Shown here one piece after another: positions 1 through 64,000 of a stretch of DNA of 64,000 nucleotides. Numbering within the stretch: the first letter of the stretch is position 1; the number at the start of each line of letters is the position of its first letter. Under the pieces are notes generated by a model. It made no database searches and had not been told where the DNA came from. It worked only from the letters and a program-made list of their open reading frames with translations. Both the position numbers and the translations under genes were made by a program. Source of the DNA: a virus; the IMG/VR virus record IMGVR_UViG_3300038558_000079, positions 1 to 64,000 of that record. One strand, written 5' to 3'.

Positions 1-807
1 GTTATCCTTCAGGGCATGAAGTCCCTCTACAAGCATTTCAAAGTGCCATGCAAGCGCTTCAGGGGCGAAATAATAGATACCTGTGGCATCAGGCGATGCA
101 CATATTAATAGTGCTTGATTGAGCGCATACTGGGAACCGGTAAGGTAATTGAATCCCGCTGTATATGCGCTGAGTTGTAGCGCGTACCTCAATAGCGGGT
201 AGTAGGGTTCTTTATTCCACTTGAATGATTTAGGTTCCTTTTTAGAACGATGGGTTTTCCAATCAGCTACTACCAAACCACCTGGTAATTTACTACCATC
301 GGGTAACTCCAACCTGCCATCAGCTACTTCTAGGAAACAATCAGCAGTACCACCAAAGCCTATCTCACCATCGCGATCGCGCCAAAACACTTTCTTCTCA
401 ATTGCAACTGGTGAAACAATATTCAAGAAATCCTTGAATGGTAGCAACAAGCACTCAAATTCAACAAAAACATCGCTTAGATTCCTTAGTTCTGTAGACT
501 TCAAAGCTAGCCATTTGCGATTGACGTTCTGATAGAACATCTCAAAAGCCTTACTTATATTACCACCACATCTCAGGTAACTTTCTATCGCCAAATGCAC
601 TGTAGTCCCTTGCAACGCCGAATCCGCTCTAATAGATTCTGCTTTCTCTTTTCCTATTCGCTTTTCCCATCCTGAAAAATCAGCTTTTTCTAACATTGAC
701 ACCAGTGTTGTTACAGACGGAAATTGCGAGTCACCATAACGATATCCCCGCGAACCGTCTACATGGTATTGTTCTATTTCTTTATCATTCCAGAGATTTG
801 TGTTCAT
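1..807 (-). CDS. RecB/MGME1-like PD-(D/E)XK exonuclease, 3' end cut by window
   Basis: I translated an open frame from ATG at 807 to the left edge (269 residues, no stop), so the C-terminus is missing. The layout fits phage exonucleases of the Cas4/RecB/MGME1 type: an N-terminal PSVTT segment (30-34), a GTTVH helix with H71, acidic E138, then GGTAD with D156, the core motif ADWKT with D182 and K184, and a QLSAY helix with Q211. Such enzymes degrade DNA ends for recombination or packaging, using two metal ions. A TATAAT-like -10 lies at 834-839 on the minus strand. Fold is seen from motifs; the exact role (recombination, host DNA breakdown) is inference. Confidence 0.8.
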   Translation of the reverse strand, partial: MNTNLWNDKEIEQYHVDGSRGYRYGDSQFPSVTTLVSMLEKADFSGWEKRIGKEKAESIRADSALQGTTVHLAIESYLRCGGNISKAFEMFYQNVNRKWLALKSTELRNLSDVFVEFECLLLPFKDFLNIVSPVAIEKKVFWRDRDGEIGFGGTADCFLEVADGRLELPDGSKLPGGLVVADWKTHRSKKEPKSFKWNKEPYYPLLRYALQLSAYTAGFNYLTGSQYALNQALLICASPDATGIYYFAPEALAWHFEMLVEGLHALKDN

Positions 808-897
808 TGTCTTGACCTTAAGGTGATATCAATATTATAGCATTAATAATGAGTTAACTGTCACAAGGGTGCGATTTTGGTACTTGGCGAAACCTCT

Positions 898-992
898 AAC
901 ATGTCGGAAGCTGTACCTGATACCCTGTATACTTCCTAGCTTCCGACATGTTTACTTCTATTATAGATATTGAATACAACATGTCGGAAGCT
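898..992. repeat. Palindrome repeat, three-arm array
   Basis: Three 15-bp arms alternate in orientation: AACATGTCGGAAGCT at 898-912, AGCTTCCGACATGTT at 938-952, AACATGTCGGAAGCT at 978-992. Start-to-start spacing is exactly 40 bp both times. Other copies in the window have only two arms. It lies in the divergent gap between the exonuclease (minus) and the small gene at 1196 (plus). The rest of 808-1195 shows no gene I can support. Confidence 0.9.
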
Positions 993-1195
993 AGAACACC
1001 AGCACCGTGCATCATCCAGCCAATGTTGAGAGGGGGGAATCCGGAATGGGCAACTGGCACACCTGGAACTAGTACTGCGAGCGGGGGAATGGCTCGAATA
1101 ATGACAATTACTAATATATTGATACGTATTCGCCTACTTGCGTAAAAAAAGAAGACATGTAATAATAGATATATAAAGTTAGTAGGTACAACCTT

Positions 1196-1372
1196 GTGGA
1201 ATACTTAGCAGATGTGAACAAACTAGGCCAAAAAACCGTTATTGTTGAGGCGACATCTGAAGACGAAGCGTTGGAAATATTAATTGAAGAATGGGGTGAG
1301 GACAACATTATAATTCCCCCTCATAAATCCGACTGCCAAGAGAGGATTGAAGCGGTAAGATCTGAGTATTAA
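1196..1372 (+). CDS. Small hypothetical acidic protein
   Basis: A 58-codon frame with GTG start. The protein begins VEYLADVNKLGQ and contains VIVEATSEDEALEIL, an amphipathic, acid-rich pattern that looks like a real folded small protein rather than chance. The start is uncertain because the upstream TAGG is a weak ribosome binding site, and GTG was chosen because it precedes the conserved-looking sequence. A plausible -10 (TAATAAT) lies 30 bases upstream. No family is recognised. Confidence 0.45.
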   Translation: MEYLADVNKLGQKTVIVEATSEDEALEILIEEWGEDNIIIPPHKSDCQERIEAVRSEY

Positions 1373-1459
1373 TAGGTTGGTCTATCTCTGTGGAATACTG
1401 AAGACTTTTGTCAAAGGTAATGTTACCATAGAGATAGTAAAACAGTATCATCTAGGAAA

Positions 1460-1693
1460 ATGGAAGAAATTTTTAACGAATTAAACGACGCATTAGGTGG
1501 CACAGCGGTATACGAGAGAGCCTCATCTTCTAGTTGTGCCTTCTATTTTACCTACAGTGGTGAGCGATACACCCTAGCTATATTTGGTGATTTGGCGATA
1601 CTAACGAATATAACCAAACAGGATTACTGCAAGATTGCAACTAATAATTTAACTTCTGAAGTTGCAGAGGTGATAAAGAAATGGCAGGCTTAA
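1460..1693 (+). CDS. Hypothetical protein, first gene of a small tail-linked operon
   Basis: 77 residues, acidic N-terminus (MEEIFNELND), a predicted beta-rich middle (FYFTYSGERYTLAIFGD) and a helical end. No recognised family. An AGGAAA ribosome binding site precedes the ATG. The 3' end overlaps the start of a 24-codon membrane peptide gene, which in turn overlaps the tail-protein gene at 1752, so the three look translationally coupled. Confidence 0.6.
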   Translation: MEEIFNELNDALGGTAVYERASSSSCAFYFTYSGERYTLAIFGDLAILTNITKQDYCKIATNNLTSEVAEVIKKWQA

Positions 1694-1755
1694 TAATACT
1701 ATTGCTTGTTTACTTGGTAAAGTTTATCATCCAAGATGTGAGGCGAAACGAGTGA
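1681..1755 (+). CDS. 24-residue membrane peptide
   Basis: Very short frame: ATG at 1681, then a single hydrophobic span GLIILLLVYLVKFII followed by a charged tail QDVRRNE. A strong ribosome binding site (GAGGTGAT, 1669-1676) sits at good distance inside the preceding gene. Its TGA stop overlaps the GTG start of the next gene (GTGA), the classic arrangement for translational coupling. It could be a tiny holin-like or regulatory membrane peptide, or simply a coupling leader. Confidence 0.5.
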   Translation: MAGLIILLLVYLVKFIIQDVRRNE

Positions 1756-2150
1756 GAATCTATCCTAGCATTGCGCCAAATTTCCTGAAAGGATTGAAAT
1801 TGCCATCCTACAATACAGAGATTAGTGAATTTCCGGATGGTGGTGAGAATCGGATACAACTTAGTAATATAGGTGTGGGGACTAAGTTGTCTCTAAGCTA
1901 TGAAGCGTTGACAGAGACTCAAGTAGCAAGCATCATGAATTTCTACGCTAGCTGTAAGGGTGAAGGGTACGCATTCCTGCTACCAACTACGGTAATGAAT
2001 CACCCAATCGCAATTAATACCGCGATCGCAGCACTGAAAGCTACAACCTGTTGGGTTTTTGATGGACAAGTACGAATAACCCCGCGATACAGTACATATC
2101 AGCGGGGTATATTCGATATCGAGGTAACACTAAGTTCAGTTGTTTCCTGA
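1752..2150 (+). CDS. Small tail protein, paralogue of the C-terminal domain of the 1035-aa tail protein
   Basis: 132 residues. It aligns along its length with the last ~130 residues of the tail glycosidase-like protein encoded at 5140-8247: both start IxPSxxPxF, continue LPxY...FxDG...IxxSxxGV, share the stretch around FLxP (YAFLLPT versus PFLIPS), then WxFxxxxxxTPxY...QRGxxxxxVTLxxVxx. The two therefore represent one domain in free-standing and fused form. Phage tail adaptors of this size often join fibres to the tail tip. GTG start overlaps the upstream stop. Role as a tail adaptor is inference. Confidence 0.65.
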   Translation: MRIYPSIAPNFLKGLKLPSYNTEISEFPDGGENRIQLSNIGVGTKLSLSYEALTETQVASIMNFYASCKGEGYAFLLPTTVMNHPIAINTAIAALKATTCWVFDGQVRITPRYSTYQRGIFDIEVTLSSVVS

Positions 2151-2182
2151 CGCTCCCAGTGAATGGCTGTTCGAGATCGAAG

Positions 2183-2506
2183 TTACCAACTAGCAGAGTC
2201 TGCTAGATAATCTGCAAACTTGTCTTTCATTAACTCTTCCGCGTACCCGTAGTAAGCGTCCTCCTCGTTTTCCTCGGTTCCGTCCCACTCCTCATCATCG
2301 AGGGATGGAATACCGAGTATCACACCCGTTGACTCATACGCATTCCCGATGTTCCCACTCCATAGCACCCGGTAAGTGCCGTCATCGAACAACTCGACAC
2401 AGTATTCTGACCCGCCCCACGATGCTTTTGTGGAGGATATAGCCGCCTGATGGAAGCTGTCTTTCATAAAGTTTTCAAAAGCTTTGCTCAGTAATTCGGT
2501 ATTCAT
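2183..2506 (-). CDS. Hypothetical acidic protein
   Basis: 107 residues, strongly acidic centre (SLDDEEWDGTEENEEDAYY), aromatic-rich. I recognise no family; acidic small phage proteins are sometimes DNA mimics that block host enzymes, but nothing here proves that. It has its own excellent minus-strand promoter 60 bases upstream and a GAGAGG ribosome binding site. It is convergent with the operon ending at 2150. Confidence 0.65.
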   Translation of the reverse strand: MNTELLSKAFENFMKDSFHQAAISSTKASWGGSEYCVELFDDGTYRVLWSGNIGNAYESTGVILGIPSLDDEEWDGTEENEEDAYYGYAEELMKDKFADYLADSASW

Positions 2507-2540
2507 GTGTGTCCTCTCTGTTGTTTTTGTTGATGCCTCT

Positions 2541-2569
2541 ACTATAATTCACTGTTCCAGCAATGTCAA
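2541..2569 (-). promoter_or_regulatory. Sigma-70-type promoter for the 2183-2506 gene
   Basis: On the minus strand TTGACA (2569-2564), 17-bp spacer, TATAGT (2546-2541). The -35 continues as TTGACATTGCT, the same extended form seen before several other genes in the window. Confidence 0.75.
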
Positions 2570-2615
2570 TAGGTAGAAATACTCAGTCTAGCGTAAGAAT
2601 GTCAACACAGAAGTG

Positions 2616-2644
2616 TTGACATTACCTAGAGTGTGTACTATACT
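2616..2644 (+). promoter_or_regulatory. Promoter of the first MazG-like gene
   Basis: TTGACA at 2616-2621, 17-bp spacer, TATACT at 2639-2644. The -35 extends as TTGACATTACC. A GTCAACAC...GTGTTGAC inverted repeat (around 2601-2619) brackets the -35 and could be an operator. Confidence 0.75.
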
Positions 2645-2672
2645 GGAAGTGTAAACACAAAGGAGAGACAAG

Positions 2673-3138
2673 ATGTTAGGAGCGTATCAAGATTTTCTAG
2701 CCGTAGTAGCCGCTCACCGAGAGTTTACTCCTATTACCGCATGGGTACTAAGATTGAACTTACTAAAAGCCTCTCGGCGAATTGAACAAATTACGAGAGA
2801 AAGTAACAGTAACAGCTACAGCTACAATGTCGCTTTTGCGACATCGGATGTCTGTGAAAGCGCTGGTAATGTAATATCACTTCTTTTTAGCAATATTGGT
2901 AGAAGAAAAGCAAAGGATAGATATTGAGGCTCTATCCCCTCACCGTCACACTACTATCGCTAATAGCCTTGAAGAAGCAATTGATAGTTATCTCGACTGT
3001 CCGCGTAGCCTTGAGAAAGCTTACGATGTAATCTATTACATCAAATGTCTTCTCAGTTACCACAAAGTCGATTTTACGGGCTTGGTAATTGAAAAATGGG
3101 AGCAGGATATAAAGCTTTGGGAACAGGATAGCCAATAG
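2673..3138 (+). pseudogene. MazG-like protein, frameshifted copy
   Basis: The first frame starts MLGAYQDFL after an AAAGGAGAGA ribosome binding site and matches the intact paralogue at 4166 until the core helix (GNVISLL). There the frame breaks within a run of five T (about 2881-2889); removing one T joins it to the second frame, reading LLLAILVEEKQRIDIEAL, which aligns with LLLILDEQGTRLDIERV of the paralogue, and then runs to the stop at 3138. So this is one gene split by a +1-type frameshift, most simply a single-base insertion. Programmed frameshifting is possible but less likely. See the 3565 gene for the family. Confidence 0.75.
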
Positions 3139-3174
3139 CCAGAATAAGAGCCAGAAATACTCAATATCTTTTTA

Positions 3175-3194
3175 GACACCTTCGGGTGTTTTTA
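3175..3194 (+). terminator. Rho-independent terminator
   Basis: Stem ACACC / GGTGT closed by a stable TTCG tetraloop (3176-3189), followed by TTTTTA. It ends the frameshifted MazG-like unit. Confidence 0.75.
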
Positions 3195-3298
3195 TTTGCC
3201 AAAAATCTTATTGATAACATACATTTTTCGGTGTACCTATTAGGAGATATGAATCTTTAGAGTGGTACTTTGCAATGTAAGGCACGCCATGCAGTAAT

Positions 3299-3564
3299 CA
3301 ATGAATAACTTTACATTAAAACCGATAAAAATCCTCGAATCCCTCTCTATGTACACTTCCTAGCTTCCGACATGTTTACTCCTATATAGATATTGAAAAC
3401 AACATGTCGGAAGCTGAGAGTTAATGCTAGTAAAGGGTGTAGCGTTTCTGAGAACCAAGTTTTGACACCCTTGAAAAACCCACTAAAATACCCTTTTACA
3501 TCCCTTGACAATATGAGAATCTTTAATTAATATGGATACAGTAAAACATAAAAAGAGTAACACT
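3299..3564 (+). repeat. Leader-promoter module, copy 1 (contains palindrome 3362-3415)
   Basis: Begins with an A/T-rich block (CTTTACATTAAAACCGATAA), then the palindrome with arms 3362-3376 and 3401-3415, then a conserved stretch with GAGAACCAAGTTTTGA, and ends in a promoter TTGACA (3505-3510), N17, TAATAT (3528-3533). The conserved region continues into the transcript (GGATACAGTAAAACATAAAAAG). Similar modules occur at 4783, 10871 and, on the minus strand, at 47102-47431. Confidence 0.85.
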
Positions 3565-4038
3565 ATGGATTTACAAGCGTATCAAGATTTTCTAATTGAC
3601 TATTCTAATAACTTAAATACCGATATTCCTTTGCCTACAATAGCGAGATTAGGGTTGATGGCTAAATCGGGAAAAGTGATAGGGGCACTGATGGAGAACA
3701 AGGTAGATGCGATCGCGCTCAAAGATGATTTAGGAGATACCTTATCATATTTTCTGCTAGTCCTGAATCATCTAGAAATGCCTTTAATAGCAATCGGGGC
3801 TATAGGTGGTTGTCTTCAGGTTCCTTTAGCAGATAACTACTTGTTCTGTGCAAGGAACCTATACACATGCGTTGACAGTTTTCTCAGGCTTAAGCTTGCA
3901 CGCGAGTCACTCGAATTATTAATAGCCATTATACGAATAGGGTTACTCTATGACATTAAACTTGAGGATATTGTGTCTTATAGCTGGGACAAACTTAAGA
4001 AGCGGTTAGATGAGGGTGAATTGCAAGGATTTTGTTGA
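3565..4038 (+). CDS. MazG-like (all-alpha NTP pyrophosphohydrolase-type) protein
   Basis: 157 residues from ATG 3565. An upstream in-frame ATG at 3532 was rejected because it lies inside the -10 box of the promoter; the family start MxxAYQDFL also supports 3565. The core pattern LKDDLGDTLSYFLLVL and the closing LEDIVSYSWDKLKKR resemble MazG-type helices (E/DxLGDxLxY; LExVxxxNxxKLxxR). The usual first metal motif ExxE is not seen (GLMAKSGKVIGAL), so catalysis is doubtful. MazG enzymes of phages hydrolyse nucleoside triphosphates or ppGpp-like signals. Its stop codon is supplied by the first bases of an inserted insertion-sequence end. Confidence 0.55.
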   Translation: MDLQAYQDFLIDYSNNLNTDIPLPTIARLGLMAKSGKVIGALMENKVDAIALKDDLGDTLSYFLLVLNHLEMPLIAIGAIGGCLQVPLADNYLFCARNLYTCVDSFLRLKLARESLELLIAIIRIGLLYDIKLEDIVSYSWDKLKKRLDEGELQGFC

Positions 4039-4086
4039 CCTCTCCCCGGTCTAAAGACACGGGGCTTTCAGCGACTCATCTTGTAA
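4035..4086 (-). mobile_element. Detached right end of an IS200/IS605-type element
   Basis: A 52-bp segment identical to 10709-10760 and, over 44 bp, to 12206-12249 in reverse. It contains the hairpin CCCCGTGTCTTTAGACCGGGG (read on minus) and ends GAGAGGTCAA, exactly like the right end behind tnpB at 13846. It carries no gene. It abuts and terminates the MazG-like gene. Confidence 0.7.
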
Positions 4087-4131
4087 ATTCGTAACGCATA
4101 TCAAATCTATCGGCAATGTCAGTAAATGTAT

Positions 4132-4137
4132 TATACT
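4132..4137 (+). promoter_or_regulatory. Candidate -10 of the 4166 gene
   Basis: TATACT 28 bases before the ATG, followed by the same AAACACAAAGGAGAGACAAG leader as the 2673 gene. No good -35 is present: where TTGACATTGCC would be expected the sequence reads GGCAATGTCA, which is its inverted complement. Confidence 0.4.
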
Positions 4138-4165
4138 AAGAGAGTAAACACAAAGGAGAGACAAG

Positions 4166-4636
4166 ATGCTAGGTGCGTACCAAGATTTTCTAGTTGCTTA
4201 TTGCAACACCGAAGAGCGTATTAAAGTTACTGAGCCGTGGTCATTAAGGTTAAACTTACTAGCCGGAAGTCAGGATTTTATAGAGACTATAGGTGAAGAT
4301 GGTAGTCACAATGCTGCTGTGACAAAGTTTGAGGATATCCGGGAAATTTTAGGAGATGTGCTATCCTGCCTACTCCTCATCTTAGATGAACAAGGTACAA
4401 GGCTTGACATTGAACGGGTCATGGAACACATAGACACAACACCTACCCCCCAGCCGTGCAATAAAGCTTTAGTGCCCGCAGTGGGGAGATTCTTAGATTC
4501 TGGATGCACTCCAGAAAAAGCTTACGATGTGGTACATGCAGTACAACGTATAGCAATACACTACAACAGCAACTTAACAAAATTAGTGATCTGGCAATGG
4601 GATGCCTTCTTAAGGCACTGGATGGAAGAGTTATAG
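4166..4636 (+). CDS. MazG-like protein, intact paralogue
   Basis: 156 residues, starting MLGAYQDFLV after a strong AAAGGAGAG ribosome binding site. Core helix FEDIREILGDVLSCLLLILDE holds the E..LGDVL motif typical of MazG-type proteins, and the end LTKLVIWQWDAFLRHW corresponds to the closing helix of the 3565 protein. A loop TTPTPQPCNKALVP separates two helical halves. It is the intact version of the frameshifted gene at 2673. Upstream ExxE is weak, so activity is uncertain. Followed by a strong terminator. Confidence 0.55.
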   Translation: MLGAYQDFLVAYCNTEERIKVTEPWSLRLNLLAGSQDFIETIGEDGSHNAAVTKFEDIREILGDVLSCLLLILDEQGTRLDIERVMEHIDTTPTPQPCNKALVPAVGRFLDSGCTPEKAYDVVHAVQRIAIHYNSNLTKLVIWQWDAFLRHWMEEL

Positions 4637-4663
4637 AATTGCGCTAACTAACTATCTTCAATG

Positions 4664-4700
4664 CACCCTTAGTGACTCAAATATTAAGGGTGTCTTTTTG
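4664..4700 (+). terminator. Rho-independent terminator
   Basis: Perfect 8-bp stem CACCCTTA (4664-4671) / TAAGGGTG (4685-4692), 13-base loop, then TCTTTTTG. Confidence 0.8.
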
Positions 4701-4719
4701 TGTCTATTACAGCAGTATT

Positions 4720-4782
4720 AGTGCATACCTGACAGGCTGATAAATTCTTAATCATATCGAGCTACGCATGGGAATTTAACTC
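4720..4782 (+). pseudogene. Remnant of the 3' end of a tape measure gene
   Basis: About 62 bp match, with roughly 80 percent identity by eye, the last codons of the tape measure gene at 47432-47490 (minus strand). In the tape-measure frame it still reads SYRATHG just before the leader module, as the real gene ends SYRATHGI, but it has an in-frame stop and no upstream gene. It shows that this segment was copied from a tape-measure/leader junction. Confidence 0.65.
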
Positions 4783-5108
4783 TCGGTAGGTATTAGTAAA
4801 GTTGAGAAATGGCAGTGACACAGCGTAACGTACATCGACCCATACAGTAGTCAAATGAACAACTTTGCATTAAATCCGATAAAAATCCCCGAATCCCTCT
4901 CTCTATACACTTCCTAGCTTCCGACATGTTCTATCCTATATAGTAATTGAAAACAACATGTCGGAAGCTGTGAGGTAATACCAGCAAGGTGTGTAGCGAT
5001 TCTGAGAACCAAATTTTGAAAACACCTAAAAATTCTCTCAGACACCACTTGACACCTTAGAGGAATTGAATTAGTATGGACACAGTAAAACATAAAAAGA
5101 GTAACACT
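4783..5108 (+). repeat. Leader-promoter module, copy 2 (palindrome 4916-4969)
   Basis: Starts GGTAGGTATTAGTAAAGTTG, nearly identical over about 200 bp to the copy at 10871. Palindrome arms 4916-4930 and 4955-4969. Promoter TTGACA (5049-5054), N17, TAGTAT (5072-5077). Leads into a truncated gene. Confidence 0.85.
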
Positions 5109-5150
5109 ATGGATTTACAAGCGTATCAAGATTTTTTAGCTAATTCATAA
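5109..5150 (+). pseudogene. 13-codon remnant of a MazG-like gene
   Basis: Starts MDLQAYQDFLA, identical for ten residues to the 3565 gene, then NS and stop. The 3' end of the large tail gene (minus strand) lies directly on the break, so the remainder was lost by deletion or insertion. Its full promoter module is preserved. Confidence 0.75.
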
Positions 5151-8100
5151 CACTCACTATCTTCAAAGTAACCCCTAGCAATCCTCTCTGTCCTAAGAGG
5201 TAACTAGGGGTTACTTCTGGGTTTTCATTGAAACGCCAGTAAGTAGTACTGCCCTGGTTTGCGATCGCATTCAGTATACTACTGGGAAGCCTGAGTACGT
5301 TACTAGGAATTAAGAATGGTATCTGCGAACCTTGGCTCAACCGCCAGAAGTCAATTAGTACCTTAGCATCTACAGGGCTAAGGTTGGTATATTTCAGCGT
5401 CATTTCCATCTTCACACCCGTATCACTTCTCCGAATCTTCTGTAGGCTACCATCATCGAAGGATACCTTATCAAATTTATAGGGCGGTAAGGTGATATCC
5501 TCTATGAAATCGGGCACTAGTGAAGGGAAAATTCCGGCTTTAGCAAATGCGCTTGGTAGCGGATAATTAAGCCTATCCTTATAAAGTATCAATTCCGCTA
5601 AAGTACTAATAATTTCTAAGTGCCAAAAGCCAAAGTATTCACGGTAGGTAGTACCGCCAAAAGTGAATGTTGGCTGGAAAGCTGTGAAGGAACCAGCCAT
5701 TACTCCAGTGGGGACATATTCGGCTTGTAGGCTTGTGAAACATCGGGACATGATATCGAAGGTGATATCAGGAATTAACCCCGCTACATTGGCATATAAT
5801 GCGGTGCGGAGTAAGAGTGCTAATACGTGAGGTTCGTGATAGTTGGCTTGTGGTGAGATTACGGGGGGGATATCAGTTGGTGGTTGGTTTCCGCTAGCGA
5901 TTAGAAAATCCTGAATCCAAGAGAGATATCGGGTAAGTATTTTTCGTGCCAATACCGAGTTGGGAACTAGCATCAAGTATCGAGCGGTCGCTTCCATTGG
6001 GCGGGCACAATAGGGGAACCATGCGGTATTTGGATCTGCCCCTTTCCAAGACCATTCGTTCCCCTCACTACCGAATGTACGAAAGTCTGCGGTATCCCAA
6101 TATTTCCACAGAAATACCTGAATTAATGGTGCAAGTAGCCCTACATTACTTTGCTTCTGGTAGGCTAGCTGGGAATCATTCAGAAACTGTAGTGCTTGTA
6201 GTGCCCTCTCAGGGTATCCCCAGATCTGCCAATGATAGGGCGATTGATATCCAGCATAAGGAGCGCCTCCCCATGAATCCTTAATAAATCCACCATTCCC
6301 ATCAGCTAGCACATTAATCGTGAAGGGGATTACACCGGGATTGTACTTCAATTTATCATTGCTATTACCAATGGGATAGAAGTTGCCTATCCAGAGTATT
6401 TGCGCATCAGCTATCCGCGAACGCACTAGTGCTTTATAGCTAGTACTACCCTGTGCGGGATTCTGAGGTGCAGCACCTGCGTAGTAAAGCTTAATAACTC
6501 CCCTATCCTCACTCTCAAAAGCACACCCTAGAATAGTACCACTACTAGGGTTATCCTTACCATCAACGCTAGAAAAGTCACTCCAGCTAGGTGTAAATTC
6601 AGTCCAGTTATTATTCGTATTTGGCACTGAACATTTCCAGAAATCATCTTCAGAATCTCTCAATACCATAGTCCACTTCCCACTAGTAGCTACCTTAATG
6701 CTAGGGGGCGTGTTGGTAAAGTTTGTAACAGAAAATCCTGTGCCAATTACATCATCAGGATTCACTGTTACCACTTGTGCAATCGCTAACCGACCATCAA
6801 CTACCACTTGTTCGGTAATAATTGAAACATCTCCATCACCATAGGTATAAAGTGGTGTATCAGCATTCAGAGAGTGCCACACTGTACCACTTCCCCACTT
6901 CACAAAAGATGTATAACCACACGTAACATTCCGTGGCACAGCGTCACCTTGAACCAACCAATAAGCGGTATATTCTTGTGTGGTATCTAAGGTATTAGGC
7001 GATAGGGATAATACTATCTCCAGTATCTGTCTCTTATTACTAGCAGCTTCCAAGTACACCGATACAGTGCTTTGTATGTAAGTGGTGACTATATAGTTTT
7101 GAACTTCAAAGCTAGGGTAATTACTAGGTGGTGGTGTAGCTGCGGCAATATCTAATCGTAGGTAATATTGGAAAACACCCGCGCTATTTACCCTGCTAGC
7201 AGTATACCCATTAGAGTCTCTGTTAATTGGTATAGCTTGCGCTCCAGCTAAGATAAATGGGTTACCCTTTTCGCGATAATAGAAGTAGCTAGGGTTCTCA
7301 ACAACAGCACAATTAGCTAAGGTATCCCTGGTAGCATAAGCCGCTCTTACCCACTTAATATTACCAGTGTACGGGTACAACTCTATAAACCCATCATAGC
7401 CCCAATAGAGACTATCATTAGCACATCCTAAATAAGTATTTCCCCCCCTATTGGGATTATGCCACATAGGGTAAGGTTCAAGCATCCCGTAGGGTGGAAT
7501 ATTCCCAGCAATCCAGCTAGAAAAATAGACTTTAGCAGTACCTGTAAAATTACTATATGCCCCACTCAATACAATCGTACCTGGTGTTTCACTAGTAGGT
7601 GTTTTGCTGCCATCTGGATAGTTACGATAGTTTATTCCCTCTAACCGATAGTTGGAAACACTATACCCGATAGTGTATTCAATTCCTGACTTTAAAGGTG
7701 CGTAAATATTTTGATAGAGCAATTCACCATCACTAGATGTTACTTTGTAAAGATCTGCTAATAGTCCACCGGGTATTACTCCGATGCCATTTACAAAACT
7801 TAGGGAATAGTCAAAATTACCAAAGTTGAATGCCCTAGCGGTATCTTGTGAACCCTTACCAGGAACCGCGTAATTTGAAGCATTAACCGCCCAGTGTGCA
7901 ATCCAAACCGTAGTAGTTGGGTTACTGGTTACAGGTGGTGTAGGTGTAGGAAAGAAGTAAGTTAAATAACTTTCTGAGAACCCTACAGCCTTGCCTAACC
8001 ACTCAGTATCACCTGTAGCTTTATAGGCTCTAATACACCCCAGTATGGCTAAGGTTTGTCCTTCAGAAACACTGGCTTCAGCAGGTAAGTAACCACGCCT

Positions 8101-8247
8101 ACCTTCTACCGTGTGAAAGTTGTTTTTCAGTAAGAGGTTTGCTGTTGCTAGGTAGGGATAATTATTGCGAGTGAATCTACTCAGAAACACTTTAGACGCT
8201 AATAGCATCGACTGTACAGAAGCTATATTATAAGGAGGTGTAGGCAT
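5140..8247 (-). CDS. Large tail protein with six-hairpin glycosidase-like domain
   Basis: 1035 residues. The N-terminal part (about 50-100) reads SEGQTLAILGCIRAYKATGD, typical of (alpha/alpha)6 six-hairpin glycosidases, and Trp/Tyr-rich helices recur at about 680-900 (PYHWQIWGYPERALQAL; WFPYCARPMEATARYL; NYHEPHVLALLLRTALY). The centre (300-640) is beta-rich. The last ~130 residues form a separate domain homologous to the free-standing protein at 1752-2150. I infer a tail-borne enzyme that cuts host polysaccharide sheath, a common role of such domains. No ribosome binding site is visible before the ATG at 8247; divergent from 8296. Catalytic residues cannot be assigned. Confidence 0.6.
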   Translation of the reverse strand: MPTPPYNIASVQSMLLASKVFLSRFTRNNYPYLATANLLLKNNFHTVEGRRGYLPAEASVSEGQTLAILGCIRAYKATGDTEWLGKAVGFSESYLTYFFPTPTPPVTSNPTTTVWIAHWAVNASNYAVPGKGSQDTARAFNFGNFDYSLSFVNGIGVIPGGLLADLYKVTSSDGELLYQNIYAPLKSGIEYTIGYSVSNYRLEGINYRNYPDGSKTPTSETPGTIVLSGAYSNFTGTAKVYFSSWIAGNIPPYGMLEPYPMWHNPNRGGNTYLGCANDSLYWGYDGFIELYPYTGNIKWVRAAYATRDTLANCAVVENPSYFYYREKGNPFILAGAQAIPINRDSNGYTASRVNSAGVFQYYLRLDIAAATPPPSNYPSFEVQNYIVTTYIQSTVSVYLEAASNKRQILEIVLSLSPNTLDTTQEYTAYWLVQGDAVPRNVTCGYTSFVKWGSGTVWHSLNADTPLYTYGDGDVSIITEQVVVDGRLAIAQVVTVNPDDVIGTGFSVTNFTNTPPSIKVATSGKWTMVLRDSEDDFWKCSVPNTNNNWTEFTPSWSDFSSVDGKDNPSSGTILGCAFESEDRGVIKLYYAGAAPQNPAQGSTSYKALVRSRIADAQILWIGNFYPIGNSNDKLKYNPGVIPFTINVLADGNGGFIKDSWGGAPYAGYQSPYHWQIWGYPERALQALQFLNDSQLAYQKQSNVGLLAPLIQVFLWKYWDTADFRTFGSEGNEWSWKGADPNTAWFPYCARPMEATARYLMLVPNSVLARKILTRYLSWIQDFLIASGNQPPTDIPPVISPQANYHEPHVLALLLRTALYANVAGLIPDITFDIMSRCFTSLQAEYVPTGVMAGSFTAFQPTFTFGGTTYREYFGFWHLEIISTLAELILYKDRLNYPLPSAFAKAGIFPSLVPDFIEDITLPPYKFDKVSFDDGSLQKIRRSDTGVKMEMTLKYTNLSPVDAKVLIDFWRLSQGSQIPFLIPSNVLRLPSSILNAIANQGSTTYWRFNENPEVTPSYLLGQRGLLGVTLKIVSVMN

Positions 8248-8295
8248 TGCGTTAAGCGATATGATATACTAGTAATAATATCATTATATTCAATT

Positions 8296-8817
8296 ATGCC
8301 CTATATATATTGGATTCAAAATGCACGCACGAAGTATGAGACTAATTTGTTTACGTCTATACTAAAATACACTCCTAAAGCTATATACATTCAAGGTGAT
8401 GACTCATACCAGATCTCTCACAATGTACGACGTTTTGTCAGAGAAGGGGAATATCCGATACTAGTAGATTCCCCATACAGGGTTTTACCTTATAACCCTG
8501 TTGATATACTTCTATCAGCGCCAGAGAGTCGACTCTTTTCTGGGATACCTACTCTAAAGATATTTCATGTAGAGTTACAAATCTTAAATGTTGACAAGCC
8601 TGCTACTAAGGAATTAATACTAATCTTAGGACATGATGCCGATGACTTAGCACTACTACTAGCCAAGTCTAATGGAAGGATTCGTACTTCTAGCACATCT
8701 AAAGGTAATGGGAGGACTATTGTCTGCACCCAATACCTAACACTAGATACCCTTATAGCTGATGCAAAGGTTAATGGGTATCATCATGTATTAATCTTAA
8801 GGGAAGCACAGATATGA
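8296..8817 (+). CDS. Hypothetical protein in tail-tip operon
   Basis: 173 residues, starts MPYIYWIQNART. Alternating alpha/beta pattern (YIQGDD, PILVDSPYR, LILILGHDADDLALLLA, HVLILREAQI) suggests a small Rossmann-like fold. No family recognised. The last four bases overlap the next gene (ATGA), a gpL-like tail gene, so it is probably co-translated and tail-related. Confidence 0.6.
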   Translation: MPYIYWIQNARTKYETNLFTSILKYTPKAIYIQGDDSYQISHNVRRFVREGEYPILVDSPYRVLPYNPVDILLSAPESRLFSGIPTLKIFHVELQILNVDKPATKELILILGHDADDLALLLAKSNGRIRTSSTSKGNGRTIVCTQYLTLDTLIADAKVNGYHHVLILREAQI

Positions 8818-9311
8818 CACTAGCTAATTTACAAACTACGGTTAGACAAGCAATAACCGTTAAAGTTATTTTAGAATCAGGTGTTGAGTTAAGGCTTCAG
8901 AATTTCTCGCCCACAGTACCGTATGTCTTTAATGGTGAGAAGTACAACTATTCACCGCTGGAGTATTCTGGTATCGCCAGAAGTTCTAATCTCGATAATT
9001 CGAGCGCTACCATCTATCTCCCTAATGTACCAATTATCGCCCATGAGGTTTGGAACAACGATGGTTTCCGAAAAGCGATCGTACTTGTGACACTATTCTT
9101 CCCTGACAATCCCGAAGCTCTACCAATTCAGGATAAGCTACTAGGAAAGGGTAGTAAGTTTGCAAATAGTAGAATTGAGGTGCAACTCCAATCTGCATTC
9201 TCAGCAGTTGGTGCATACTTCCCATCACTCCACTATCGCACCGGGACGGGTAATGGTGACATTAATATCATCGGTTTAGTCCCTGAATTACCCAGAAGTG
9301 GTTCAGTTTGA
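8814..9311 (+). CDS. Tail-tip protein, gpL/DUF1833-like
   Basis: 165 residues. N-terminal beta domain with YSGIARSSNLDNSSATIYLPN and a C-terminal SRIEVQLQSAFSAVGAYFPSLHY, patterns typical of lambda gpL-type or DUF1833/DUF2163 minor tail proteins that form part of the tail-tip hub. It sits just upstream of a gpK-like peptidase, the usual L-K order. Exact family is uncertain. Confidence 0.55.
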   Translation: MTLANLQTTVRQAITVKVILESGVELRLQNFSPTVPYVFNGEKYNYSPLEYSGIARSSNLDNSSATIYLPNVPIIAHEVWNNDGFRKAIVLVTLFFPDNPEALPIQDKLLGKGSKFANSRIEVQLQSAFSAVGAYFPSLHYRTGTGNGDINIIGLVPELPRSGSV

Positions 9312-9358
9312 ATTCTCAGCACACGAACCGCTTGTAACTTATACCGAGTAAGACTTTC

Positions 9359-9413
9359 AGCTTCCGACATGTTGTATCCTATTATAGATAATGGAACCAA
9401 CATGTCGGAAGCT
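9359..9413. repeat. Palindrome repeat
   Basis: Arms 9359-9373 and 9399-9413, 40 bp apart, between the gpL-like and gpK-like genes. Spacer contains CTATTATAGATA as in the 938 and 16608 copies. The longer leader is absent here, so the palindrome can occur alone. Confidence 0.9.
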
Positions 9414-9461
9414 AGAAAACAATCACTGTAACACTTGTAGCCATTCAATCTAACAAAACTC

Positions 9462-9998
9462 ATGAGTGACATATACAGCCTCATCGATGAAATGAAAATC
9501 AATCTGAGTTATAACAAAGCTACTAATCTCTGGAGTGCTACAGTAGGTGATTATACCGTAAAAGGTGCTACTGTCGAAAGTGCGGTGGAAAAATTCTTAC
9601 TACCTTCACACTGGTTACCAAAGGGTGAATTCTCCTATCCTGAGCATGATTGTTACTGGCTTGTTAGGAAAATCCGCGATCATTATGGATTGGATACCCC
9701 GAATTTCAAGTGGGTGTATGAGGCGTACCCAACAATAGCCTCACAACCTCTTGATTTAGCAGAACGATGCTTAAGTGGTGTTGCAACATTGAGAGTAGGG
9801 ACACCTCACCACTTAGATATAGCTCTTCTCTCACAAAACATCAACGCAGACTTAGGTACAGTTTTGGTTGTAGGTAATCACATCTGGATTGCATATATGT
9901 CGCATAAAGGTGCTGTTGCAGAACCTCTAGAGCGACGTGTAGGACGGATAGTAAAAAGCTATTGGGAGATACCGAATTATTCTCTGCATGTCGAGTAG
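9462..9998 (+). CDS. Tail assembly peptidase, gpK-like NlpC/P60 family
   Basis: 178 residues. The motif HDCYWLVRKIRDHYGL places the catalytic Cys at C64, and GNHIWIAYM (H140) gives the His expected in NlpC/P60 cysteine peptidases. The C-terminal AVAEPLERRVGRIVKSYWEI resembles the end of lambda gpK-type proteins. Such proteins act at the tail tip, and may cut peptidoglycan cross-links on entry. Follows the gpL-like gene, separated by a palindrome repeat. Confidence 0.65.
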   Translation: MSDIYSLIDEMKINLSYNKATNLWSATVGDYTVKGATVESAVEKFLLPSHWLPKGEFSYPEHDCYWLVRKIRDHYGLDTPNFKWVYEAYPTIASQPLDLAERCLSGVATLRVGTPHHLDIALLSQNINADLGTVLVVGNHIWIAYMSHKGAVAEPLERRVGRIVKSYWEIPNYSLHVE

Positions 9999-10028
9999 AA
10001 TTAAGGTGTCTAACTTCGATTATTGAAC

Positions 10029-10532
10029 ATGGAAAACCCTGTGACTACCGACGGCCTTAGCACAAACATAAAGCTAATCTATGACTATACTGAACAAGCA
10101 ATTAAAGTGGTAGATGCAAGCATTGACAGGTTAAATCTAAAGTTAGGACTAGTTTTTAGCTTAGATATAATCCTGATTTACTTTTTTATCAGCATTGCAG
10201 ATATCACCCCATTTCTACACTGTACATTGTGCTTAATATTAAGGATAATAAGTTACCACTTCTTAATATTCTCATTGTGCTTTTGCCTGTCTGGATTTAA
10301 GCCTAAGAAAAGCGGTTCCCTCATCCTACCTGAAGAATTGATAGAGAAATGCCTCACTATATCAGACTATCAGTACAGGGTTTTGATCGTAGAGAGTTGG
10401 AATCGTTCAATCAAGGATTTGGCAGAGAGTAGAGACTTAACATCAGTACAGTTAGATAGTGCCATCGCCAACTTAGCACTGGCTGCTATCTTTGCAGCCA
10501 TAAGTGCAATGGCATCTGTATTATTAGGGTAG
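10029..10532 (+). CDS. Three-span membrane protein, unknown function
   Basis: 167 residues from ATG 10029 (a TTG at 10023 is in frame). Layout: an N-terminal amphipathic helix, two hydrophobic spans (about 45-62 and 68-92), a soluble segment rich in charge (VESWNRSIKDLAESRDL), and a C-terminal hydrophobic span (LALAAIFAAISAMASVLL). This helix-TM-TM-soluble-TM arrangement is reminiscent of membrane effectors of cyclic-nucleotide defence (Pycsar type) and of some holins, but I see no diagnostic motif. Confidence 0.5.
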   Translation: MENPVTTDGLSTNIKLIYDYTEQAIKVVDASIDRLNLKLGLVFSLDIILIYFFISIADITPFLHCTLCLILRIISYHFLIFSLCFCLSGFKPKKSGSLILPEELIEKCLTISDYQYRVLIVESWNRSIKDLAESRDLTSVQLDSAIANLALAAIFAAISAMASVLLG

Positions 10533-10557
10533 GGTATCCATTCTAGAATAGTAGGTC

Positions 10558-10728
10558 ATGAACACACCAAAAAAAGAGATAAGTATTTACGATATCGCCT
10601 ATTTCAATTGGCTGAGAAAAATAGTTGTGGAGACTCACCAATTGGAAGTAGAGAAAGTTGCAGCAGAATACAATAGGAAACTTGCTGAAACTAAAGTAGA
10701 GGGAACCATTGACCTCTCCCCGGTCTAA
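10558..10728 (+). CDS. Small protein truncated by an insertion-sequence end
   Basis: 56 residues, starting MNTPKKEISIYDIAYFNWL. Helical, charged (QLEVEKVAAEYNRKLAETKVEG). Its last codons (TIDLSPV, stop) come from the detached insertion-sequence end at 10709, so the original C-terminus is probably lost. Confidence 0.4.
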   Translation: MNTPKKEISIYDIAYFNWLRKIVVETHQLEVEKVAAEYNRKLAETKVEGTIDLSPV

Positions 10729-10760
10729 AGACACGGGGCTTTCAGCGACTCATCTTGTAA
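10709..10760 (-). mobile_element. Detached right end of an IS200/IS605-type element
   Basis: Same 52 bp as 4035-4086, including the GTCTTTAGAC hairpin and the GAGGTCAA end (read on minus). Gene-free remnant; it interrupts the small gene at 10558. The next ~110 bp show nothing I can assign. Confidence 0.7.
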
Positions 10761-10870
10761 GAATTAAGCCCTGGATAATACTAGCTGTTATCCTTTGGTG
10801 TATGGTGCAACACTTTAGATGCAGAGTGAATAGCAAGAAAGTTATTTGACAGTGTGGGGTTTTTATGCCC

Positions 10871-11202
10871 GGTAAATATTAGTAAAGTTGAGAAATGGCA
10901 GTGACACAGCGTAACGTACATCGACCCATACAGTAGTCAAATGAACAACTTTGCATTAAATCCGATAAAAATCCCCGAATCCCTCTCTCTATACACCTTC
11001 TGGCTTCCGACATGTTCTATCCTATATAGTAATTGAAAACAACATGTCGGAAGCCAGGAGTTAATGCAGGCAAAGGATGTAGCGTTTTCGAGAACCAAGT
11101 TTTAACAACCTCAAAAACACCGCTAAAATACCCTTTTACACCCCTTGACATCTTAGAGGAATTGAATTAGTATGGATACAGTAAAACAAAAGAAAGCAAA
11201 GT
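10871..11202 (+). repeat. Leader-promoter module, copy 3 (palindrome 11002-11055)
   Basis: Nearly identical to the copy at 4783 for the first 200 bp. Arms are GGCTTCCGACATGTT (11002-11016) and AACATGTCGGAAGCC (11041-11055): the outer pair changed from A-T to G-C on both sides. Promoter TTGACA (11145-11150), N17, TAGTAT (11168-11173). The transcript start region is cut by a mobile element at about 11203, so no gene follows. Confidence 0.85.
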
Positions 11203-11555
11203 CAACAACCCCGGTCTAAAGACACGGGGCTTCCAGCCTAAAAAACTGAAGCCCGGAAGTTGACCAGCCTCAGTCGCAAGACTACGTTATCGGTAAGCGT
11301 TAAAGTTCATACCAGGAAATGCGAAGCTAGTTTCCTGCTCTAGAACCGAAAAGTTAAACAGGCGTAACGGGTTAAGTCAGTGCTTTTTGGATAGTACCGA
11401 CCGATAACATTGGCGAAGCTAACTTTACTCCGAAAGGAGATTGAGGCAACCATACCTCACCGGAGGGGCAACCATACCCCTCCACCCTGAAAGGGGCAGG
11501 CGGTTAAAACCGCTTCCACATGTTCCTCTCCGGTCTAAAGACGCGGAGTTTCCCA
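11203..11555 (-). mobile_element. Gene-less IS200/IS605-derived element with structured RNA
   Basis: Bounded by two versions of the terminal hairpin: CCCCGGTCTAAAGACACGGGG (11209-11229) and CTCCGGTCTAAAGACGCGGAG (11528-11548). Read on the minus strand the left part (AGCGGTTTTAACCGC) matches the end beside tnpA at about 17490-17535. The interior has no credible gene but several short inverted repeats, for example TTATCGGT / ACCGATAA, as in an omega-RNA scaffold. I interpret it as a MITE-like derivative. It truncates the module at 10871. Confidence 0.6.
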
Positions 11556-11570
11556 CAACGAAGGAATTTT

Positions 11571-11813
11571 ATGACACCTTACCAACATTGTATCGAAACA
11601 GTACAGTTACTCCCTACAGTCTTTGTAGTCGCTTATGTGAATTGGTTAGGGGACTGGGTGATGGACACTCAGGAATTCAGAACAGAGAAGTCTGCACTGG
11701 CGCATAGTAGGGTTTTAGCCAAGACTAAGGCTGAGAACGGACGGGTTAGTGTCAGGAAAGTTATTAGTTCCAAGTTTAAAAGAGCTAAATTGCAACAGAA
11801 CACAAAACGTTGA
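11571..11813 (+). CDS. Hypothetical protein
   Basis: 80 residues from ATG 11571, chosen because AAGGA lies five bases upstream; the longer frame from 11520 would begin inside the mobile element. Hydrophobic start (LLPTVFVVAYVNWLGDWV), then a basic tail (RVSVRKVISSKFKRAKLQQNTKR). No recognised family; could itself be a truncated gene. Confidence 0.4.
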   Translation: MTPYQHCIETVQLLPTVFVVAYVNWLGDWVMDTQEFRTEKSALAHSRVLAKTKAENGRVSVRKVISSKFKRAKLQQNTKR

Positions 11814-11838
11814 CATTCTCCGGTTTTTGTGTTAGACT
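11810..11838 (+). promoter_or_regulatory. Promoter into a gene-free stretch
   Basis: TTGACA (11810-11815), N17, TAGACT (11833-11838). No good gene follows before 12206, so it may drive a short RNA. Confidence 0.55.
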
Positions 11839-11912
11839 TACTTATGACATAAGTTCTCGACACTAGCATAAAGGTTAGTGAGTCCCCTGAGAAGAGAACC
11901 CTAATTTCTTTT

Positions 11913-11947
11913 AAGTTACCCAAGTCACAGACAGGCTTGGGTAACTT
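11913..11947. other. Strong inverted repeat in gene-free stretch
   Basis: Perfect 12-bp arms AAGTTACCCAAG (11913-11924) and CTTGGGTAACTT (11936-11947), 11-base loop. No T-run follows on either strand, so it is not a standard terminator. It lies in the transcript expected from the 11810 promoter and could be the core of a small RNA. The rest of 11839-12205 shows nothing else I can support. Confidence 0.5.
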
Positions 11948-12205
11948 AACCGTATGCCATTGCACGCTTTGAGCGTTTTCAGGGAATGGTTATTCATCTA
12001 GTGGTACTTTTCGACGTTTTTCAACGATGCGTCACCACGATCGCGACCGTTTTGTTGCCTACCTTCCCGTAGCTCACCCCTTTGTTGTAATTGCGCAGAA
12101 CTGTGGGGCGATCGTCGGACATGTGTCACCCGCTGGGGCGACAGCTACTGTAGTAAGCATCCGGTCTTCCTTTGATAGAGTCCACGAAAGTGAAGCCGAA
12201 GTACT

Positions 12206-12249
12206 TTACAAGATGAGTCGCTGAAAGCCCCGTGTCTTTAGACCGGGGA
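12206..12249 (+). mobile_element. Insertion-sequence end fragment
   Basis: Same TTACAAGATGAGTCGCTGAA plus hairpin as the fragments at 4035 and 10709, here in plus orientation. After the hairpin it reads GATGAAAGCGC, similar to GATGAAGGCGC beside tnpA at 17500, so it may be the left boundary of the next element. Confidence 0.6.
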
Positions 12250-12268
12250 TGAAAGCGCTTTGCAGGAT

Positions 12269-12457
12269 TTATCCTACCTTCCAGATCTCGATCAATTCAG
12301 GTAACGCCGATCTTAGCCGCTCTTGCCAATCAGGGACAGATTTTAATTCTTTGGCTAATTCTACATCCATCCTTAAGCAGACTGGACTACTGACCAATGG
12401 TTTTTCTCGGTTAGTCGTAAAACCTTGTTTATGTTTTTTCTGAAATGGCATTGACAT
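12269..12457 (-). CDS. Small protein encoded divergently from tnpB
   Basis: 62 residues: basic start MSMPFQKKHKQGFTTNRE, then PVCLRMDVELAKELKSVPDWQERLRSALPELIEIW. The second half looks like a ribbon-helix-helix-type or helical dimer domain. Proteins of this look accompany tnpB in cyanobacteria in place of tnpA, from memory. It shares a divergent promoter region with tnpB, so it may regulate it. Confidence 0.5.
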   Translation of the reverse strand: MSMPFQKKHKQGFTTNREKPLVSSPVCLRMDVELAKELKSVPDWQERLRSALPELIEIWKVG

Positions 12458-12510
12458 CTTCTAACTACATGCGTATACTTATATTATAAGTCCGAAGCAG
12501 GAGGTGTCAA
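12451..12510. promoter_or_regulatory. Overlapping divergent promoters of tnpB and the small gene
   Basis: Plus: TTGACA (12451-12456), N17, TATACT (12474-12479). Minus: TTGACA (12510-12505), N16, TATAAT (12488-12483). The plus -35 overlaps the start codon of the minus gene, so the two transcripts should interfere with each other. Confidence 0.7.
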
Positions 12511-12514
12511 TAAG

Positions 12515-13813
12515 TTGTACGGATGCCAACAGAATTTAATTAGTCCCACTCCAGAATTAAAGGCAATCCTTGAGTTTATCTGTTCAGAATCACATAAGCT
12601 GACTAACTGCGGTATCTACTATGCCCGTCAGTTATATTTCAAGACTCGTAAGTTAATTGGTAAGTACGACTTAGAAAAAGAGTACAAAGCCAACAAGCAC
12701 TATCAGGTCTTGCATTCTCAAGCCGCACAGCAAGTATTGAGAACAGTTGCTGAGTCTTTTCAATCTTTTAAGGAGTTAGATAAGAAGTACAGCAAGGGCG
12801 ACTTACATTTTAAACCCAAGCTGCCCAAATACCGTCAAGGCGCTGGTTATGCTCTAGTGACTTATCCTAAACAAGCTTTAAGACTTGTAGGTAACAATAT
12901 CAAAGTTCCGCTGGGCACGACAGTAAAAAGATGGTTTAAACTTGAATATTTCTTGTTGCCAATGCCATCCAATTTGGAGTTTGAGGACATCAAGGAATTG
13001 CGGATACTCCCACGTAATCAATGCTTCTATTCTGAGTTGGTCTACAAACAGAAACCAGCACCATCAAACACTTTCAATCAAAATAATGCGTTAGCAATTG
13101 ACCCCGGTATCAACAACTGGTTAAGCTGTGTATCCAATGTGGGGACTAGCTTCATTGTTGATGGACGTAAAGTTAAAAGTCTTAATCAGTGGTACAATAA
13201 GCGCGTTTCCACTCTCAAGGAAGGTAAACCACAAGGCTATTGGGATGAGCAGTTAGCCCAGATAACTGAAAAACGCAATCGCCAGATGCGTGACGCTGTT
13301 AATAAGGCGGCTAGATTGGTTGTTGACCACTGTATTAAATACCATATTGGCACGGTTATCTTTGGGTGGAACCAAGGACAACGGCAAGAGGCTAAATTAG
13401 GTAAAACAACTCAGGCTTTTGTTCAAATACCAACAGCCAAATTAAAAAAACGAATTGAACAACTGTGTGAGTATCACGGAATTAAGTTTGTTGAAGCAGA
13501 AGAATCTTATACTAGCAAAGCTAGTTTTCTAGATGGTGATTTTCTACCAACCTACGGCGAAAAACCCGAAACGTGGAAGCCAACAGGAAAACGAGTTAAA
13601 CGTGGAATGTACTGCACTGGCAAAGGTGTTCTAATCAACGCTGATTTGAACGGAGCCGCCAATATAATGCGGAAAGTAGAGACACAACTGGGCTTAAGTC
13701 TAGTCAAGGTCTGTAGGGCATTATTGACCGTGCCTACCAGATTTAAAATCTGGGAAACCAAAACCAAAAAGCGGAACCGGACGGCTTTAGCCTCCGGTGT
13801 AGCAACAGTTTAG
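12515..13813 (+). CDS. tnpB: TnpB, RNA-guided nuclease of IS200/IS605 type
   Basis: 432 residues, TTG start eight to ten bases after GGAGGT. RuvC-like residues are in place: D196 (LAIDPGIN), E329/E330 (VEAEESYTSKAS) and D377 (NADLNGAANI). The zinc ribbon that TnpB proteins usually have between the last two motifs is missing: no CxxC pair, the segment reads GEKPETWKPTGKRVKRGMY. TnpB cuts target DNA guided by an RNA made from its own 3' end and the element's right end, which here follows directly (hairpin to 13846). 40-50 percent alike to the copy at 18023 by eye. Confidence 0.9.
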   Translation: MYGCQQNLISPTPELKAILEFICSESHKLTNCGIYYARQLYFKTRKLIGKYDLEKEYKANKHYQVLHSQAAQQVLRTVAESFQSFKELDKKYSKGDLHFKPKLPKYRQGAGYALVTYPKQALRLVGNNIKVPLGTTVKRWFKLEYFLLPMPSNLEFEDIKELRILPRNQCFYSELVYKQKPAPSNTFNQNNALAIDPGINNWLSCVSNVGTSFIVDGRKVKSLNQWYNKRVSTLKEGKPQGYWDEQLAQITEKRNRQMRDAVNKAARLVVDHCIKYHIGTVIFGWNQGQRQEAKLGKTTQAFVQIPTAKLKKRIEQLCEYHGIKFVEAEESYTSKASFLDGDFLPTYGEKPETWKPTGKRVKRGMYCTGKGVLINADLNGAANIMRKVETQLGLSLVKVCRALLTVPTRFKIWETKTKKRNRTALASGVATV

Positions 13814-13846
13814 AATCCCCGTGTCTTTAGACCGGGGAGAGGTCAA
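13811..13846 (+). ncRNA. Right end / 3' end of predicted omega RNA
   Basis: GAATCCCCGTGTCTTTAGAC hairpin with CCGGGG closing the stem, then AGAGGTCAA at the element end. In ISDra2 the guide RNA scaffold ends in an equivalent hairpin and the bases beyond the element act as guide. The 5' end of the RNA would lie inside tnpB and cannot be set from sequence alone. Confidence 0.55.
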
Positions 13847-13945
13847 AGTGATTTGAAGTTCTAGCAGTAGCAGTCTCATCTGACACTACCCCAATGGTAT
13901 GCGGTGTAAGGGTTTTAGGAATCTAAAGATTATTTTATAAAAGTA

Positions 13946-13974
13946 TTGACATTACCTGAGTAACGAGCTATAGT
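13946..13974 (+). promoter_or_regulatory. Promoter of the 14004 gene
   Basis: TTGACA (13946-13951), N17, TATAGT (13969-13974), extended as TTGACATTACCTGAGTAACG. It is copied almost exactly at 14214. Confidence 0.8.
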
Positions 13975-14003
13975 AGATATAACGAGAAAAACAGGAGACA
14001 GCA

Positions 14004-14231
14004 ATGATTAAGTTTAGCGACTTGATTGGGAAAACCGTAAAGATTGTAGATGTTAAAAAATCTGATGAAGATGAAGACTCAGCATCTTCACAAGAACTCG
14101 TACTGGAGGTAGATGGTGTCCGGTATACCTTGGAAGCTATTGGCTACAATTACGGGGACGATCCTCAGCAGGACGTTTTTCTCTGTGACAACACAGAGAT
14201 TCGTATAAAAGTATTGACATTGCCTGAGTAA
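14004..14231 (+). CDS. Small acidic protein, duplicated gene copy 1
   Basis: 75 residues, starting MIKFSDLIGKTVKIVDV after AGGAGA. Short beta-barrel look with an acidic insert (KKSDEDEDSASS) and VDGVRYTLEAIGY. The final ~9 residues (IKVLTLPE) are encoded by the promoter of the next copy, so the original 3' end was replaced when the gene was duplicated. Family not recognised. Confidence 0.65.
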   Translation: MIKFSDLIGKTVKIVDVKKSDEDEDSASSQELVLEVDGVRYTLEAIGYNYGDDPQQDVFLCDNTEIRIKVLTLPE

Positions 14232-14242
14232 CGAGCTATAGT
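14214..14242 (+). promoter_or_regulatory. Promoter of the 14271 gene, inside the upstream gene
   Basis: TTGACA (14214-14219), N17, TATAGT (14237-14242). Overlaps the last codons of the 14004 gene. Confidence 0.8.
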
Positions 14243-14270
14243 AGATATAACCAAAAAAAGGAGACAAGCA

Positions 14271-14459
14271 ATGATTAAGTTTAGCGATTTAGTTGGGAAG
14301 ACTGTGAAGATTGTAGGGGTTAAGGGTTCAGAGTATGATGAAGACGATGAGTATTCAAAAGGAATAGTAATAGAAGTAGAAGGTGTCCGGTACACCTTAG
14401 AAGCTATTGTTTTCGGGTACGGCGATGATGCAGAGATTTGGCTCTGCGAAAAACACTGA
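14271..14459 (+). CDS. Small acidic protein, duplicated gene copy 2
   Basis: 62 residues. MIKFSDLVGKTVKIVGV, acidic loop EYDEDDEYSK, then VEGVRYTLEAIVFGYGDDAEIWLCEKH. About 60 percent identical to copy 1, and includes the likely native C-terminus. AAGGAGA ribosome binding site. Followed by a strong bidirectional terminator. Confidence 0.7.
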   Translation: MIKFSDLVGKTVKIVGVKGSEYDEDDEYSKGIVIEVEGVRYTLEAIVFGYGDDAEIWLCEKH

Positions 14460-14477
14460 ATCTCCTGACACTAATTA

Positions 14478-14516
14478 AAACAACGATACCTATTGTTAAG
14501 ACAGGTATCGTTGTTT
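14478..14516. terminator. Bidirectional terminator
   Basis: Perfect 14-bp stem AAACAACGATACCT (14478-14491) / AGGTATCGTTGTTT (14503-14516), 11-base loop, flanked by A-rich and T-rich runs. It separates convergent genes. Confidence 0.8.
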
Positions 14517-14532
14517 AAGTTAGTAGGATATT

Positions 14533-15147
14533 TTAATGTTGAGTCCGGATAACAGCAACAGCATCATCATGATTCAGTCCCGCGATGCGCAACATATTGT
14601 ATCCAGATTCCGCACGATTCAAAATCTGTAACAGATTGTAGTCCCAGGTATCAACACCTGTCAGTGGTAGTTTACAAGCCTTCTTGAAGTGATTAACCTC
14701 CCATCCCCAATTAACGGCCTTGTTATCGCCCCCAGCATCGTGCTTGAGCCATTTTGTTAAGTATGGGTGGAAGTGTTGACGGTGTTGCATCCGTTGTGCG
14801 AGGTATTGTTGGCGTTCTTCTTTTTCAAACTTGATACCAAAGGCATCGCAGAATAGTTGATGCAGTGATAACCCGATTAATGAGCGAGAAAATTCTTGTG
14901 CCCGTTCATTCCCCTTCAACGCCAACTCAAATACCAGTTTTTCAAAATCCTTGAGCGCGATCGCATTTACTGCTTTCGGGTGTAATGATGTCTTGAGTTT
15001 GGCGAATTGGGAACCCTTACCTAGCAAAGCTTTGATGTCTCTTGATGCTTGGTTTTTGTCGATTTGAAACTGTGTAGCAACCTGGGGTACCGTCCTCTAT
15101 CCAGTCTGCGATCGCAGCCGATACAGCTAATAGGTTACTAGAATATT
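14533..15147 (-). pseudogene. Phage regulator-like protein, broken near its N-terminus
   Basis: The main frame (14533-15027, ATG) is a helical protein (IALKDFEKLVFELALKGNERAQEFSRSL). The same frame extends upstream without ATG as VPQVATQFQIDKNQASRDIKALLGKG to about 15091, where it meets, in another frame, LLAVSAAIADWIEDG (15089-15147). Read together, these would form one continuous N-terminus, so a small indel near 15088-15092 broke the gene. A shortened protein from ATG 15027 may still be made. The type resembles phage antirepressor-like proteins of cyanobacteria, without firm motif support. Confidence 0.5.
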
Positions 15148-15441
15148 ATTCAGATCGCAGTGTTGTCTGATCAGTATTAGAGCGCTATGGTGACATTTAC
15201 CAAATAAATGCAGACGCTTCTGATGATTTGGGTAGTAATACCCATAGGTAATTAATTGTCCAATGGCATTTTTCCAAGCCTTTGCTTCCTTAACTTCTAT
15301 TAGCTCTGTATCTGTCAATATATCAATATTGCCTACAGGTGTTACGACTTCCATGTCTCCACCTACAATGGCGTGTAGCTGTATCTGGACATCTTTCTCA
15401 GTTAATCTACTAACAAGTTTTTGGGGTTGGGTAATTTCCAT
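15127..15441 (-). CDS. PD-(D/E)XK-type nuclease-like protein
   Basis: 104 residues. The core GNIDILTDTELIEVKEAKAWKNAIGQLITYGYYYP gives the D...ExK pattern (D39, E49, K51) and the following Q-containing helix usual for small PD-(D/E)XK endonucleases, including some homing or phage-linked nucleases. HQKRLHLFG follows. It overlaps the broken regulator gene. A 22-bp palindrome 28 bases upstream may be its operator. Confidence 0.55.
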   Translation of the reverse strand: MEITQPQKLVSRLTEKDVQIQLHAIVGGDMEVVTPVGNIDILTDTELIEVKEAKAWKNAIGQLITYGYYYPNHQKRLHLFGKCHHSALILIRQHCDLNNILVTY

Positions 15442-15468
15442 TTGTTCAATAAAAGAATCTCTAAAGTT

Positions 15469-15490
15469 TTACCAGACTCTAGTCTGGTAA
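15469..15490. promoter_or_regulatory. Palindromic operator candidate
   Basis: Arms TTACCAGACT (15469-15478) and AGTCTGGTAA (15481-15490) with two central bases, between genes 15441 and 15509 (both minus). No T-run, so an operator is more likely than a terminator. Confidence 0.5.
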
Positions 15491-15508
15491 GCAACATCTT
15501 TTTACGTG

Positions 15509-16315
15509 TTAATCAACTGGACTCAACATCTTAACGTCCAGATATTCTTTGATACAATCATCCAATTCATCTGTCACCAAATACACGTTAATCTCGCGCT
15601 GTGTGCCATTACAGAGTCGTTTCTCACGCTTACAGGTCATTTCATGTTTCGCTACCCATTTTCCAAGCTGTGAACGGTGTTTAGTAACCAGTCCTATTGG
15701 ATACCCTAACTGTTCGGCGCGTTCGGCTACACCTAACCATACTTCAGTCGTACCCGACGGTGAGTTACCAACTCCTAAGATGTTTAACACCACATCTTGT
15801 AACCCTTGTTTGAATCTTGGATTCTTGATATCAATATCAAACGCCGCAATGGTATTTGCTAGGTTTACAACACGGATATCTGCGGGTGGTAACTTTGCCG
15901 GTTTTGGCATTTCCGGGGCGACGGCTTTAACTTCATAACCAGCTATACCATACAAGTAAACCCGGCATCCAGCGCGTAACATTGCTTTAGCTAACTCTGG
16001 ATTATCTTTAACTATCCAGTCGGCAATGACGGATTCTGGGATTAGCTTGACTTCTTTAGCACCCGTAGCTGTATCAATTATTGCAGACTTTATCACTTGG
16101 TTGTGGGTTTCAAACGCATACTGTGAGTGGTTTTGAGTACCATTAGGATTAATATCAGTTGTGGGTTCTGTATTTGTCAAGTTAGCAACTCGTTTTGATA
16201 TTGCCTGTTGAGTTATAGCAGACATACGTGCATATCCGCTGATTGAAGCAAAAACCTCACCAGTCTCATTGTCGATAACTAACTCAACACCGTTATTATC
16301 GTATCTTACCAACAT
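15509..16315 (-). CDS. Putative phage antirepressor-like regulator
   Basis: 268 residues. The N-terminus (ELVIDNETGEVFASISGYARMSAITQQAISKRVANL) looks like the short DNA-binding module of cyanobacterial prophage regulators; the centre is PESVIADWIVKDNPELAKAMLRAGCRVYLYGIAGY, and the C-terminus (LGKWVAKHEMTCKREKRLCNGTQREINVY) is helical and basic. I recognise this layout as common beside phage antirepressors but cannot name a family. It starts with ATG 16315 and precedes the nuclease-like gene in the same direction. Confidence 0.45.
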   Translation of the reverse strand: MLVRYDNNGVELVIDNETGEVFASISGYARMSAITQQAISKRVANLTNTEPTTDINPNGTQNHSQYAFETHNQVIKSAIIDTATGAKEVKLIPESVIADWIVKDNPELAKAMLRAGCRVYLYGIAGYEVKAVAPEMPKPAKLPPADIRVVNLANTIAAFDIDIKNPRFKQGLQDVVLNILGVGNSPSGTTEVWLGVAERAEQLGYPIGLVTKHRSQLGKWVAKHEMTCKREKRLCNGTQREINVYLVTDELDDCIKEYLDVKMLSPVD

Positions 16316-16607
16316 AATAATTCTCTGTTAATGTACTTCTATATTTTAACATTTTAGTACCGTAAAATCAATAAAATATCACAGGAAATATGTAATAAGT
16401 GAAGTCAATTATCCGCATTTCTAGCATCATGGGGAATGCCTAATTTTGGTCTTAATTCCCCACAATTCAGATTGAATGTCAAGATATTAGAGCTATTGCA
16501 ATCACGACTATATAATCACAGCCGGGTTGTGATATTGCCAGACACGGGGATGTTTTTTCCTCACCACCCGTGTATGCTATTTCTAAGATTATTTCCCCAT
16601 ACATTCT

Positions 16608-16662
16608 AGCTTCCGACATGTTGTATCCTATTATAGATAAAGTAGTAAACATGTCGGAAGCT
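16608..16662. repeat. Palindrome repeat with partial leader
   Basis: Arms 16608-16622 and 16648-16662. The leader text follows (GAGAGTTAATGCAGGCAAAG, then TTTTAACAACCTCAAAAACG) and an orphan TTGACA at 16752-16757, but the -10 and gene part of the module are gone. It occupies the gap 16316-16827, where I see no gene. Confidence 0.85.
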
Positions 16663-16827
16663 GAGAGTTAATGCAGGCAAAGGATACAGCGTTTTCTGAA
16701 CTCAAGTTTTAACAACCTCAAAAACGCCTCTAAAATACCTTTTTATACCCCTTGACATCTTTGACTAACATGGCTCTATCCGTTGGTATTTGTGGTATTG
16801 TACACGGCTAGAGCATAATTGACTTGG

Positions 16828-17145
16828 CTAAAGTCCAAACACTGTCTTTAAATCCTCTTGACACAAGGGGTAGTTTGCCAAGAGTGATTGAACCTTCACA
16901 TCATTAATATCAAGAATGTGGTCGGCTCTAGTATTCTCAACTGTAAGTGCGGTGTATAGCACAACCTCCCATGTACACTCTTTACGCCTGGTGTTGATAT
17001 CAAACCTGTGACCTAAATGGTCTTTGGGACTTCTAACTGTAAAATCATCTTCATTATCTCCCATTAGGAATAATGAAGTAGCCTCTATGGTGTCACAGGA
17101 TACGAATCTATCGCCTTCTCGCTTTGCAGGAATAACTTTCATCAA
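16828..17145 (-). CDS. Hypothetical protein
   Basis: 105 residues, begins MMKVIPAKREGDRFVSCDTIEATSLFLMGDNEDDF. Mixed alpha/beta, no recognised family. It has a clear promoter of the window's common type just upstream. It lies between two palindrome repeats. Confidence 0.6.
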   Translation of the reverse strand: MMKVIPAKREGDRFVSCDTIEATSLFLMGDNEDDFTVRSPKDHLGHRFDINTRRKECTWEVVLYTALTVENTRADHILDINDVKVQSLLANYPLCQEDLKTVFGL

Positions 17146-17168
17146 AAATCCCCTTTGTTGTTTTCTCT

Positions 17169-17199
17169 ATTCTATGTCAAAACACACAGGTAATGTCAA
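17169..17199 (-). promoter_or_regulatory. Promoter of the 16828-17145 gene
   Basis: On minus, TTGACATTACC with TTGACA at 17199-17194, and either CATAGA (N17) or TAGAAT (17174-17169, N19) as -10. Confidence 0.6.
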
Positions 17200-17255
17200 C
17201 ACATTTCATATTTTATCTTCCCAAACTGCTATACCCTAGACACTGTATACCTTCT

Positions 17256-17309
17256 AGCCTCCGACATGTTTACTTCTTTATAGATATTGAACACAACATG
17301 TCGGAAGCT
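17256..17309. repeat. Palindrome repeat
   Basis: Arms AGCCTCCGACATGTT (17256-17270, one mismatch) and AACATGTCGGAAGCT (17295-17309). Followed by GAACCAAGTTTTGAAAA as in the leader modules, but no promoter is left. No gene in 17200-17477. Confidence 0.85.
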
Positions 17310-17539
17310 GAGAGTCTTACACCGAATGCGTTGTAGGCTTTTTGTGAACCAAGTTTTGAAAAGTGCTTTGGGATGCCCTTCCCTGTCTGTTTTCTCTAAT
17401 GACGGTTGTGGTGAGGGGAGTTTCGAGGTATGATAGGTATCGTGTAGATAACCCTCATAAGAACACCACCGTCGCTGGAAACTCCGTGTCTTTAGACCGG
17501 AGATGAAGGCGCGGCAGCGGTTTTAACCGCCTAGAGTCT

Positions 17540-17944
17540 TTAACTGTGATGTGGATCATTGATGTACCTCTGAATTGTTTCAGCGCTCACATTGCCAGCC
17601 GTTGAGAAAAAGTAGCTGTTAGTCCACAAAGATGGAAGCTTTTGAAGCTCTGGAAACTCCTTTCTCAGGTAATTGGCTGAACGCCCTTTAAAGGCTTTTA
17701 CCACTTGGTAGATAGCATCAGTTGGATGAATCTCAACAAATAGGTGAATATGGTCAGGAGCCACTTCAAGCGCCCTAATGCGCCAATCTTTCTCCATTGC
17801 CAATTCAGAGAATATCTCGTATATTCTGTCTCGAATTTTACCCACAAGCACCTTTTTGCGACGTTTCGGTATCCAAACAAAATGAACCACGCATAACCCA
17901 ACAGAATGATTATAGTGCCTGTACTCGTATGAATTTTTTCGCAT
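17540..17944 (-). CDS. tnpA: Y1 HUH transposase TnpA of IS200/IS605
   Basis: 134 residues. HUH motif at H65-I66-H67 (APDHIHLF) and catalytic Tyr at Y127 (ETIQRYI), the same numbering as in ISHp608. It moves single-stranded DNA by forming a 5'-phosphotyrosine link and recognises hairpins at the element ends. Full length, no frameshift, so it may be active and could also mobilise the tnpB-only element and the detached ends in this window. Confidence 0.92.
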   Translation of the reverse strand: MRKNSYEYRHYNHSVGLCVVHFVWIPKRRKKVLVGKIRDRIYEIFSELAMEKDWRIRALEVAPDHIHLFVEIHPTDAIYQVVKAFKGRSANYLRKEFPELQKLPSLWTNSYFFSTAGNVSAETIQRYINDPHHS

Positions 17945-18022
17945 TTTATCCCCGGCTGGCTTGACTGTTGTTCTTATTGTAGATTATAATAGATAAACCA
18001 ACAAAAGCCAGTGAGGTCGAAA

Positions 18023-19348
18023 ATGGCTAAAAACAAGAAACAGCTAGGCGTTCAACAAATACTACTCCATCCCGACAAGGAGACAAAGGCTGTTCTTGAA
18101 TATTTGTGCGAACAGTCCGGTAAGCTGTACAACAGTGGGGTGTATTTTGCGCGTCAAACATTTTTCAAGACTGGTAAGTTACTGACGGGAAAGTTTGACT
18201 TAGTTTATGAGCAAACTGTAGGAAAAAGTCAGATTGCTCAGTCCTTACCGTCAACACCTGCGCAGCAAACATTATTGAGCGTCACCGAAGCGTTTAAATC
18301 CTACAAGGAATTGCGACAGCTCTGGGTTAAAGGACAATTGTCAGATAAGCCAAAACCACCTAATTATTTGAAGGGGTCAAAACTATTTAAGGTGGCATAC
18401 CCTAACTCAGGAGGTCAAAAGCCAAAAACAGTTGATGGGCAACTTCAATTCTCTCTCGGATTAACAGTTAAGCGATGGTTTGGCGTTGACAATTTTAAGC
18501 TACCGATACCAACAAACCTGGATATAACCAAAGTTAAAGAGTGGACAATACTTCCTAAAAATGGTGCATTTTATCTTGAAGCTTCCTACACTCTCGCTCA
18601 AGAGCAAACTTGTCGAGAATTTGCCAATCAAGCATTAGCAATTGACTTGGGTACTGCTGACAACTTAGCAGCTTGCGTTGACACATTAGGCAACTCTTTT
18701 TTGATTGATGCTCGTGCGATGAAAGCTTTCAATCAGTGCTGGAATAAACAAGTAGCAACCAGAAAAGAAAAAAAACCTGAAGGGTATTGGGACGCATGGC
18801 TTGACCGTGTAACTCGTAAGCGCAACCATCGAGTGAGAGATGGTATAAACAAGGCGGCAAGGATTATTGTTAGCCATTGTCTCAAGTACAGAATCGGAAC
18901 AATCGTCATAGGCTGGAATGAAGGCTTTAAGTGCAATGCCAATATGGGTAGATTGAACAATCAAAAATTTGTCCAAATACCATTGGGTAAGCTTAAAGAT
19001 AGGATCGAGCAATTGTGTGACTTGTATGGCATTAGGCTTGTGATAACCGAAGAGTCCTACACAAGCAAAGCTAGTTACTTAGATGGAGACTCCCTACCCA
19101 AATATGGTGAAAAACCAGAAGGGTGGAAAGCATCAGGTAAAAGAACAAAGCGCGGGTTGTACACAAGCAAAAATGGCTCACTAGTAAATGCGGACTTAAA
19201 CGGTGCCGCAAACATAATGAGCAAAGTAGCCAGAAAGCTAGGCATTGACTTAGCCCGACTGGGTAGACGGTCTTTGACAACCGTAACGAGAATCAGATTG
19301 TGGGTACTACCTCAGTCTACTCTGTCTGTAGAATCCCCGTGTCTTTAG
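18023..19348 (+). CDS. tnpB: TnpB, RNA-guided nuclease of IS200/IS605 type
   Basis: 441 residues from ATG 18023, preferred over GTG 18011 because GAGGT (18013-18017) then serves as ribosome binding site. RuvC-like residues (numbering from GTG 18011): D212 (LAIDLGT), E347/E348 (ITEESYTSKAS), D395 (NADLNGAANI). Like the copy at 12515 it lacks the CxxC zinc ribbon. The 3' end runs into the right-end hairpin that should be part of its guide RNA. Confidence 0.9.
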   Translation: MAKNKKQLGVQQILLHPDKETKAVLEYLCEQSGKLYNSGVYFARQTFFKTGKLLTGKFDLVYEQTVGKSQIAQSLPSTPAQQTLLSVTEAFKSYKELRQLWVKGQLSDKPKPPNYLKGSKLFKVAYPNSGGQKPKTVDGQLQFSLGLTVKRWFGVDNFKLPIPTNLDITKVKEWTILPKNGAFYLEASYTLAQEQTCREFANQALAIDLGTADNLAACVDTLGNSFLIDARAMKAFNQCWNKQVATRKEKKPEGYWDAWLDRVTRKRNHRVRDGINKAARIIVSHCLKYRIGTIVIGWNEGFKCNANMGRLNNQKFVQIPLGKLKDRIEQLCDLYGIRLVITEESYTSKASYLDGDSLPKYGEKPEGWKASGKRTKRGLYTSKNGSLVNADLNGAANIMSKVARKLGIDLARLGRRSLTTVTRIRLWVLPQSTLSVESPCL

Positions 19349-19363
19349 ATCGGGGAGTGTCAA
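19329..19363 (+). ncRNA. Right end / 3' end of predicted omega RNA
   Basis: Hairpin CCCCGTGTCTTTAGATCGGGG followed by AGTGTCAA at the element border. One A-T replaces G-C in the loop-proximal stem relative to the 13811 copy. Confidence 0.5.
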
Positions 19364-19434
19364 AAACCACTGATGAAAGTCATTTTCCTACTTGACACCC
19401 TTTTGCAAACGAGTAAAAAACTTTCAAGCACCCC

Positions 19435-19463
19435 TTGACATCCATTGAGAGTTGAGTTATTAT
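19435..19463 (+). promoter_or_regulatory. Promoter of the orphan structured RNA
   Basis: TTGACA (19435-19440), N17, TATTAT (19458-19463). Expected start near 19470, just before the structured segment. Confidence 0.65.
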
Positions 19464-19469
19464 AGTAGA

Positions 19470-19705
19470 GAGCATAAAAGTTCTACTCAAATGCTCTTTC
19501 TTGTAACCCTAACGGGTGGGTTAACATACCAGCGAGCTGGATTCCGGTAATACGGAAAGACAGTAGTGGTTTGCAAACAACCTCGGAGGCGATAACTGTC
19601 TCGCCTAAGTCCATTACAACAGGAATGCCGAGGCTCTGGAAACAGGGAGCCGGGACGAAAAAACCGTGAAACCGCGATACTCCCCATTGCTGTAGACAAG
19701 AGAGA
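19470..19705 (+). ncRNA. Structured RNA resembling HEARO / IscB omega RNA, no IscB gene
   Basis: A G/C-rich segment unlike its A/T-rich surroundings, with nested short stems: AGAGCAT/ATGCTCT near the start, CCGGTAATACGG (19544-19555), GAGGCGATAACTGTCTCGCC, and GGCTCTGGAAACAGGGAGCC (19632-19651), ending around CCGCGATACTCCCCATTG. The order and wording fit my memory of cyanobacterial HEARO RNAs, the guide scaffolds of IscB nucleases. No IscB gene follows, so it would be a standalone copy. It has its own promoter. A covariance-model search is needed for proof. Confidence 0.5.
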
Positions 19706-19775
19706 AAATTAAAGTACTGCTTTTATACCGCGATCGCACCCAACGTTGGATTAGCTCATCTTGCATACAAAATCC

Positions 19776-19801
19776 CCACCTGTAAAGGTTGGTATTTTTT
19801 T
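19776..19801 (+). terminator. Possible terminator
   Basis: CCACCT / AGGTTGG stem with one bulge, four-base loop, followed by ATTTTTTT. Sits after the structured RNA. Confidence 0.45.
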
Positions 19802-19955
19802 ACACTACAAAATACCAGCTTACTTTTAGCTGCAAATTTATAGCATCGAACATCACAGGGTAGATTTAGCTCAATTAACTGAGTGTTACTAACCCAGAGT
19901 AGTGTTAAAAAGCAGGGTGTCTGAAAGGCCATGATTCTTACACTGTATAGTTTTC

Positions 19956-20010
19956 AGCTTCCGACATGTTACCTACAGTTACTATAAAAGAAGAGAACAT
20001 GTCGTAAAGT
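19956..20010. repeat. Palindrome repeat, degenerate and with inverted spacer
   Basis: Left arm AGCTTCCGACATGTT (19956-19970) is perfect; right arm AACATGTCGTAAAGT (19996-20010) is damaged. The spacer reads in the opposite direction to most copies (its complement begins CTCTTCTTTTATAGTAACTG), while the left flank keeps the usual direction. Confidence 0.75.
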
Positions 20011-20017
20011 TCTTATA

Positions 20018-20047
20018 TTGACATTTCCCGAATAAAAACTGTATAAT
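20018..20047 (+). promoter_or_regulatory. Consensus promoter of the 20075 gene
   Basis: TTGACA (20018-20023), 18-bp spacer, TATAAT (20042-20047). Both boxes are perfect. Confidence 0.8.
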
Positions 20048-20074
20048 GTAACTACAGTACATCGGATACCATAT

Positions 20075-20782
20075 ATGATTAGTAGATTACCAACCCAAGG
20101 GTTACCAGTAGAACTTCGGTCTGCATACTTCCATAGGATATGGGGGGAAGATGAGAGTATTGTCACTCAACTCTCCCAGCGGCAACAGCAAGCACTCAAA
20201 CTGTACTATGGATTGTTAGGGGAAAACCCACACCGGGTAAGGGAGATACAGGAAATCACAGGTAACAAGAATCATTCTTTAATTAGGTCATTGTGCTTAC
20301 AGGCATTTACAGCCTTGCAACGCAAAAAACAAAAGAGAATATGTGAACAGTTGGGAATCACCACAAAGGAGATACCTGTAAGCCTGAGAGCGGCCTATTA
20401 TCAGGCTATGTATTTCAATCTCGATTTAACTGAGGGATATGAAAAAATCCCGGTAAAGACTAAGAAAATATTCCAGTCCTATTATGCAGAGATAGGTAAG
20501 TGTCTTAGTGTTGAAGAATTAGCTTTTCGATATCAGTTAACACCAAAACGGGTGTTAAAGTTGATTTCTCATGCAGAGGACGCTCTGGTAGAGATTGCGC
20601 AGGCAAAGGTAGCTAGTACCATGTACCAGGAGTGGTTGAAAGTTACGAAAAGGTATTGTCCTAATTGCTTTTCAACCAATGTCACTCCACTTTACTCTCA
20701 GGGGCGACGGAACGGGTTAAGGTGTTTTGAATGCAATAAGCCAGTTTCACTCAACAGTTTCGGTCTGATTAGACTGGCTTAA
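20075..20782 (+). CDS. Double sigma-region-4-like HTH protein with zinc ribbon
   Basis: 235 residues. Internal duplication: PVELRSAYF (11-19) and PVSLRAAYY (101-109) each open a unit that ends in a sigma-70 region-4-like helix-turn-helix (first around LSQRQQQALKLYY, second around KIFQSYYAEIGKCLSVEELAFRY). The C-terminus is a zinc ribbon, C195-x2-C198 ... C217-x2-C220. This suggests a phage transcription factor that touches both DNA and RNA polymerase. Not a standard sigma factor, since region 2 is missing. Perfect promoter, so probably strongly expressed. The 3' end overlaps the portal gene by 36 bp, tail to tail. Confidence 0.55.
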   Translation: MISRLPTQGLPVELRSAYFHRIWGEDESIVTQLSQRQQQALKLYYGLLGENPHRVREIQEITGNKNHSLIRSLCLQAFTALQRKKQKRICEQLGITTKEIPVSLRAAYYQAMYFNLDLTEGYEKIPVKTKKIFQSYYAEIGKCLSVEELAFRYQLTPKRVLKLISHAEDALVEIAQAKVASTMYQEWLKVTKRYCPNCFSTNVTPLYSQGRRNGLRCFECNKPVSLNSFGLIRLA

Positions 20783-22129
20783 GTTAAGATCTATAGTTCC
20801 TTCAAGCCCTAGATTAAGCGCTAGGGCTTTTCTAATCTCATCAGAAGTAATAGCACCTATCTCTTTATAAACAGCACGTTCCTGGGCTTGAAGATTTGCT
20901 AGTTCCTGCTTCTCCTTGGCAGTTTCCTCGTAAATTACTGGGAAGTCAATCTCCCATACGCGGGGTTCTATACCACCAGTAACCCCATTTTTGCAGAAGT
21001 GGTATAGTTTTACGAGCCTTTCCAAGGGTTCCTTGAGAACTTCCTTCTGATATTTGAGTATGGTTTGGTTCAATTCTTTTGTTTCACTCTCACCACTAGT
21101 AATTCCAGATGGTGATTGGTTAAAGAAGGATGTGTGCGGTATTTCCGTATTTGCACCCAAATCTTCCTTTAATATTTTCATCATGTCTGCAACACCCGTA
21201 AAGTTACGACTAACAATCTCGTGACCGTCAGTAGTATCCAGTAACCAGACATTTAGCACTGATGAGATGTAGTTCATCACCTGTAATCTTTGCTCAACTT
21301 CCTTACGCCTATTCTGAGATAGTAGGTTAGAAAGTCCAGCCATCTTTATCAGCATTCTGTTGAAATCTTGTATGGCTACTGCGATAGAATCCTTACCCAA
21401 ATTATAGTCTCTAAGATCGCTATATGCTCTTACAAGTACACTTAACCCAAATCCACCATACCTCTCGCGCGAGCGCTGCACACCAACGTCGATGCCTTTG
21501 AATGCTAGTAGTCTACTCTTATGTATCCGTGTACCATACCCATTTGAAAACTGGTACAGTAGAGGTTCACCATAATCTCTTAGAGTAGGCTCATCTTGGT
21601 AAGAGTATACCGAGACTTGACCGCCAATACCACCCGATTGCACATTAAGCCATTCAATGTCTTTTAGCCTCTTAGTGTCTAGCGGTAACTCTAAGTTTGT
21701 TGCACCATCATTGCACCCTAAGACGATTACACTACCGCCGTATTTCCTAGCCATGCTCATAGCTTTATTGAAATATGGCATTGCCTTATTGATTAGTTGT
21801 TGCATTTCCGCGATCGCGTCACCACTGCCATTCTTCCCTACAGCAACATCTCCAATGTCTTTAATTGTATAGATGGGGTTTTTTCGGGTACACAAACCGG
21901 GTAATTGCTCTACAAGTTTTGCAGCATACTTATCACCTTCAAATAGGTTATCAATGTCTGAAAATGATAATACTTTTGGTGGTTTTATTATTACCGCTTC
22001 TCGCTTATCGGCATTCTGCATTCCAATCTTAGTTGCTAATGATGCTAAGATTGAATCTAATCTCATCTGAGTAGCTATTAGTTCTTGTTCTGTAGTCTCG
22101 TTAGTATTTACTTTTACATTAATTGCCAT
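20747..22129 (-). CDS. Portal protein, DUF1073-like
   Basis: 460 residues. Features of DUF1073 phage portals: KYAAKLVEQLPGLCTRKNPIYTI, MARKYGGSVIVLGCNDG, LLAFKGIDV, NQSPSGITSGESETKELNQTILKYQ. Portals form the dodecameric ring at one capsid vertex for DNA entry. Starts four bases after the terminase stop. In standard phages it follows the terminase, as here. It is the last gene of the leftward virion operon. Confidence 0.8.
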   Translation of the reverse strand: MAINVKVNTNETTEQELIATQMRLDSILASLATKIGMQNADKREAVIIKPPKVLSFSDIDNLFEGDKYAAKLVEQLPGLCTRKNPIYTIKDIGDVAVGKNGSGDAIAEMQQLINKAMPYFNKAMSMARKYGGSVIVLGCNDGATNLELPLDTKRLKDIEWLNVQSGGIGGQVSVYSYQDEPTLRDYGEPLLYQFSNGYGTRIHKSRLLAFKGIDVGVQRSRERYGGFGLSVLVRAYSDLRDYNLGKDSIAVAIQDFNRMLIKMAGLSNLLSQNRRKEVEQRLQVMNYISSVLNVWLLDTTDGHEIVSRNFTGVADMMKILKEDLGANTEIPHTSFFNQSPSGITSGESETKELNQTILKYQKEVLKEPLERLVKLYHFCKNGVTGGIEPRVWEIDFPVIYEETAKEKQELANLQAQERAVYKEIGAITSDEIRKALALNLGLEGTIDLNLSQSNQTETVE

Positions 22130-22133
22130 ATAT

Positions 22134-23669
22134 TTAATTTAACCACGCATCGAGGACATCTTCATAACTATAACTTGGTGCAAAAAGCATTGCTAGCATA
22201 TCTGCAAAGTCAGGACTATCAATGCCTCTTTTTCGCATTTCAGCCTTACTCTCTAGCAATATCTTACCACTACTTGTATATTTGCGTTTAGGTAGTGAAA
22301 TCTGAGCAATAAGGTCAGGGTGATTAGGGATACTGATTAATTCATCAAGGGGATATGCTTTAATACCAGTGGTGTGTTCGTAGGTTTTTTTAAATCGTTC
22401 GCGCAATAATCCCCACCATTCGGCTCTAGCATTCGCAAATTTCTCTTTACTAGTCCGTTGTTCACCCTCCCAATAGGTGTCACTTGGGGTAGCAGCACCT
22501 CGTAATGGGATAAAGGCAAATGGTAAACCACCCTCTATAGATGCTAGGGTAGATCCGACACCTTCCCCAACACCATCAGCATCAAAATTAAGCATTGTGG
22601 CCTGAAATTCGATCATTAGTTCCCGTACCTTAAAAGCACTTTCAGTGGTTCCCACACCACTCCAGTCTTCAAGATGTGTTACTGTGCCCCCCACTCTAAT
22701 CCCTAGTACGGTTCTATTTTTTCCAAAAGTGGCAATATCCAGACTTCCCACAGGATTGCCTACGATTGGTAATTGTAGTTCCCTACTAGCCATTACCCAT
22801 TTGTTTGGAATATATACATTCTCAACGGATGCGGTATAGTCTATGTCAATTTCCTGAGCTACTGTAATGGGGTCTAAGCAGTTGATTTGTTTTTGATACC
22901 AGTATTCATTCTTGCGCGGGTCATCTTGCCACTTAAAAGTGAATACTTGAACCTTGCCACTGAAGCGTTTTTTTGCGTAACAATTCCCCAGGCCATTTGG
23001 TGTTGACGTGTAGAATATGACATCAGTATTTTGGCTCAATGCGGCATCTACACTAGCCGCTCTCTCGATAAATGCAAATTCATCGATGTCATAAATTGTA
23101 CTTCGCCCCCCACGCCCCAAGTTATCTCCAGCTTCCCCTGTAATTGTTCCACCCGTATGTGGATTAATAATTCTTAAGTAATTATCATGTACATTCCAGT
23201 TAAAACCCTGTGGTAACATCCAGTAGGGGAGATATTTTAATATCATCCTAATTTTTTCAAAGATACTATCTGGATCGCCTTTCCTGTCTACTAATATCTC
23301 TTTTCGGGAACCGAATGCACCCTTAAAGTTAGCATCAAACAACCAGCAATGCGTTTGGTAGGCTACATTCAACCACGTTAGCCCCATATCTCTGGACTTT
23401 TCAATCAATCCATGTTCTTTATTATGTACCCTTTCATCGCGCCATTTTAAATATTCTACCTGCTTAGGGAATAGTACAAAAGGGATAAAAGCAGGCTTCT
23501 TACGCGGGTCGTAAGTGTAGACAAAATTGTTAACCCAGAATATTTTATCGCGTCTGGATAGCTCAAGACATAATTTGCGGAATTCTTTATCAACCTTACA
23601 TTTTTCTAGAAGTTTATACCTAGCGATTAACCCCTCATTAATTGTGTATTCCTTGGCTACTTCTATCAT
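22134..23669 (-). CDS. terL: Terminase large subunit
   Basis: 511 residues. ATPase: adenine/Walker A region EKSRDMGLTWLNVAYQ (variant Walker A), Walker B IYDIDEFAF with the catalytic Glu, coupling motif FYTSTPNG. Nuclease: GSLDIATFGKNRT, NFDADGVGEGVGSTL and a late DFADMLAM acidic motif. It translocates phage DNA into the capsid and cuts it. Overlaps the preceding small gene by four bases. Full length. Confidence 0.9.
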   Translation of the reverse strand: MIEVAKEYTINEGLIARYKLLEKCKVDKEFRKLCLELSRRDKIFWVNNFVYTYDPRKKPAFIPFVLFPKQVEYLKWRDERVHNKEHGLIEKSRDMGLTWLNVAYQTHCWLFDANFKGAFGSRKEILVDRKGDPDSIFEKIRMILKYLPYWMLPQGFNWNVHDNYLRIINPHTGGTITGEAGDNLGRGGRSTIYDIDEFAFIERAASVDAALSQNTDVIFYTSTPNGLGNCYAKKRFSGKVQVFTFKWQDDPRKNEYWYQKQINCLDPITVAQEIDIDYTASVENVYIPNKWVMASRELQLPIVGNPVGSLDIATFGKNRTVLGIRVGGTVTHLEDWSGVGTTESAFKVRELMIEFQATMLNFDADGVGEGVGSTLASIEGGLPFAFIPLRGAATPSDTYWEGEQRTSKEKFANARAEWWGLLRERFKKTYEHTTGIKAYPLDELISIPNHPDLIAQISLPKRKYTSSGKILLESKAEMRKRGIDSPDFADMLAMLFAPSYSYEDVLDAWLN

Positions 23670-23965
23670 GCCTGTAATCTTCTCCTGATTTCAGCAGCGA
23701 TAATGGAGGGGTCTAGTTCTTCTAAGTTAGCCTCACAGAATTCGGTATCTTCAGTGTCATTTGTTGTTGGGATATTATTCTGATGTTTTAAGATTTCTAG
23801 GTAAGCTTTTATGGCTTGAATCTTAGTAGTATTTAACTTAATCGAATCAGGGGCAACATCTTCAGTTTTAATTATGGCTCTCAATTTAGATTTAAGCCAT
23901 TGAATTTCACCTTCATCAACATTAGCGTTTTCGGGAACTAGCGTTATTACCTTATTCTTATTCAT
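23666..23965 (-). CDS. Small protein before terminase, possible small terminase subunit
   Basis: 99 residues, helical, acidic (EDVAPDSIKLNTTKIQAIKAYLEILKHQNN; EELDPSIIAAEIRRRL). Position directly before and overlapping terL suggests a small terminase or accessory packaging protein; no helix-turn-helix is obvious, so this is based on context. Confidence 0.4.
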   Translation of the reverse strand: MNKNKVITLVPENANVDEGEIQWLKSKLRAIIKTEDVAPDSIKLNTTKIQAIKAYLEILKHQNNIPTTNDTEDTEFCEANLEELDPSIIAAEIRRRLQA

Positions 23966-23968
23966 TAT

Positions 23969-26716
23969 TTACACCGTTACTAGCCCTGTAGTAGTTAGCA
24001 TATCAGGAGTCCATTTGACAGCTTGTACTTCTATACTACCATCATTACCAGGATTAACCATGTTCACCTTGTAAGTTCTCTCTTGTGTAACATTTTTACC
24101 TATCGATATATAATCCCCACTTCTGTTTTCCGATGGTGGCAATATTGCCTGATTAGCGCCATATATATGTAGCTTAATAACTCCACTATAATCTACCGAG
24201 TATGCGCTGAGGCTATTTTCCAGATATCCATTTTCAAGATGCCAACAAGCGCAATTATATATCCCTGGGACTATACCGGTATCTGTTTCCGCACTTAGTA
24301 ATACTATATAAAAACCGCCAGCATTATAGGTAGACTCTAGTGCAAAACCTGAGCATTCCTTGTCAAACTCTGTAAATTGGTGTTGGACTAGAATTAGATC
24401 ACCCGGCTGTAGATAACAAGCTTGGATACCAGTCTTAAAACTTATTGCTCTATCCTGTAACAGCCTGGTTTTTAAATACACTTGTCCAACTCTGGCGGCT
24501 TGGTTAAAGTTGGTGACGCTATCTAATTGTAAGGTTTCCTCAACAATCTGAACAGAACCACTGTAGGCATCATCAGTCATGATTGTTACACTAGCAGGCT
24601 TAAAGAGTCCATCGCTACCATCAAGGTAGGTTACGACAACTGTATTGAGTTCTTGTCTCTCTGCAAATTCTTCAACAAAGTCATAAACATTAGAAGCGTT
24701 AAATAGTGCCACCGGACTACGTTGAACTTCTGGCAATAGTGCAAAGCTTCCATTAATTTTAGATGGGAATAGTAAACTTCCCAGTGACTCTCTAGTAGCC
24801 CATTGGAGCCATGGGATAGGTTTATCAATTACACCGTCCCAGAAGAAACTATTAGCTATACAAAAATACTTACTATCCACAATGGAGTTGTAGTCTACAT
24901 AGAAATCAGCGTCTATGAGACTGCCTAAGCCTCCTTCTGGATTAGTAAGGGTATCAAGGTAGATGTCAGGGAAATAGTTACTACACCCTTCGTACCAAGC
25001 TACCCAGCGATCGCCTCTAGTCCATGAGATAGCGGGGTTGGTGACAACGATGGAATTAGTGTAATCAATCCCGGTAATTGTAGCTTGAATTCTTCTATCG
25101 AGGTTTCTAATAATAATCCCATTGGTTAGAAGTCCTACACCTCTAATCTGATCTATCAAAAGGCTGGGGTGAGTTTGGGTACAACTACCACTCCATACCA
25201 AGACTTTCATCTTAGAATATCCTTGGGTAATGAGCCATTCACCTTGGGGTGTACCCTGTAGTTGGCTACTCGCTTTAGCAATTAATCCAGCACCCGAAAG
25301 TTTGGGATAACTTACCACCCGTGGTTGACCTAATGTAGCTGGATAGACAATCTCATTGATACTTGACACCTGTGCTGGAGCGCTTCCCTGTTGACCCCAT
25401 TGTTTTTTATTGCCGGGACTTAGTGCTTCGGAGAAATCTACCAATTGTCCTCCTTCAAAGACGATGGTATAGTTCCCAAAATATCTAGTTACCTGGTTTC
25501 CGCTATCATCTAAGTGATAACCACTGGCTCCAGTAGCTAGCGCCAGTCCCCAATCAACAGTCCGGAATTCTATTTTATATTTAGCGTAAGGTAGGTTGAT
25601 AATCTTTAGAACCCGTCTTAAGTTACTTTTTGAAGCCGATATAATGCAGAAACGACATACATTATTACCATCAATGTATAAATCCCATGCTCCAGCTTTT
25701 TTGACATCTTTGGGTGGTTTCTTCTCGCTTTTCTGTTCAGTAGCCCAGAACACACCAGTAATATGAATATCTAATTGGTTTACCTTTTTACTAGATGTGT
25801 AGATAAAATCCCATATCTCACTAATTGAGTCTCCACCGCCAACTGAGACAGTCGGGTTAGTAATTAGTAATCCTTTATCAAAATCCTTTGCTATTACCTT
25901 AAAGTCTTGGTTTCTAGCTCTATATCTGACCCCTGGTGAAAATAAATCTAACGTACCATCCGCATTAAGTAAGTCAATACTGCTACCCACCATCTTATGG
26001 ACTTGGGATTTGACATCGCTCCCCATACTTTGATTTGAGCTAGGGCTAACAGACTGTGAATAGTAATCAAAACCCGGCAATGGCAATTGTGTGATTAGTC
26101 CTGGTAATATGTATTGTTGAATCTCATCTGCATAAAAATTATCAATTGGTTGACCGTTTATTAGAGTTTTAGTTATATCCACATAACCAATCTCTCTATG
26201 CCCAAAAATAACCAGTTGGTATATCTTCTGAGTATTTTTACTAGTCTCCACATGCACATGTACGGGTGAGCCTTTGAACCTCACACCGCCATTAGGGTTG
26301 ATGTTCCGATTGCAGTAAATTAGTGGAATAGCACCACCAATAGAAGGGAGTGCTGACAACCCATCAAAACCATAAGTTTGTGTTTGACGTGACTCTTTTT
26401 GTGTCTCAGCTTTCTTACCGCCCCCAAATAATCTCCACCCTATAGATGCACCCATCAAAGCACCAACAATGCCACCAACACCAAGTAAGGGTGCTGCTAA
26501 GAAACCAATCGCTGCGAATGCTAGGACACCTAGAATTTTCCCGTTCTGGACATCGTAAAAAACCGCATCGGGATTATTGGCTAGCTCGATTGCCCACAGG
26601 TTCCTTTGATGAAAGTGATATTCCGCGATCGCCCTCAAATCGGAATTACTTAGTATTACCCCGTGTTCGTCTTTCAGGTGTTGTATGAAGGCATCATTCG
26701 ACATTGCTGTACTCAC
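23969..26716 (-). CDS. Tail-tip J-like protein
   Basis: 915 residues. N-terminal helical segment, two Gly/Ala-rich hydrophobic spans (about 62-98: ILGVLAFAAIGFLAAPLLGVG, IVGALMGASIGWRLFGGG), then YGFDGLSALPSIGGAIPLIYCNRNI, the region that in lambda gpJ-type proteins reads as a short beta segment asking for a published surface. Later: VVTYLDGSDGLFKPASVTIM and QDRAISFKTGIQACYLQPGDLILVQH, typical of gpJ hub domains. It forms the tail tip and takes part in host recognition. It overlaps the gpGT-like gene by 23 bp. In lambda J is the last tail gene; here it precedes the terminase genes. Confidence 0.65.
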   Translation of the reverse strand: MSTAMSNDAFIQHLKDEHGVILSNSDLRAIAEYHFHQRNLWAIELANNPDAVFYDVQNGKILGVLAFAAIGFLAAPLLGVGGIVGALMGASIGWRLFGGGKKAETQKESRQTQTYGFDGLSALPSIGGAIPLIYCNRNINPNGGVRFKGSPVHVHVETSKNTQKIYQLVIFGHREIGYVDITKTLINGQPIDNFYADEIQQYILPGLITQLPLPGFDYYSQSVSPSSNQSMGSDVKSQVHKMVGSSIDLLNADGTLDLFSPGVRYRARNQDFKVIAKDFDKGLLITNPTVSVGGGDSISEIWDFIYTSSKKVNQLDIHITGVFWATEQKSEKKPPKDVKKAGAWDLYIDGNNVCRFCIISASKSNLRRVLKIINLPYAKYKIEFRTVDWGLALATGASGYHLDDSGNQVTRYFGNYTIVFEGGQLVDFSEALSPGNKKQWGQQGSAPAQVSSINEIVYPATLGQPRVVSYPKLSGAGLIAKASSQLQGTPQGEWLITQGYSKMKVLVWSGSCTQTHPSLLIDQIRGVGLLTNGIIIRNLDRRIQATITGIDYTNSIVVTNPAISWTRGDRWVAWYEGCSNYFPDIYLDTLTNPEGGLGSLIDADFYVDYNSIVDSKYFCIANSFFWDGVIDKPIPWLQWATRESLGSLLFPSKINGSFALLPEVQRSPVALFNASNVYDFVEEFAERQELNTVVVTYLDGSDGLFKPASVTIMTDDAYSGSVQIVEETLQLDSVTNFNQAARVGQVYLKTRLLQDRAISFKTGIQACYLQPGDLILVQHQFTEFDKECSGFALESTYNAGGFYIVLLSAETDTGIVPGIYNCACWHLENGYLENSLSAYSVDYSGVIKLHIYGANQAILPPSENRSGDYISIGKNVTQERTYKVNMVNPGNDGSIEVQAVKWTPDMLTTTGLVTV

Positions 26717-27574
26717 CTTTTATCTTTAAATAATCATCTGCTGATGGTATTCCCATAATATTAACAAAAGGGTTTACTGTACTTGAATTACTTCTGGGAG
26801 TAACAAGCGTATATCCAGCACGTTCTCTCAAGTCAGATATGTACTCCTGAGAATCTTTGCTACTACCGCCAAATGCTAATCCCACACACTGGTAAGTGTT
26901 AAGTGTATCCCTAGCTTTTTGGCGGTAGTAGAATTGTCTGTATTGCTCAAATTCCCAGTGCTTTAAACCCAACGCTTCGGTACGACTTAAACCGTAATAA
27001 GCAGTGAATAGTGGTAAATCCTCTATTATCCCTCTGATATAAGCTTCTGCTCTGTCTCTGTAGCTACTGTTGTCTCCTTTCCCACATCATCACTTTTGGT
27101 ATTTTCGGAGTTCTCTTCTAAAGCTTTATTCATTTGCTCTCTGATGCTATTAATAATTAGTGCCAGTGGAACATCCTTATTGAGGTTTTTTTTGCTTAGT
27201 TCACTCTTAATAAAAGTCAGGAAAGTGCCCGCTTTGCTTTGTGTTAATGCTTCGATATACGCAGCGTTAAGTGGTAGCATTGCTTTTACAGCTTCACCCA
27301 TTTTTTGAGTAATGTTGTTGATTTCAACCTGCTCATTAACAGAGATTTCATTAGAGACACTTAAATCATTAAGCTTCTTAACTAACAGTTGATATTGTTG
27401 ACCGAGTACCATCAATTCTACCTGACTGCTGACATACCGTAAATTATGCGCTTCGGTAATGTGGTCTGGTTTCCAACACTGAAATTCTACTTCTCCAATC
27501 CGAAAGATAAAGAAGGGTTTAACTTCATCTAGAATCTCAGCTAGTAAATCTTTGATTGGTGCTAAAGTGGTCAT
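26694..27574 (-). CDS. gpGT-like tail assembly chaperone made by -1 frameshift
   Basis: Translation begins at ATG 27574, shifts -1 at GGGAAAG (27083-27077), and continues in the second frame to the stop at 26694, giving about 293 residues: 166 from the first frame and 127 from the second. The second frame has no good start of its own (its nominal ATG lies inside GLSRTEALG), but reads without stop from just after the slip site (GDNSSYRDRAEAYIRGIIEDLPLFTA in outline). In lambda, gpGT loads tail tube subunits onto the tape measure. Confidence 0.75.
27026..27574 (-). CDS. gpG-like tail assembly chaperone
   Basis: 182 residues from ATG 27574 (eight bases after GGAG; the upstream ATG 27580 is only two bases from it, and the longer frame from 27673 would overlap the tail-tube gene). 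Starts MTTLAPIKDLLAEILDEV. Helical, acidic tail (SENTKSDDVGKETTVATETEQ). Made in excess over the frameshift product, as in lambda. Located between tail tube and J-like genes. Confidence 0.75.
   Translation of the reverse strand: MTTLAPIKDLLAEILDEVKPFFIFRIGEVEFQCWKPDHITEAHNLRYVSSQVELMVLGQQYQLLVKKLNDLSVSNEISVNEQVEINNITQKMGEAVKAMLPLNAAYIEALTQSKAGTFLTFIKSELSKKNLNKDVPLALIINSIREQMNKALEENSENTKSDDVGKETTVATETEQKLISEG
27077..27083 (-). promoter_or_regulatory. Programmed -1 frameshift site GGGAAAG
   Basis: Heptamer G GGA AAG in the zero frame (GTG GGA AAG), identical to the slippery site used by lambda G-T. The -1 frame is open from here to 26694; it is closed by a TGA just upstream, so the slip must occur here or later. 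Confidence 0.75.
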
Positions 27575-27590
27575 CTTCATGTCTCCATAA

Positions 27591-27620
27591 TAAAAAGTAG
27601 GTGCATGTATTACACCTACT
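27591..27620 (-). terminator. Terminator behind the tail-tube gene
   Basis: Minus-strand stem AGTAGGTG / CACCTACT (27620-27596), 9-base loop, followed by TTTTTA. Probably partial, lowering transcription of chaperones and later genes relative to the tail tube. Confidence 0.7.
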
Positions 27621-27647
27621 CCTATTATGCCATAAATTATGTAAAAA

Positions 27648-28178
27648 TTATCCGTTAGCTGTAATATCACCACGGATAACCTTAATTCCTGTCACCGGAT
27701 CTGGATAGGCAACAATAGTTGTCTTGTATTCCATTTGGTCTGTTTTGCTCATTGTAAGGGTAGCCATGGTTTCAATTCCAGCATTCAGAAATGTAAACCA
27801 GTTATCCCTGTTAGTCGTTGGAATTCCACCTTCGTATAGTTTGAGTAGTACTTGGAATTTTGGCACTCTTAATCCGGTCAAGTCCCCGTATTCAATCTTA
27901 CGTTTCAAGGGATCAATTGTATCCACTACATACCGCATGGGATTTGTGGCACGTCTGAAAAACTCTATGTCCATTTCAGCGATAGAGATTTCTAATTTTG
28001 CGTTAAACCCGGTAAAATATTTGTCGGCGGGTGCATCCGATGCCTGAGTTTTTAACTCCCCTACCATATCCTCCATGGTCAGAGTACCTGCATTTAGCTG
28101 ATCTTTGCTACCAATCACAAATTCGGCGGGTGTGCCTGGTGAGAGTATTACTTGTACGGGTGCTGCTTCTAAAGCCAT
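27648..28178 (-). CDS. Major tail tube protein
   Basis: 176 residues. Beta-rich, with AKLEISIAEMDIEFFRRATNP, RVPKFQVLLKLYEGG, ETMATLTMSKTDQMEYKTTIVAYPDP. Size, beta content and position just before the G/GT chaperones point to a gpV-like tube subunit. A terminator follows. Confidence 0.65.
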   Translation of the reverse strand: MALEAAPVQVILSPGTPAEFVIGSKDQLNAGTLTMEDMVGELKTQASDAPADKYFTGFNAKLEISIAEMDIEFFRRATNPMRYVVDTIDPLKRKIEYGDLTGLRVPKFQVLLKLYEGGIPTTNRDNWFTFLNAGIETMATLTMSKTDQMEYKTTIVAYPDPVTGIKVIRGDITANG

Positions 28179-28188
28179 TTTTTTGTAC

Positions 28189-28614
28189 CTAATAAAGTGC
28201 TAACTTAAATTGATAGAGAACCGAGGCATAGTAGAGTTCAATTGACTTCTCTAAAGTAGGCTCTATAACCCCTTCAGCTTTGATCGCTTGAATTTTTTGA
28301 CCTTCCATAAAGAAGGAATTAGAGTTATTCCAACCCTCCCAAATATCTATGAGTATTTCCTGTATCTGTCTAACAATCACCCGTTTGTGTGAATACCCAG
28401 TAAACCTAAATAAGGGGTTACTAACCTTGGTTGTAATGTAGCGTCCTATGTCAGGGTTCCCTACACTACTTATGACTACTAACCCCTTACTTAAACTCAC
28501 TTCAGTTTTAACATTAGGGTGACTATCCTTAATTTCACAAATAGATACTAAAGAGTTTTGGCTATTTAGAAAATCCCAAATCTTTTTCTCTAGCAGTGAA
28601 GTTTTTGGATACAT
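28189..28614 (-). CDS. Tail terminator-like protein
   Basis: 141 residues. VISSVGNPDIGRYITTKVSNPLFRFTGYSHKRVIVRQIQEILIDIWEGW resembles gpU/DUF3168-type tail terminators: a small alpha/beta protein with a helix that packs around the tube. Position between the gp10-like gene and tail tube agrees. Confidence 0.5.
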   Translation of the reverse strand: MYPKTSLLEKKIWDFLNSQNSLVSICEIKDSHPNVKTEVSLSKGLVVISSVGNPDIGRYITTKVSNPLFRFTGYSHKRVIVRQIQEILIDIWEGWNNSNSFFMEGQKIQAIKAEGVIEPTLEKSIELYYASVLYQFKLALY

Positions 28615-28615
28615 G

Positions 28616-28954
28616 TTAAGTCAGGTTATCAGTTATTACTTGTCCAATTGTCCCTAAGTTTTCGGTAATATACCCAGTGCGAACCTCTACAAAAATTGCA
28701 TAATCAACATCTCGATTTATGCCTACTTCGCGTAATTCACCGGGTAAATTCACGCCACCCGCTCTGATTGTGCAAGCTATTGATGTAGGGTGAATTTCCA
28801 AGTTAACGGCGCGGGTGCTGGTGAAAAGTCGTTTGGTGTCAATTGGGGTATAGTTTTGCAATTCCTCAGCACCAGCCTGACAACCTACTAACAACTTCTC
28901 AGCTAGTAGATTCTTAAATTCCTCAACACCCTTACCGTCTACTGTGTAGTTCAT
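28616..28954 (-). CDS. HK97 gp10-like tail completion protein
   Basis: 112 residues. Hallmarks: GAEELQNYTPIDTKRLFTSTRAV and DVDYAIFVEVRTGYI, close to the HK97 gp10 family pattern (A..yaPvdTG.L..S...; YA.yVE.GT). These proteins complete the tail or join head and tail. Confidence 0.65.
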   Translation of the reverse strand: MNYTVDGKGVEEFKNLLAEKLLVGCQAGAEELQNYTPIDTKRLFTSTRAVNLEIHPTSIACTIRAGGVNLPGELREVGINRDVDYAIFVEVRTGYITENLGTIGQVITDNLT

Positions 28955-28960
28955 CTTATC

Positions 28961-29308
28961 TTACGGCTCAATAACCATTGCCTTAAGGTTGGCAATATCA
29001 GTACCAGCAGCGGTGAAAGACACCTGACTACCTGAATTAAATGCGGTACGCGCCAAACGTCCAACTGACTTAACAGCGCCTGCACCATTGATTGCCACTA
29101 CTTGGTCTGCGATCGCTAATCCAGCTACCGTGGTAGGCGTGACTAGAGTAATAGCATTATCTGTAGCAACTGTGGTTGTTGCTGCATTGGTTAGCAATAA
29201 TACGGTGTTACCAGTATTATCAAAAGTGTAAGTAGTAGCAGTTGCTAGGGTAGTCCATGTAGCGGTCGTTCCTAGTTGTGACGGATTAAATGCAGTAAGT
29301 GCGGGCAT
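28961..29308 (-). CDS. Small beta-rich virion protein
   Basis: 115 residues, Thr/Ala-rich (TTATWTTLATATTYTFDNTGNTVLLLTNAA). The pattern fits a small decoration protein or beta-sandwich. No conserved family recognised. Lies between connector genes. Confidence 0.5.
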   Translation of the reverse strand: MPALTAFNPSQLGTTATWTTLATATTYTFDNTGNTVLLLTNAATTTVATDNAITLVTPTTVAGLAIADQVVAINGAGAVKSVGRLARTAFNSGSQVSFTAAGTDIANLKAMVIEP

Positions 29309-29321
29309 TGTGTTTTTCCTA

Positions 29322-29711
29322 TTATGTGAATGGAACGTTTTTACTTGTGTCTATGTAGACGTAGTAACGGTTAGTAAGCTTGCGTTCTACGCTAACTATT
29401 ACCCCTCTAAGGTTTTGATTAAGCCACTCAACGATGGCATAATTACCTAACGGTATTTTGTCAGCATCTGTATCTCCAGTAATGGTAACGCGCCAAATTT
29501 GCGCCGAATCTATTCCAAAATCTTCTCTAGAAGCGTACCCTTTCACAGCGGGTTTTACACTTACACAATTGGTGTTTAGTAATAGGACTTTTTCAAGAGG
29601 TAAATCATCATAAGGATTAGGGTTACTTGATACCAGTTGGTAAATCTTAAGTGTCCCTATTGCACTCTCACCATAACTACTTCTGAAAATGTCTATTACA
29701 TTAATGTGCAA
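29322..29711 (-). CDS. Head-tail stopper candidate
   Basis: 129 residues, beta-rich, with IDSAQIWRVTITGDTDADKIPLGNYAIVEWLNQNLRGVIVSVERKL. Size and position between the DUF4054-like connector and the gp10-like gene suggest a head-tail stopper. Overlaps the upstream gene by 16 bp. Confidence 0.45.
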   Translation of the reverse strand: MHINVIDIFRSSYGESAIGTLKIYQLVSSNPNPYDDLPLEKVLLLNTNCVSVKPAVKGYASREDFGIDSAQIWRVTITGDTDADKIPLGNYAIVEWLNQNLRGVIVSVERKLTNRYYVYIDTSKNVPFT

Positions 29712-30058
29712 GTGATAAATCCCCCTACAACGCTAGCCTTAAGTTGAGTAAGTTCTCTACCGTAACTAGATAACTCCCAAGAATCTTTCGGGGTTCCTAC
29801 AACAGAACCTATCTCTATGTCACCATCAATCTTGAGCTTATTAATAATGCCAGTGACAGTAGTACCTTGAGTAGCTGTTGATAGATTATGAGCAGTTAAG
29901 AGGTATCTAGCTTGTAGTGTAAATTCATCCCAAAGACTCTCCTGAATTAAAGCTTTAGAGTTAGCAAGAGTGAATACCACTTTCTCAAGTTTTACAGACT
30001 CAAATTCAGGATATACATTCAAGAACCCAATTACTTCTAGAACATCTTCAGCATCCAT
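29696..30058 (-). CDS. Head-tail connector, DUF4054-like
   Basis: 120 residues from ATG 30058. The longer frame (30088) overlaps the upstream gene, and GAGGG is suitably placed before 30058. YPEFESVKLEKVVFTLANSKALIQESLWDEFTLQARYLLTAHNLS matches the connector pattern of DUF4054 (FPxF...; LLTAHxL). Connectors extend the portal. Confidence 0.65.
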   Translation of the reverse strand: MDAEDVLEVIGFLNVYPEFESVKLEKVVFTLANSKALIQESLWDEFTLQARYLLTAHNLSTATQGTTVTGIINKLKIDGDIEIGSVVGTPKDSWELSSYGRELTQLKASVVGGFITCTLM

Positions 30059-30059
30059 C

Positions 30060-30554
30060 TTAAGCAGCCCTCTTGAGGAGTTCAGCATTTATTGCTGCTT
30101 TCTTTTTATTGGCGGCATCAATAATTGCGTTGCGAGTTTCACCTTTTACCCATACCTCTAAAGAGTCAATATCTTCAGTCTTCCTTACCAGGTCAAGAGC
30201 AACTGTATCCTTAAAGTGTCTATATCCCGGTGAAGATGAGTCTGGTGAATCGCTGGGTACTATTTCAATAGCTCCAATCTTCACTCTGTAGGCTACCATC
30301 GGATCTGAAAGTGCGATTTTCCAAGTATCCGCTGACACTTGAAGATTACAACCCGGTCTTAGGGTGAAACCAGGCTGAAAGTCAGCAGGTAATCCCTTTT
30401 CCTTAGTAACAGGTGGTCGTTGCCAACTGAAAGGGTAAACGTTACCATTCTTGCTAGGATTCATTATCGACTCATAAGAGTCTGTCGGTTGAGATTCCTT
30501 TTGAGGTAAATAAACTAGAGCTACCCAAGCGCTCATTGTGGCAGTTTCTGACAT
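30060..30554 (-). CDS. Hypothetical virion-operon protein
   Basis: 164 residues. Beta-rich with a helical, Ala/Lys-rich end (IIDAANKKKAAINAELLKRAA). Not recognised. Sandwiched between major capsid and connector genes. Confidence 0.6.
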   Translation of the reverse strand: MSETATMSAWVALVYLPQKESQPTDSYESIMNPSKNGNVYPFSWQRPPVTKEKGLPADFQPGFTLRPGCNLQVSADTWKIALSDPMVAYRVKIGAIEIVPSDSPDSSSPGYRHFKDTVALDLVRKTEDIDSLEVWVKGETRNAIIDAANKKKAAINAELLKRAA

Positions 30555-30555
30555 A

Positions 30556-31467
30556 TTAAATATTCTCTACAATCATAGAGTTTAGAGGTTTTAAGCAATG
30601 TACACCACCAAAACGACCTACGGTGTGAACGATTATTTCAAGGTTCACAGTTTGGGGGGGCAAGATTGTGTAGGGTTTGGCGATCGCTACATAGAATTCC
30701 TCCGGATCATCAGGTAGGATTAACATAACGTCAGTACCGTTAGTCCCCTTCCCTTTCAGGTTATTATCGCCAATAATCGATTCGATGTATCCTAATTCTC
30801 GTTGATTCTCTAGGAACATCTGCCCTATGGTTTTATCACCATAAGGGCGTGGGTTGAACAGGTAGTTATATTTGTCAGTTGGTAATACTAATTTCTTGGG
30901 TTGGGCAACTTCATTGCTTGCCAAAAAACTCACATGGTCATTTAGCATCCCGATAATTTGATCGGGTGTAAAATTCCCATTAATTTGTACCGAGCTAGAT
31001 CTACGCTGGATTGGGGTATTAAAGATTCCTGGTAATCCCGCCGCTTCATCCCCGTTGTACCCCGTAAAGTTAATATATTTGTCATAAGCAGTACGTGTTG
31101 CCTCTAACCCCTCAGACTCTAGGGCACGATTAGTAGCGCGTGCTTTATTAACCTCTTCCCAACTCCACCCACAGAAGCTACCATGAGTTTTAATTTTGTA
31201 TTGTGCTGTGCGTGTTACAGTCCCTACACGATTGCCACCCTTAGCATAATCTGAGATTATGCAATTGATGCCAATGCTATCAAATTCCCTTACCTCATAT
31301 ACGTCTGCCCATTCGCCGTCAGGTATGATTACTAAGGGTAGAATTTGACCATTGGCTAGTTTCAATGGCGGATTTTTACGACGGTAGATTTTTGAACTTT
31401 TCGCTAGTAAGTCCTTTTCGGCAAACAATAAAGTCTCTGCATCAAAATGCGAAGTAGGCGATGTCAT
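30556..31467 (-). CDS. Major capsid protein, DUF2184-like (HK97 fold)
   Basis: 303 residues. Features: N-terminal helix, NPPLKLANGQILPLVIIPDGEWADVYEV, TRTAQYKIKTHGSFCGWSWEEVNKA (E-loop region), LVLPTDKYNYLFN, and C-terminal VNLEIIVHTVGRFGGVHCLKP. It matches the DUF2184 capsid family. Located after protease/scaffold and cement genes, as expected. Confidence 0.75.
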   Translation of the reverse strand: MTSPTSHFDAETLLFAEKDLLAKSSKIYRRKNPPLKLANGQILPLVIIPDGEWADVYEVREFDSIGINCIISDYAKGGNRVGTVTRTAQYKIKTHGSFCGWSWEEVNKARATNRALESEGLEATRTAYDKYINFTGYNGDEAAGLPGIFNTPIQRRSSSVQINGNFTPDQIIGMLNDHVSFLASNEVAQPKKLVLPTDKYNYLFNPRPYGDKTIGQMFLENQRELGYIESIIGDNNLKGKGTNGTDVMLILPDDPEEFYVAIAKPYTILPPQTVNLEIIVHTVGRFGGVHCLKPLNSMIVENI

Positions 31468-31480
31468 CTTATTATTATCC

Positions 31481-32299
31481 TTACATATTTACTTTGAGAA
31501 TTGCTAAGTCACCAACACTACCAGAATTTTCAAACTTAGCACCGGGAAGTACGGCGTAACCTGTCCCTGTGGCATTCCTGACAGTCCCGGCTGTGCTGTC
31601 ATTGTTGTAACTGTAATAGACAGTATCAGTAGGTTTAAAAGCTGTTGTTGGTTTCACCCAAATACGACCATTACAAACTGTGTTGATAGCTTCATTGGGT
31701 AACACACCATCAACGCCGTCTTGGGATTCATGTGCATTAGTTCTAACACTGATACCCCGCGCTACATCAGTAGCCGCAGTAGGTAATTTCCCAGTACGCG
31801 CCGAATTTGAGGTTCCGGTAGCTATCACTAATCCAAATGGGAGAATCCCCGGACTAGCAGCGGCTGTGGTTGTTGCGATACTACTAGCACCACCAGAGAC
31901 TGTTATGTTATATGAGTAAGCCGCGCCGGGTTTTCGTGAAGTCAGCACAACCGTTGTAGCCGTTGTGGTGACTGAGAAAGTGCCATAAATGACACCATTA
32001 GCTATTAATGCCGCGCCAAGTTTAGTGGCAATATCAGCGATAGTATCGTCACCATCGCTTGTGATACCTGCGATTACATCGATGTCATTATAGTTACCCT
32101 GAATTCTCACAGAATACGGTGTATTTAATGCAGCCGTACCGATAGTAATTGTGTTTACTTGTGCCGTAGAACCGCCTTCATTTACTAGTGAAGGTGTCAC
32201 AAAGTCATGTGGTGGAGCATCAACCAACATTCCCTCTAACGCATTAGGGCTATAAAGAGAGGTAGGTGTACTGAAACCTTGGGCATAAAAGTTTGGCAT
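31481..32299 (-). CDS. Capsid cement/decoration protein
   Basis: 272 residues. The ends match structural cement proteins (ARGISVRTN..., NTVCNGRIWVKPTTAFKPTDTVYY, LPGAKFENSGSVGDLAILKVNM), while a Thr/Ala-rich beta domain (about 40-150) is inserted. It stabilises the capsid surface. Lies between protease and capsid genes. Confidence 0.6.
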   Translation of the reverse strand: MPNFYAQGFSTPTSLYSPNALEGMLVDAPPHDFVTPSLVNEGGSTAQVNTITIGTAALNTPYSVRIQGNYNDIDVIAGITSDGDDTIADIATKLGAALIANGVIYGTFSVTTTATTVVLTSRKPGAAYSYNITVSGGASSIATTTAAASPGILPFGLVIATGTSNSARTGKLPTAATDVARGISVRTNAHESQDGVDGVLPNEAINTVCNGRIWVKPTTAFKPTDTVYYSYNNDSTAGTVRNATGTGYAVLPGAKFENSGSVGDLAILKVNM

Positions 32300-32300
32300 T

Positions 32301-33470
32301 TTAATTTCCGATATTTACAAAGGTTTTAAGGTATTCCTCTCGTGCTGATTGCACGTCTAATCGCAATTTATCAATCTCAGATGTAGGTGTGGTTACTGAT
32401 AAATTGGTAGCGGTTAATGCAAGTTGCGATGTGTCAACGTTATAATTCTTGTCTTCAATGACACCATCAAATCTCGCTTTAACATATTCGTCAGACAGTG
32501 AATCGCAGTTGGTAACTCTGGTATTCTTAAGGATTACCGCTGTCATCAGTTCTCTATCTGTAGCAGTATCGAGATTAAAGTCATCCGGTAAGAATCCTTC
32601 GCATTGCCGCTCTAGAGAACGTCTTTCCCTAAGTAACTTGGCGACATCTACTGTAGGTTGTGAATCCAATCTGGCTTCAATACTAGTTAGCTTCTCAGCT
32701 AAAGAATCACGGGTAGCGAGTAAGGCATCAAGAGAAGTAAAACCACTACTTGCTAGCGACTCTTTAAACTTAGCAATCTCTAATCCTAAAGAGTCACACT
32801 TAGCTGTTAGTGTCTTAATCGTTTTAGCGTCTTCACAGAGTTTCCCTTTAATCTTCTCTCCAACATCTAGGGGCAACTCTACGCTAGAGTATTCATCTAA
32901 TTTAAGAGTGAGACTGGGCATAGTAACACTATATATAGGTATATCGCACGAATCCAAAGTAAGTCTGACATCCTTTCCAGCGCGTCCTTGCGGAACGATA
33001 GCTAGATGATTATATTCCCTACTTGTTTGTTGAAATGTCCCGTCAGGCAGCGGTTTACAGGTAGCCATATACCCACACGAGACTTGGTTTATGCCGCTTT
33101 CAATGGCTTTGATAGCATCGGCATTAGTAATAGTCATGATTACGCCTAAGAAATCACCGTCAATTGTGACGATATTACTAGTCGTACCTTTGGCATACTG
33201 GTTATGATTGGTGACATCTAAAAGTACAGGAGGGTGTTCGGGTACAGTGATTGGCTTCATCTTTAAGGTGTGGTAACTATCCTTGTTAAACAACACCTCC
33301 GGAGTCACCCTTTCAAAGCGCTTCTTGCCATCAGCAGTCTGATACTCAAGAATGCCAACACGCGCTACCCTCGCATGACAATTAAGGTAGCCTTCAGGTG
33401 TTCTCTCAGCTTTAAAAATATCGCCTGTATCCAGATGAAAAATACTGTCGCTATTGTTGTCCTCAACCAT
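32301..33470 (-). CDS. Prohead protease/scaffold, DUF2213
   Basis: 389 residues. Protease half (1-170): GYLNCHARVARVGILEY, VPEHPPVLLDVTNHNQYAKG, INQVSCGYMATC and REYNHLAIVPQGRAG, the DUF2213 signature with likely catalytic Ser (SCGY) and His (YNHLA). Scaffold half (200-389): charged coiled coil (LTAKCDSLGLEIAKFKESL; RLDSQPTVDVAKLLRERRSLERQ). It guides capsid assembly and then cleaves scaffold. First gene of the leftward operon; its promoter overlaps the XRE operator. Confidence 0.75.
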   Translation of the reverse strand: MVEDNNSDSIFHLDTGDIFKAERTPEGYLNCHARVARVGILEYQTADGKKRFERVTPEVLFNKDSYHTLKMKPITVPEHPPVLLDVTNHNQYAKGTTSNIVTIDGDFLGVIMTITNADAIKAIESGINQVSCGYMATCKPLPDGTFQQTSREYNHLAIVPQGRAGKDVRLTLDSCDIPIYSVTMPSLTLKLDEYSSVELPLDVGEKIKGKLCEDAKTIKTLTAKCDSLGLEIAKFKESLASSGFTSLDALLATRDSLAEKLTSIEARLDSQPTVDVAKLLRERRSLERQCEGFLPDDFNLDTATDRELMTAVILKNTRVTNCDSLSDEYVKARFDGVIEDKNYNVDTSQLALTATNLSVTTPTSEIDKLRLDVQSAREEYLKTFVNIGN

Positions 33471-33475
33471 ATCAG

Positions 33476-33515
33476 TTACCTACTACTACCATTACTCTAG
33501 TGTGATAGTAGGTAA
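33476..33515. promoter_or_regulatory. Operator between capsid operon and XRE gene
   Basis: Perfect 10-bp inverted repeat TTACCTACTA (33476-33485) / TAGTAGGTAA (33506-33515), 20 bp apart. The right half lies between a GTGTGA -35 and a TATACT -10 (33523-33528) for the XRE gene. Fits autoregulation and control of the capsid operon. Confidence 0.55.
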
Positions 33516-33568
33516 TATGTGATATACTTATCTCTAGTACCCTAAAAATCCGGGAAAAACCTTTAAGT

Positions 33569-33796
33569 ATGACAACAAAATTATTAAGACCCCTTACTTC
33601 CAAGCAAGAATCTCTAGGGAAAAGAGTAAGATTGGCACGAATAGCGCGTGGATTGACACAACAACAACTAGCCGCTCTGGTTTACATTACCCAAAGTGGT
33701 ATTAGTGATATTGAAAAAGATATCTCTGAACCTAGATGGACGTTAATGCTTGCGATTATTCGGGTTCTGAAGTGTGAAATTGACTATTTTCTTTAG
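33569..33796 (+). CDS. XRE-family (Cro/CI) regulator
   Basis: 75 residues. LGKRVRLARIARGLTQQQLAALVYITQSGISDIEKDISEPRWTLMLAIIRVLK is a full helix-turn-helix of the Cro/C1 type with no extra domain. Likely binds the inverted repeat just upstream and may be a lysis-lysogeny or late-gene switch. Divergent from the capsid operon; its 3' end overlaps the next gene tail to tail. Confidence 0.85.
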   Translation: MTTKLLRPLTSKQESLGKRVRLARIARGLTQQQLAALVYITQSGISDIEKDISEPRWTLMLAIIRVLKCEIDYFL

Positions 33797-34277
33797 CATT
33801 TTGAATAGCTCTAAACTCTCTCAGGGCTATTTCTAGATTATTAATCCGGTATTCATTTTTTGCAATACTCCCCTCGCTCAAGATGCCATTCATGCGTTCC
33901 TGATTCACACGCCCCAAGTCTAGCGCTATAGATGCGCTATTCGTACCTTGATGTGCAATTGCTTTAGTTGCATATAATTCGGCTTGAAGTAGTCCAACGT
34001 CATCCTCAGTTGCACAATTCTGTAAAGCCAAAAATAGTTGCTCGATTCTACCATTAAGACTACTGAGTTTGGCATCTACTATACTCTCAGCATCACTTAT
34101 GCGCCTGTTAATGCCTTGGGCATATTCCCAGACAAAGGGGATTAGCCCACTTGCGACACCACCTAATAATTCAATGATGTTTATCCCTAAGCTCTGGGTT
34201 ACGGCTAACAGGAACGAACCCACAGTGGCACAAGCACAAAACAATAAAACCTTACCAATAGTTATTTTAGTCTTCAT
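33756..34277 (-). CDS. Membrane-coiled-coil protein, holin-like candidate
   Basis: 173 residues. Two hydrophobic spans (about 8-27 and 33-52), followed by a long helical segment (RRISDAESIVDAKLSSLNGRIEQLFLALQNC...). Two spans plus a cytoplasmic coil occur in holins and in membrane-bound phage proteins. No lysin gene is adjacent, so the role is open. Confidence 0.45.
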   Translation of the reverse strand: MKTKITIGKVLLFCACATVGSFLLAVTQSLGINIIELLGGVASGLIPFVWEYAQGINRRISDAESIVDAKLSSLNGRIEQLFLALQNCATEDDVGLLQAELYATKAIAHQGTNSASIALDLGRVNQERMNGILSEGSIAKNEYRINNLEIALREFRAIQNAKENSQFHTSEPE

Positions 34278-34285
34278 GTTTCAAT

Positions 34286-34741
34286 CTACGAAAATGTGGT
34301 TTTATAATATTCCTGTTCCAGGAATTGGGTGATGCACCCGGATACTACCTCGAGATTGTATTGTATTGTGATTGGTAGCGCTTCTATTTTTAGAATGTCA
34401 CCATCTCTAAGAATATAATTATTGGAGATGGCGACATCATCTTTTGTAATAATCATTTTCTTTGATTCAATTGAGAGTACATGTAGAATCTCGCCATTCA
34501 CACTTTCGGTGCAACGGATAAAACCAATATGCCGTGACACATAATCACTAGGTATATAGATTCCCTCATCAGTATTTTCAGTCAAAGGCGAACGCCCTAA
34601 TGCTACTGTATATCCGGGTTTTAAAGGTATCCTGTAATAAGGTGCTGTATACCCGCAAGCGGTATGAGGTCTACCTAGTTCCGTATTAGATGATTTTTTT
34701 GTATGTTTTTTTTGTTCTAGCTTAATAATAGCGAAGTTCAT
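34286..34741 (-). CDS. FHA-like domain protein
   Basis: 151 residues. VALGRSPL (about 46-53), IPSDYVSRHIGFIRC with the S-R-H of the phosphothreonine pocket, and LRDGDILKI near the end follow the FHA order. FHA domains bind phosphothreonine peptides. Missing the usual N-G loop. It may read out host or phage protein phosphorylation. Eight bases separate it from the membrane protein gene in the same direction. Confidence 0.55.
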   Translation of the reverse strand: MNFAIIKLEQKKHTKKSSNTELGRPHTACGYTAPYYRIPLKPGYTVALGRSPLTENTDEGIYIPSDYVSRHIGFIRCTESVNGEILHVLSIESKKMIITKDDVAISNNYILRDGDILKIEALPITIQYNLEVVSGCITQFLEQEYYKTTFS

Positions 34742-34856
34742 TTTTACACCGTTTTACCCCGTCATCCGCCAGTGTAGCACGAAACCCAGTGGTATTTTAC
34801 CGTTGTTCGGTTTTAGTATCCCAGAAACGCTGCATCACATACTCTGTATACTTCCT

Positions 34857-34910
34857 AGCTTCCGACATGTTGTATTCAATATCCATAAAGAAGTAAACAT
34901 GTCGGAAGCT
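34857..34910. repeat. Palindrome repeat with inverted spacer, before dnaE
   Basis: Arms 34857-34871 and 34896-34910 are perfect. Flanks match the 938 copy (CTGTATACTTCCT before the arm), but the spacer GTATTCAATATCCATAAAGA is the reverse complement of that copy's spacer. Confidence 0.9.
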
Positions 34911-35013
34911 AGGAAGTAATACCAGTAAAGGGTACAGCGTTTTATATCCCCATTTATTGAAAGTATGCTAAAACATAGTACAACAACACATAGAGCTACA
35001 TAAGGTGTAAATA

Positions 35014-35042
35014 TTGACATTGCCTTTTTATTGTGCTAAACT
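35014..35042 (+). promoter_or_regulatory. Promoter of dnaE
   Basis: TTGACA (35014-35019, extended TTGACATTGCC), N17, TAAACT (35037-35042). The ATG follows 40 bases later. Confidence 0.75.
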
Positions 35043-35081
35043 CTCTGTATAACTAATAAGCACCGCTGAGTTTTTCCTTTT

Positions 35082-38000
35082 ATGTCTAACAATAACAACG
35101 ATTGTCATAGCATCACTTCTCCTAATTTGATGAGCCAAGTTATGAGAACTAGTAATCGGAGCTACAGTCGAAAAACTACAGGTTTTGTAGGACTACATGC
35201 TCATTCCTACTTTAGTTTGCTCGATGCCTTTCGGAGTCCTACAGAGTTGGTAAAATGTGTTGCGGAATTGGGACAACCCGCGATCGCACTTACAGACCAC
35301 GGGGGGCTTTGGGGAACTGTTGAGTTAATGATAGCTTGCGAGAAGTATGGGATTACACCCATAGCAGGAAATGAGATGTACCTTAAAGATGACGCTGCTA
35401 CTCAACGTCTTAAAGAGTACGTGGGGGATGGCGATTACAAAGTTAAATCTCGATATCACCAATCGGTATTGGCGGTGTCACGAACAGGGTATGAAAATCT
35501 TTGTAAGCTCACCAGTGATTCATACCTAAAGACTTCAGAAAAAGTTAAAGGTAAGGTGTACCCCCTGGTAACCAAGGAAGACTTAGCAAGGCATAAAGAA
35601 GGATTAGTACTTACATCGGGGTGTTTAGCTGGTTTAGTATGTCAGGGTGTCTTGAGTGGTGATTTAGAATTTGCCAAGGATACTGCTAAGTGGTACAAAG
35701 ACACCTTTGGGGATAACTATTATATAGAACTTCAAGACCACGGGATAGAGGACGACCAACGTAAGGTAAACCTACATCTAGTTGCGATCGCTGAAGAATT
35801 AGAGATAGGGCTAGTTGTTACCGCAGATAGTCATTATGTGTACCCGTCACAAAAGGTGTCTCACAAGCATTTCCTCAGAATCAATAAGGGTGAAAAATTC
35901 TCTAATGTATACAAAGGAGATTTCTGGCATCCATCCGAATCAGAGATGGATTCACGTCTGGTGTATCTCCCCGATTGGGCAAGGGAACAGGCAATGGACA
36001 ACACTGTCTTAATTGCCCAGAAAGTACAACCGTACACACTAGCAAGTAAACCTGCTTCACCTAAGTTTACTCTACCTATGGGAACGACACCCGATGAGTA
36101 TTTAGAGCAACTTTGTCTGAAAGGATTAGAGCGGATTGGAGAGAGTGCTAACCCCATATACATTGAGCGATTGTACTATGAATTGGGGATACTTAAACTT
36201 AAGGGACTAGCAGATTACTTTCTGATAGTCCAGGACTATGTGAACTGGGCAAAGGCTCAGAAGATACCAGTTGGAGTAGGACGCGGTTCAGGTGGCGGTG
36301 CATTGGCGTGTTACGTCCTGAATATTACTACCATTGACCCCATTAAGCACGGGTTGATATTTGAGAGATTTATTAATCCAGAACGCGAATCATATCCAGA
36401 TATCGATGTTGACTTCTGTATGGAGCGCCGACATGAAGTAGTAGCCTACCTACAGGATAAGTATGGGGTCGGTAATGTTGCTAATATTATTACCTTCAAT
36501 AAGATGGAATCAAGATCAGCTCTTAAGGATGCTGGTTGGGTGTTAGGTGTGGACTTCACGGTACAAAACATATTCTCTAAGTCACTACCTGTAATCCGTG
36601 GGAAAAATATTAAGCTAAAAAATATCATTGAAGATCCAACATTAGCACCTGAGTTTATGGCACACTACGAAGCTAATGCAGTGGTACATTGCAATGTTAC
36701 TTTTCGAGAATGGGTAGATTTAGCAGTTGCCTTAGAAGGTACAGTAAAATCTACCGGGATTCATGCCTCTGGACTAATAATAGGAGATGAATCCTTAAGT
36801 AGTATTATCCCCTTACAGTGTACCCCTGATGGGACAATAACTTCTCAGTACAACATGAATGAAGTCGAATATATGGGTATCTTAAAAATGGATATTCTAG
36901 GGTTAAAAACTTTAACCATTCTCGACAAAGCCATGAAGTATATTGGCGGTGACTATTACGACCTAGAGAAGATAGACATTAACGATAGTAATGCTCTAAA
37001 CCTTCTAGCAACTACATCACCTGTGGGTATCTTTCAATTAGAAGCCGCTGAGAAAATGATCCATTTAGTCAAGCCGACTACATTCGAGGAGGTCGCTGAT
37101 GTCACGTCTTTGATACGTCCAGGGTGTTTTGATATGAGTATGCACAATGAATATACAGCAGTCAAATTCGGGCATTCTGAACCTACATATTGTACAGAAA
37201 AACTAAGGGGTATCTTAGGTTCTACTCACTCACAGTGTCTCTATCAAGAACAGCTACTTAGGATATGCACCGAGATTGCAGGATTCTCACTCGGATATGC
37301 CGATAATGTACGGCGGGGATGTGGTAAGAAAAAGAAGGAAGTGTTAGAACCTCTTAAGGAGTCCTTTGTTAAAGGGTGCTTAGGTAATGGGGAGTCTCAG
37401 GAAGTCGCTGATGAACTATGGGAAATCATCTTAGCAAGTGCTGGTTACTCATTTAATGCCAGTCACAGCAAGGCATATACAATAATCTCCATGTATACTG
37501 CATGGGTGCGTTACTACTACCCGGCACAATTCTTTGCAGCGCTACTTTCAGGGCAGAAAGACGTTGAGAAATTTGCTGAATATAGTACGGCTTTAAAACT
37601 CCACAATTTGAAATTGATACCGCCCGATATCAACACTAGCGATAGTGACTTTTTACCCATTAATGATGGTGTGTTGTTTGGGTTGGCTTATATCAATGGG
37701 TTAGGAGAAAAGACATTAGGGGATGTCTTCTCAGAACGCGCTAAAGGTAAATTCTTATCTCCGATTGACTTCTTTAGCAGGGTAAAAGTGTCCCAAGCAA
37801 CAGCACAAAAGTTAATTAAGGCTGGAGCCTTTGATAGCTTGGAATCTAATCGAGGCAAACTTTTGGAGAATTTACCAGATATCTTTAATTGGCTATCAAC
37901 ACATCGCAAGTTTGCACAAAAGGAACAGACTACTCTGGCTATACCAGGAATAGATTGGGGGAACTACCTGGTAGTACCTACACTTAAAGATTCCCCACAA

Positions 38001-38366
38001 TTATCTCTTAGACAACGGCTTGAGAATGAGAAGGACTTACTAGGAATAGCTCTAACAGGGCATATCCTGGATGAGTATAAGTTAGACGCTGTGGTTTTGA
38101 AGAATTTAGAAGTGGGGCAAGTATTAGAGGGTGTAATTGTAATTTCTGAAATGAGAAGTTATACCCAGAAAAATGGCGGTATTATGGGGTTTGTGACCTT
38201 AGAGGATATCTTGGGTAATAAGCTAAAGTGTACCGTATTCAGTAGTGCATGGTCTATCTCAAAAAGTTATATCCAAGTAAATACCCCATTGTATGTCAAT
38301 GTGAAAATTGGTACATACAATGGGGAAATTAATGGGATTGTTAACCGAATTAAGAGACTAAATTAA
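35082..38366 (+). CDS. dnaE: DNA polymerase III alpha subunit, unsplit
   Basis: 1094 residues. PHP domain near the start (LHAHSYFSLLDA, H39 and H41), palm with PDIDVDF (acidic residues 440-444) and KMDILGLKTL (D604), the SFNASHSKAY motif (S790), a helix-hairpin-helix part and a C-terminal OB fold. All catalytic acids are kept. It is shorter than bacterial DnaE (about 1160) but complete. In cyanobacterial chromosomes dnaE is usually split by an intein before the Cys of YCFNKSH; here that site reads YSFNASH, with Ser, and the gene is whole. So the replicon has its own replicase. Overlaps the RNR gene by 9 bp, tail to tail. Confidence 0.9.
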   Translation: MSNNNNDCHSITSPNLMSQVMRTSNRSYSRKTTGFVGLHAHSYFSLLDAFRSPTELVKCVAELGQPAIALTDHGGLWGTVELMIACEKYGITPIAGNEMYLKDDAATQRLKEYVGDGDYKVKSRYHQSVLAVSRTGYENLCKLTSDSYLKTSEKVKGKVYPLVTKEDLARHKEGLVLTSGCLAGLVCQGVLSGDLEFAKDTAKWYKDTFGDNYYIELQDHGIEDDQRKVNLHLVAIAEELEIGLVVTADSHYVYPSQKVSHKHFLRINKGEKFSNVYKGDFWHPSESEMDSRLVYLPDWAREQAMDNTVLIAQKVQPYTLASKPASPKFTLPMGTTPDEYLEQLCLKGLERIGESANPIYIERLYYELGILKLKGLADYFLIVQDYVNWAKAQKIPVGVGRGSGGGALACYVLNITTIDPIKHGLIFERFINPERESYPDIDVDFCMERRHEVVAYLQDKYGVGNVANIITFNKMESRSALKDAGWVLGVDFTVQNIFSKSLPVIRGKNIKLKNIIEDPTLAPEFMAHYEANAVVHCNVTFREWVDLAVALEGTVKSTGIHASGLIIGDESLSSIIPLQCTPDGTITSQYNMNEVEYMGILKMDILGLKTLTILDKAMKYIGGDYYDLEKIDINDSNALNLLATTSPVGIFQLEAAEKMIHLVKPTTFEEVADVTSLIRPGCFDMSMHNEYTAVKFGHSEPTYCTEKLRGILGSTHSQCLYQEQLLRICTEIAGFSLGYADNVRRGCGKKKKEVLEPLKESFVKGCLGNGESQEVADELWEIILASAGYSFNASHSKAYTIISMYTAWVRYYYPAQFFAALLSGQKDVEKFAEYSTALKLHNLKLIPPDINTSDSDFLPINDGVLFGLAYINGLGEKTLGDVFSERAKGKFLSPIDFFSRVKVSQATAQKLIKAGAFDSLESNRGKLLENLPDIFNWLSTHRKFAQKEQTTLAIPGIDWGNYLVVPTLKDSPQLSLRQRLENEKDLLGIALTGHILDEYKLDAVVLKNLEVGQVLEGVIVISEMRSYTQKNGGIMGFVTLEDILGNKLKCTVFSSAWSISKSYIQVNTPLYVNVKIGTYNGEINGIVNRIKRLN

Positions 38367-41300
38367 GCACTTATCAGTTTCACAAGCAACTAGTACATTA
38401 GGTAAATCAACGGTGTCATACTTCAGGAGCGCATCTTCAAAATTCTTAATAGAACGCCGCCGTCTCACACCATCTACGAGAGTGTTGTAAACCTCTTCAG
38501 AGATAGGTTCAAATGGCATCCTAGGGAAAGTTTGTTTACTCTCAAACCGCGCTAGTAGCGCTGCTGAGATATATCCTTCGTCATCTTGAATTGCTTGATA
38601 GATGGCATTTCCCAAAGGCTCTATCTCAGCTTCTGTGAATTCCAGAGTGCTACTCGTATTGTGCCCCACATAATGTTTCTGGACTTGCATCATGAAGTCG
38701 AATTGTGCCAATGCTGAAAAATTCCCTACATCTATATCTGCAACACCCACTAAAGTAGACCATGGTGCAGCTACAGGAATCTCTACCAACCATTCAGTAC
38801 ATCTGGGGTCATAAGGATCATCCAGTAGGTTCCCAGATTCATCACGGCTAGATTGTGAGGGGATGACAGTATACCCGTAATCGATACAAGCCAGAGCGAC
38901 CGGATTGTCTCTGGCAAAGGTAATCCGACGTATGTACCAGGTTCCCTTTGGAGGATGCCACCCTGGTGAGCTATTTGATAGTAGCGATTGTGTTCCGCTA
39001 GGTTTTACGGTAGTACACCGATTAGGAGTTTTGAGATTATGACGTTTGCAGTAATCTGCCACGTCATTCTCTACAAACTTTTTCCATTTCTTGAGACACC
39101 GTACCTCTACATCATGAAAGGTGTCACTCAAATATACACCCGTCTCAGTTTCACCCCATTTACTAGCACGTCCTGCTTCCCACCAGCGAAGCCAATCAAC
39201 ACCGAAAAGTTTCACAAAGAAATCAAAAACCCCAGTCATTCCCACCCCTACAATGGGGTCAAGTTCTCTGGATTCTCTCAACTTCTCATCAACAAATTCG
39301 TGGTGTAGTAATGAACATGCCCATAAGCTTGCTGCTTTAAAAGCACTTTTTTGTTCCTCAATATCAAAGGGGTCTATCTGCGACAGGTGGACTTCTGACA
39401 AGTTGCACAAGTTGTCTTGTAGGATTATCTCACCACATGGATTCAGGCCATAGATATTCATCCGATAATCAATATCATCATCGCTAGAAGCAAAACTTCT
39501 CAGATACTCTTTAGCATCAGTAGGATTGGAGTTATAAAGTCTCAAGAATTCTACCTTCTTTTCACTAGTATCCAGTAAATCTACATTGCTACGTGCGATC
39601 GCCTCTGGAGCATACTGTATTGCACCTTCGCCTGAATAATATTGGCTTCTCACAGCTTCAATACACTCAGCTTGTGTAGGTTTCTTATGAAATACCCTAG
39701 TGTGATTTGCCATTCTCAGGGCATCTTTATCGGGGTCAATTGTCCAATTGCCATCTGAATCTACTTTCCAAAGATTTTCCTTAATCTTGTAGGAATCGGG
39801 GTCATTATCTGAAAATTGGCGCATTCCGGCACTATTAGATACCAACAATCCTTCACACACAAATTCGTGTATGCTGGCAACTTCAATATCGAAAGTATGC
39901 GCTGTTCTTACTTCGTGTTCTATGGATTTAACCTTAACAGGCACTAAATCGGTTGTAGTTGGAACTAGTCTTTTTAATGTTGTGACAATGACCTGTTCTT
40001 GATGACCACCATACCTGTAGCGATAACTACTTACCGTGGGTTTTACCATCTCAACCGGGAACCCGTGGTCTTTAAAAGACTTAGGGGTTTCTTTTTTATG
40101 GCTTAAATAATGTAAGGAATGCGTTGTTAAGAATGCAGAAGTTGCTTCAAAGGCATTTTGCCCAACAGTTACCAATTCCCCTTCCCATTTGTTAGTGCGT
40201 TTCCTTAATGAGGAACACAAACGTGTAGTAATTGCTAGGGATGAATAAAGAGCTTGTACCTGTCTGAGAAAATCTTTATGTGTTGATGTTACTAAAACAC
40301 CTTGCGAGTGACACCCATCGGCATCGGCTAACCCAGCTAAATATGCTTCGCGAATTTCCTTAACTCCCATCAAAATACAATCGGGTATTGACATTGAAGT
40401 AAAAGGACGCTTGAAGTTGCTAAAATACTCGTTAAAGGATTTACTGTTGAACTGTAGCTCAAACGCTTTACTTTTGCGTTGTTCGGGTGTTGCAAGAGAG
40501 TAGTCATTAATCCCAAATTCACATGCCACGCTGATTAGTTGCTCAAGAATTTGTGGGTGTTGTTCAGGAATACTAAATCTGACATTTGTACCATCCGAGC
40601 CAACACATCCATTCCCATGTAAGTAGCCTAAGAAATACGCTACTTTGTTAGTTAACGCTGGTATGGTGACGGTTTTTTTGTTTCTGGTTGATTGATTTTT
40701 GAATTCTGGTAATTCAGTGGGGATACCCGGTATAGACTGAGGGACAAAAACCAAACGATCTCCTGGTTTTAAATCTTTAGCTTTTACCATTTTATACCCA
40801 CCATAAAAATCACTTAATACTGCGATTTTATGTTCTGAAGTACATTCCAAAAACCCGTCTTCTGTTTTAATTCGAGACAACGTTTGCACACCTTGATCGA
40901 AAAAGTTAGTAACTGGGTAAAAACCCTTACTCGTTAATACGCGGTCTCCAATTCGGATTTTTTGGATTGGTACTAATCCTAATTGTGTATGAACCAATGA
41001 CTCACCAGGTAAACAGCGACGCACGTTACCCGATACTATTACTAATGATGGCTCATCAATTAACAGACAACACTCAGCACTGTTCAGCTTACGTCCTACA
41101 GCACCATTGAGAATTTTTACAATACGCGGGTATAGCTGAGGTAGTAATGTCGGATTAGCAATTCCACCGAACCCCTTTAACTTTTCACCTTGTTGTCGTA
41201 TCCCGCTAATGTCTATCTCTACCTCTATATCACCATCACCAGCTAGCAGGTTATCAGTTGCTAATTGGAGAAGGCTTAGATAGCTATCACACCAACCTTC

Positions 41301-41807
41301 ACGAGAATCACCAACTAGAAATAGGTACTTCCTGTCACCTACTACTTTTACAAAAGTCCTTTCAGTTCTAGCTTTAGAACTGCCAAACTCCCCTGTGACT
41401 TTCACATTAATAGTGTTGAGAACCGGCGGTAACTTCTCTATATATCGAGGTTCAATAACAGCGCCAGTACCACACCCTTGCATGGTAAGATTCATCATTA
41501 ACTCGAAAGCTTTTAGGGTATCTAGGTTAGATGATGAGCAATTATAAGCGCCATAGAAGTTTTTTGGAACCTTTACCCAGTCAGTTCCTCCTACCCAGAG
41601 CCAACGACCCGATGGTAAACTCTTAAGAGCTAGTGCGTTACTGTAAAGGAGGTGCTTTTCGTCATCAGTTAACTTGCCTAATTCGGCAATTCCGTGAGTG
41701 ATTCTCTCACAGGTATCTTGCCAATTTTCGCGGGTGTTATCTGGTTTAAGTCTTGAATAGGTACGCGAGAAGACCGGAGCCGCGCATGGTGCATTATTGG
41801 GAAACAT
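38358..41807 (-). CDS. nrdJ: Class II (B12-dependent) ribonucleoside-triphosphate reductase with intein
   Basis: 1149 residues including an intein (C265-N658). Extein features: YNCSSSNLDT with C90, NPCGEII active-site loop, and C-terminal redox pair C1142/C1147 (VACETDKCLI). The spliced sequence rejoins SGNVRR to SAGMRQFSDNDPD. It reduces ribonucleotides to deoxyribonucleotides using adenosylcobalamin, feeding phage DNA synthesis. No separate small subunit is needed. Overlaps the upstream 41794-42363 gene by 14 bp. Confidence 0.9.
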   Translation of the reverse strand: MFPNNAPCAAPVFSRTYSRLKPDNTRENWQDTCERITHGIAELGKLTDDEKHLLYSNALALKSLPSGRWLWVGGTDWVKVPKNFYGAYNCSSSNLDTLKAFELMMNLTMQGCGTGAVIEPRYIEKLPPVLNTINVKVTGEFGSSKARTERTFVKVVGDRKYLFLVGDSREGWCDSYLSLLQLATDNLLAGDGDIEVEIDISGIRQQGEKLKGFGGIANPTLLPQLYPRIVKILNGAVGRKLNSAECCLLIDEPSLVIVSGNVRRCLPGESLVHTQLGLVPIQKIRIGDRVLTSKGFYPVTNFFDQGVQTLSRIKTEDGFLECTSEHKIAVLSDFYGGYKMVKAKDLKPGDRLVFVPQSIPGIPTELPEFKNQSTRNKKTVTIPALTNKVAYFLGYLHGNGCVGSDGTNVRFSIPEQHPQILEQLISVACEFGINDYSLATPEQRKSKAFELQFNSKSFNEYFSNFKRPFTSMSIPDCILMGVKEIREAYLAGLADADGCHSQGVLVTSTHKDFLRQVQALYSSLAITTRLCSSLRKRTNKWEGELVTVGQNAFEATSAFLTTHSLHYLSHKKETPKSFKDHGFPVEMVKPTVSSYRYRYGGHQEQVIVTTLKRLVPTTTDLVPVKVKSIEHEVRTAHTFDIEVASIHEFVCEGLLVSNSAGMRQFSDNDPDSYKIKENLWKVDSDGNWTIDPDKDALRMANHTRVFHKKPTQAECIEAVRSQYYSGEGAIQYAPEAIARSNVDLLDTSEKKVEFLRLYNSNPTDAKEYLRSFASSDDDIDYRMNIYGLNPCGEIILQDNLCNLSEVHLSQIDPFDIEEQKSAFKAASLWACSLLHHEFVDEKLRESRELDPIVGVGMTGVFDFFVKLFGVDWLRWWEAGRASKWGETETGVYLSDTFHDVEVRCLKKWKKFVENDVADYCKRHNLKTPNRCTTVKPSGTQSLLSNSSPGWHPPKGTWYIRRITFARDNPVALACIDYGYTVIPSQSSRDESGNLLDDPYDPRCTEWLVEIPVAAPWSTLVGVADIDVGNFSALAQFDFMMQVQKHYVGHNTSSTLEFTEAEIEPLGNAIYQAIQDDEGYISAALLARFESKQTFPRMPFEPISEEVYNTLVDGVRRRRSIKNFEDALLKYDTVDLPNVLVACETDKCLI
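39834..41015 (-). other. Intein with LAGLIDADG endonuclease in nrdJ
   Basis: 394 residues, from C265 (CLPGESLVHT, block A) to N658 (CEGLLVSN, block G), with S659 as the next residue. Two LAGLIDADG motifs: YFLGYLHGNGC (about 391-401) and YLAGLADADGC (about 489-499), both with an acidic or polar catalytic position (N in the first, D in the second). The usual penultimate His is Ser. Full size and no frameshift, so splicing and homing may work. Confidence 0.9.
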
Positions 41808-42363
41808 GATCGAAGTTCTCTAAGATAATAGGTGACCATCTGACAGTTAGGAGTGTGGGAATTTCTCCTTTAATCCACTTCTCATCAAAATTCTTGAAAA
41901 ACACATTAACTTTATATGTGCGATAACCAGTAGCTCCTTTCTTATTAGGGTTACTTTCTGCTAAATGGGGAAGTAATCTGAAGGGAGAAAGTGGCATTCT
42001 GGGATTCAAAAGCCAATGTGGAGTCACGCCGTTTTTGGTCAACAACGTCGCTAGAAACACCCAGAACATTCTTCCCATAGAAGGTAGGGTGATATGTGTA
42101 CCGCGTTGATATTGGGTGTAAAATGCAATGTCATCGGGACTGACATTACTTAATACATCTGAAGATTTTAGGGGTCTATCAAATAGTCCTTTAAAATCTA
42201 GATATGTACGCTTCAAAGGTGCTGATAACACTTGATACACATAACACTTTCCAGGGGATTCTATGAAAGTCCCAATTGGTAATACATCATCTTCCTGAGC
42301 CTCTCCTGGGGATAAATGGCACGGATTTATTGGACATGGTGCGATTGGACATGTTGCAATCAT
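41794..42363 (-). CDS. Hypothetical protein upstream of RNR
   Basis: 189 residues. Cys-rich start (CPIAPCPINPC), then a mixed alpha/beta body (YTQYQRGTHITLPSMGRMFWVFLATLLTK; GYRTYKVNVFFKNFDEKW). Co-transcribed with nrdJ (14-bp overlap), perhaps a redox partner because of the Cys-rich start, but this is a guess. Confidence 0.55.
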   Translation of the reverse strand: MIATCPIAPCPINPCHLSPGEAQEDDVLPIGTFIESPGKCYVYQVLSAPLKRTYLDFKGLFDRPLKSSDVLSNVSPDDIAFYTQYQRGTHITLPSMGRMFWVFLATLLTKNGVTPHWLLNPRMPLSPFRLLPHLAESNPNKKGATGYRTYKVNVFFKNFDEKWIKGEIPTLLTVRWSPIILENFDHVSQ

Positions 42364-42427
42364 TTGTTTCTGAATAATCCTGTGTTATTATTATATAATA
42401 GAATGGACTAGAATTGGTAAAAGAAAA

Positions 42428-42862
42428 ATGACAAAACAACAAAGATTGACAGGTATTTGCACGTATGCAGATGGGATCCCTTTCAATGGTGTTCTGAGAG
42501 TACACCGGAATGACGGAAATGCTCTTGAGATTGTTATGCGGGACATTCAAATCGTCAACGGTGTCATCCCCGACTACGTGAAATTAAATCCGGGTATCTA
42601 TGAGATACAATGGCTAGCAACTAACCCTAGTGGATTTTTACCTACCGAGAATTGGGTAGTGCCAGAAGCTGATGAATTACCTCTCAAAGATATGAGAGGT
42701 ACACACTTACTGGAGAATGTTATCACCCGGAAAGACGCTATAATTACAGCGTTGCAGGTTGAAGTTGAGAGGTTAAGAAATGTACTGAAGTCTAAACCCG
42801 TGACTCCCCCTACGCCAGAAGACGTAATTCAGACACAAATAAAAGCTATTACAGGAGAGTAA
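42428..42862 (+). CDS. Virion protein with beta domain and coiled coil
   Basis: 144 residues. Beta-rich first part (GICTYADGIPFNGVLRVHRNDG; LNPGIYEIQWLATNPSGFLPTENWVVP), then a coiled coil (DAIITALQVEVERLRNVLKS). Resembles N-terminal parts of phage fibre or baseplate proteins. First of four co-directional genes. Confidence 0.5.
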   Translation: MTKQQRLTGICTYADGIPFNGVLRVHRNDGNALEIVMRDIQIVNGVIPDYVKLNPGIYEIQWLATNPSGFLPTENWVVPEADELPLKDMRGTHLLENVITRKDAIITALQVEVERLRNVLKSKPVTPPTPEDVIQTQIKAITGE

Positions 42863-43696
42863 TTGATGGTAACTACAAAGACGATTACAGTTGAACAAGG
42901 TGCTGATTTTAGCACTAAGCTTAACTGGCTTCTTAGGAAAATTCCTATAAGCGGTATTACAAGTGGTAGCCCTACTGTGATAAGTACGGGTATACCTCAT
43001 AGACTATCTAATGGCGACAAGATCATACTTAGGGAAACGACTACATACCCTGGTATTAACAATAACTATCAGGTCACCGTAATATCTCCAAATACTTTCT
43101 CTATTACTCAAAGTACGTCTGAAGTTAGTATTACCGAAAGCCGTGATTCTTTAGAGAAGGAAACTAATTGGCCTGAGCCTTATTACGGTTTTATAGGAAT
43201 ACCCAACAATCTTACCGGATACTCATGGAGTGCTAAGGTAAGTAATAATTACAGCAATAGTGGGGGAATTGAAGGTGTAGTAGGAAGCGTAGCACTAGGT
43301 AGTAATCAAGTCCTACTTAATACTACTAGCAATAATCTTGATATTGAAGTAGGTGATTTAATTACTGTGGTTGGCTCTGGGATAACCAACCAGCCTGTGA
43401 AGTCTATTGCTAAAACACCTTATCGTCTTAATGCTGTCTTAGAGTTTTTTGTTACAGCTACTAGCACAGTTGCAAATACAAAAGTATCTAGGACTTCAGG
43501 AACCATAGCACAATTCCTAATAGAAACGACAGATGACTATGGGGAGATTGTAATAAGTTTACCGGCAAGCACTACATCACAAATCCCCATAGAAGGCGAT
43601 CGTAAATACTTCTGGGATTTATTCGGAACTACAACAGAAGGTAGTAAGATAAAGCTAATCAAAGGAACCCTGGAGATAAATCCTAGTGTCTTATGA
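42863..43696 (+). CDS. Fibre/baseplate-type structural protein
   Basis: 277 residues. Contains SGSPTVISTGIPHRLSNGDKIILRET...NTFSITQS, a beta module often repeated in phage fibre proteins, then LTGYSWSAKV and late beta strands (GEIVISLPASTTSQI; KYFWDLFGTT). Follows the previous gene without a gap. Confidence 0.55.
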   Translation: MMVTTKTITVEQGADFSTKLNWLLRKIPISGITSGSPTVISTGIPHRLSNGDKIILRETTTYPGINNNYQVTVISPNTFSITQSTSEVSITESRDSLEKETNWPEPYYGFIGIPNNLTGYSWSAKVSNNYSNSGGIEGVVGSVALGSNQVLLNTTSNNLDIEVGDLITVVGSGITNQPVKSIAKTPYRLNAVLEFFVTATSTVANTKVSRTSGTIAQFLIETTDDYGEIVISLPASTTSQIPIEGDRKYFWDLFGTTTEGSKIKLIKGTLEINPSVL

Positions 43697-43886
43697 ATCT
43701 GAACAACCGCTAACCCCACCTCTTTTCGTGTTTGAACAAACACCTACACCTTTAGTGGTTTCAACATTAGATGATACTATCTTTCAAGTATCCTCGGAGA
43801 TTTCCAGAGATGAAATTATAGTTTCGCAGCATCATGTCAGAGTCGAGACTAATGTATTTATCCCTTATGTCGCTATATTTCTTTAA
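43686..43886 (+). CDS. Small hypothetical protein
   Basis: 66 residues, overlapping the previous gene by 11 bp. Pro/Thr-rich start, then DDTIFQVSSEISRDEIIVSQHHVRVET. Not recognised; likely virion-associated by context. Confidence 0.45.
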   Translation: MSYESEQPLTPPLFVFEQTPTPLVVSTLDDTIFQVSSEISRDEIIVSQHHVRVETNVFIPYVAIFL

Positions 43887-43897
43887 AGGTTAAAATC

Positions 43898-44401
43898 ATG
43901 GCTGAAACTATAAGCTTACAAATCCGCCCCGGTGTTAATGGCTTTTTCCGCAAAGTTACTGGGAGTGACGAAACAAATGGTACGGTTGGTGCTATTCCAG
44001 TTCAATCAATACAAGAACTAAATGACACGAACGCTACATTGAGTGCCATTAACGGTAAATTACCAACTCAAATCGCGGGTGGACTACCTGTTTCTTTGGT
44101 GCATAGTTCAAATGGAACCCTGAGTAGTGCTAATGGCACTGTTGCTGTGAGCAATACACTTACTGAGGTATTTACAGCTAGTACACGTACAGAATGGTTT
44201 TTGATGAACCTTAGTGAAGATTACACCTTAGAACTATGGTATGGAACAACAGGTAATGAAATATTAGTAAACGTATTAGATCCCGGTGAAAAATATTATC
44301 GTTCGCGAGTTTTAACAGGATTTCATAATATGGATACAGGTCGTATTTGTGTCAAAGCCTCAAGTACACCTGTATCCTATATTGCGTGGGGAGTTAATTA
44401 G
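43898..44401 (+). CDS. Virion-associated beta-rich protein
   Basis: 167 residues. ISLQIRPGVNGFFRKV, then a Ser/Thr/Asn-rich stretch and a beta domain (TEWFLMNLSEDYTLELWYGTTGN; GRICVKASSTPVSYIAWGV). Likely fibre-associated. Convergent with the next gene with a 4-bp overlap. Confidence 0.5.
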   Translation: MAETISLQIRPGVNGFFRKVTGSDETNGTVGAIPVQSIQELNDTNATLSAINGKLPTQIAGGLPVSLVHSSNGTLSSANGTVAVSNTLTEVFTASTRTEWFLMNLSEDYTLELWYGTTGNEILVNVLDPGEKYYRSRVLTGFHNMDTGRICVKASSTPVSYIAWGVN

Positions 44402-44832
44402 GCTAATTTAGCAACTACTCTAATACCGTAAAAATCATAGCCGGTACTGGCGGCATTTTTTGAACTCGTACTTACTGTGAGGGTGTGGAGTTTGTTATTT
44501 GTCACGGTGTAATTAAAAGTTTGACTTGCGGTAACGATTGTAGTAGCCGAATATGTGTCGAGTGTTGCCACTATGTCCGCGTTTATTCGTATAGTAGCAA
44601 TTCCAGCATTCGCAGCCGTACATATAAAAAATGTAAAGGTATAAATGCCGGGTGTGAGATAAAAGGTACAAAAAGCTTCTGTGGTTATAGACGAAGGTAA
44701 TAGTCGAGCATAACGATTAAAATTAGCATTGCCATTTCTAGTTACTGAAAAACTACCTGTTGACTTTGCGGTGAAATCCTCATAGTAGCGTTCAAAAACA
44801 TTACAAACTGGATAGGTTCTTAAAACTCCCAT
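44398..44832 (-). CDS. Beta-sandwich virion protein
   Basis: 144 residues. TFYLTPGIYTFTFFICTAANAGIATIRINADIV... is typical of jelly-roll or carbohydrate-binding folds in phage fibres. Co-directional with the repeat fibre upstream (10-bp gap). Confidence 0.5.
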   Translation of the reverse strand: MGVLRTYPVCNVFERYYEDFTAKSTGSFSVTRNGNANFNRYARLLPSSITTEAFCTFYLTPGIYTFTFFICTAANAGIATIRINADIVATLDTYSATTIVTASQTFNYTVTNNKLHTLTVSTSSKNAASTGYDFYGIRVVAKLA

Positions 44833-44841
44833 TACGTCTCC

Positions 44842-46560
44842 TTAAATTAAATACCAGAGTACATACCCAGCAACATCTGCTGTAAGCGATAAATTCATCA
44901 CAAAAGCTGTGTTAGTAGCTAGAACTAGTGGGTGAGTATAGTCCGCTGCATGTTCATTTATAGCCATTGCACCTGTTATAGCTGTAGTGTCACTTTTGAG
45001 GGTAACAGCACCGTTTGAAAGTGTGAAATATAGCCCTGTAATTGCAATTTTCTGACTTGCAACAGCACCGAGAACCGTAACATCACCGACACCTGCTGTG
45101 ATACTGATAGCAGTAACAATAGGGATTCTATCTATCTTTTCTGCTATATACCGTAATTGCTGTGTGGTTGTTCCATTGGGGTTAGCAGCAGCACCTACAG
45201 TGCCAATCTTATCTTGAATAACTTGAAGTTGAGCTATAGAGTCTACATCAACTACTTTTAAGTTTTCATTGGCATCTAATAGTAAAGGCTTAAGCACTCC
45301 TGATTTACTACCAAGTACTACATTGCCTGTAGGGGTACTATTCGTAGTCTCGAAAGCGTACTGGACATTAGTTAGATTAGGCGTAGCGACCTGTAAGTAG
45401 TTGTTCGTGTCTAACTGCAAAGCCTTAGCTACACCTGATTTATTAGCTAGTGCTACAGTACCAGTAGGTGTTGCACTGGTTGTACCATCGGCATACTGGA
45501 CATTAGTTAGATTAGGTGTAGCGACCTGTAAGTAGTTATTAGTGTCTAACTGTAAAGCCTTAAGCACACCTGATTTATTAGCTAATACCACACTACCTGT
45601 AGGTGTGGCGCTGGTTGTGTTATCAACATACTGTGTGTTAGTAAGGTTAGGTGTAGTAACCTGTAAGTAATTATTAGCGTCTAACTGTAAAGCCTTAGTC
45701 ACGCCAGATTTATTAGCTAGTGCTACAGTGCCAGTAGGTGTTGCGCTAGTCGTACCATCGGCATACTGGATTCCACCACCGCCGCCTCCTCCACTGACTA
45801 CATTTACCGATATAGGAGATGAAGCTGTAATCGGAATTGCACTTTGCGCCGATATCTGCAATGCACCCGCATTATCTAACTTGAGTGCAGTTAGTGTCCC
45901 ATCGCTTTCTTTCGCTAATAGTACAGCACCCGATAGTGTTGCTGGGGAACTACCCTCTAGGTATTCTGTTGGTGCTGGATTATTCCCCGCCGCGATCGCA
46001 ATCTTTAAATAACCACTTGAATCAATCTCTACAGGAAAAATTTCCCCTGTACTTCGTCTTCCCAAGAATAGATTGCCTCGTGGTGTTGCAGGATTACTAC
46101 CACTATCATACTGAGTGCCTCCACCACTATTCTCACCAATAAATCGTAGTTGCTGTGAGATAGTGCCAGAAGTGGACGCGGTGTTACTTCCATCAAATAA
46201 TAACTTTATGAGTAGTCTGATTAATCCACTCATCCCCGACACGCTATTATGGTCTGTTGCGGGTGCATCGGTTGTGCCCCCAATGCGTGTCTCTAAGCTA
46301 GTCTGTGTCGCTGTCAGGGTAGATTCTGTAGCACCACCTGTTGGTTGATTGGCTACGAATATTTCCCCACTACCATTGATCTTTATCTTATTCCCTGGTG
46401 TAGTGGGGTCTTGAACTGTTACGGAATTCGCGCTGCTACCCGTATCAACAGGTAGTCTATTCTCTGATGTCCAGACCGCAGCCAAAGATGCCGCGATCTG
46501 CTTTGCTAATGCTTTAATTGCCACAAGGTTTTTCCATGTACTTTGTGGTAATTGTAGCAT
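44842..46560 (-). CDS. Tail fibre with near-identical 45-residue repeats
   Basis: 572 residues. N-terminal coil (IKALAKQIAASLAAVW), then at least six units of about 45 residues with the pattern YxxGxxxATPxGxVxLxxKSGxxKALQLDxNxYLQV, four of them nearly identical, then a C-terminal beta domain. The DNA repeat (135 bp) spans about 45340-45780. A poly-Gly run (GGGGGG) lies just before the repeats. Likely host-binding fibre. Confidence 0.65.
   Translation of the reverse strand: MLQLPQSTWKNLVAIKALAKQIAASLAAVWTSENRLPVDTGSSANSVTVQDPTTPGNKIKINGSGEIFVANQPTGGATESTLTATQTSLETRIGGTTDAPATDHNSVSGMSGLIRLLIKLLFDGSNTASTSGTISQQLRFIGENSGGGTQYDSGSNPATPRGNLFLGRRSTGEIFPVEIDSSGYLKIAIAAGNNPAPTEYLEGSSPATLSGAVLLAKESDGTLTALKLDNAGALQISAQSAIPITASSPISVNVVSGGGGGGGIQYADGTTSATPTGTVALANKSGVTKALQLDANNYLQVTTPNLTNTQYVDNTTSATPTGSVVLANKSGVLKALQLDTNNYLQVATPNLTNVQYADGTTSATPTGTVALANKSGVAKALQLDTNNYLQVATPNLTNVQYAFETTNSTPTGNVVLGSKSGVLKPLLLDANENLKVVDVDSIAQLQVIQDKIGTVGAAANPNGTTTQQLRYIAEKIDRIPIVTAISITAGVGDVTVLGAVASQKIAITGLYFTLSNGAVTLKSDTTAITGAMAINEHAADYTHPLVLATNTAFVMNLSLTADVAGYVLWYLI
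45340..45780 (-). repeat. 135-bp tandem repeats in fibre gene
   Basis: Three to four direct units sharing long identical blocks such as ACATTAGTTAGATTAGGTGT on the plus strand. High identity means recent expansion or correction between units. Confidence 0.8.
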
Positions 46561-46561
46561 G

Positions 46562-47101
46562 TTACGCTGACCGCTGTAAGAGCAAACGGTGTTCCTCTTT
46601 CTCGACTAAACAGCGTAACGCGCCCTGGTCTAATTCCCATACCTTTAACTCTACGGGGTAGCCAGTTCGTTTGCCGGGACGGGCAACACTATACTTACAC
46701 AGTCCTCGTTGGTGCAGGTAGTTTTGAAGTGTTTCAGCTTCCTTCTGAGTTGAGAATCCGAGATTCACCGTCCATGGTGTGGAGTGTTCTGTGGGGAGTA
46801 GCGCAGTAATTCTCGAATTTGGAGTTAGAGCCTTGTCAACCCATTTGAATGACTTAGGAGCATAACGCTTGTGGATTAAGTGTGTCCAAATAATGTTAAG
46901 TAATTCTTGTTTCCGAAAAGCCGATACAGCTTTTCCTAGAGTGGCTTTGCAGAATAACCACCCTTTCGCCTCTTTATTTAGCTTGTCAATCACCGCTCGT
47001 AATTCGCGGATTGTATAGGTTGACAATTCCTGTAAGTCAATCCGTGCCAAGTTTACTTTTTTTACTTTGTCTGCTGCCTTGTAGAATAGTGAAGTAGTCA
47101 T
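46562..47101 (-). CDS. Hypothetical protein with SAP-like N-terminus
   Basis: 179 residues. LQELSTYTIRELRAVIDKLN resembles a SAP-type DNA-binding helix pair; the C-terminus is basic (QRGLCKYSVARPGKRTGYPVELKVW). It begins right after a leader-promoter module, and only one base separates it from the fibre gene downstream, so the module probably drives both. Confidence 0.5.
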   Translation of the reverse strand: MTTSLFYKAADKVKKVNLARIDLQELSTYTIRELRAVIDKLNKEAKGWLFCKATLGKAVSAFRKQELLNIIWTHLIHKRYAPKSFKWVDKALTPNSRITALLPTEHSTPWTVNLGFSTQKEAETLQNYLHQRGLCKYSVARPGKRTGYPVELKVWELDQGALRCLVEKEEHRLLLQRSA

Positions 47102-47431
47102 GGTCTTATGTCTCTTTTTGCTTTACTGTGTCCATAATAATTCAAATCTTCTAAGGTGTCAAGTGGTGTCTGAAAGAATTTTTAGGTGATTTCAAAACTT
47201 GGTTCTCAGAATCGCTACATACCTTACTGGTATTAACTCTCAGCTTCCGACATGTTGTTTTCAATTACTATATAGGATAGAACATGTCGGAAGCCAGAAG
47301 GTGTACAGAGAGAGGGATTTAGGGATTTTTATCAGATTTAATGCAAAGTTATTCATTGGACTACTATATGCGATGATGTACGTTACACTATATCAGTACC
47401 AGATTTAAACTTTACTAATACCTACTGAGAC
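47102..47431 (-). repeat. Leader-promoter module, copy 4, likely the original
   Basis: Minus orientation. Starts immediately after the tape measure stop (GGTATTAGTAAAG), palindrome arms 47295-47281 (GGCTTCCGACATGTT on minus) and 47256-47242, GAGAACCAAGTTTTGA, then promoter TTGACA (47162-47157), N17, TATTAT (47139-47134). As the 4783 copy carries tape-measure remains, this position is the best candidate source. Confidence 0.85.
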
Positions 47432-50400
47432 TTAAATACCGTGTGTAGCTCGATATGATGGCGAATTTAACATTCTGTCAGATATGTACTTAGCACCTTG
47501 TTCAGCACCCTGTTGAGCCGCTTTCCGAGCCAAGTCTTCACCCTGAGATTTAGTCAGGTACTCAACTCCATTAATGACTTGTGTCTCCAGTTTGACATTT
47601 ATATCTTTAGGACGTGAAGCATTCTCTATAACCTTATCTGCACTTCCCCCATACTCGGTAGTTTTGGGGACATAGCCTACCATGCCACCATCATTGAAGT
47701 TTAGGATGTCAACACCACCCAGCTTGTCAAGATTCTGAGTTTGGGCTAAATTGAGTACACGCTCACCATGGGTTAGAGCCGCGATCGCTACCCCACGCCC
47801 CCCATTAAGTGATTTCTCGCGATCGATAGCATCAATTATCCCACCCTGAGCATAGTTACCTACTATGCCACCATTCCAGAAAAAACTACCTAGTAAAGAG
47901 CTAGCAATACCTACAATTCCCCCTAAACCACCACCGCCAACCATCCCACTAACACTAGCAAGAATACGTCCTATTCCGCCCCCACCACTGTTCTTACCAT
48001 CACCTGAGAATAAACTACCAATCCCACTTACGATACTTCCAAATCCACCTTTACCACTGAAAAAACTACCTAGTGCATTAGTGATAGGACTAAGAGCATC
48101 GGGTGCGCTTTTGATGATTCCTACGGGGACTGGATTCGCGCTATCAACTTTACCAGTGAATCCTGAGAATGTAGACGCTAGGAAGCTTGTAGTGGAATCT
48201 TCTTTGCCACCAAACATACTACCTAGAGTGCCATTATTCAATCCCCCGAAAGTATTACCATTTACTACATTTACATACACAGGTAACACCGGGGTAGTAC
48301 CCAGTTCACTACCGCCGTCTAATAGCGATAAAGGGTTAGTATCCCCACTATCGCCTTGTTCAAACATCCCACCTTGCCCTTCATTCTTGTTACCACCCAG
48401 TAAACCACCAAACAATTTCTCCACTAGGTAGTTACTAGCTATCTCAGCGACTGAACCTAGTATGGAGTCCATTAATCCGTTGAATAACTCCTCTATGCTT
48501 TGACCACCCTTAATGATGCCAGCAAAGAATCCCTTCAATCCTGTTTGTACAGTATCTATAACTGGCTTGAAGGCGTTAAAGTTATCCTTAACAGTGTCAA
48601 GTTTAACCTGGTTAATCTGCTCTAAGTTCTGTCTTAACTTGTCAGCTTCTATAGCACCAACTTGTGTTGTTCTGATGAATTCTTCGAGTTCTATCTTTTG
48701 CCCTCTATAAGCACTTTGTTGTTGTAATATTGCACTGTCACGTTGTAATGTGCGTGCTTTATTGGTCATACCACGGTTAGAGTAGAAGCTAGCTTGAGTC
48801 TCTAAGAGTTCTACCTGTGAGCCTGATACACGTTGCGATATCGTCTCTGTTCTTTGAGCTAGCGCTTTATCAAATTCCCCCTTAAGGTTATCAAGTGTTA
48901 AGTTGTTAAGTTCTCGAATTCTTAACTCTAATTCTGCTATTTCTTCTTGAGACTTACCAGTTGAATTGGCGAATTCCTTCATGTCGAGTATCTGTTTCTC
49001 AACACTAATCTCAAGTTCTTTCTTGTCAACCTCAAATTTTAACTTTATCGGGTCACCTTGTTGTAGTCCCAAATTTATCGCTTGTGTAGTAGTATCAACG
49101 ATTTGCTTCTGATATTGTAACTCCTGTTCTTTAATGCTTAGAATAACCTTTGATTGTGATATCTGACTAGCAAAAGCAGTCTGTTGTGCTTGTGCATTTA
49201 TGTTCTGAATTTTAACGTCATATTCACTCTGTTTCTCAGCATTAAGTTTTGTAATTTCTTCAGGCGTTCTTTTCCCTTCAAAACCCGCTTGTTCAATTGC
49301 AGCTAACTCTTGTGCTAATTGCAGTTCAGCTTCGCGCAATGCAACTCGCTTCTCTAATTCCCCGATAGCATTATTGGCTAATTCGGGTGATAGTGGGTTA
49401 GTCTGTGCAAGTGTCTTTAATTGTTCAATCCGGACTTTATCATTAGCAATCTCAGCTTGTACCAATTCCTGTCTGGCTTCCCTATCCCGTGCTTCACTCT
49501 CACGTAGGAAAGCTAACTTAGCATTTTCAGTTTTCTGTTTAAGGGTAACGTCTAATATCTTCTTACGCTCTCCAATTTCAGCACGTAATCTGTCAGCCTC
49601 TTCTTTGGTATACTCCTTAGCTTTTTCCTTGTCTTGGATTCCCTTAAGTTGTTTCTCAAGATTTAACTGTTCTTCTCTAGCACTTATAAGCGCTTCTAAG
49701 TCTGGTATGCCCTTCACATCGGGTGAAAATGGCGCTGTACTCTTTAGTTGTTGCAATTGGTCTAATTTAGCCTTCAAGGTGTCGATACTCGCATTCTCGA
49801 TATCAAAGCTAGCCTGTTGCTTGCGTGCCTTTTCTTCAGCAGCGAAGCGGTCATCTAGTAGCTTTTTAGATTCCTCACGCCCCTTGCGTACATTTTCTAA
49901 CCCTATGGTTAATTTCTTGAGTTGGTCTTCACCCTCTGTAACCGCACGATTGAGAATATTCTTACCGTCATCTCCCAAAACACCCGTGGTTAGTGCGGTT
50001 CGTAATTGCTCTCTAAGGTTCTCTTTAATAGTCGGGTCATCTATGAGCTTCTGTACCTTCTCACGCATCTCAGGAGATACAACACCTCCTTTACTGAGAA
50101 GTACCCTAGCAGTACCTATCTGTGATTCTATCGCTCTCTTTTGTTCAACAATACTATTTTCTAGTTCTGTGTACTTAGTCTCTAATTGTCGTTGTTCTTG
50201 TTGTCGTTTCTGTTCATTATCTAAGGCTCCTTTGTATTCCAAGTTAGTATCAGTGACTTGATTACTCAAGCTGCTAACCTTAATCCCGTTTTGACGTAAC
50301 TCTCTCTCTAAATCTAGAAAGGCTTTATTGCTAGCTCGTAATGCATTGGCGGTATTTTGAGCGGCTTCATTACTAGCTTTCTGACGTGCTAATTCTACTT

Positions 50401-53400
50401 GACGATCGCGTTGTTGTTCGGCACGTCCGGTGACATCTGATATAGCAGTATTGCCTCTAGTCGCTATACTACCTGGTGTCCAGACGGTTGGGACTGGTGT
50501 GTTTGCTACTTGAGGTATTTGTACATTTGCGGTATTATTAGGAGTGTTTTTCTGTTGTGTAGGTAATCCCCCCTTCAGATAACTCACTAATTGATCTGCT
50601 AAACCCGGATTCCGCTTCCACCCATCATCTACACCTTGCCAATTTGAACCACCAAGTTTATTTGCTTGCATCCATCGAATAAGATCAGCGCCATCTTTAA
50701 TGCGACCCGACTGAACAGCCTCGATAACTTTACTACCGTAATCGCCAATCCCTTTCTGTGAATTAGGTAAACGACGTTCACCAGCTAATATTTGCCCAAA
50801 GAAGTTCTGGTATTTCTCAGGAGTATTGATTATTTCTTTGTGATAGGCATTATTAAATTGTCCAAACCCTTGCATATTGTTGCCTGTACCACCTTTATAG
50901 GTGTAGAAAGCACGGCGGTTTGTACCCTTCTCAAATGCTTCAGATCCACCTATACCTAATGCAAGCACTAACCTCCCACGACCTTCAGCAGTAGACGGGT
51001 CAAAATATTTATTCTGACTTAATTGACCACCCAATTCGTTCAGAGCCTCGTACCCTTTGCCTAATTTTGGAGCGCCACCTTGATTGACAACCCTCTGGGG
51101 TATATTGGGTGAGACAGAAGTATTTCTCCCCTGTAGCTGAGAAACAACATCATTACTTGCAGATGTAATTTGTGAACGGTTTCGTGTACTGTCGCCTTGG
51201 TTTTTATAAGCAGTAATAATTACTTGCCTACCGTTAATATTGGCAAGTCCTACATTTCCCGTAACCCGGCTATTATTACCTATTTTTCCCCCTGATTCAC
51301 CACTAAAGCCAAAATTCCTAGTTTGTCCTAAAGCCGCCCTTGCAGTATCCGCAGCACCACCTTGATTAATTTGCAAATTTCTCATTGCTTTTGTTACATC
51401 GGCTGGTGTAGACGTGTTGCCAAAAGCATTAGTAGCACCAGGGATACTCAAATAATTCCGAATTTGAGTCCCTGTAAAACCTCGTTTTTGTGCTTGTGCT
51501 GTAGCCGCTTCTGTACCACCCAGTATGCCAACTAAAGCGTTAAAACTTGTGTTATCAGAATCACGAAGCATACGAGTCATTAAATCTCGTATAGAAACCT
51601 TCTGACCGGCTTGTATTGAGGAGCCTTCAGCTACCTGGTTTTTCGCAATAGTCACACTTTGGTCTAATGATACTTTTCCCTCTTTAATTGCAGCATGTAT
51701 CAAATCGGCGGCAATTAACTTTATAGTTGACGCTGGTGAACTTGGGGCTTGATTTGCATTATATGTACCTAATATCTCTCCACTTTTTACATCTTGTACC
51801 AAGAGAGAGTTTAGCCCATATTGACTTGCTATTTGTGAAGCATTAATGCCTTGGCGTTGAGATTGATTCTGTTTTACTTGTGTTGCACTTCCACCGTGAT
51901 TATGCCCATCACCAGGATGATGTTGTTCAATTTGCCCTTTTTGTGCTGAACTTAAACCTCTACCATTTCTACCTGCTAAGAACTCAGTAGGGTTAACATT
52001 CTTCCCATTAATCCATGTTTCGTAGTGTAAATGCGCCCCCGTACCAATCCCCGTTGAGCCAACTTTACCAATCTTGTCACCAGCATTTAATTTTTGTCCT
52101 TCCACCACATCATAAGCCGACAAGTGGAAAAACTTATGCTCAATTTTACGACCATGCTCATCGATTGACTCGACTACAACATATTTACCAGCGCCACCAG
52201 CCTGATACTTGACACCAGTAACTACCCCTGCCATGGGTGATACCACTTGTGTCCCTTCACCATACCCGTAATCTTGCCCACGGTGCATTCGTGTTTGTCC
52301 AGTTACTGGATGCCGTCTCATCCCCCAAGGGCTAGTTTTTCTACTTTCGGCTTGTGCTGCGGTAACACCTGCTATCGGAAAGACTGGTTGGCTTGCGTTC
52401 CCTACGGGTGGTTTTTCACCTATACCTAAAGCATTCTGAACAAAACCAATACCTTGCTGTACAACATTACCAGCAGTCTGCATTGCACCTTGTCTAAAGC
52501 TAACGACGCTCTGGGTTACACTTTCAAGTTGTTGACCCCAGCTATTAAATATTTGTCCAATGATATTTAGAATGGGGATATTGTTAGCAAAAGTGCTAAA
52601 CCAATCCACTGTATTCTTAATAATTTCCTGAATGCTAAGAGGTAGTGAATCCAGGGCTACCTTAAGCTCGTTCTCAATCACTCCACCAACATTACTGATC
52701 TCAGTGCCCCAATTAATAGTAGCTGCTGTCACATTGCCAGTTGCCTCTAAAGATGCGAATAGACTATCATTTGTAGCAATAACGGCATCATTATTACTAT
52801 TGATACTATCGGTGTTAGTCTCGATCGCAAAACCTAAATCAGAAGCTGTAAAAGTGGTATTAAGTAGTTCTGAGCCTAATCCCTGAGTTGCATATATCCC
52901 ATCTTCTGTAGTAGCTACTGTCTGCTGGATAGTATCGCCAAAGTCCAGACTACCTAACGTTACATCTTGAAATGCAGACGTTAGGTCATTTGTAGCACTC
53001 TCACTATCCTTTATAGTGTCTTTAGCCTCTAGTAAGCCATTATTGAAAGCCTTAGTGATATCAATAAATTTATTATCTATCCCTATCTTACTCAAGTCTA
53101 ACTCTATCGGGATTGCTGGGATATCAATACTACCTTTAGCTGAAATACCAGGTAATTGTCGGCGTAATTCCTCACCCTGTCTTAGGGAATCTTCAAAAGC
53201 ATTATTAGCCTGTAATGCAGCACTTCCTACATCAAACTGTTTATCGGCGGCTTCTGAGAGTTGTTGGATACTTTCTATTACCGAATCTGCAAATTGAGAT
53301 ACTATATTATCCTGAAACCCAGAAATAGAAGTTTTGATATCGGTAGCATAAGACTGTATTTTTAACTGGCTAGTTTGACGTTGTGCCTCAAGACTAGATT

Positions 53401-56400
53401 CTGCAAACTGTCTAGATGCACTACGGTAATATTCTTCTATTTGTTTGTTTAATTCGACTAACTTTTGATTAAATTCATACTTACCTTGTTCTACTCCAGC
53501 TTGTAGGTTAGAAATTTCTACAGAACGCTCTTGAAGTGCTGCATACTGGTCAATAACATACTTGTCATTAACTCTCTCACCTGCTTTTTCTGATATAGTC
53601 TTAAGTTCAGCGCGTCCGGTATTCTCAGTAATACCATAGGCTTGTAGTGTATTCTGAGCATCCTTATTCTGCAACAGCGCTTTAGTCTGTGCTTGTGCAT
53701 CAAGTAAACGCTTAATTTTTGCCTCTTGCTGTTGAATATCAAGTTCGCTTAAACCAAATTGCAACTCCCCCTGAGTCTTGGAATTAGTGTATAAGCTGGA
53801 CTTTAAAGTATTTCCTGCAACAGTAGCCTTATCTTCAGCATCAGCTAATTTATCAACTACACCTTGTATGTTTTTCTGCATTAATGAGAAAGCATTAACA
53901 GATTCGCCAACAGCGCGATTAAATTTATCTTGTGCTTTCTGTGCTGACGTTAGATCGCTTTCTAGTCCTGCTAGTACATTCTTATATTGCGCCTGATTCC
54001 TACCAGGTTCATTGGCTAATTTTTGATATTTCTCAATCTCCTTTTTGAGCATATCAACATTAGTCTGCATATTGGACTGTAATATTCCAATAGGTTTAGA
54101 TATTTTTTCTCTCGCCTCTAGTATTTTTGTTTGTTCATCATCAATAACTTTAAGTCCAGCCTTATCTTGAGGATTTATAGCTACTAATGCCGCGCGTCGT
54201 GTCTGTATCTGTCTGAGTTGGTCATCATACTGCTTTAATTGTCCCAACTCTCTAACACCTTGCCCCTTGGTTCCTAAGAGGCTTAATGCTTCTGAAGTTG
54301 TAGCATTAACACCTAAGCTTAAGTCAGATGTGGCATTAATGTTATCTCCCAACTTCTTGTCTTCATAGGTTGAACCCACTCTACCACCTGACAGTTTTTT
54401 AAGTAAGTTTGCAGGCGACTCGATTAAACCTGTAACTGCTTTCCCGGTTCCAAATCTTAACTTATCAAACCAGTTAGCATCAGCTTTAATTTCCTTGGGT
54501 AATAACGCACCTATCCCCATTGCATCTAGCAAGGATTCATCGCGTACTAGCTTAGTAGCTTTAAATTTTTCGGTTTCCCCTCTACTTTCTGCTAGCGCTT
54601 CCCTGTACTTTTGCAAACTCTCAGTAGCGGTATCGGCAAAGTTCCTAGAATCTCCAGAGGCATCCTTGAAAGCAGCACTAATGCCTTCAAATACTTTCAT
54701 CCCTACTTCGATTACTACGAACATAGTTAGCATAGGTGCGAGCGCTGACAGCAATGCCCTAGCACCCGATGCTAATCCTATAAATCCCGCAACACCATTG
54801 ATTAGCGCCGCTTTACCAAATGCCCTAACTCCAATAGCACCTCTAGTAAAATTAGCACCAATGTTAGAAATTCCATTTTTCTGTAGGCTTAGTAGTCCAC
54901 CATTTAACGCTGACAATCCACCTTTCGCATTATCCAGCATAGCAACGCCGAAGTTCTTAGCACTTGACAGGACATTACTAGCACCCGATCTTAGAGATTG
55001 TACCGGGTTAGCTCTAATGTTCTGTAACGTGTCTCCTATCCCGTCTACTAGTTGTGTGGCCTTAAGTTTGTTATCACCATTTCCTAGTATTTTCTGGAAT
55101 GTTCCCATAGCGGCACTTGCTGCACTCGCAACACCCGGAATTTTCATTAACGCAGCGGTTAACGCTCCAAAAGATTGGAATAGGTTAACTCCAGCCATTA
55201 CAGCGAGCGCACGAAAAACACCTAGCAGAAAATCTGCGTTTTCAGTCACAAACTTGATAGCTCCGCTACCTAGTGCTAATAGCAAATTTTTGATTGGTAA
55301 CAGTGTCTTGCCAATTGTTGCTTGCATCTGAAATAACGCATTATTGAAATTTATTAATGCAGACACTGAACTATTAGCCGCTCCTTTGACACCCATCGCA
55401 GTTTCGGCGCTTAGTTGTTGAGCAAACTTAGGTAGAAAATCTTCTGACAGTAACTTACCTTGACTCATCATCTTGTCTAGAGTTTGTGTTGTTACACCTA
55501 TCGCTCTAGCTGCAATGTTGAACGCACCAGGTAAAACTTCTCCCAATTGTTGTCTTAATTCCTCAGCGCTTACCTTGCCTTTTCCAGCCATTTGTTGGAC
55601 AGCAGCAAAAACTCTACTCTGTTGTTCTGAATTCAAGTCATAAACAGTGCTAGCTTGTGATACACCACTAAATATCTTCTGTGTCTGACTTTCCAGTGCG
55701 GTGTCCCGCGTTGCAGCCCCTAATGAAACATATCCTTCCATTGAGGACTTCATGTCGGTTCCCAAACGCGCCGTTTCCCCCCTAACAAATGCCAAGCTAT
55801 TAGCAGCCTCTTGAGCATTGTTGCTGATAAATAGGAATCTACGCTCTAAAGATTCCATGGCTATAGCGGCTTCAATTGATGCGGGTGCAATGCTGGTTAT
55901 TATATTCTGGAAAAATTGTACCCCTTTAAATGCCAGGAAACCACCTACTAAACCTTTAAGACCATCTATCAAAATGCCAGCAATACCGCTTCCTTTAAAT
56001 AGCGCATCAAAGAATGTATTTACTTGTGGTACTGCAACATTGAGAGACTTGAAGATATCTTGAGTTGCAATATTTAACTCTTGTAACTCTTGGGTTTCTT
56101 CAGGGGTTATCGTAGTCTTGCGAGTTAATTCTAAGGCTCTATTATTGTTAGCTACTAATTTATCTTTATAGACTAATAATCTATCCGATTCTTCTTTGTC
56201 CCCTCTTAATTCCGCTTCATTAGCCGATACTACCAGGTTAGCAATTAAGGACGGCGTGTGCATCTTTAATATCTCTGTCTGTTTCCTAACCCTAGCTGCT
56301 ATGCCACCAAACAAATCTGCTAGTGCTACCCCAACAGAATTAGTAAATTTGTTTCCTGCGTTTTGTGTAACCTGCTGTACTTTCTCAGGACTAATAAGAG

Positions 56401-59400
56401 GAGAAGTATTAACTACATTACCTTTTAATTCTTGTTTGTCTAAAAGTTTTGCATTTTCCAAATAAACTTTTAGGCTTTCTAATTCGTGTTGTGACAGTTC
56501 TAACTCATCACCAGACTGTATGCTTGCTTCGGCTTTTGCCAGAAGTTGCTGGTACTCTACCTGTCTTTCCTCAAGGTATTTTTGAGCCGCTTCAAATTGT
56601 TGCTTCTCATGCTCATCGAAGCTAGCCATAGCTTTATCTATATCGCTAGTTGTTCGATTTGCTGAGGCATTATAAACATGAGACATAGCAGCAGCAGCAT
56701 TGGCATTGGCTTTATTACTCTGGCTTATACTGCGTCTGTTCTCTAGGTTGCCTACAATACCTTCTACTTTCTGTTTGCCAGTTTCTACCATTTTTTCTGT
56801 AAAACTTGGCACAGTATTTACAGCGTTAATACCTTTATTAAACCCTTCTACTACAAAGCGCCCTAAACGTTCAAATACCTTAGATGGACTTTGTATCTCC
56901 AGTTCTTTTTTAGCCGACTTTGTAACACCTTGCGCTAACTCAATAGATGCAAGTTCAGCACTTGGTATCGACTTTTCAATACCTTGACTTAACCCTGTTC
57001 CTAAGTTCTCTAACCCATAACTTTGAGCAAATTTAGCATCCCAATCATCGATGTCTCCAGTTTGCACATCAGGAGTAATATCTTCTAAGTCAATATTTGC
57101 CGCTTCCTGTGCAAGTAAGCTATCCCAGTCATAATCATCTATTTGTTTTGCATAATCATCAACAACTACCTTTGTCCCTTGTTCTATTGATTCCGCTATC
57201 TTATCAGGGACAAAGCTTAAATCCTTGGATAACTTGGGGTTTATAGGAGTTTCTTTAATTACCTGTTGATGGATCTCAGGTACTTTAATTTCAGGAATTT
57301 GCTCAACTATCGGGGATTCAATCTCAGGTATTTTAATCTCAGGCAATTCAAGCGAATCAGTCCCAATATCACCGAGGACAAAACCCTCTATATTTTTAAT
57401 AATACCACTTAGCTGTAAGCTTGCACCTTTAAGATATTTCTTAACACTATCTTCTAAGTCTCGACTCAATAATTCCTGAATTGTTTGGTAGTCATCTTGG
57501 ATTTCCTCAAAGCTAATCTGAGGAATTTCCTCTTGTTTGATAGCATTCAACGCACCCCGCGCCGCTGTAATTCTACCCTGTAGATGCGGCTTAAGCGCAT
57601 CAGGTGTGGTAACTAACTGATCGGTCTTAGAGATGATACTTTTTTGGTGTGGTGTAAGTTGTGGAATTGTTGACCTGAGTTTTTTGAGGTCAACGTTGTT
57701 AACTAATCTTGCCGCTATTTGTTCCTTAGTACCACTTGAACCAACACCATGGCTTTTGGCTATATTTTTTAGCTCATCCTTGCTGGTGTAACTACCTGTA
57801 AGTTGCTTCAGTAAATCCTCACGGCTGCCACCTAATAACTCGGTGTGTACCTTGTTAGCAAATTGGCTAGCACTGAATGTTGTCTTTTCAATTAGAACCT
57901 GTAAGTCTTTATATAATTTATCCAGTTCATCTTGTGGCAAAATATCTATATTTTTAAGTCTCTCTAGATAAGGCTCAAAAATCTTATATAGATTATCAAA
58001 TTTTGCTTCTAATAATTTCCCAGTCCCAGATGTGTCATAGGTAGCGTTCTTATTGTTCTCTATTAGTTGTTTATATTGCTCTACTTGTATTTTGCCTAAA
58101 TCGTTTAAGAGTTTACCTCCTCCGCTACCTGCTAGTTGCCCAATATTGCGGAGGCTTGTCTTTCTTTGGATATTAGATATTATTTTCTCTCTATTTCTGT
58201 TCGTAAAAACGTAAGCGTCTTGTTCTATTTCTCTAGAAAATGCTTCTCGTTCTGTATCCCCCTTAAAATTACTTGCCGATCCTTCCACCCTTCGCGCCAA
58301 CTTTGGATCTAGTTCGTAATCTTCTACCGTCGGCTTGAGTAATTTACGCGCCGATTTTAGCTCTTGGAATAAATCTATTTTACCAAAATCGCTTTGCATC
58401 CCATGTGTAAGTTCATGGATCAATGTCTCTAAATTTTCTGGTGTTGCATTCCCCTTAATGAGTTGTGCCAATACATCTTTCTGTACTTTTAAAACGTTAT
58501 TCTCGCTAGAATAAAACCCCGTTGCCTTTATCCCCTTCTTTTTATAATCTTCAATTTCTTCATCCGAAAAAGCCTTCAAGGTAGGAATTTGCTCAGGACT
58601 TATACTAATTCCAGCTATAGCCGCAACTTCATCTATAACATCCTGATACTGTTTAGGTTGTTTTTTGACTTTCTTGGTTGTACCACTAGTTTTTCCCCCC
58701 CGCTCTAGTGCTTTAATAGCATCATCAGCTTGCTTCTCATACACCGTAACCTGAGCATTCATGGCTTCCATTAACTTCAATGCAGAAGCCATTTCTTCTT
58801 TACTGCTAAAGTCCAAAGTCCTGAGTTTAGCAAATAATTTCTTATATTCCGTCCCTATATTTTTAACATTTCCAGTAGAAATAGTTTTCTGAATTTCCGC
58901 TATATTATTCCTACCTCCAGAATTCTTAACTACAGTTGCTTCTGCTAAGGGCACTGATGCTTCTGCTCTCTGTATGAAAGCTAACTCTTGTTTGTTTAAC
59001 CTTTCAAGATCGGCCTTCACATTAGTGATTAAATTTTCTAATTCTTTCCTGTTAAGAACTTCTTTTTCGATAAGAGCTTTTGCTGCTAAGATGGTATCAT
59101 CATCAGAATCAGATAGTGCATTCTTAAGTGCCTCTTGATATTTCAATACTTTCTTATTAGAGGCTTCCAAGACTTTCTCTGCTTTAGTAAGTTTGGTGTT
59201 CAAGTCTTCACGTTGCTTACCAACAGCTTCTTTCTTCTCACTTATAGCGAGGGTGCGTAATATTCTAGCACCTTCTAATCCTTTAGCACCTTTTACACCG
59301 ACTAGATCTAAAAGATGTTCTAATTTTTGTTTCTCTCCACCTAACTTTTCTACCCTCTCCCTGACAGCCTCTATCTGCTTTTCTACTTCGCCTAACTGTT

Positions 59401-60985
59401 TCGTTTTAGCTTCTAAGTTAGCACCAAGCATTCCCTCTTTTTCCGCATCAGTGCTACCTCTGAATTGCGTTAATTTTGCCTGATTTTCAGATAGTACATA
59501 TTTGCTCGCATCTTCACGCTTACCTAAAGACTTTAAATCTTCAATCGCAAAAAGCTTCTGATTACGTTCTGTTTCATTTAACCCCTCAGTGACTTCCTTT
59601 TCCTCGAAAGCGGCTATCTTTTTGGCAGTCAACGCTTTCTGTTTCTGTATCTCAATTAAGCCTGCTTTCTGAGTTTGAATGGCATTTTTAAAATATTCTT
59701 CGCCACGCTCAGTTACACTTTTCCCCATATAGTCAGCTAAATTCCGCTCTAACTGACTTCTGTAAACTTCTAATCCCGCTAACTCATCCTCACTTTGTTT
59801 TCTCTGGACTTCATTTAACCCTTCTCTACTAAGTGATTCCTCATACTCTATTCCTAATTCTTTAGCGGCGGCTTCATTACGTCCGGTTTTAGTAACTCTC
59901 TTGCGTCCGCTTAATAATCTTTTTTCAATCTCAATTTGGTCTTTGCCGATAATAGATTGGACACGATCTATTGATTCATCTATTGTCTTTGCCAGACTTG
60001 ATTCGCTATACCCTTTCTGTATAGCCCGTACTACGGGTGCTTTTGTTATTGCCTCTCTTATCCCTGGAACAATTCGCTCGAAAATTGAACGTCCTACTAA
60101 ATCCAACGAGCCAATCTTAGAAGATAGTGCAGACTCTATAGAATCTGTTAATCCTTCAGAAAACTTAGAAGTAATCATTCTTCCAAAGTTTTCTGACGCT
60201 CCTACAAATATGTTGTCAAAAATACCTCTATTCTTGGTTCTTATTTTCGATGCGGTTGATTGAACTCCTGAACTGTCACTCTTAGTTGCTGAAGTGGTTG
60301 TAGTTGTTCCTGGAGTGCTAGTGTAACTTGGTAATGTAGCTGTTCCCGAAGTGTTACCCGGACTTGGTAGTGTGGCTGTTCCCTGTGGTATGTGCTGCGA
60401 TAACCCTGGTGTTACTGGCGATCGCGATACAGTAGGCGTTAAGAAGCTTGTAGAACCTACTCGGTTGCTACTTTTTTGCTGTGAATTAGTTATATTCTTA
60501 ACAACATTACTAATTTTATCAGATGCGGTATCAAAACTTTTCTCAATACCGTCTTTTAAGGTTACACTTATCTTCTCCCCTTCGCTTTGCTTTATTTCTG
60601 CCTTTACCTTTACCTTTGTCTCTAATTGTTCTGACAATCCTACAATCTGTTTTTTAAAGCTAGCCTCATTAATTGGATCCGTTGTAGTTCTGATTCTTAA
60701 TGGATTCTTCTCAAGCCACGCATTAACATCTTTAACATGTGTACGTTTGGATTCTATATGCTTATTGAGTTGAGTTAATGGGACATCATCAACTTTAACT
60801 TTAACTATTAAGTCTTGGCTTAGTGCTTTTTGAAGACGTTGCCGTTCCTGTGCAATATTGGCATTATCAAAACTAACCCCAAGCTTGACAACTGGAGTTT
60901 TCACACCTGACAACGACCCCAGTCCCTGATAGAAACCACTGAGATCTAACTTTGTGCCAATATCAACTGAGGCAATCCTAACCAT
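47432..60985 (-). CDS. Giant tape measure protein with several enzyme domains
   Basis: 4517 residues, very large for this class. Order: N-terminal coils; zinc-peptidase motif HELTH at 857-861; SAP-like segment (about 1062-1095, SKDELKNIAKSHGVGSSGT); tape measure core (about 1700-1880, AGKGKVSAEELRQQLGEVLPGA); hydrophobic stretch (about 1950-2090); M23 peptidase (about 2885-2998) with H2901, D2905, H2985, H2987; serine beta-lactamase-like domain with S3086-x2-K3089, SDN 3143-3145 and K3234-I-G; lysozyme-like region (about 3326-3475, GIGGSEAFEKGTNRRAFYTY); long coils; Gly-rich end. It sets tail length, and the enzyme parts could open the cell wall. The start codon lies in a hairpin. Confidence 0.85.
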   Translation of the reverse strand: MVRIASVDIGTKLDLSGFYQGLGSLSGVKTPVVKLGVSFDNANIAQERQRLQKALSQDLIVKVKVDDVPLTQLNKHIESKRTHVKDVNAWLEKNPLRIRTTTDPINEASFKKQIVGLSEQLETKVKVKAEIKQSEGEKISVTLKDGIEKSFDTASDKISNVVKNITNSQQKSSNRVGSTSFLTPTVSRSPVTPGLSQHIPQGTATLPSPGNTSGTATLPSYTSTPGTTTTTSATKSDSSGVQSTASKIRTKNRGIFDNIFVGASENFGRMITSKFSEGLTDSIESALSSKIGSLDLVGRSIFERIVPGIREAITKAPVVRAIQKGYSESSLAKTIDESIDRVQSIIGKDQIEIEKRLLSGRKRVTKTGRNEAAAKELGIEYEESLSREGLNEVQRKQSEDELAGLEVYRSQLERNLADYMGKSVTERGEEYFKNAIQTQKAGLIEIQKQKALTAKKIAAFEEKEVTEGLNETERNQKLFAIEDLKSLGKREDASKYVLSENQAKLTQFRGSTDAEKEGMLGANLEAKTKQLGEVEKQIEAVRERVEKLGGEKQKLEHLLDLVGVKGAKGLEGARILRTLAISEKKEAVGKQREDLNTKLTKAEKVLEASNKKVLKYQEALKNALSDSDDDTILAAKALIEKEVLNRKELENLITNVKADLERLNKQELAFIQRAEASVPLAEATVVKNSGGRNNIAEIQKTISTGNVKNIGTEYKKLFAKLRTLDFSSKEEMASALKLMEAMNAQVTVYEKQADDAIKALERGGKTSGTTKKVKKQPKQYQDVIDEVAAIAGISISPEQIPTLKAFSDEEIEDYKKKGIKATGFYSSENNVLKVQKDVLAQLIKGNATPENLETLIHELTHGMQSDFGKIDLFQELKSARKLLKPTVEDYELDPKLARRVEGSASNFKGDTEREAFSREIEQDAYVFTNRNREKIISNIQRKTSLRNIGQLAGSGGGKLLNDLGKIQVEQYKQLIENNKNATYDTSGTGKLLEAKFDNLYKIFEPYLERLKNIDILPQDELDKLYKDLQVLIEKTTFSASQFANKVHTELLGGSREDLLKQLTGSYTSKDELKNIAKSHGVGSSGTKEQIAARLVNNVDLKKLRSTIPQLTPHQKSIISKTDQLVTTPDALKPHLQGRITAARGALNAIKQEEIPQISFEEIQDDYQTIQELLSRDLEDSVKKYLKGASLQLSGIIKNIEGFVLGDIGTDSLELPEIKIPEIESPIVEQIPEIKVPEIHQQVIKETPINPKLSKDLSFVPDKIAESIEQGTKVVVDDYAKQIDDYDWDSLLAQEAANIDLEDITPDVQTGDIDDWDAKFAQSYGLENLGTGLSQGIEKSIPSAELASIELAQGVTKSAKKELEIQSPSKVFERLGRFVVEGFNKGINAVNTVPSFTEKMVETGKQKVEGIVGNLENRRSISQSNKANANAAAAMSHVYNASANRTTSDIDKAMASFDEHEKQQFEAAQKYLEERQVEYQQLLAKAEASIQSGDELELSQHELESLKVYLENAKLLDKQELKGNVVNTSPLISPEKVQQVTQNAGNKFTNSVGVALADLFGGIAARVRKQTEILKMHTPSLIANLVVSANEAELRGDKEESDRLLVYKDKLVANNNRALELTRKTTITPEETQELQELNIATQDIFKSLNVAVPQVNTFFDALFKGSGIAGILIDGLKGLVGGFLAFKGVQFFQNIITSIAPASIEAAIAMESLERRFLFISNNAQEAANSLAFVRGETARLGTDMKSSMEGYVSLGAATRDTALESQTQKIFSGVSQASTVYDLNSEQQSRVFAAVQQMAGKGKVSAEELRQQLGEVLPGAFNIAARAIGVTTQTLDKMMSQGKLLSEDFLPKFAQQLSAETAMGVKGAANSSVSALINFNNALFQMQATIGKTLLPIKNLLLALGSGAIKFVTENADFLLGVFRALAVMAGVNLFQSFGALTAALMKIPGVASAASAAMGTFQKILGNGDNKLKATQLVDGIGDTLQNIRANPVQSLRSGASNVLSSAKNFGVAMLDNAKGGLSALNGGLLSLQKNGISNIGANFTRGAIGVRAFGKAALINGVAGFIGLASGARALLSALAPMLTMFVVIEVGMKVFEGISAAFKDASGDSRNFADTATESLQKYREALAESRGETEKFKATKLVRDESLLDAMGIGALLPKEIKADANWFDKLRFGTGKAVTGLIESPANLLKKLSGGRVGSTYEDKKLGDNINATSDLSLGVNATTSEALSLLGTKGQGVRELGQLKQYDDQLRQIQTRRAALVAINPQDKAGLKVIDDEQTKILEAREKISKPIGILQSNMQTNVDMLKKEIEKYQKLANEPGRNQAQYKNVLAGLESDLTSAQKAQDKFNRAVGESVNAFSLMQKNIQGVVDKLADAEDKATVAGNTLKSSLYTNSKTQGELQFGLSELDIQQQEAKIKRLLDAQAQTKALLQNKDAQNTLQAYGITENTGRAELKTISEKAGERVNDKYVIDQYAALQERSVEISNLQAGVEQGKYEFNQKLVELNKQIEEYYRSASRQFAESSLEAQRQTSQLKIQSYATDIKTSISGFQDNIVSQFADSVIESIQQLSEAADKQFDVGSAALQANNAFEDSLRQGEELRRQLPGISAKGSIDIPAIPIELDLSKIGIDNKFIDITKAFNNGLLEAKDTIKDSESATNDLTSAFQDVTLGSLDFGDTIQQTVATTEDGIYATQGLGSELLNTTFTASDLGFAIETNTDSINSNNDAVIATNDSLFASLEATGNVTAATINWGTEISNVGGVIENELKVALDSLPLSIQEIIKNTVDWFSTFANNIPILNIIGQIFNSWGQQLESVTQSVVSFRQGAMQTAGNVVQQGIGFVQNALGIGEKPPVGNASQPVFPIAGVTAAQAESRKTSPWGMRRHPVTGQTRMHRGQDYGYGEGTQVVSPMAGVVTGVKYQAGGAGKYVVVESIDEHGRKIEHKFFHLSAYDVVEGQKLNAGDKIGKVGSTGIGTGAHLHYETWINGKNVNPTEFLAGRNGRGLSSAQKGQIEQHHPGDGHNHGGSATQVKQNQSQRQGINASQIASQYGLNSLLVQDVKSGEILGTYNANQAPSSPASTIKLIAADLIHAAIKEGKVSLDQSVTIAKNQVAEGSSIQAGQKVSIRDLMTRMLRDSDNTSFNALVGILGGTEAATAQAQKRGFTGTQIRNYLSIPGATNAFGNTSTPADVTKAMRNLQINQGGAADTARAALGQTRNFGFSGESGGKIGNNSRVTGNVGLANINGRQVIITAYKNQGDSTRNRSQITSASNDVVSQLQGRNTSVSPNIPQRVVNQGGAPKLGKGYEALNELGGQLSQNKYFDPSTAEGRGRLVLALGIGGSEAFEKGTNRRAFYTYKGGTGNNMQGFGQFNNAYHKEIINTPEKYQNFFGQILAGERRLPNSQKGIGDYGSKVIEAVQSGRIKDGADLIRWMQANKLGGSNWQGVDDGWKRNPGLADQLVSYLKGGLPTQQKNTPNNTANVQIPQVANTPVPTVWTPGSIATRGNTAISDVTGRAEQQRDRQVELARQKASNEAAQNTANALRASNKAFLDLERELRQNGIKVSSLSNQVTDTNLEYKGALDNEQKRQQEQRQLETKYTELENSIVEQKRAIESQIGTARVLLSKGGVVSPEMREKVQKLIDDPTIKENLREQLRTALTTGVLGDDGKNILNRAVTEGEDQLKKLTIGLENVRKGREESKKLLDDRFAAEEKARKQQASFDIENASIDTLKAKLDQLQQLKSTAPFSPDVKGIPDLEALISAREEQLNLEKQLKGIQDKEKAKEYTKEEADRLRAEIGERKKILDVTLKQKTENAKLAFLRESEARDREARQELVQAEIANDKVRIEQLKTLAQTNPLSPELANNAIGELEKRVALREAELQLAQELAAIEQAGFEGKRTPEEITKLNAEKQSEYDVKIQNINAQAQQTAFASQISQSKVILSIKEQELQYQKQIVDTTTQAINLGLQQGDPIKLKFEVDKKELEISVEKQILDMKEFANSTGKSQEEIAELELRIRELNNLTLDNLKGEFDKALAQRTETISQRVSGSQVELLETQASFYSNRGMTNKARTLQRDSAILQQQSAYRGQKIELEEFIRTTQVGAIEADKLRQNLEQINQVKLDTVKDNFNAFKPVIDTVQTGLKGFFAGIIKGGQSIEELFNGLMDSILGSVAEIASNYLVEKLFGGLLGGNKNEGQGGMFEQGDSGDTNPLSLLDGGSELGTTPVLPVYVNVVNGNTFGGLNNGTLGSMFGGKEDSTTSFLASTFSGFTGKVDSANPVPVGIIKSAPDALSPITNALGSFFSGKGGFGSIVSGIGSLFSGDGKNSGGGGIGRILASVSGMVGGGGLGGIVGIASSLLGSFFWNGGIVGNYAQGGIIDAIDREKSLNGGRGVAIAALTHGERVLNLAQTQNLDKLGGVDILNFNDGGMVGYVPKTTEYGGSADKVIENASRPKDINVKLETQVINGVEYLTKSQGEDLARKAAQQGAEQGAKYISDRMLNSPSYRATHGI

Positions 60986-61042
60986 AATAATACCGCTTTA
61001 GCTCTCGTTTATGATAGCACGGGTGACTTGGCGGTATTATGG
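60982..61042 (-). promoter_or_regulatory. Hairpin over the tape measure start codon
   Basis: Plus-strand arms CCATAATAATACCGC (60982-60996) and GCGGTATTATGG (61031-61042) pair with one 3-base bulge. The start codon (complement of 60983-60985) is inside the stem, and no ribosome binding site is visible. May limit translation. Confidence 0.5.
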
Positions 61043-61062
61043 TAGATCCAATGGTTAATGGA

Positions 61063-61348
61063 GTTTAAACGGAAGTACCCCGCTTCGCGGGGTAACTTCC
61101 GGCTGAAAGCATCACCGGATAAGACTTTCCAGAATTGAGGAAAATCATTACATGACTACCAATCGTTGTAACCCTTATGTGGCGGGGATTTCAGCCGTTC
61201 TTGTCATTGCAACCATTTTAGTACATTTTTTTGCGATCGCCACCCATACATGACTACCTACGAAGTAAATACAACAGCCTGAATTTCTTGCTACACAAGG
61301 ATTTCAGCCCACAAAAGTACATTTGTATGGGGTAACTTCCGTTTAAAC
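61063..61348. mobile_element. MITE-like element with inverted ends
   Basis: Ends GTTTAAACGGAAGTACCCC (61063-61081) and GGGGTAACTTCCGTTTAAAC (61329-61348) are inverted copies with one base difference. A strong hairpin lies at the left end (61071-61100). Inside, two related units each hold CATGACTACC, GGATTTCAGCC and AGTACATTT. No coding potential. It sits between a promoter and the tape measure gene. Confidence 0.55.
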
Positions 61349-61591
61349 ATTTAAAGTTGCAAATAGTTCTAGTGTCTTCCCCCTCACTGATGCTTCGCCA
61401 CTAATAGTTCTCGAAACCGTCAATAATTCTGTCCTGAAACCAGCTTCCCTATAGTAATCCTCTAACAATGGAGAATTACTAACCGCTATAGTACATCCTC
61501 GCTTGGCAGACAGCAGTGCTATAAGTTCTAACTGGTGACCGGGGTTGTTGACGTTGTTAACTGTACTGATTATATCAACAGTATACCAGTA
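61343..61591 (-). pseudogene. Dam-type adenine methylase, C-terminal remnant
   Basis: An open frame without start codon reads HQLELIALLSAKRGCTIAVSNSPLLEDYYREAGF, then VSRTISGEASVRGKTLELFATL and stop. It matches the C-terminal part of D12-class (Dam) N6-adenine methyltransferases (SNSxxxxxLYxxF; RxIxxxxxxRxKxxELxAT). The DPPY and AdoMet parts are missing. Stop lies inside the right end of the MITE-like element. Confidence 0.6.
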
Positions 61592-61608
61592 TCACTAGGT
61601 AATGTCAA
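61580..61608 (-). promoter_or_regulatory. Promoter pointing to the tape measure gene
   Basis: Minus: TTGACA (61608-61603, extended TTGACATTACC), N17, TATACT (61585-61580). Directly follows the rep stop codon. Transcription would run through the Dam remnant and MITE into the tape measure gene 590 bp away. Confidence 0.7.
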
Positions 61609-64000
61609 CTACCCTTTGATGTATTTCATACCCTTCGCTGCCACATCCTGACGTAATAACTTGAAGGCTAATTTACCGTCGGATAAGAGTGCATCGTCTT
61701 CACATCTTTGGTAATTTGCAAGTAGGTTTTGAATATAAAGGTATGGTGTGTCCACCGCTTTAAATTCTGGGGTGTATTCCTCACCCGATGCGTAGGTTTC
61801 TCGAATTCGTAGCATAGCAATAGTAACCCGTACCATATCTTCAAGTTCTATCTCTGTGAGATTGGTGTTACAGGCTTTGCAGAAAAACTGCAAAGTATTA
61901 GGATTTCCAAGGTCGTTCAATGGGAGTATCTCGTGCAGGGTGATCACCTCTTGAAAGTCGTCAAATACCTGCTTAGGTGTTAAAGTCTCATAATTATTAA
62001 GACCGCTGAGAATAGTCTCTAGAGTACGTCCTGTTGTAGATGCAATAGGTAAAGTATCGAGTGTCATTTGTGGTGTTGAGATTGCTAAGGTTTCTTCATC
62101 CATTATATCATCATTAGATTCTGTTACTACATCAGGTGTCTGATTGTATTTCCGGTCATATCCCGCTAATAAATTCTGACGTGTTACATCAGATAAGAAT
62201 TCAGAGGAAAAGCTGTATGTGTACTGCTTCCCCACTTTCTGAGACGTGAAACTATACCCCAACTTCTCCAATATCCAGGTAGCTAACTTCGCGGCTCTTA
62301 CATCGTTAGTGCCTGCTATTATCTTGGGGAAATTATCGTTAAATTCTGTAGCTAATTCATCCTTTATCTTCGCTGATACCTTATTGACTTTTAGTGCCCA
62401 TTCCTTTAATCCCGGCGTTGAGCTACTAAAAGTTAAGTTAGGATTCTCTAAATCCAATATAGACTCCAATTCCTGAATCTTGAGATACTTCGTTAGTGCA
62501 TGTACTTTATATCCCAGTAGCTTCACATCCTGTAAGCAAAATTCTAATCCTTCCTGGTAGTTTTTAGCATAGCGTTTTAACTTGCTGACATCTAGAGCAG
62601 GTACTAAGTGTGGGTTCTTGTAGAGAAACCAGAGTAAGTTAGCGTGAATTACTTCCCGGTAATTATATTTCCAGTGATACACCATGGATACAGTGCATTC
62701 TGGTTCTAGTATCCCGGTAGAAATGAGTATTTTTGATTTTGTTCCTTGTCGTTGTATTTCCGGGTCACAAGCCATCTGTTCAGCCGAATGAGCCGTTGCA
62801 TAGTCCGTAAAGATTGCCTCTACCGCTGCAACTTTCTCACATGATTCGAGCCGTGTCACTTCTATGGTTTCTTTGATTACTTCGTTGTACGAATTTTTGA
62901 ACCCGTCTGCAAATGTTATTTCATGACCTGCGGCTCTTAATTCGGCTACCATCACGTCGTAAAAATTAGCCCGTGCCCAATTCTGGTTCGCTACAAGTTC
63001 ATAATAGTACCAGCTATGCTTGGGCGACAAGGTAGGATAATCATCCCCTTCAAGGAATTTTTCCAATAACCCTATGAGCGCTTTACCATTAATGTAATCG
63101 GGGTTATCAGTCGCTGTGGAATCTGTAAAATTATTGGCTGTATGTTGCCGCAGCACTTCCTTAATAAGTTGGTCTGCTATCTCTGTTAAGTTGGACTCCT
63201 GACGCTTCTTATCAGCAATCACACCTTCTACCGTAACCGCCCCATGATACTTGCCCTTACTGGCGTATATATTCCAATCAGTGAGATGACGATCGCGTGC
63301 CATCTGCTGGAGGGATTCAATAGGAGTATTAACCGCAAAAAATAGACCATAAGCCTTCTGGAAATACACAGCATCAATCGATAACCCATTAGCTAATGTA
63401 GGCGAAAACATGAACAGATCCGGGGTCTTAGTAAGAATAGACTGATTTAAGTTATTCATCACGCTGCGTGCTTCATCGGTGCGTGATGAGTCGGAATCTA
63501 GCCGGATAACGCTCTTAGGTGTTTTTCCCTGAGACACTAAGGAATCCTGTGCTAGTGATTCTAGAGCCTGTAGATTTTCCTTACTATCTGATGCTACCAA
63601 CGCGGGTACATCAGACTTTACCAGTTGTGCTACTGTTGTCTCGAAAAAACTTGCCTTCTCCTTACCTGTTAATACCACATTTCTCTTTTTGGGTTTTGTG
63701 GTATTAATAAGTACTTTTACAGGTGTGTCTGGCATGAACTGTAGGACATACTTTATCGTACTTTTCCTCAATGTCGCATCACTAAGAATACAGCCGCCAT
63801 TATTGGCATTGGCTAATGCTAATAACTTACAGAGTGCAGATATATTCTCAGCACGCTTGAGACGATGTGTCTCTCCAGTGAGTAAGTGAATCAAACCTGA
63901 TTCACATTCATCTAGTACTAAATGGAAAGGTTGGTCGGTGTTGAATGTTGAGAGTTTGTGAAGTGAATCGTAACACAATCCAATCCGCTTAACACGTCCT
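61609..64000 (-). CDS. CyRepA1-like plasmid replication protein, 5' end cut by window
   Basis: At least 796 residues; the frame is open to the right edge (upstream of TTG 63978 it reads DVLSG), so the start is outside. GLCYDSLHKL, LVLDECESGLIHLLTG (Walker B-like DE), CILSDATLRKSTIKYV, MFSPTLANGLSIDAVYF and QQMARDRH (arginine finger) follow the helicase part of cyanobacterial CyRepA1 plasmid replication proteins. These act as initiator/helicase for plasmid replication. The C-terminal 500 residues are helical and less clear. Its presence beside phage genes is the main reason to call this a phage-plasmid. Confidence 0.65.
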   Translation of the reverse strand, partial: GRVKRIGLCYDSLHKLSTFNTDQPFHLVLDECESGLIHLLTGETHRLKRAENISALCKLLALANANNGGCILSDATLRKSTIKYVLQFMPDTPVKVLINTTKPKKRNVVLTGKEKASFFETTVAQLVKSDVPALVASDSKENLQALESLAQDSLVSQGKTPKSVIRLDSDSSRTDEARSVMNNLNQSILTKTPDLFMFSPTLANGLSIDAVYFQKAYGLFFAVNTPIESLQQMARDRHLTDWNIYASKGKYHGAVTVEGVIADKKRQESNLTEIADQLIKEVLRQHTANNFTDSTATDNPDYINGKALIGLLEKFLEGDDYPTLSPKHSWYYYELVANQNWARANFYDVMVAELRAAGHEITFADGFKNSYNEVIKETIEVTRLESCEKVAAVEAIFTDYATAHSAEQMACDPEIQRQGTKSKILISTGILEPECTVSMVYHWKYNYREVIHANLLWFLYKNPHLVPALDVSKLKRYAKNYQEGLEFCLQDVKLLGYKVHALTKYLKIQELESILDLENPNLTFSSSTPGLKEWALKVNKVSAKIKDELATEFNDNFPKIIAGTNDVRAAKLATWILEKLGYSFTSQKVGKQYTYSFSSEFLSDVTRQNLLAGYDRKYNQTPDVVTESNDDIMDEETLAISTPQMTLDTLPIASTTGRTLETILSGLNNYETLTPKQVFDDFQEVITLHEILPLNDLGNPNTLQFFCKACNTNLTEIELEDMVRVTIAMLRIRETYASGEEYTPEFKAVDTPYLYIQNLLANYQRCEDDALLSDGKLAFKLLRQDVAAKGMKYIKG

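Follow-up and report, generated by a model that had tools for sequence, protein, structure and literature searches.

The palindrome at 34858 raises the question of whether the loop between its arms has been turned around in place and, if so, whether such turning acts as a switch. An earlier note on this DNA had proposed both, ascribing the inversion to a recombinase or to cruciform processing. The window, i.e., the whole 64-kb stretch that was analysed, comprises positions 1-64000 of a virus record 90,554 bp long, and orientation was read from the palindrome copies of the entire record.

The palindrome family and its setting

The family has the form GCTTCCGACATGTT-N24/25-AACATGTCGGAAGC, with 10 copies in the window (Table 1) and 16 in the record, those beyond the window being at 66231, 71234, 75523, 79205, 83638, and 85192. 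Allowing up to two mismatches, the window has 20 matches to GCTTCCGACATGTT where shuffles would give 0.27, which bears out the ten palindromes previously described, although the invariant arm is 14 bp long and not 15 bp as then stated. The arms are invariant in sequence and do not vary by compensatory changes, and a single strand folds into a 14-bp stem. Identity between the halves is 96% in the arms, 47% over the first 30 flanking bases and 34% over the next 40 bases, and the bases directly beside the arms differ among copies (TAG, TGA, CAG, TGG). Four copies have a third arm located 27 nt past one of the arms (at 898, 71314, 75603, and 85151). Flanks and loops are partly conserved, and judged by this conservation the loop may have some function.

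Table 1. Palindrome copies of the window and further features.
Position	Strand	Feature
898..911	-	arm 3 of the 939 element; T loop of 27 nt between it and the left arm
939..991	+	palindrome, 25-nt loop in plus orientation (TATTATAGATA); flanks T (left) and G (right)
3363..3414	+	palindrome, 24-nt plus loop; F2 flank left, F1 flank right
4917..4968	+	palindrome within duplicate of the 3363 element; gene start truncated
9360..9412	+	palindrome, 25-nt plus loop; 49 nt upstream of gene 9462-9998
11003..11054	+	palindrome, family of 3363 and 4917; TTGACA 90 nt past right arm
16609..16661	+	palindrome, mosaic loop (plus core, both ends minus-like); F1 flank right
17257..17308	+	palindrome; TTGACA promoter exactly 57 nt past left arm, leftward into 16828-17145
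19957..20009	-	palindrome, right arm decayed (AACATGTCGtAAag); minus loop
20075..20782	+	gene; two stretches of its protein match the sigma-70 family weakly (E 7e-9, under the curated cut-off)
34825..34942		extended quasi-palindrome around 34858; 58-nt arms, 74% complementary
34858..34909	-	palindrome, flanks T (left) and F1 (right); 14-bp arms; 24-nt loop turned relative to the two flanks
47243..47294	-	palindrome; 4917 element copied and inverted as a whole (330 nt, 88% complementary), no flip of the loop alone
4035-4086, 10709-10760, 11200-11251, 12217-12258, 13811-13839, 19329-19357		hairpin CCCCGGTCTAAAGACACGGGG

All 16 copies are intergenic, i.e., they lie outside the ORFs used, compared to 15% of 52-nt windows that are non-coding. 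The copy at 34858, in which the arms run on for 9 further perfect pairs, sits between the divergent genes 34286-34741 (minus strand) and 35082-38366 (plus strand), and the extended quasi-palindrome around it folds as single-stranded DNA at -34.3 kcal/mol (z -10.7). The TTGACA of a good sigma-70-like promoter starts exactly 57 nt outside the arm to the left of 17257 and 79205 and on both sides of 83638, where the two promoters stand over divergent genes; the offset is 80 nt in two flanks and 90 nt in two. At 3363 TTGACA is found 47 and 90 nt past the right arm and gene 3532-4038 starts 117 nt on, while at 19957 a TTGACA-18-TATAAT motif lies 8 nt past the arm. The consensus promoters are outside the palindrome, and outward gene starts are mostly about 50-170 nt away from it. 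The sites had been placed in promoters and leaders, which is right in part, as most lie upstream of consensus promoters and not inside leaders.

Other repeats are present in the same DNA. Positions 4769-5140 duplicate the 3363 palindrome together with its promoter and the beginning of gene 3532, the copy of the gene being truncated. The hairpin CCCCGGTCTAAAGACACGGGG occurs at the ends of TnpB-type genes and of a HEARO RNA (11201-11428, plus strand; RF02033, 157 bits), and two identical 52-nt copies of it have no TnpB gene directly adjacent. No long IscB/IsrB-type ORF directly follows the HEARO RNA in the ORF list. Direct repeats with a 135-nt period occupy 45254-45770 within gene 44842-46560.

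The window codes for a portal protein, a terminase large subunit, a DnaE-like polymerase and a ribonucleotide reductase (RNR), and the record outside the window for helicases, a cytosine methyltransferase and a thymidylate synthase domain; two pentapeptide-repeat proteins (L010:10600-11220 and L010:11444-12271) are encoded close to the record end. An abundance of GCGATCGC or CGATCG is a hallmark of cyanobacterial DNA. As the RNR relatives of the record sit in virus contigs with many copies of GCGATCGC or CGATCG, the host is probably a cyanobacterium, which suggests that the virus is a cyanophage. The 34858 region resembled no known phage or plasmid in searches at the DNA level, and searches with the terminase, the DNA polymerase, the RNR, a 4517-aa protein and a helicase returned distant relatives only. 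Two RNR loci (L012, L013) had no comparable repeat family among their listed repeats, and the exact arm pair had no match in IMG/VR and the species genomes, where no near relative or exact palindrome family was found for a comparison of loop orientation at one site. When the palindrome core was relaxed, the search matched one unrelated virus and had 12 matches in genomes. The matches in a Trichodesmium MAG were rejected as family members, as their arms differ (GTCGCCGACATGTT) and they resemble an unrelated REP-type repeat. These REP-like palindromes with GTCGCCGACATGTT arms (L018, L020, L022) also have loops that are reverse complements of each other on different contigs, and flips of the loop or of the whole element may have occurred there as well.

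Orientation of the loops relative to their flanks

With plus orientation defined by the loop core TATTATAGATA, the loops split into two clear sets, plus at 939, 3363, 4917, 9360, 11003, 16609, 17257, 66231, and 79205, and minus at 19957, 34858, 47243, 71234, 75523, 83638, and 85192. The motif count for 79205 was tied 1:1, and its orientation was hence taken from match scores (20-21 direct vs. 12 inverted, against 939 and 3363). The flanks, read outward from the left (L) or right (R) arm, form four subfamilies: T (939L, 71234R, 75523R, 85192L and, as a weaker member, 34858L), G (939R, 71234L, 75523L), F1 (3363R, 4917R, 11003R, 16609R, 47243L, 34858R, 85192R) and F2 (3363L, 4917L, 11003L, 47243R, 66231L). 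The G and F2 flanks are found on a constant side of the loop in every member. The T flank is on one side of the loop at 939, 71234, and 75523 and on the opposite side at 85192 and 34858, and the F1 flank on one side at 3363, 4917, 11003, 16609, and 47243 and on the opposite side at 34858 and 85192. The loop at 34858 and at 85192 is therefore reversed relative to both of its flanks.

The assignment of the 34858 flanks rests on 30-45 nt. Gapped alignment agrees with it and scores 34858L at 45 to the T flank 71234R and 37 to 939L, and 34858R at 60 to 85192R, 24-32 to the other F1 flanks and 21 to 939L. At 85192L 36 of 44 positions match T and 13 match F1, and the loop is nonetheless reversed. The first 3-7 nt outside the arms of this copy look exchanged too (TGA at the T flank and TAGGAAGT at the F1 flank), so that the exchange point may lie at or just outside the stem base. 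Elsewhere the core loop has turned along with both flanks, i.e., the whole element is inverted at 47243, 71234, and 75523. A whole-element flip was rejected as a simple explanation for 34858 and 85192, where loop and flanks disagree. Whole-element flips and loop flips can in this way be told apart by flank subfamily.

The earlier note drew on the sites 939 and 34858. The loops of 939 and 34858 are indeed reverse complements (22 inverted vs. 12 direct matches over 24-25 nt) and their common left flank is real, both belonging to subfamily T. The right flanks differ, G at 939 and F1 at 34858, a point that had been missed, and the 34858 loop is inverted relative to its F1 flank as well. For the copy at 19957, also said to have an inverted spacer, the loop is minus but the flanks fit no subfamily that shows inversion, and the claim is not confirmed.

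A second loop is available for comparison in the copies with three arms. At 939, 71234, and 85192 the outward sequence of the T-side 27-nt loop is TAGGAAGTATACAGGG... or a close variant. At 75523 this second loop, which spans the 27 nt from arm 2 to the third arm, is reversed (24/27 inverted vs. 11/27 direct matches with 71234 as reference), whereas its core loop and G flank have kept collinearity with 71234 and with reversed 939. Past the third arm 75523 has a weaker likeness to 71234 (20/45, shuffle p 0.006). To judge by these alignments the second loop of 75523, which lies outside the 64-kb window, is the cleanest example of loop inversion; together with the core loop of 85192, also beyond the window, it makes up the two strongest cases.

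Inversion of a loop between its arms has thus taken place, probably in at least two events but not often. The reversals at 34858 and 85192 may be a single event because both copies have the same flank types, and the mosaic loop at 16609 hints at a further exchange. Copies with strongly similar flanks have identical core-loop orientation (3363, 4917, 11003, and 47243; 939, 71234, and 75523) and disagreement is confined to more distant copies; since close copies always agree, flips are rarer than duplications. Relative to the side of the gene or promoter, the loop points one way in 9 copies and the other way in 7. This independence of orientation from the gene side counts against a switch.

Possible origins of the reversed loops

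It is somewhat more probable than its alternatives taken together that the family represents phage-specific, bidirectional upstream regulatory palindromes in which the arms are under selection and the loops flip passively, through template switching or exchange. A DNA-binding regulator would probably contact the 14-bp arms and also positions about 28 nt farther out, where conservation is weak; its place would be roughly 50-100 nt upstream of a sigma-70-like promoter, on one side or on both. Only weak constraint would act on the loop, which would flip now and then because the arms are perfect inverted repeats. The flip, in place, could come from template switching in two steps when the hairpin is replicated or repaired, or else from exchange inside the arms with another copy of opposite orientation, and would be mostly neutral. 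What the sequences show is the family with its intergenic position, its conserved arms, promoter motifs that recur at set offsets and loops reversed relative to their flanks at 34858, at 85192 and in the second loop of 75523; that a regulator binds, how the loops flip and that flips are neutral is inferred. The gene 20075-20782 is located directly downstream of the 19957 element, and it is tempting to speculate that its product is a candidate for the regulator that binds the arms; its predicted structure (pLDDT 41.5) is too poor for use. The record outside the window also has a gene for a RuvC-like Holliday junction resolvase (L009:8353-8850), possibly of relevance to cruciform processing.

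The main rival is homologous exchange among dispersed copies of opposite orientation, with crossovers in or near the arms and no involvement of a hairpin. In agreement with this, copies occur in both orientations across the record, elements are mosaic in flank type (e.g., 85192, which combines T and F1) and the 16609 loop joins a plus core to minus ends. On the other hand arms of 14 bp are short for homologous exchange, and the reversed loop of 75523 needs an oppositely oriented donor of the rarer T loop, for which 939 and 85192 are available. The present copies do not separate template switching from exchange between copies; that exchange acted on its own is possible but rather doubtful.

It is improbable that the palindrome is a mobile element of the REP or MITE type, inserted both ways so that loop orientation simply records the orientation of insertion. 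The 330-nt inverted copy of 4917 at 47243 would fit, as would the two Y1 transposases encoded by the record, but the disagreement of loop and flanks at 34858, 85192, and 75523 is impossible by insertion of a whole element, and the flank types differ among elements, which have no ends in common. Because TnpB-like genes are found near both Y1 genes, these look like ordinary IS200/IS605 elements, and their hairpin ends differ from the palindrome.

A switch would have a recombinase flip the loop and re-aim a promoter formed by CCGACA of the arm and TATAAT of the loop. Six loops do carry this sigma-70-like motif with 16-nt spacing, and loop orientations vary between sites; since the motif would turn with the loop, the switch keeps a small probability. 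The full TATAAT is however found in only 6 of the 16 loops, near-identical copies are in constant agreement, and orientation does not follow the gene side. Neither tyrosine, serine nor IS110 recombinases (PF00589, PF00239, PF01548) had a match in the 90.5-kb record, which may be incomplete, and a host-encoded recombinase acting on the arms is possible. DNA is too stiff to allow ordinary double-stranded synapsis of two sites that lie 24-27 bp apart (38-41 bp when measured between centres). Of the two routes to inversion in the earlier note, cruciform or hairpin processing is a better fit than a recombinase, and the switch is very unlikely.

Transcription terminators or RNA leader hairpins are just as unlikely. 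A strong stem does form on folding with DNA parameters, but no T run follows it, a terminator scan was negative at the 34858 palindrome, the arms are invariant and lack a pattern of compensatory changes, and the predicted promoters lie outside and face away, so that their transcripts would not contain the palindrome. That whichever arm is upstream provides a -35 and the loop a -10 element, so that a flip of the 25-nt loop would reverse the promoter and make the copies dispersed, hairpin-driven direction switches that work without a dedicated recombinase, is very unlikely too.

Comparison with known systems

In invertible promoters of the fimS and Hin type the promoter lies within a segment between inverted repeats. 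The likeness to the present palindromes is the promoter-like motif between inverted repeats; the differences are that no invertase was found in the record, that the segment is far too short and that there is no sign of fast flipping. Similarly, REP palindromes with Y1 transposases (RAYT) are intergenic, and Y1 transposases are present in this record, but in REPs one end is tagged with GTAG or CGTC (PMC3733652) whereas the bases beside the phage arms vary, and neither tag was found at the stem foot among the copies. Mycobacteriophage stoperators, i.e., dispersed repressor sites, are likewise short, conserved and scattered in large number over a single phage genome. Stoperators are asymmetric and bound by a monomeric repressor (PMC9283540), while the arms here are paired and inverted, with fixed spacing, upstream of promoters.

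The promoter early stem-loops (PeSLs) of T4-type phages are repeated stem-loops beside host-like promoters between genes, as the palindromes are, and are linked to gene shuffling (PMC4503421). They have been titled promoter-terminator composites. The present family has promoter motifs, but no terminator signature was found at the 34858 palindrome, and the palindromes differ from PeSLs in having a 24-25-nt loop, up to three arms and promoters that lead outward from them on one side or on both.

The palindromes also resemble cases of template switching at hairpins, which is reported to invert a loop in place and to leave no footprint in perfectly paired stems (PMC8794818); inverted hairpin loops of chloroplasts are termed "minute inversions" in the plastid literature. 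Here too the loop is reversed in place with its length kept and the stem unchanged, and at 34858, at 85192 and in the second loop of 75523 it is reversed relative to the flanks between paired arms. The rRNA loops among the template-switch cases are mostly of 4 nt (PMC8794818) and the phage loops of 24-27 nt, and in this dispersed phage family it is paralogous copies, not orthologous sites, that give the orientation. The flipped loops are most likely a by-product of copying or recombining hairpins and not a deliberate genetic switch. They provide a compact natural case of a 24-27-nt loop turned inside a strictly conserved palindrome, legible from 16 paralogous copies, and a warning that reversed cores in paralogous phage palindromes can occur without any switch. 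The family itself suggests that this virus, a probable cyanophage, has a control element close to its promoters of a kind so far unstudied.

Follow-up and report, generated by a model that had tools for sequence, protein, structure and literature searches.

A tape measure protein of a presumed cyanophage carries a predicted PBP-A-like serine peptidase domain beside an M23 peptidase

Introduction

What a beta-lactamase-like serine domain might be doing inside a phage tape measure protein is the question raised by the locus described here. It lies in a 64,000-nucleotide stretch of DNA (the window), positions 1 to 64,000 of the 90,554-base virus contig IMGVR_UViG_3300038558_000079. A first-pass annotation of this stretch, made from the sequence alone, had described a protein of 4517 residues combining a tape measure core with a HELTH motif, an M23 peptidase, serine motifs in class A beta-lactamase order and a lysozyme-like region, and had considered the combination very unusual.

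Most of the tail-associated lysins described so far are glycosidases, amidases or endopeptidases of the metallo or cysteine type. Lysins within tape measures are already known, and minor tail proteins of mycobacteriophages carry beta-lactamase-like DD-carboxypeptidase motifs and have been detected in virions (Omega gp39, PMC3706429). Our search of the open-licence literature retrieved no tape measure with a beta-lactamase-type domain. As far as our searches go, what is new is the predicted occurrence, within tape measures, of a serine DD-peptidase domain of the PBP-A type, together with the phage-specific group that such domains form, their shuffling with other wall enzymes and a family of N-terminal zincins.

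Results

The tape measure gene and its core features are as follows.

47432..60985, minus strand: tape measure protein gene, 4517 aa, single open frame with TMP_3, phrog_2335 and TIGR02675 matches
55310..55876, minus strand: tape measure core (TMP_3), residues 1704-1892, Pfam 1.9e-21, above cut-off
57698..57784, minus strand: SAP-like motif, residues 1068-1096, PF18953 4.7e-5 and PF02037 0.0075, both under the curated cut-off

The gene runs from an ATG through one 13.5 kb open frame with no internal stop, on the minus strand, a detail absent from the first-pass annotation. The occurrence of a TMP core profile above cut-off in a very long ORF identifies the product as a tape measure, as had been claimed; phrog_2335 matches it at 7e-48, and PHROGs and NCBIfam concur with Pfam on both the tape measure and the M23 assignments. 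The principal matches are well beyond chance (PF13354 2.5e-23, TMP_3 1.9e-21, M23 1.2e-20), and all the motifs recorded earlier were found in place: HELTH at 857-861, H2901xxxD2905, HLH at 2985-2987, STIK at 3086-3089, SDN at 3143-3145 and KIG at 3234-3236.

The neighbourhood contains terminase, portal, major head, TipJ-like tail, DnaE and ribonucleotide reductase genes. A long distance separates the tape measure gene from the head-tail cluster (20747-34741), and the DnaE and ribonucleotide reductase genes are situated in between. Directly upstream of it, a CyRepA1-like plasmid replication gene (61609-63978, minus strand) runs past the window (L131:710-4783); its match of 183 bits is slightly under the curated cut-off of 200, and relatives of its product are encoded by cyanobacterial plasmids, among them those of Nostoc, Planktothrix and Leptolyngbya. 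The presence of this gene raises the possibility of plasmid-like replication of the phage. Because of these plasmid relatives and of the relatives of the serine domain described below, we take the host to be a cyanobacterium, probably a filamentous one.

The features of the serine domain are listed below; the 37 aligned phage rows represent about eight distinct lineages sharing 28-49% identity, many rows being near-identical.

51131..51862, minus strand: PBP-A/class A beta-lactamase-fold serine domain, residues 3042-3285, from PF13354, PBP-A (7e-19), AlphaFold and Foldseek
51719..51730, minus strand: S3086-T-I-K3089, catalytic SxxK, S and K invariant in 37 phage and 80 other rows
51551..51559, minus strand: S3143-D-N3145, SxN motif, S and N invariant
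51449..51451, minus strand: L3179, position of Glu166 in class A enzymes and of Leu158 in PBP-A, Leu in 37/37 phage rows
51278..51286, minus strand: K3234-I-G, equivalent of the KTG box, Lys in 35/37 phage rows

Residues 3061-3259 match PF13354 (Beta-lactamase2) with 83 bits against a curated cut-off of 22. AlphaFold, run with 41 aligned sequences, modelled the whole domain with a pLDDT of ~97, and Foldseek retrieved class A beta-lactamases and PBP-A at a probability of 1.00, with PBP-A (0.78) having the highest target TM-score of the rows listed. Taken together, the profile and the structural comparison assign a class A beta-lactamase-like fold to the domain, so that the motif order noticed earlier (SxxK, SDN, KxG) is accompanied by the topology on which the first-pass annotation had staked its reading of residues 3050-3290. 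By homology to the active site of PBP-A, Ser3086, Lys3089 and Lys3234 would share one pocket.

The fold by itself could fit a true class A beta-lactamase shielding the phage or its host from beta-lactams, but several observations make such a function very improbable. The omega-loop glutamate was looked for as ExxLN in the window domain and is missing, in agreement with the first-pass annotation; Leu3179 occupies the Glu166 position, as leucine does in every phage row, which excludes class A membership by this residue. The domain is also embedded in tail proteins together with wall hydrolases, and its best profile relative is a DD-peptidase. A PDB search with the window domain alone matched DD-carboxypeptidases and class A enzymes, whereas a profile built from eight phage domains placed cyanobacterial PBP-A (2j7v) first at 7e-19, while true class A beta-lactamases scored no better than 4e-13. 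By profile, the closest relative of solved structure is thus the DD-peptidase PBP-A rather than a beta-lactamase, and since the omega-loop glutamate is missing, stem peptides appear a more likely target than beta-lactams.

PBP-A (Tll2115) of Thermosynechococcus elongatus (PDB 2j7v/2j8y) resembles the phage domain in fold, in its SxxK, SxN and KxG residues and in carrying leucine in place of Glu166. Its active site comprises Ser61-Lys64, Ser122-Asn124, Leu158 and Lys219-Asp222, and the enzyme acts as DD-carboxypeptidase and DD-endopeptidase with a preference for amidated muropeptides (PMC11189452), lacking the Glu166 general base (PMC7514474). S61, K64, S122, N124, L158 and K219 align with S3086, K3089, S3143, N3145, L3179 and K3234, respectively. 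The phage domain therefore shares SxxK, SxN and the leucine with PBP-A, but not the KTG box, where the lysine is kept and the threonine is not (KIG in the window, KID in a few relatives).

This substitution, and the fact that the equivalent of K234 is neither aligned nor conserved in a relative from a Microcoleus phage, could indicate that the domain is catalytically weak or inactive and binds stem peptides, either anchoring the emerging tape or positioning the M23 domain; the acyl-enzymes formed in such folds may, moreover, be long-lived. We consider a binding role unlikely, since the serine, lysine, serine and asparagine of the active site are invariant over the eight or so divergent lineages, which is more than selection for binding alone requires. 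The Glu166-position leucine is conserved to the same extent.

Two further regions flank the serine domain.

51989..52291, minus strand: M23 peptidase domain, residues 2899-2999, with H2901, D2905, H2985 and H2987, Pfam 1.2e-20 and motif check
50666..51130, minus strand: residues 3286-3440, the stretch formerly called lysozyme-like, no support

The M23 domain is intact, as had been stated, with the HxxxD and HxH zinc ligands inside the profile match. The lysozyme-like assignment gained no support: residues 3286-3440 gave no Pfam, PDB, phage or cyanobacterial match, the AlphaFold model has low pLDDT for the most part, and no lysozyme-family profile or fold match was obtained that would indicate a lysozyme or lytic transglycosylase. 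The stretch occupies the place of a lysozyme-type domain found in two related proteins (L004 and L005), with a poor alignment at 16% identity.

Relatives of the serine domain were not detected by the DNA-level search or by single-protein pattern searches, and emerged only with the family profile, which located the domain in 31 IMG/VR contigs, in several lineages of giant tape measures as well as in baseplate proteins. The viral fold library added one further relative (A0A510E7V3, 41% identity), while a plasmid search at a strict limit gave no match. Among annotated phage records only Microcoleus phage My-WqHQDG (OR578706) carries a relative. The combination is thus rare in annotated phages, as the first-pass annotation had supposed, but recurrent in cyanobacterial ones.

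The partners of the serine domain vary among these proteins. In L003, TMP_3 and the serine domain occur together with a Tlde1-like domain and a GH24 lysozyme. L004 combines TMP_3, a YkuD/Tlde1-like domain, a partial M23, the serine domain and a lysozyme-type domain, and a contig of a Tolypothrix brevis MAG (L034) has the same sequence position as L004. The 3630-aa protein of L005 contains a zincin, TMP_3, a weak M23, the serine domain and a lysozyme-type domain. In L006 and about 25 close contigs (L009-L033), the ORFs reach 5329 aa and contain TMP_3, the serine domain and a lambda R-type lysozyme, which for L116 matches PDB 3d3d at 6e-29. Baseplate proteins carry the domain in L007, with VanY within 784 aa, and in L008. 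The lysozyme-type domain follows the serine domain in L004 and L005 but precedes it in L114-L116, indicating that modules have been shuffled around the serine domain. It is scarcely conceivable that the window protein results from an assembly artefact or from chance motifs: although no isolate stands behind this metagenomic contig, the gene is a single open frame, similar fusions occur in independent contigs and in the Tolypothrix MAG, and the order M23-serine domain is common to the window, L004 and L005.

Weak matches in faecal 'Bacteriophage sp.' scaffolds were set aside as separate S11/DacA-like proteins of ~460 aa with no tail fusion (domain call by eye). The L007 baseplate protein (L007:8366-10720) unites a VanY zinc DD-carboxypeptidase with the serine DD-peptidase-like domain, so that a single protein has two enzymes of unrelated type directed at one kind of bond. 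A Tlde1/YkuD-like L,D-transpeptidase-type domain with a GSAGCI motif occurs in tape measures at residues 859-1035 in L003 and 513-687 in L004.

Among cellular genomes, 356 of the 386 cyanobacterial ones examined contain a match to the serine domain. Except for the Tolypothrix phage contig, the cellular homologues among the matches listed are separate ORFs of ~300-700 aa. In a quick tree of 87 rows with several long branches, the phage domains cluster together (SH-aLRT 100), set apart by a long branch from the cellular PBP-As, and so fall outside the PBP-A clade. Such a topology points to an old phage-specific lineage rather than to a domain captured recently from a host.

The N-terminal part of the protein contains another putative enzyme.

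58106..58708, minus strand: zincin domain, residues 760-960, with HELTH at 857-861 and E921 as third-ligand candidate, homologous copies and a weak DUF6782 match

A HELTH motif taken alone could arise by chance. In L005, however, HEAQH lies at the aligned place, and four more copies were found in giant or long ORFs from 2 of the 386 cyanobacterial genomes (two in L121 and two in L122), a 3414-aa ORF of L121 aligning with the window tape core too. The alignment of the six divergent copies keeps H, E, H, a glycine, a downstream glutamate and an alanine invariant, a gluzincin-like pattern which supports the earlier reading of HELTH as a zinc peptidase motif and assigns the region to what is, judged by sequence, a genuine zincin family. 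The best relative matches DUF6782 'putative metallopeptidase' at 1.2e-6; the window copy itself does not belong there by profile (0.071, 12.8 bits against a curated cut-off of 27). The structural model, whose alignment left out the genome-derived copies, is of low confidence, with a pLDDT of 57, and its ten best PDB matches are minigluzincins/selecases, all with E >= 0.001. Searching viral contigs for zincin relatives returned none, and the PDB sequence search gave no significant match.

The region ahead of the tape core is variable in other giant tape measures. Three related proteins (L114:981-16970, minus strand; L115:5562-15428, plus strand; L116:5260-15567, plus strand) have near-common C-terminal halves. 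They share the start and the C-terminal half at 67-90% identity and differ in ~1000-3000 residues ahead of the core, where L114 is kinase-like (1.7e-4) and L115 cutinase-like (2.5e-4), both under Pfam cut-offs, so that the group includes at least three N-terminal types. The zincin and the SAP-like motif of the window protein occupy the corresponding region. These pre-core regions are possibly exchangeable cargo, and the hypervariable location of the zincin agrees with a cargo module no less well than with the processing of the tape measure proposed earlier.

Discussion

The domains, the fold of the serine domain, its catalytic residues and its recurrence are established here. The activity, substrate, exposure and timing that we propose for them are inferred. 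Our data make it probable that the window encodes the tape measure of a long-tailed phage equipped with a peptidoglycan-opening cassette that includes a serine DD-peptidase. At the start of infection, the tape would exit the tail tube, bringing its C-proximal enzyme block into the periplasm. There the M23 domain may act as a zinc endopeptidase cutting peptide cross-links, while the serine domain, as a DD-carboxypeptidase or DD-endopeptidase, could attack D-Ala-D-Ala or D-Ala-mDAP stem-peptide bonds through a Ser3086 acyl-enzyme. The joint action of both domains would locally loosen the cross-linked wall and allow the passage of DNA. The zincin would be a separate module that either acts as a protease in maturation or is ejected as an enzyme.

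Wall penetration at infection appears the likeliest role because of the domain content and of two precedents. The hydrolase of the TM4 tape measure (motif 3) assists DNA injection into resting cells (PMC1796659). TM4 thus shares with the window a peptidoglycan hydrolase within a tape measure, though motif 3 is a single small motif of another enzyme type. In Anabaena phage A-1(L), the baseplate hub gp15 contains several wall-acting domains, two of them active on Anabaena cells, and at the baseplate the spike is contacted by the C-terminal tape measure helices (PMC10966104). Such an arrangement suggests, by analogy, that C-proximal tape measure domains should emerge first. Like the window protein, gp15, a virion protein, is a single cyanophage protein with several wall-acting domains, but it is a hub rather than a tape measure and no PBP-fold domain has been reported in it. 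Support also comes from the recurrence of the serine domain in tape measure and baseplate proteins beside M23, lambda-type lysozyme, GH24, VanY and Tlde1-like partners. Against the cassette stand the KIG box and its occasional KID variant, the unaligned lysine of the Microcoleus protein and the position of the phage rows outside the PBP-A clade. A folded 25-kDa domain is likewise hard to fit in the tail tube and would have to be unfolded or located at the tip.

Tape measure proteins are synthesized late, at the same time as lysis proteins, which could suit a multi-domain region serving virion assembly or lysis from within instead of entry. This seems quite improbable, since the fusion partners, tape measure and baseplate proteins, are located at the point of entry, and we know of no separate assembly function for such hydrolases.

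Compared with the closest systems, PBP-A is a host enzyme and a separate protein with a KTG box, whereas the phage domains constitute their own tree group and are built into tail proteins. The mycobacteriophage proteins of the Omega gp39 type also hold a PBP/beta-lactamase-fold domain within a tail protein, theirs having been detected in virions; they are minor tail proteins from phages of actinobacterial hosts, while the window protein is a tape measure, and the fold resemblance between the two domains is weak (E about 1e-3). The Microcoleus phage protein (WOL31302.1) bears the same serine domain (31% identical) and is encoded in a structural cluster that also includes amidase and peptidase genes. 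There the domain terminates a 653-aa baseplate-type protein, whose gene precedes one amidase and two peptidase genes, so that, unlike in the window, the other hydrolases are encoded separately.

If the proposed role is correct, the phage-specific group of PBP-A-like serine DD-peptidases carried by tape measure and baseplate proteins would add one more class of enzymes to those that breach the wall of cyanobacteria; penicillin should then acylate the serine domain and might slow infection. A broader and more doubtful reading, which we offer tentatively, is that giant cyanophage tape measures are modular delivery vehicles, with a rather constant C-terminal half whose wall enzymes are shuffled around the phage-specific serine DD-peptidase to open the wall, and with exchangeable pre-core cargo. 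This cargo (zincin, kinase-like, cutinase-like hydrolase and SAP-like modules) might, on the same tentative footing, be ejected into the host alongside the DNA. The variable, domain-bearing N-terminal regions provide an opening to ask whether tape measures deliver enzymes into the host.

Other observations concern the phage record itself. The ribonucleotide reductase gene (38358-41807, minus strand) encodes an adenosylcobalamin-dependent enzyme that is apparently intein-split, as judged from a profile match in two stretches and CLPGES...SN junctions seen by eye. A thymidylate synthase-like region is fused with a DUF4346 pterin-binding domain at L132:7871-9331 (plus strand). Three TnpB/IS605 OrfB-type genes are also present in the record, at 18011-19348 (plus strand), L132:4093-5295 (minus strand) and L132:9902-11131 (plus strand).

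Follow-up and report, generated by a model that had tools for sequence, protein, structure and literature searches.

A plasmid-type replication protein in a tailed cyanophage with a circular genome map

Whether a tailed cyanobacterial phage may be kept in its host as a plasmid is the question raised by the DNA analysed here, the first 64,000 bases (bases 1-64000, called the window) of the 90,554-base IMG/VR virus record IMGVR_UViG_3300038558_000079. A preliminary description of the window had read it as a probable cyanobacterial phage-plasmid.

Bases 1-130 were found to be identical to record 90414-90543 except for one mismatch, and joining the record at this terminal repeat gave a circle of 90,413 bp. 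The minus-strand gene that begins at 807 was found to read without a stop across the join (record 90330-90413 followed by 1-807), giving a protein of 296 aa.

1..130, no strand: terminal repeat at which the 90,413-bp circle is joined
1..807, minus strand: gene of 296 aa when read through the join, PD-(D/E)XK nuclease-like by a weak match (17 bits, under the cut-off)

The run of exact identity inside the terminal repeat was 126 bases, which is about the overlap of an assembly with k=127. With an identical run of this length, a circular assembly graph would fit better than a biological end repeat. The record is a complete genome, with a circular map, of a tailed cyanobacterial phage; a piece of chromosome with host genes on both sides, which the preliminary description had kept in view, was not found, as the record forms a circle. 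The dinucleotide composition predicts 0.27 copies of the HIP1 octamer GCGATCGC, and 26 were found, with sites scattered across the whole record in structural and replication genes alike, and the relatives of the replication protein were found to be mostly cyanobacterial, which together argue that the host is very probably a cyanobacterium. No DNA relatives of bases 20000-44999 were found among 50,697 phage records, and single-protein scans of IMG/VR found no close relatives. The large terminase subunit (TerL) was at most 49% identical to its IMG/VR relatives among the matches listed, and mainly the structural module was common to both.

The replication gene was open at the window edge; in the full record it was found whole, occupying 61609-65682 on the minus strand.

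61609..64000 in the window, to record 65682, minus strand: Rep, fusion of a Prim-Pol primase-polymerase and a CyRepA1 (SF2-like) helicase, 1357 aa

The claim of a CyRepA1-like replication protein, made from the incomplete gene with the reservation that the complete one might not be a Rep, was borne out. Residues 136-281 were found to match Prim-Pol (PF09250, E 3.7e-19), followed by a match of residues 494-1146 to the NCBIfam model CyRepA1 (NF042913) at 218.3 bits, the curated cut-off being 200 bits. In an alignment of 20 proteins (the window Rep and 19 relatives), the Walker A lysine/GxGK, DExE and QxxxRxR motifs were all intact in the window Rep. The Prim-Pol DxD was retained as well. The residue of Prim-Pol motif II is usually histidine, and was found to be replaced by glutamine in the window Rep and in most of the plasmid relatives. 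Judged by a score above the cut-off and by the kept helicase motifs, the window Rep belongs to the CyRepA1 family of Rep proteins. The tree of helicase cores left it unplaced.

The top database relatives of Rep were found to sit on plasmids, and the Prim-Pol/CyRepA1 fusion was found above the cut-off in four complete cyanobacterial plasmids. The CyRepA1 model also matched RepA in several phage-plasmids, namely VP58.5 (589 bits), VP882 (505), phiHAP-1 (359) and N15 (246). The cut-off was reached by none of the 44 IMG/VR phages found via the Prim-Pol domain, and the Prim-Pol neighbours L032-L086 were set aside as kin, being other phages without CyRepA1 above the cut-off. Nodularia phage 2AV2, which was presumably isolated as a lytic phage, was found to carry a CyRepA1 relative below the cut-off (134 bits). 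No iterons were found at rep. The CyRepA1 protein of pSYSA (Slr7037) is essential to this plasmid and enables a vector to replicate in a second cyanobacterium (PMC9978351), and no cyanophage with CyRepA1 was found described in the open-access literature searched. At the level of protein sequence, a plasmid-type replicon is thus shown in a cyanophage. Directly past the 3' end of rep, a MITE-like element was observed at 61063-61348, with 19-bp inverted ends (GTTTAAACGGAAGTACCCC / GGGTAACTTCCGTTTAAAC).

The genes for virion structure and packaging were found to be present, together with a polymerase and a reductase of the phage's own:

5140..8247, minus strand: tail protein (phrog_2871)
20747..22129, minus strand: portal protein (phrog_146), relatives in contigs G437 and G440
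22134..23669, minus strand: terminase large subunit (TerL)
23969..26716, minus strand: central tail fibre J-like protein
30060..30554, minus strand: head-module protein (phrog_1983), same-order homologue in contigs G437 and G438
30556..31467, minus strand: major capsid protein (phrog_264)
31481..32299, minus strand: virion structural protein (phrog_563)
32301..33470, minus strand: head maturation protease, DUF2213 type (phrog_530)
35082..38366, plus strand: DnaE-type DNA polymerase of the phage kind (phrog_405, 948 bits)
38358..41807, minus strand: ribonucleotide reductase (RNR), enlarged (phrog_367)
47432..60985, minus strand: 4517-aa tape measure protein containing a peptidase M23 and a beta-lactamase-like domain

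The DnaE, RNR, terminase, portal, capsid and tail genes listed in the preliminary description were found again, and its exonuclease was reduced to the weak PD-(D/E)XK match at the closure. A few of these genes were unusual in themselves. Compared with a relative of 774 aa (L028, 50% identical), the RNR has about 375 additional aa, which matched endonuclease/helicase profiles, so that this part is probably an intein with a homing endonuclease. In the tape measure protein, the peptidase M23 domain was found embedded together with a beta-lactamase-like serine hydrolase domain; a protein of this make-up would imply that the tail is very long and that the tape measure acts on the cell wall. A 572-aa ORF (44842-46560) was found to contain tandem repeats with a unit of about 130 bp at 45275-45770, and it probably encodes a repetitive virion protein. 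A thymidylate synthase-like domain was found fused to a PterinBD-DUF4346 domain at record 85370-86830.

DnaE, RNR and exonuclease belong to the usual replication equipment of phages and are no argument for a plasmid. The phage was also found to encode a thymidylate synthase-like gene, a RuvC-like resolvase and helicases, and this full set of its own fits a lytic programme and counts against a plasmid prophage. The genome may be that of a virulent cyanophage which recruited a plasmid-type primase-helicase as its lytic initiator, with a circular map due to permutation and terminal redundancy and with no plasmid prophage at all. The virulent cyanophage CL131 is circularly permuted (PMC6293099), so that a circular assembly is no proof of a plasmid, and the related helicase of Nodularia phage 2AV2 points the same way. 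Relatives of TerL were found in one of 386 cyanobacterial genomes, and no lysogen of the phage was found in any of them. Against a purely lytic phage, the Prim-Pol/CyRepA1 fusion was otherwise found in plasmids, and the strongest CyRepA1 matches among phages were plasmid prophages. A virulent life of this kind is a serious prospect, put at somewhat below an even chance.

Genes for maintenance were searched as well. The preliminary description had stated that there is no integrase, and a six-frame search of the entire record, which covered the tyrosine type (PF00589), gave no match; with the circular closure, the genome was found without a tyrosine integrase and not joined to a chromosome. Most ORFs longer than 150 aa were scanned as well and contained no recombinases other than IS200/IS605 genes, and no mobility genes besides their TnpA and TnpB were seen. 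In this one phage, the TnpB type was observed four times and the TnpA type at least twice.

12515-13813, 18011-19348 and 17540-17944: IS200/IS605 genes
record 81592-82794 and 86933-88630: IS200/IS605 genes

Partition genes, which are common and not universal in phage-plasmids, were looked for as ParA/ParB, so that a system of type II or III may be present. The presence of ParA/ParB, on which the preliminary description had left its reading to depend in part, was not confirmed: no AAA_31 (ParA) and no ParB_N (ParB) were found in six frames with working controls, and a motif search found no deviant Walker A (ParA), an absence which speaks for a lytic phage. Replication does not strictly depend on partition genes, as mycobacterial phage replicons replicate without parABS (PMC7157519). 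No repressor or toxin-antitoxin pair was recognised. A telomere phage of the N15 group was rejected, since protelomerase (PF16684) had no match in six frames with a working control, the longest near-loop-free palindrome had arms of 14 bp, and the closure lies inside a gene.

Large virus contigs with CyRepA1 were found by a search of IMG/VR with the CyRepA1 alignment. Three of them (G437, G438 and G442) were found to be about 95-98% identical along long stretches; the end of G437 continues within G438, and is linked back to the start of G437 by G442, from which the map of this lineage, pieced together by sequence overlap, is circular and about 100 kb in length. In G437, TerL, portal and capsid were recognised, the portal and capsid belonging to the families found in the window, and its head genes were found in the gene order of the window. 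Like the window record, the lineage contained CyRepA1, syntenic homologues of the head genes at 30060, 30556, 31481 and 32301, a portal, a divergent ribbon-helix-helix-like gene and genes of the RuvC-like and Dcm-like kinds, and neither tyrosine integrase nor ParB_N was found in the three contigs. Unlike the window, it contained no Prim-Pol fusion and no DnaE homologue was found, and its Rep branches with that of Planktothrix plasmid p3. This second lineage, with CyRepA1, a syntenic capsid module, a circular map and no integrase, supports a plasmid prophage.

Three further relatives (G440, G441 and G443) were found to combine CyRepA1 with tyrosine recombinases. They lend some weight to a temperate phage that integrates through transposition or an unrecognised recombinase, for instance one of the serine type, and needs Rep only once excised. 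The window record and the G437/G438/G442 lineage yielded no tyrosine integrase, and the scanned ORFs yielded IS200/IS605 genes as their only recombinases, so integration is considered quite improbable. G443 (L199/L217-L222, 117 kb, from an isolate genome) contained CyRepA1, two to three terminase-like ORFs, a tape-measure relative and integrases; a host-like dispersed repeat runs through half of it, so that the called borders of this virus record may include host DNA.

Next to rep, a ribbon-helix-helix-like gene (145 aa) was found at record 65787-66224, divergent from rep; the assignment is from the sequence pattern and the class is thus to be read as ribbon-helix-helix-like. A 79-aa homologue, likewise divergent from the rep operon, was found in G437 (36.7% over 60 aa, E 4.5e-5 among 11,507 small ORFs). 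Structure predictions were of low confidence for this protein (pLDDT 52) and for that of 79265-80098 (pLDDT 40). The presence of rep with a divergent ribbon-helix-helix-like gene in both the window record and G437 is the best argument that rep would be a regulated module rather than a stray gene.

Around the circle, 16 near-identical inverted-repeat elements were found, of the form CTTCCGACATGTT-(24 or 25 nt)-AACATGTCGGAAG with 13-bp arms.

940..990, no strand: element 1, CTTCCGACATGTT-N25-AACATGTCGGAAG, upstream of the nuclease gene
3364..3413, plus strand: element 2
4918..4967, plus strand: element 3
9361..9411, plus strand: element 4
11004..11053, plus strand: element 5
16610..16660, plus strand: element 6
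17258..17307, plus strand: element 7
19958..20008, minus strand: element 8, right arm degenerate
34859..34908, minus strand: element 9, separating dnaE from the structural operon
47244..47293, minus strand: element 10
record 66232, 71235, 75524, 79206, 83639 and 85193: the remaining six elements

Matches to the arms with up to 2 mismatches numbered 37, against about 1 expected, and all 16 elements were intergenic on a circle that is 83% coding. The AT-rich loop was found to contain a TATAGAT-like stretch, followed by a start codon about 110-145 nt downstream of many elements. A sigma-70 scan around one element did not rise above shuffles, and the exact pattern had no match in IMG/VR. The elements are probably operators or operator-promoters of one phage regulon; by analogy with N15 they may alternatively be centromere sites. 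The nearest precedents for dispersed operators are the C1 sites of P1, the stoperators of L5 and the repeats of the Nostoc phages A-1 and N-1. Dispersed intergenic inverted repeats of this kind recall temperate immunity as in P1 and L5, which weighs against a virulent phage. In A-1 and N-1, numerous repeat motifs between genes were proposed to act as stoperators (PMC4916379). A dispersed repeat of G443 (TTCCCCTAGAACA) was discarded as a counterpart, since most of its copies fall within ORFs and it is confined to one half of that contig, and it is therefore not comparable.

The inverted repeats also bear on the assembly. The phage is known from a single assembled record, in which a cyanobacterial plasmid may have been joined to a phage. 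The same inverted repeats were found on the structural and the rep sides, HIP1 sites run throughout the record, and the combination of phage genes with CyRepA1 recurs in other contigs, which makes such a chimera very improbable.

Among known systems, the phage-plasmids N15, VP882, VP58.5 and phiHAP-1 resemble the window in being tailed phages with a large RepA above the CyRepA1 cut-off and no integrase-based lysogeny. In contrast to them, the window phage was found to lack protelomerase and ParA/ParB, to be circular and not hairpin-ended, to contain an N-terminal Prim-Pol, to be about twice the size and to encode its own DnaE and RNR. The CyRepA1 helicase is shared with pSYSA, Calothrix Cal7716_p6, Nostocales pHT582-1 and the linear Nostoc plasmid pNPM9, whereas the CyRepA1 plasmids looked at had no virion gene set annotated. 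For pNPM9, a linear form and a possible origin as a phage remnant were described, a disrupted terminase being all that it keeps (PMC5987646); its record (L007, NZ_CP026691), which is circular per the database and linear per the paper, was found to contain Prim-Pol/CyRepA1 and a protelomerase-family gene, and it is possibly a cyanobacterial N15-like remnant. Microcystis phage Mic1 is likewise a long-tailed cyanophage (92.6 kb, circular record) with a proposed plasmid-like lysogeny, put forward on account of its ParABS (PMC7156551); unlike the window it has ParA/ParB, and it reached about 17 bits to CyRepA1. The Nostoc phages A-1 and N-1 share the many intergenic motifs and have a plasmid-related polymerase (PMC4916379); their motifs are asymmetric and their polymerase is DNA polymerase B, not DnaE. 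The statement that phage-plasmids are little described in cyanobacteria thus holds, not absolutely, in view of Mic1 (PMC7156551) and of linear Nostoc plasmids taken as phage remnants (PMC5987646). No plasmid records with both Rep and phage parts were found.

The phage-plasmid reading is therefore upheld in its cyanobacterial host, circle, virion genes, lack of a tyrosine integrase and plasmid-family Rep, and weakened by the missing ParA/ParB and by a circle that also fits a permuted lytic genome. That this tailed cyanophage with its plasmid-type replicon lives as a plasmid inside the host, as an extrachromosomal prophage, is plausible and put at about an even chance. On such a course, Rep would open its own origin and prime theta-type replication, as is thought for pSYSA CyRepA1 and N15 RepA, and this replication would keep the genome as an extrachromosomal prophage. 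The divergent ribbon-helix-helix-like gene would control rep, and a regulator acting on the 16 dispersed inverted repeats would keep the lytic promoters down; after release, the phage DnaE, helicases, RNR and thymidylate synthase would drive lytic growth. More tentatively, with the chances leaning against it, the window phage and the G437 lineage may form an undescribed class of CyRepA1 cyanophages, circular plasmid prophages without ParAB or integrase that have in common their capsid module and a ribbon-helix-helix-like regulator linked to rep, the window member being silenced via its 16 operators.

The presence of full-length CyRepA1 on virus contigs is a warning that plasmid/virus classifiers may split such elements. 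One replication family was found to link cyanobacterial plasmids, N15-type phage-plasmids and cyanophages. Prophages are rarely found in cyanobacterial genomes and the persistence of cyanobacterial phages without integration is poorly known; a plasmid-type Rep in independent cyanophage lineages offers a concrete and testable answer, the plasmid prophage.
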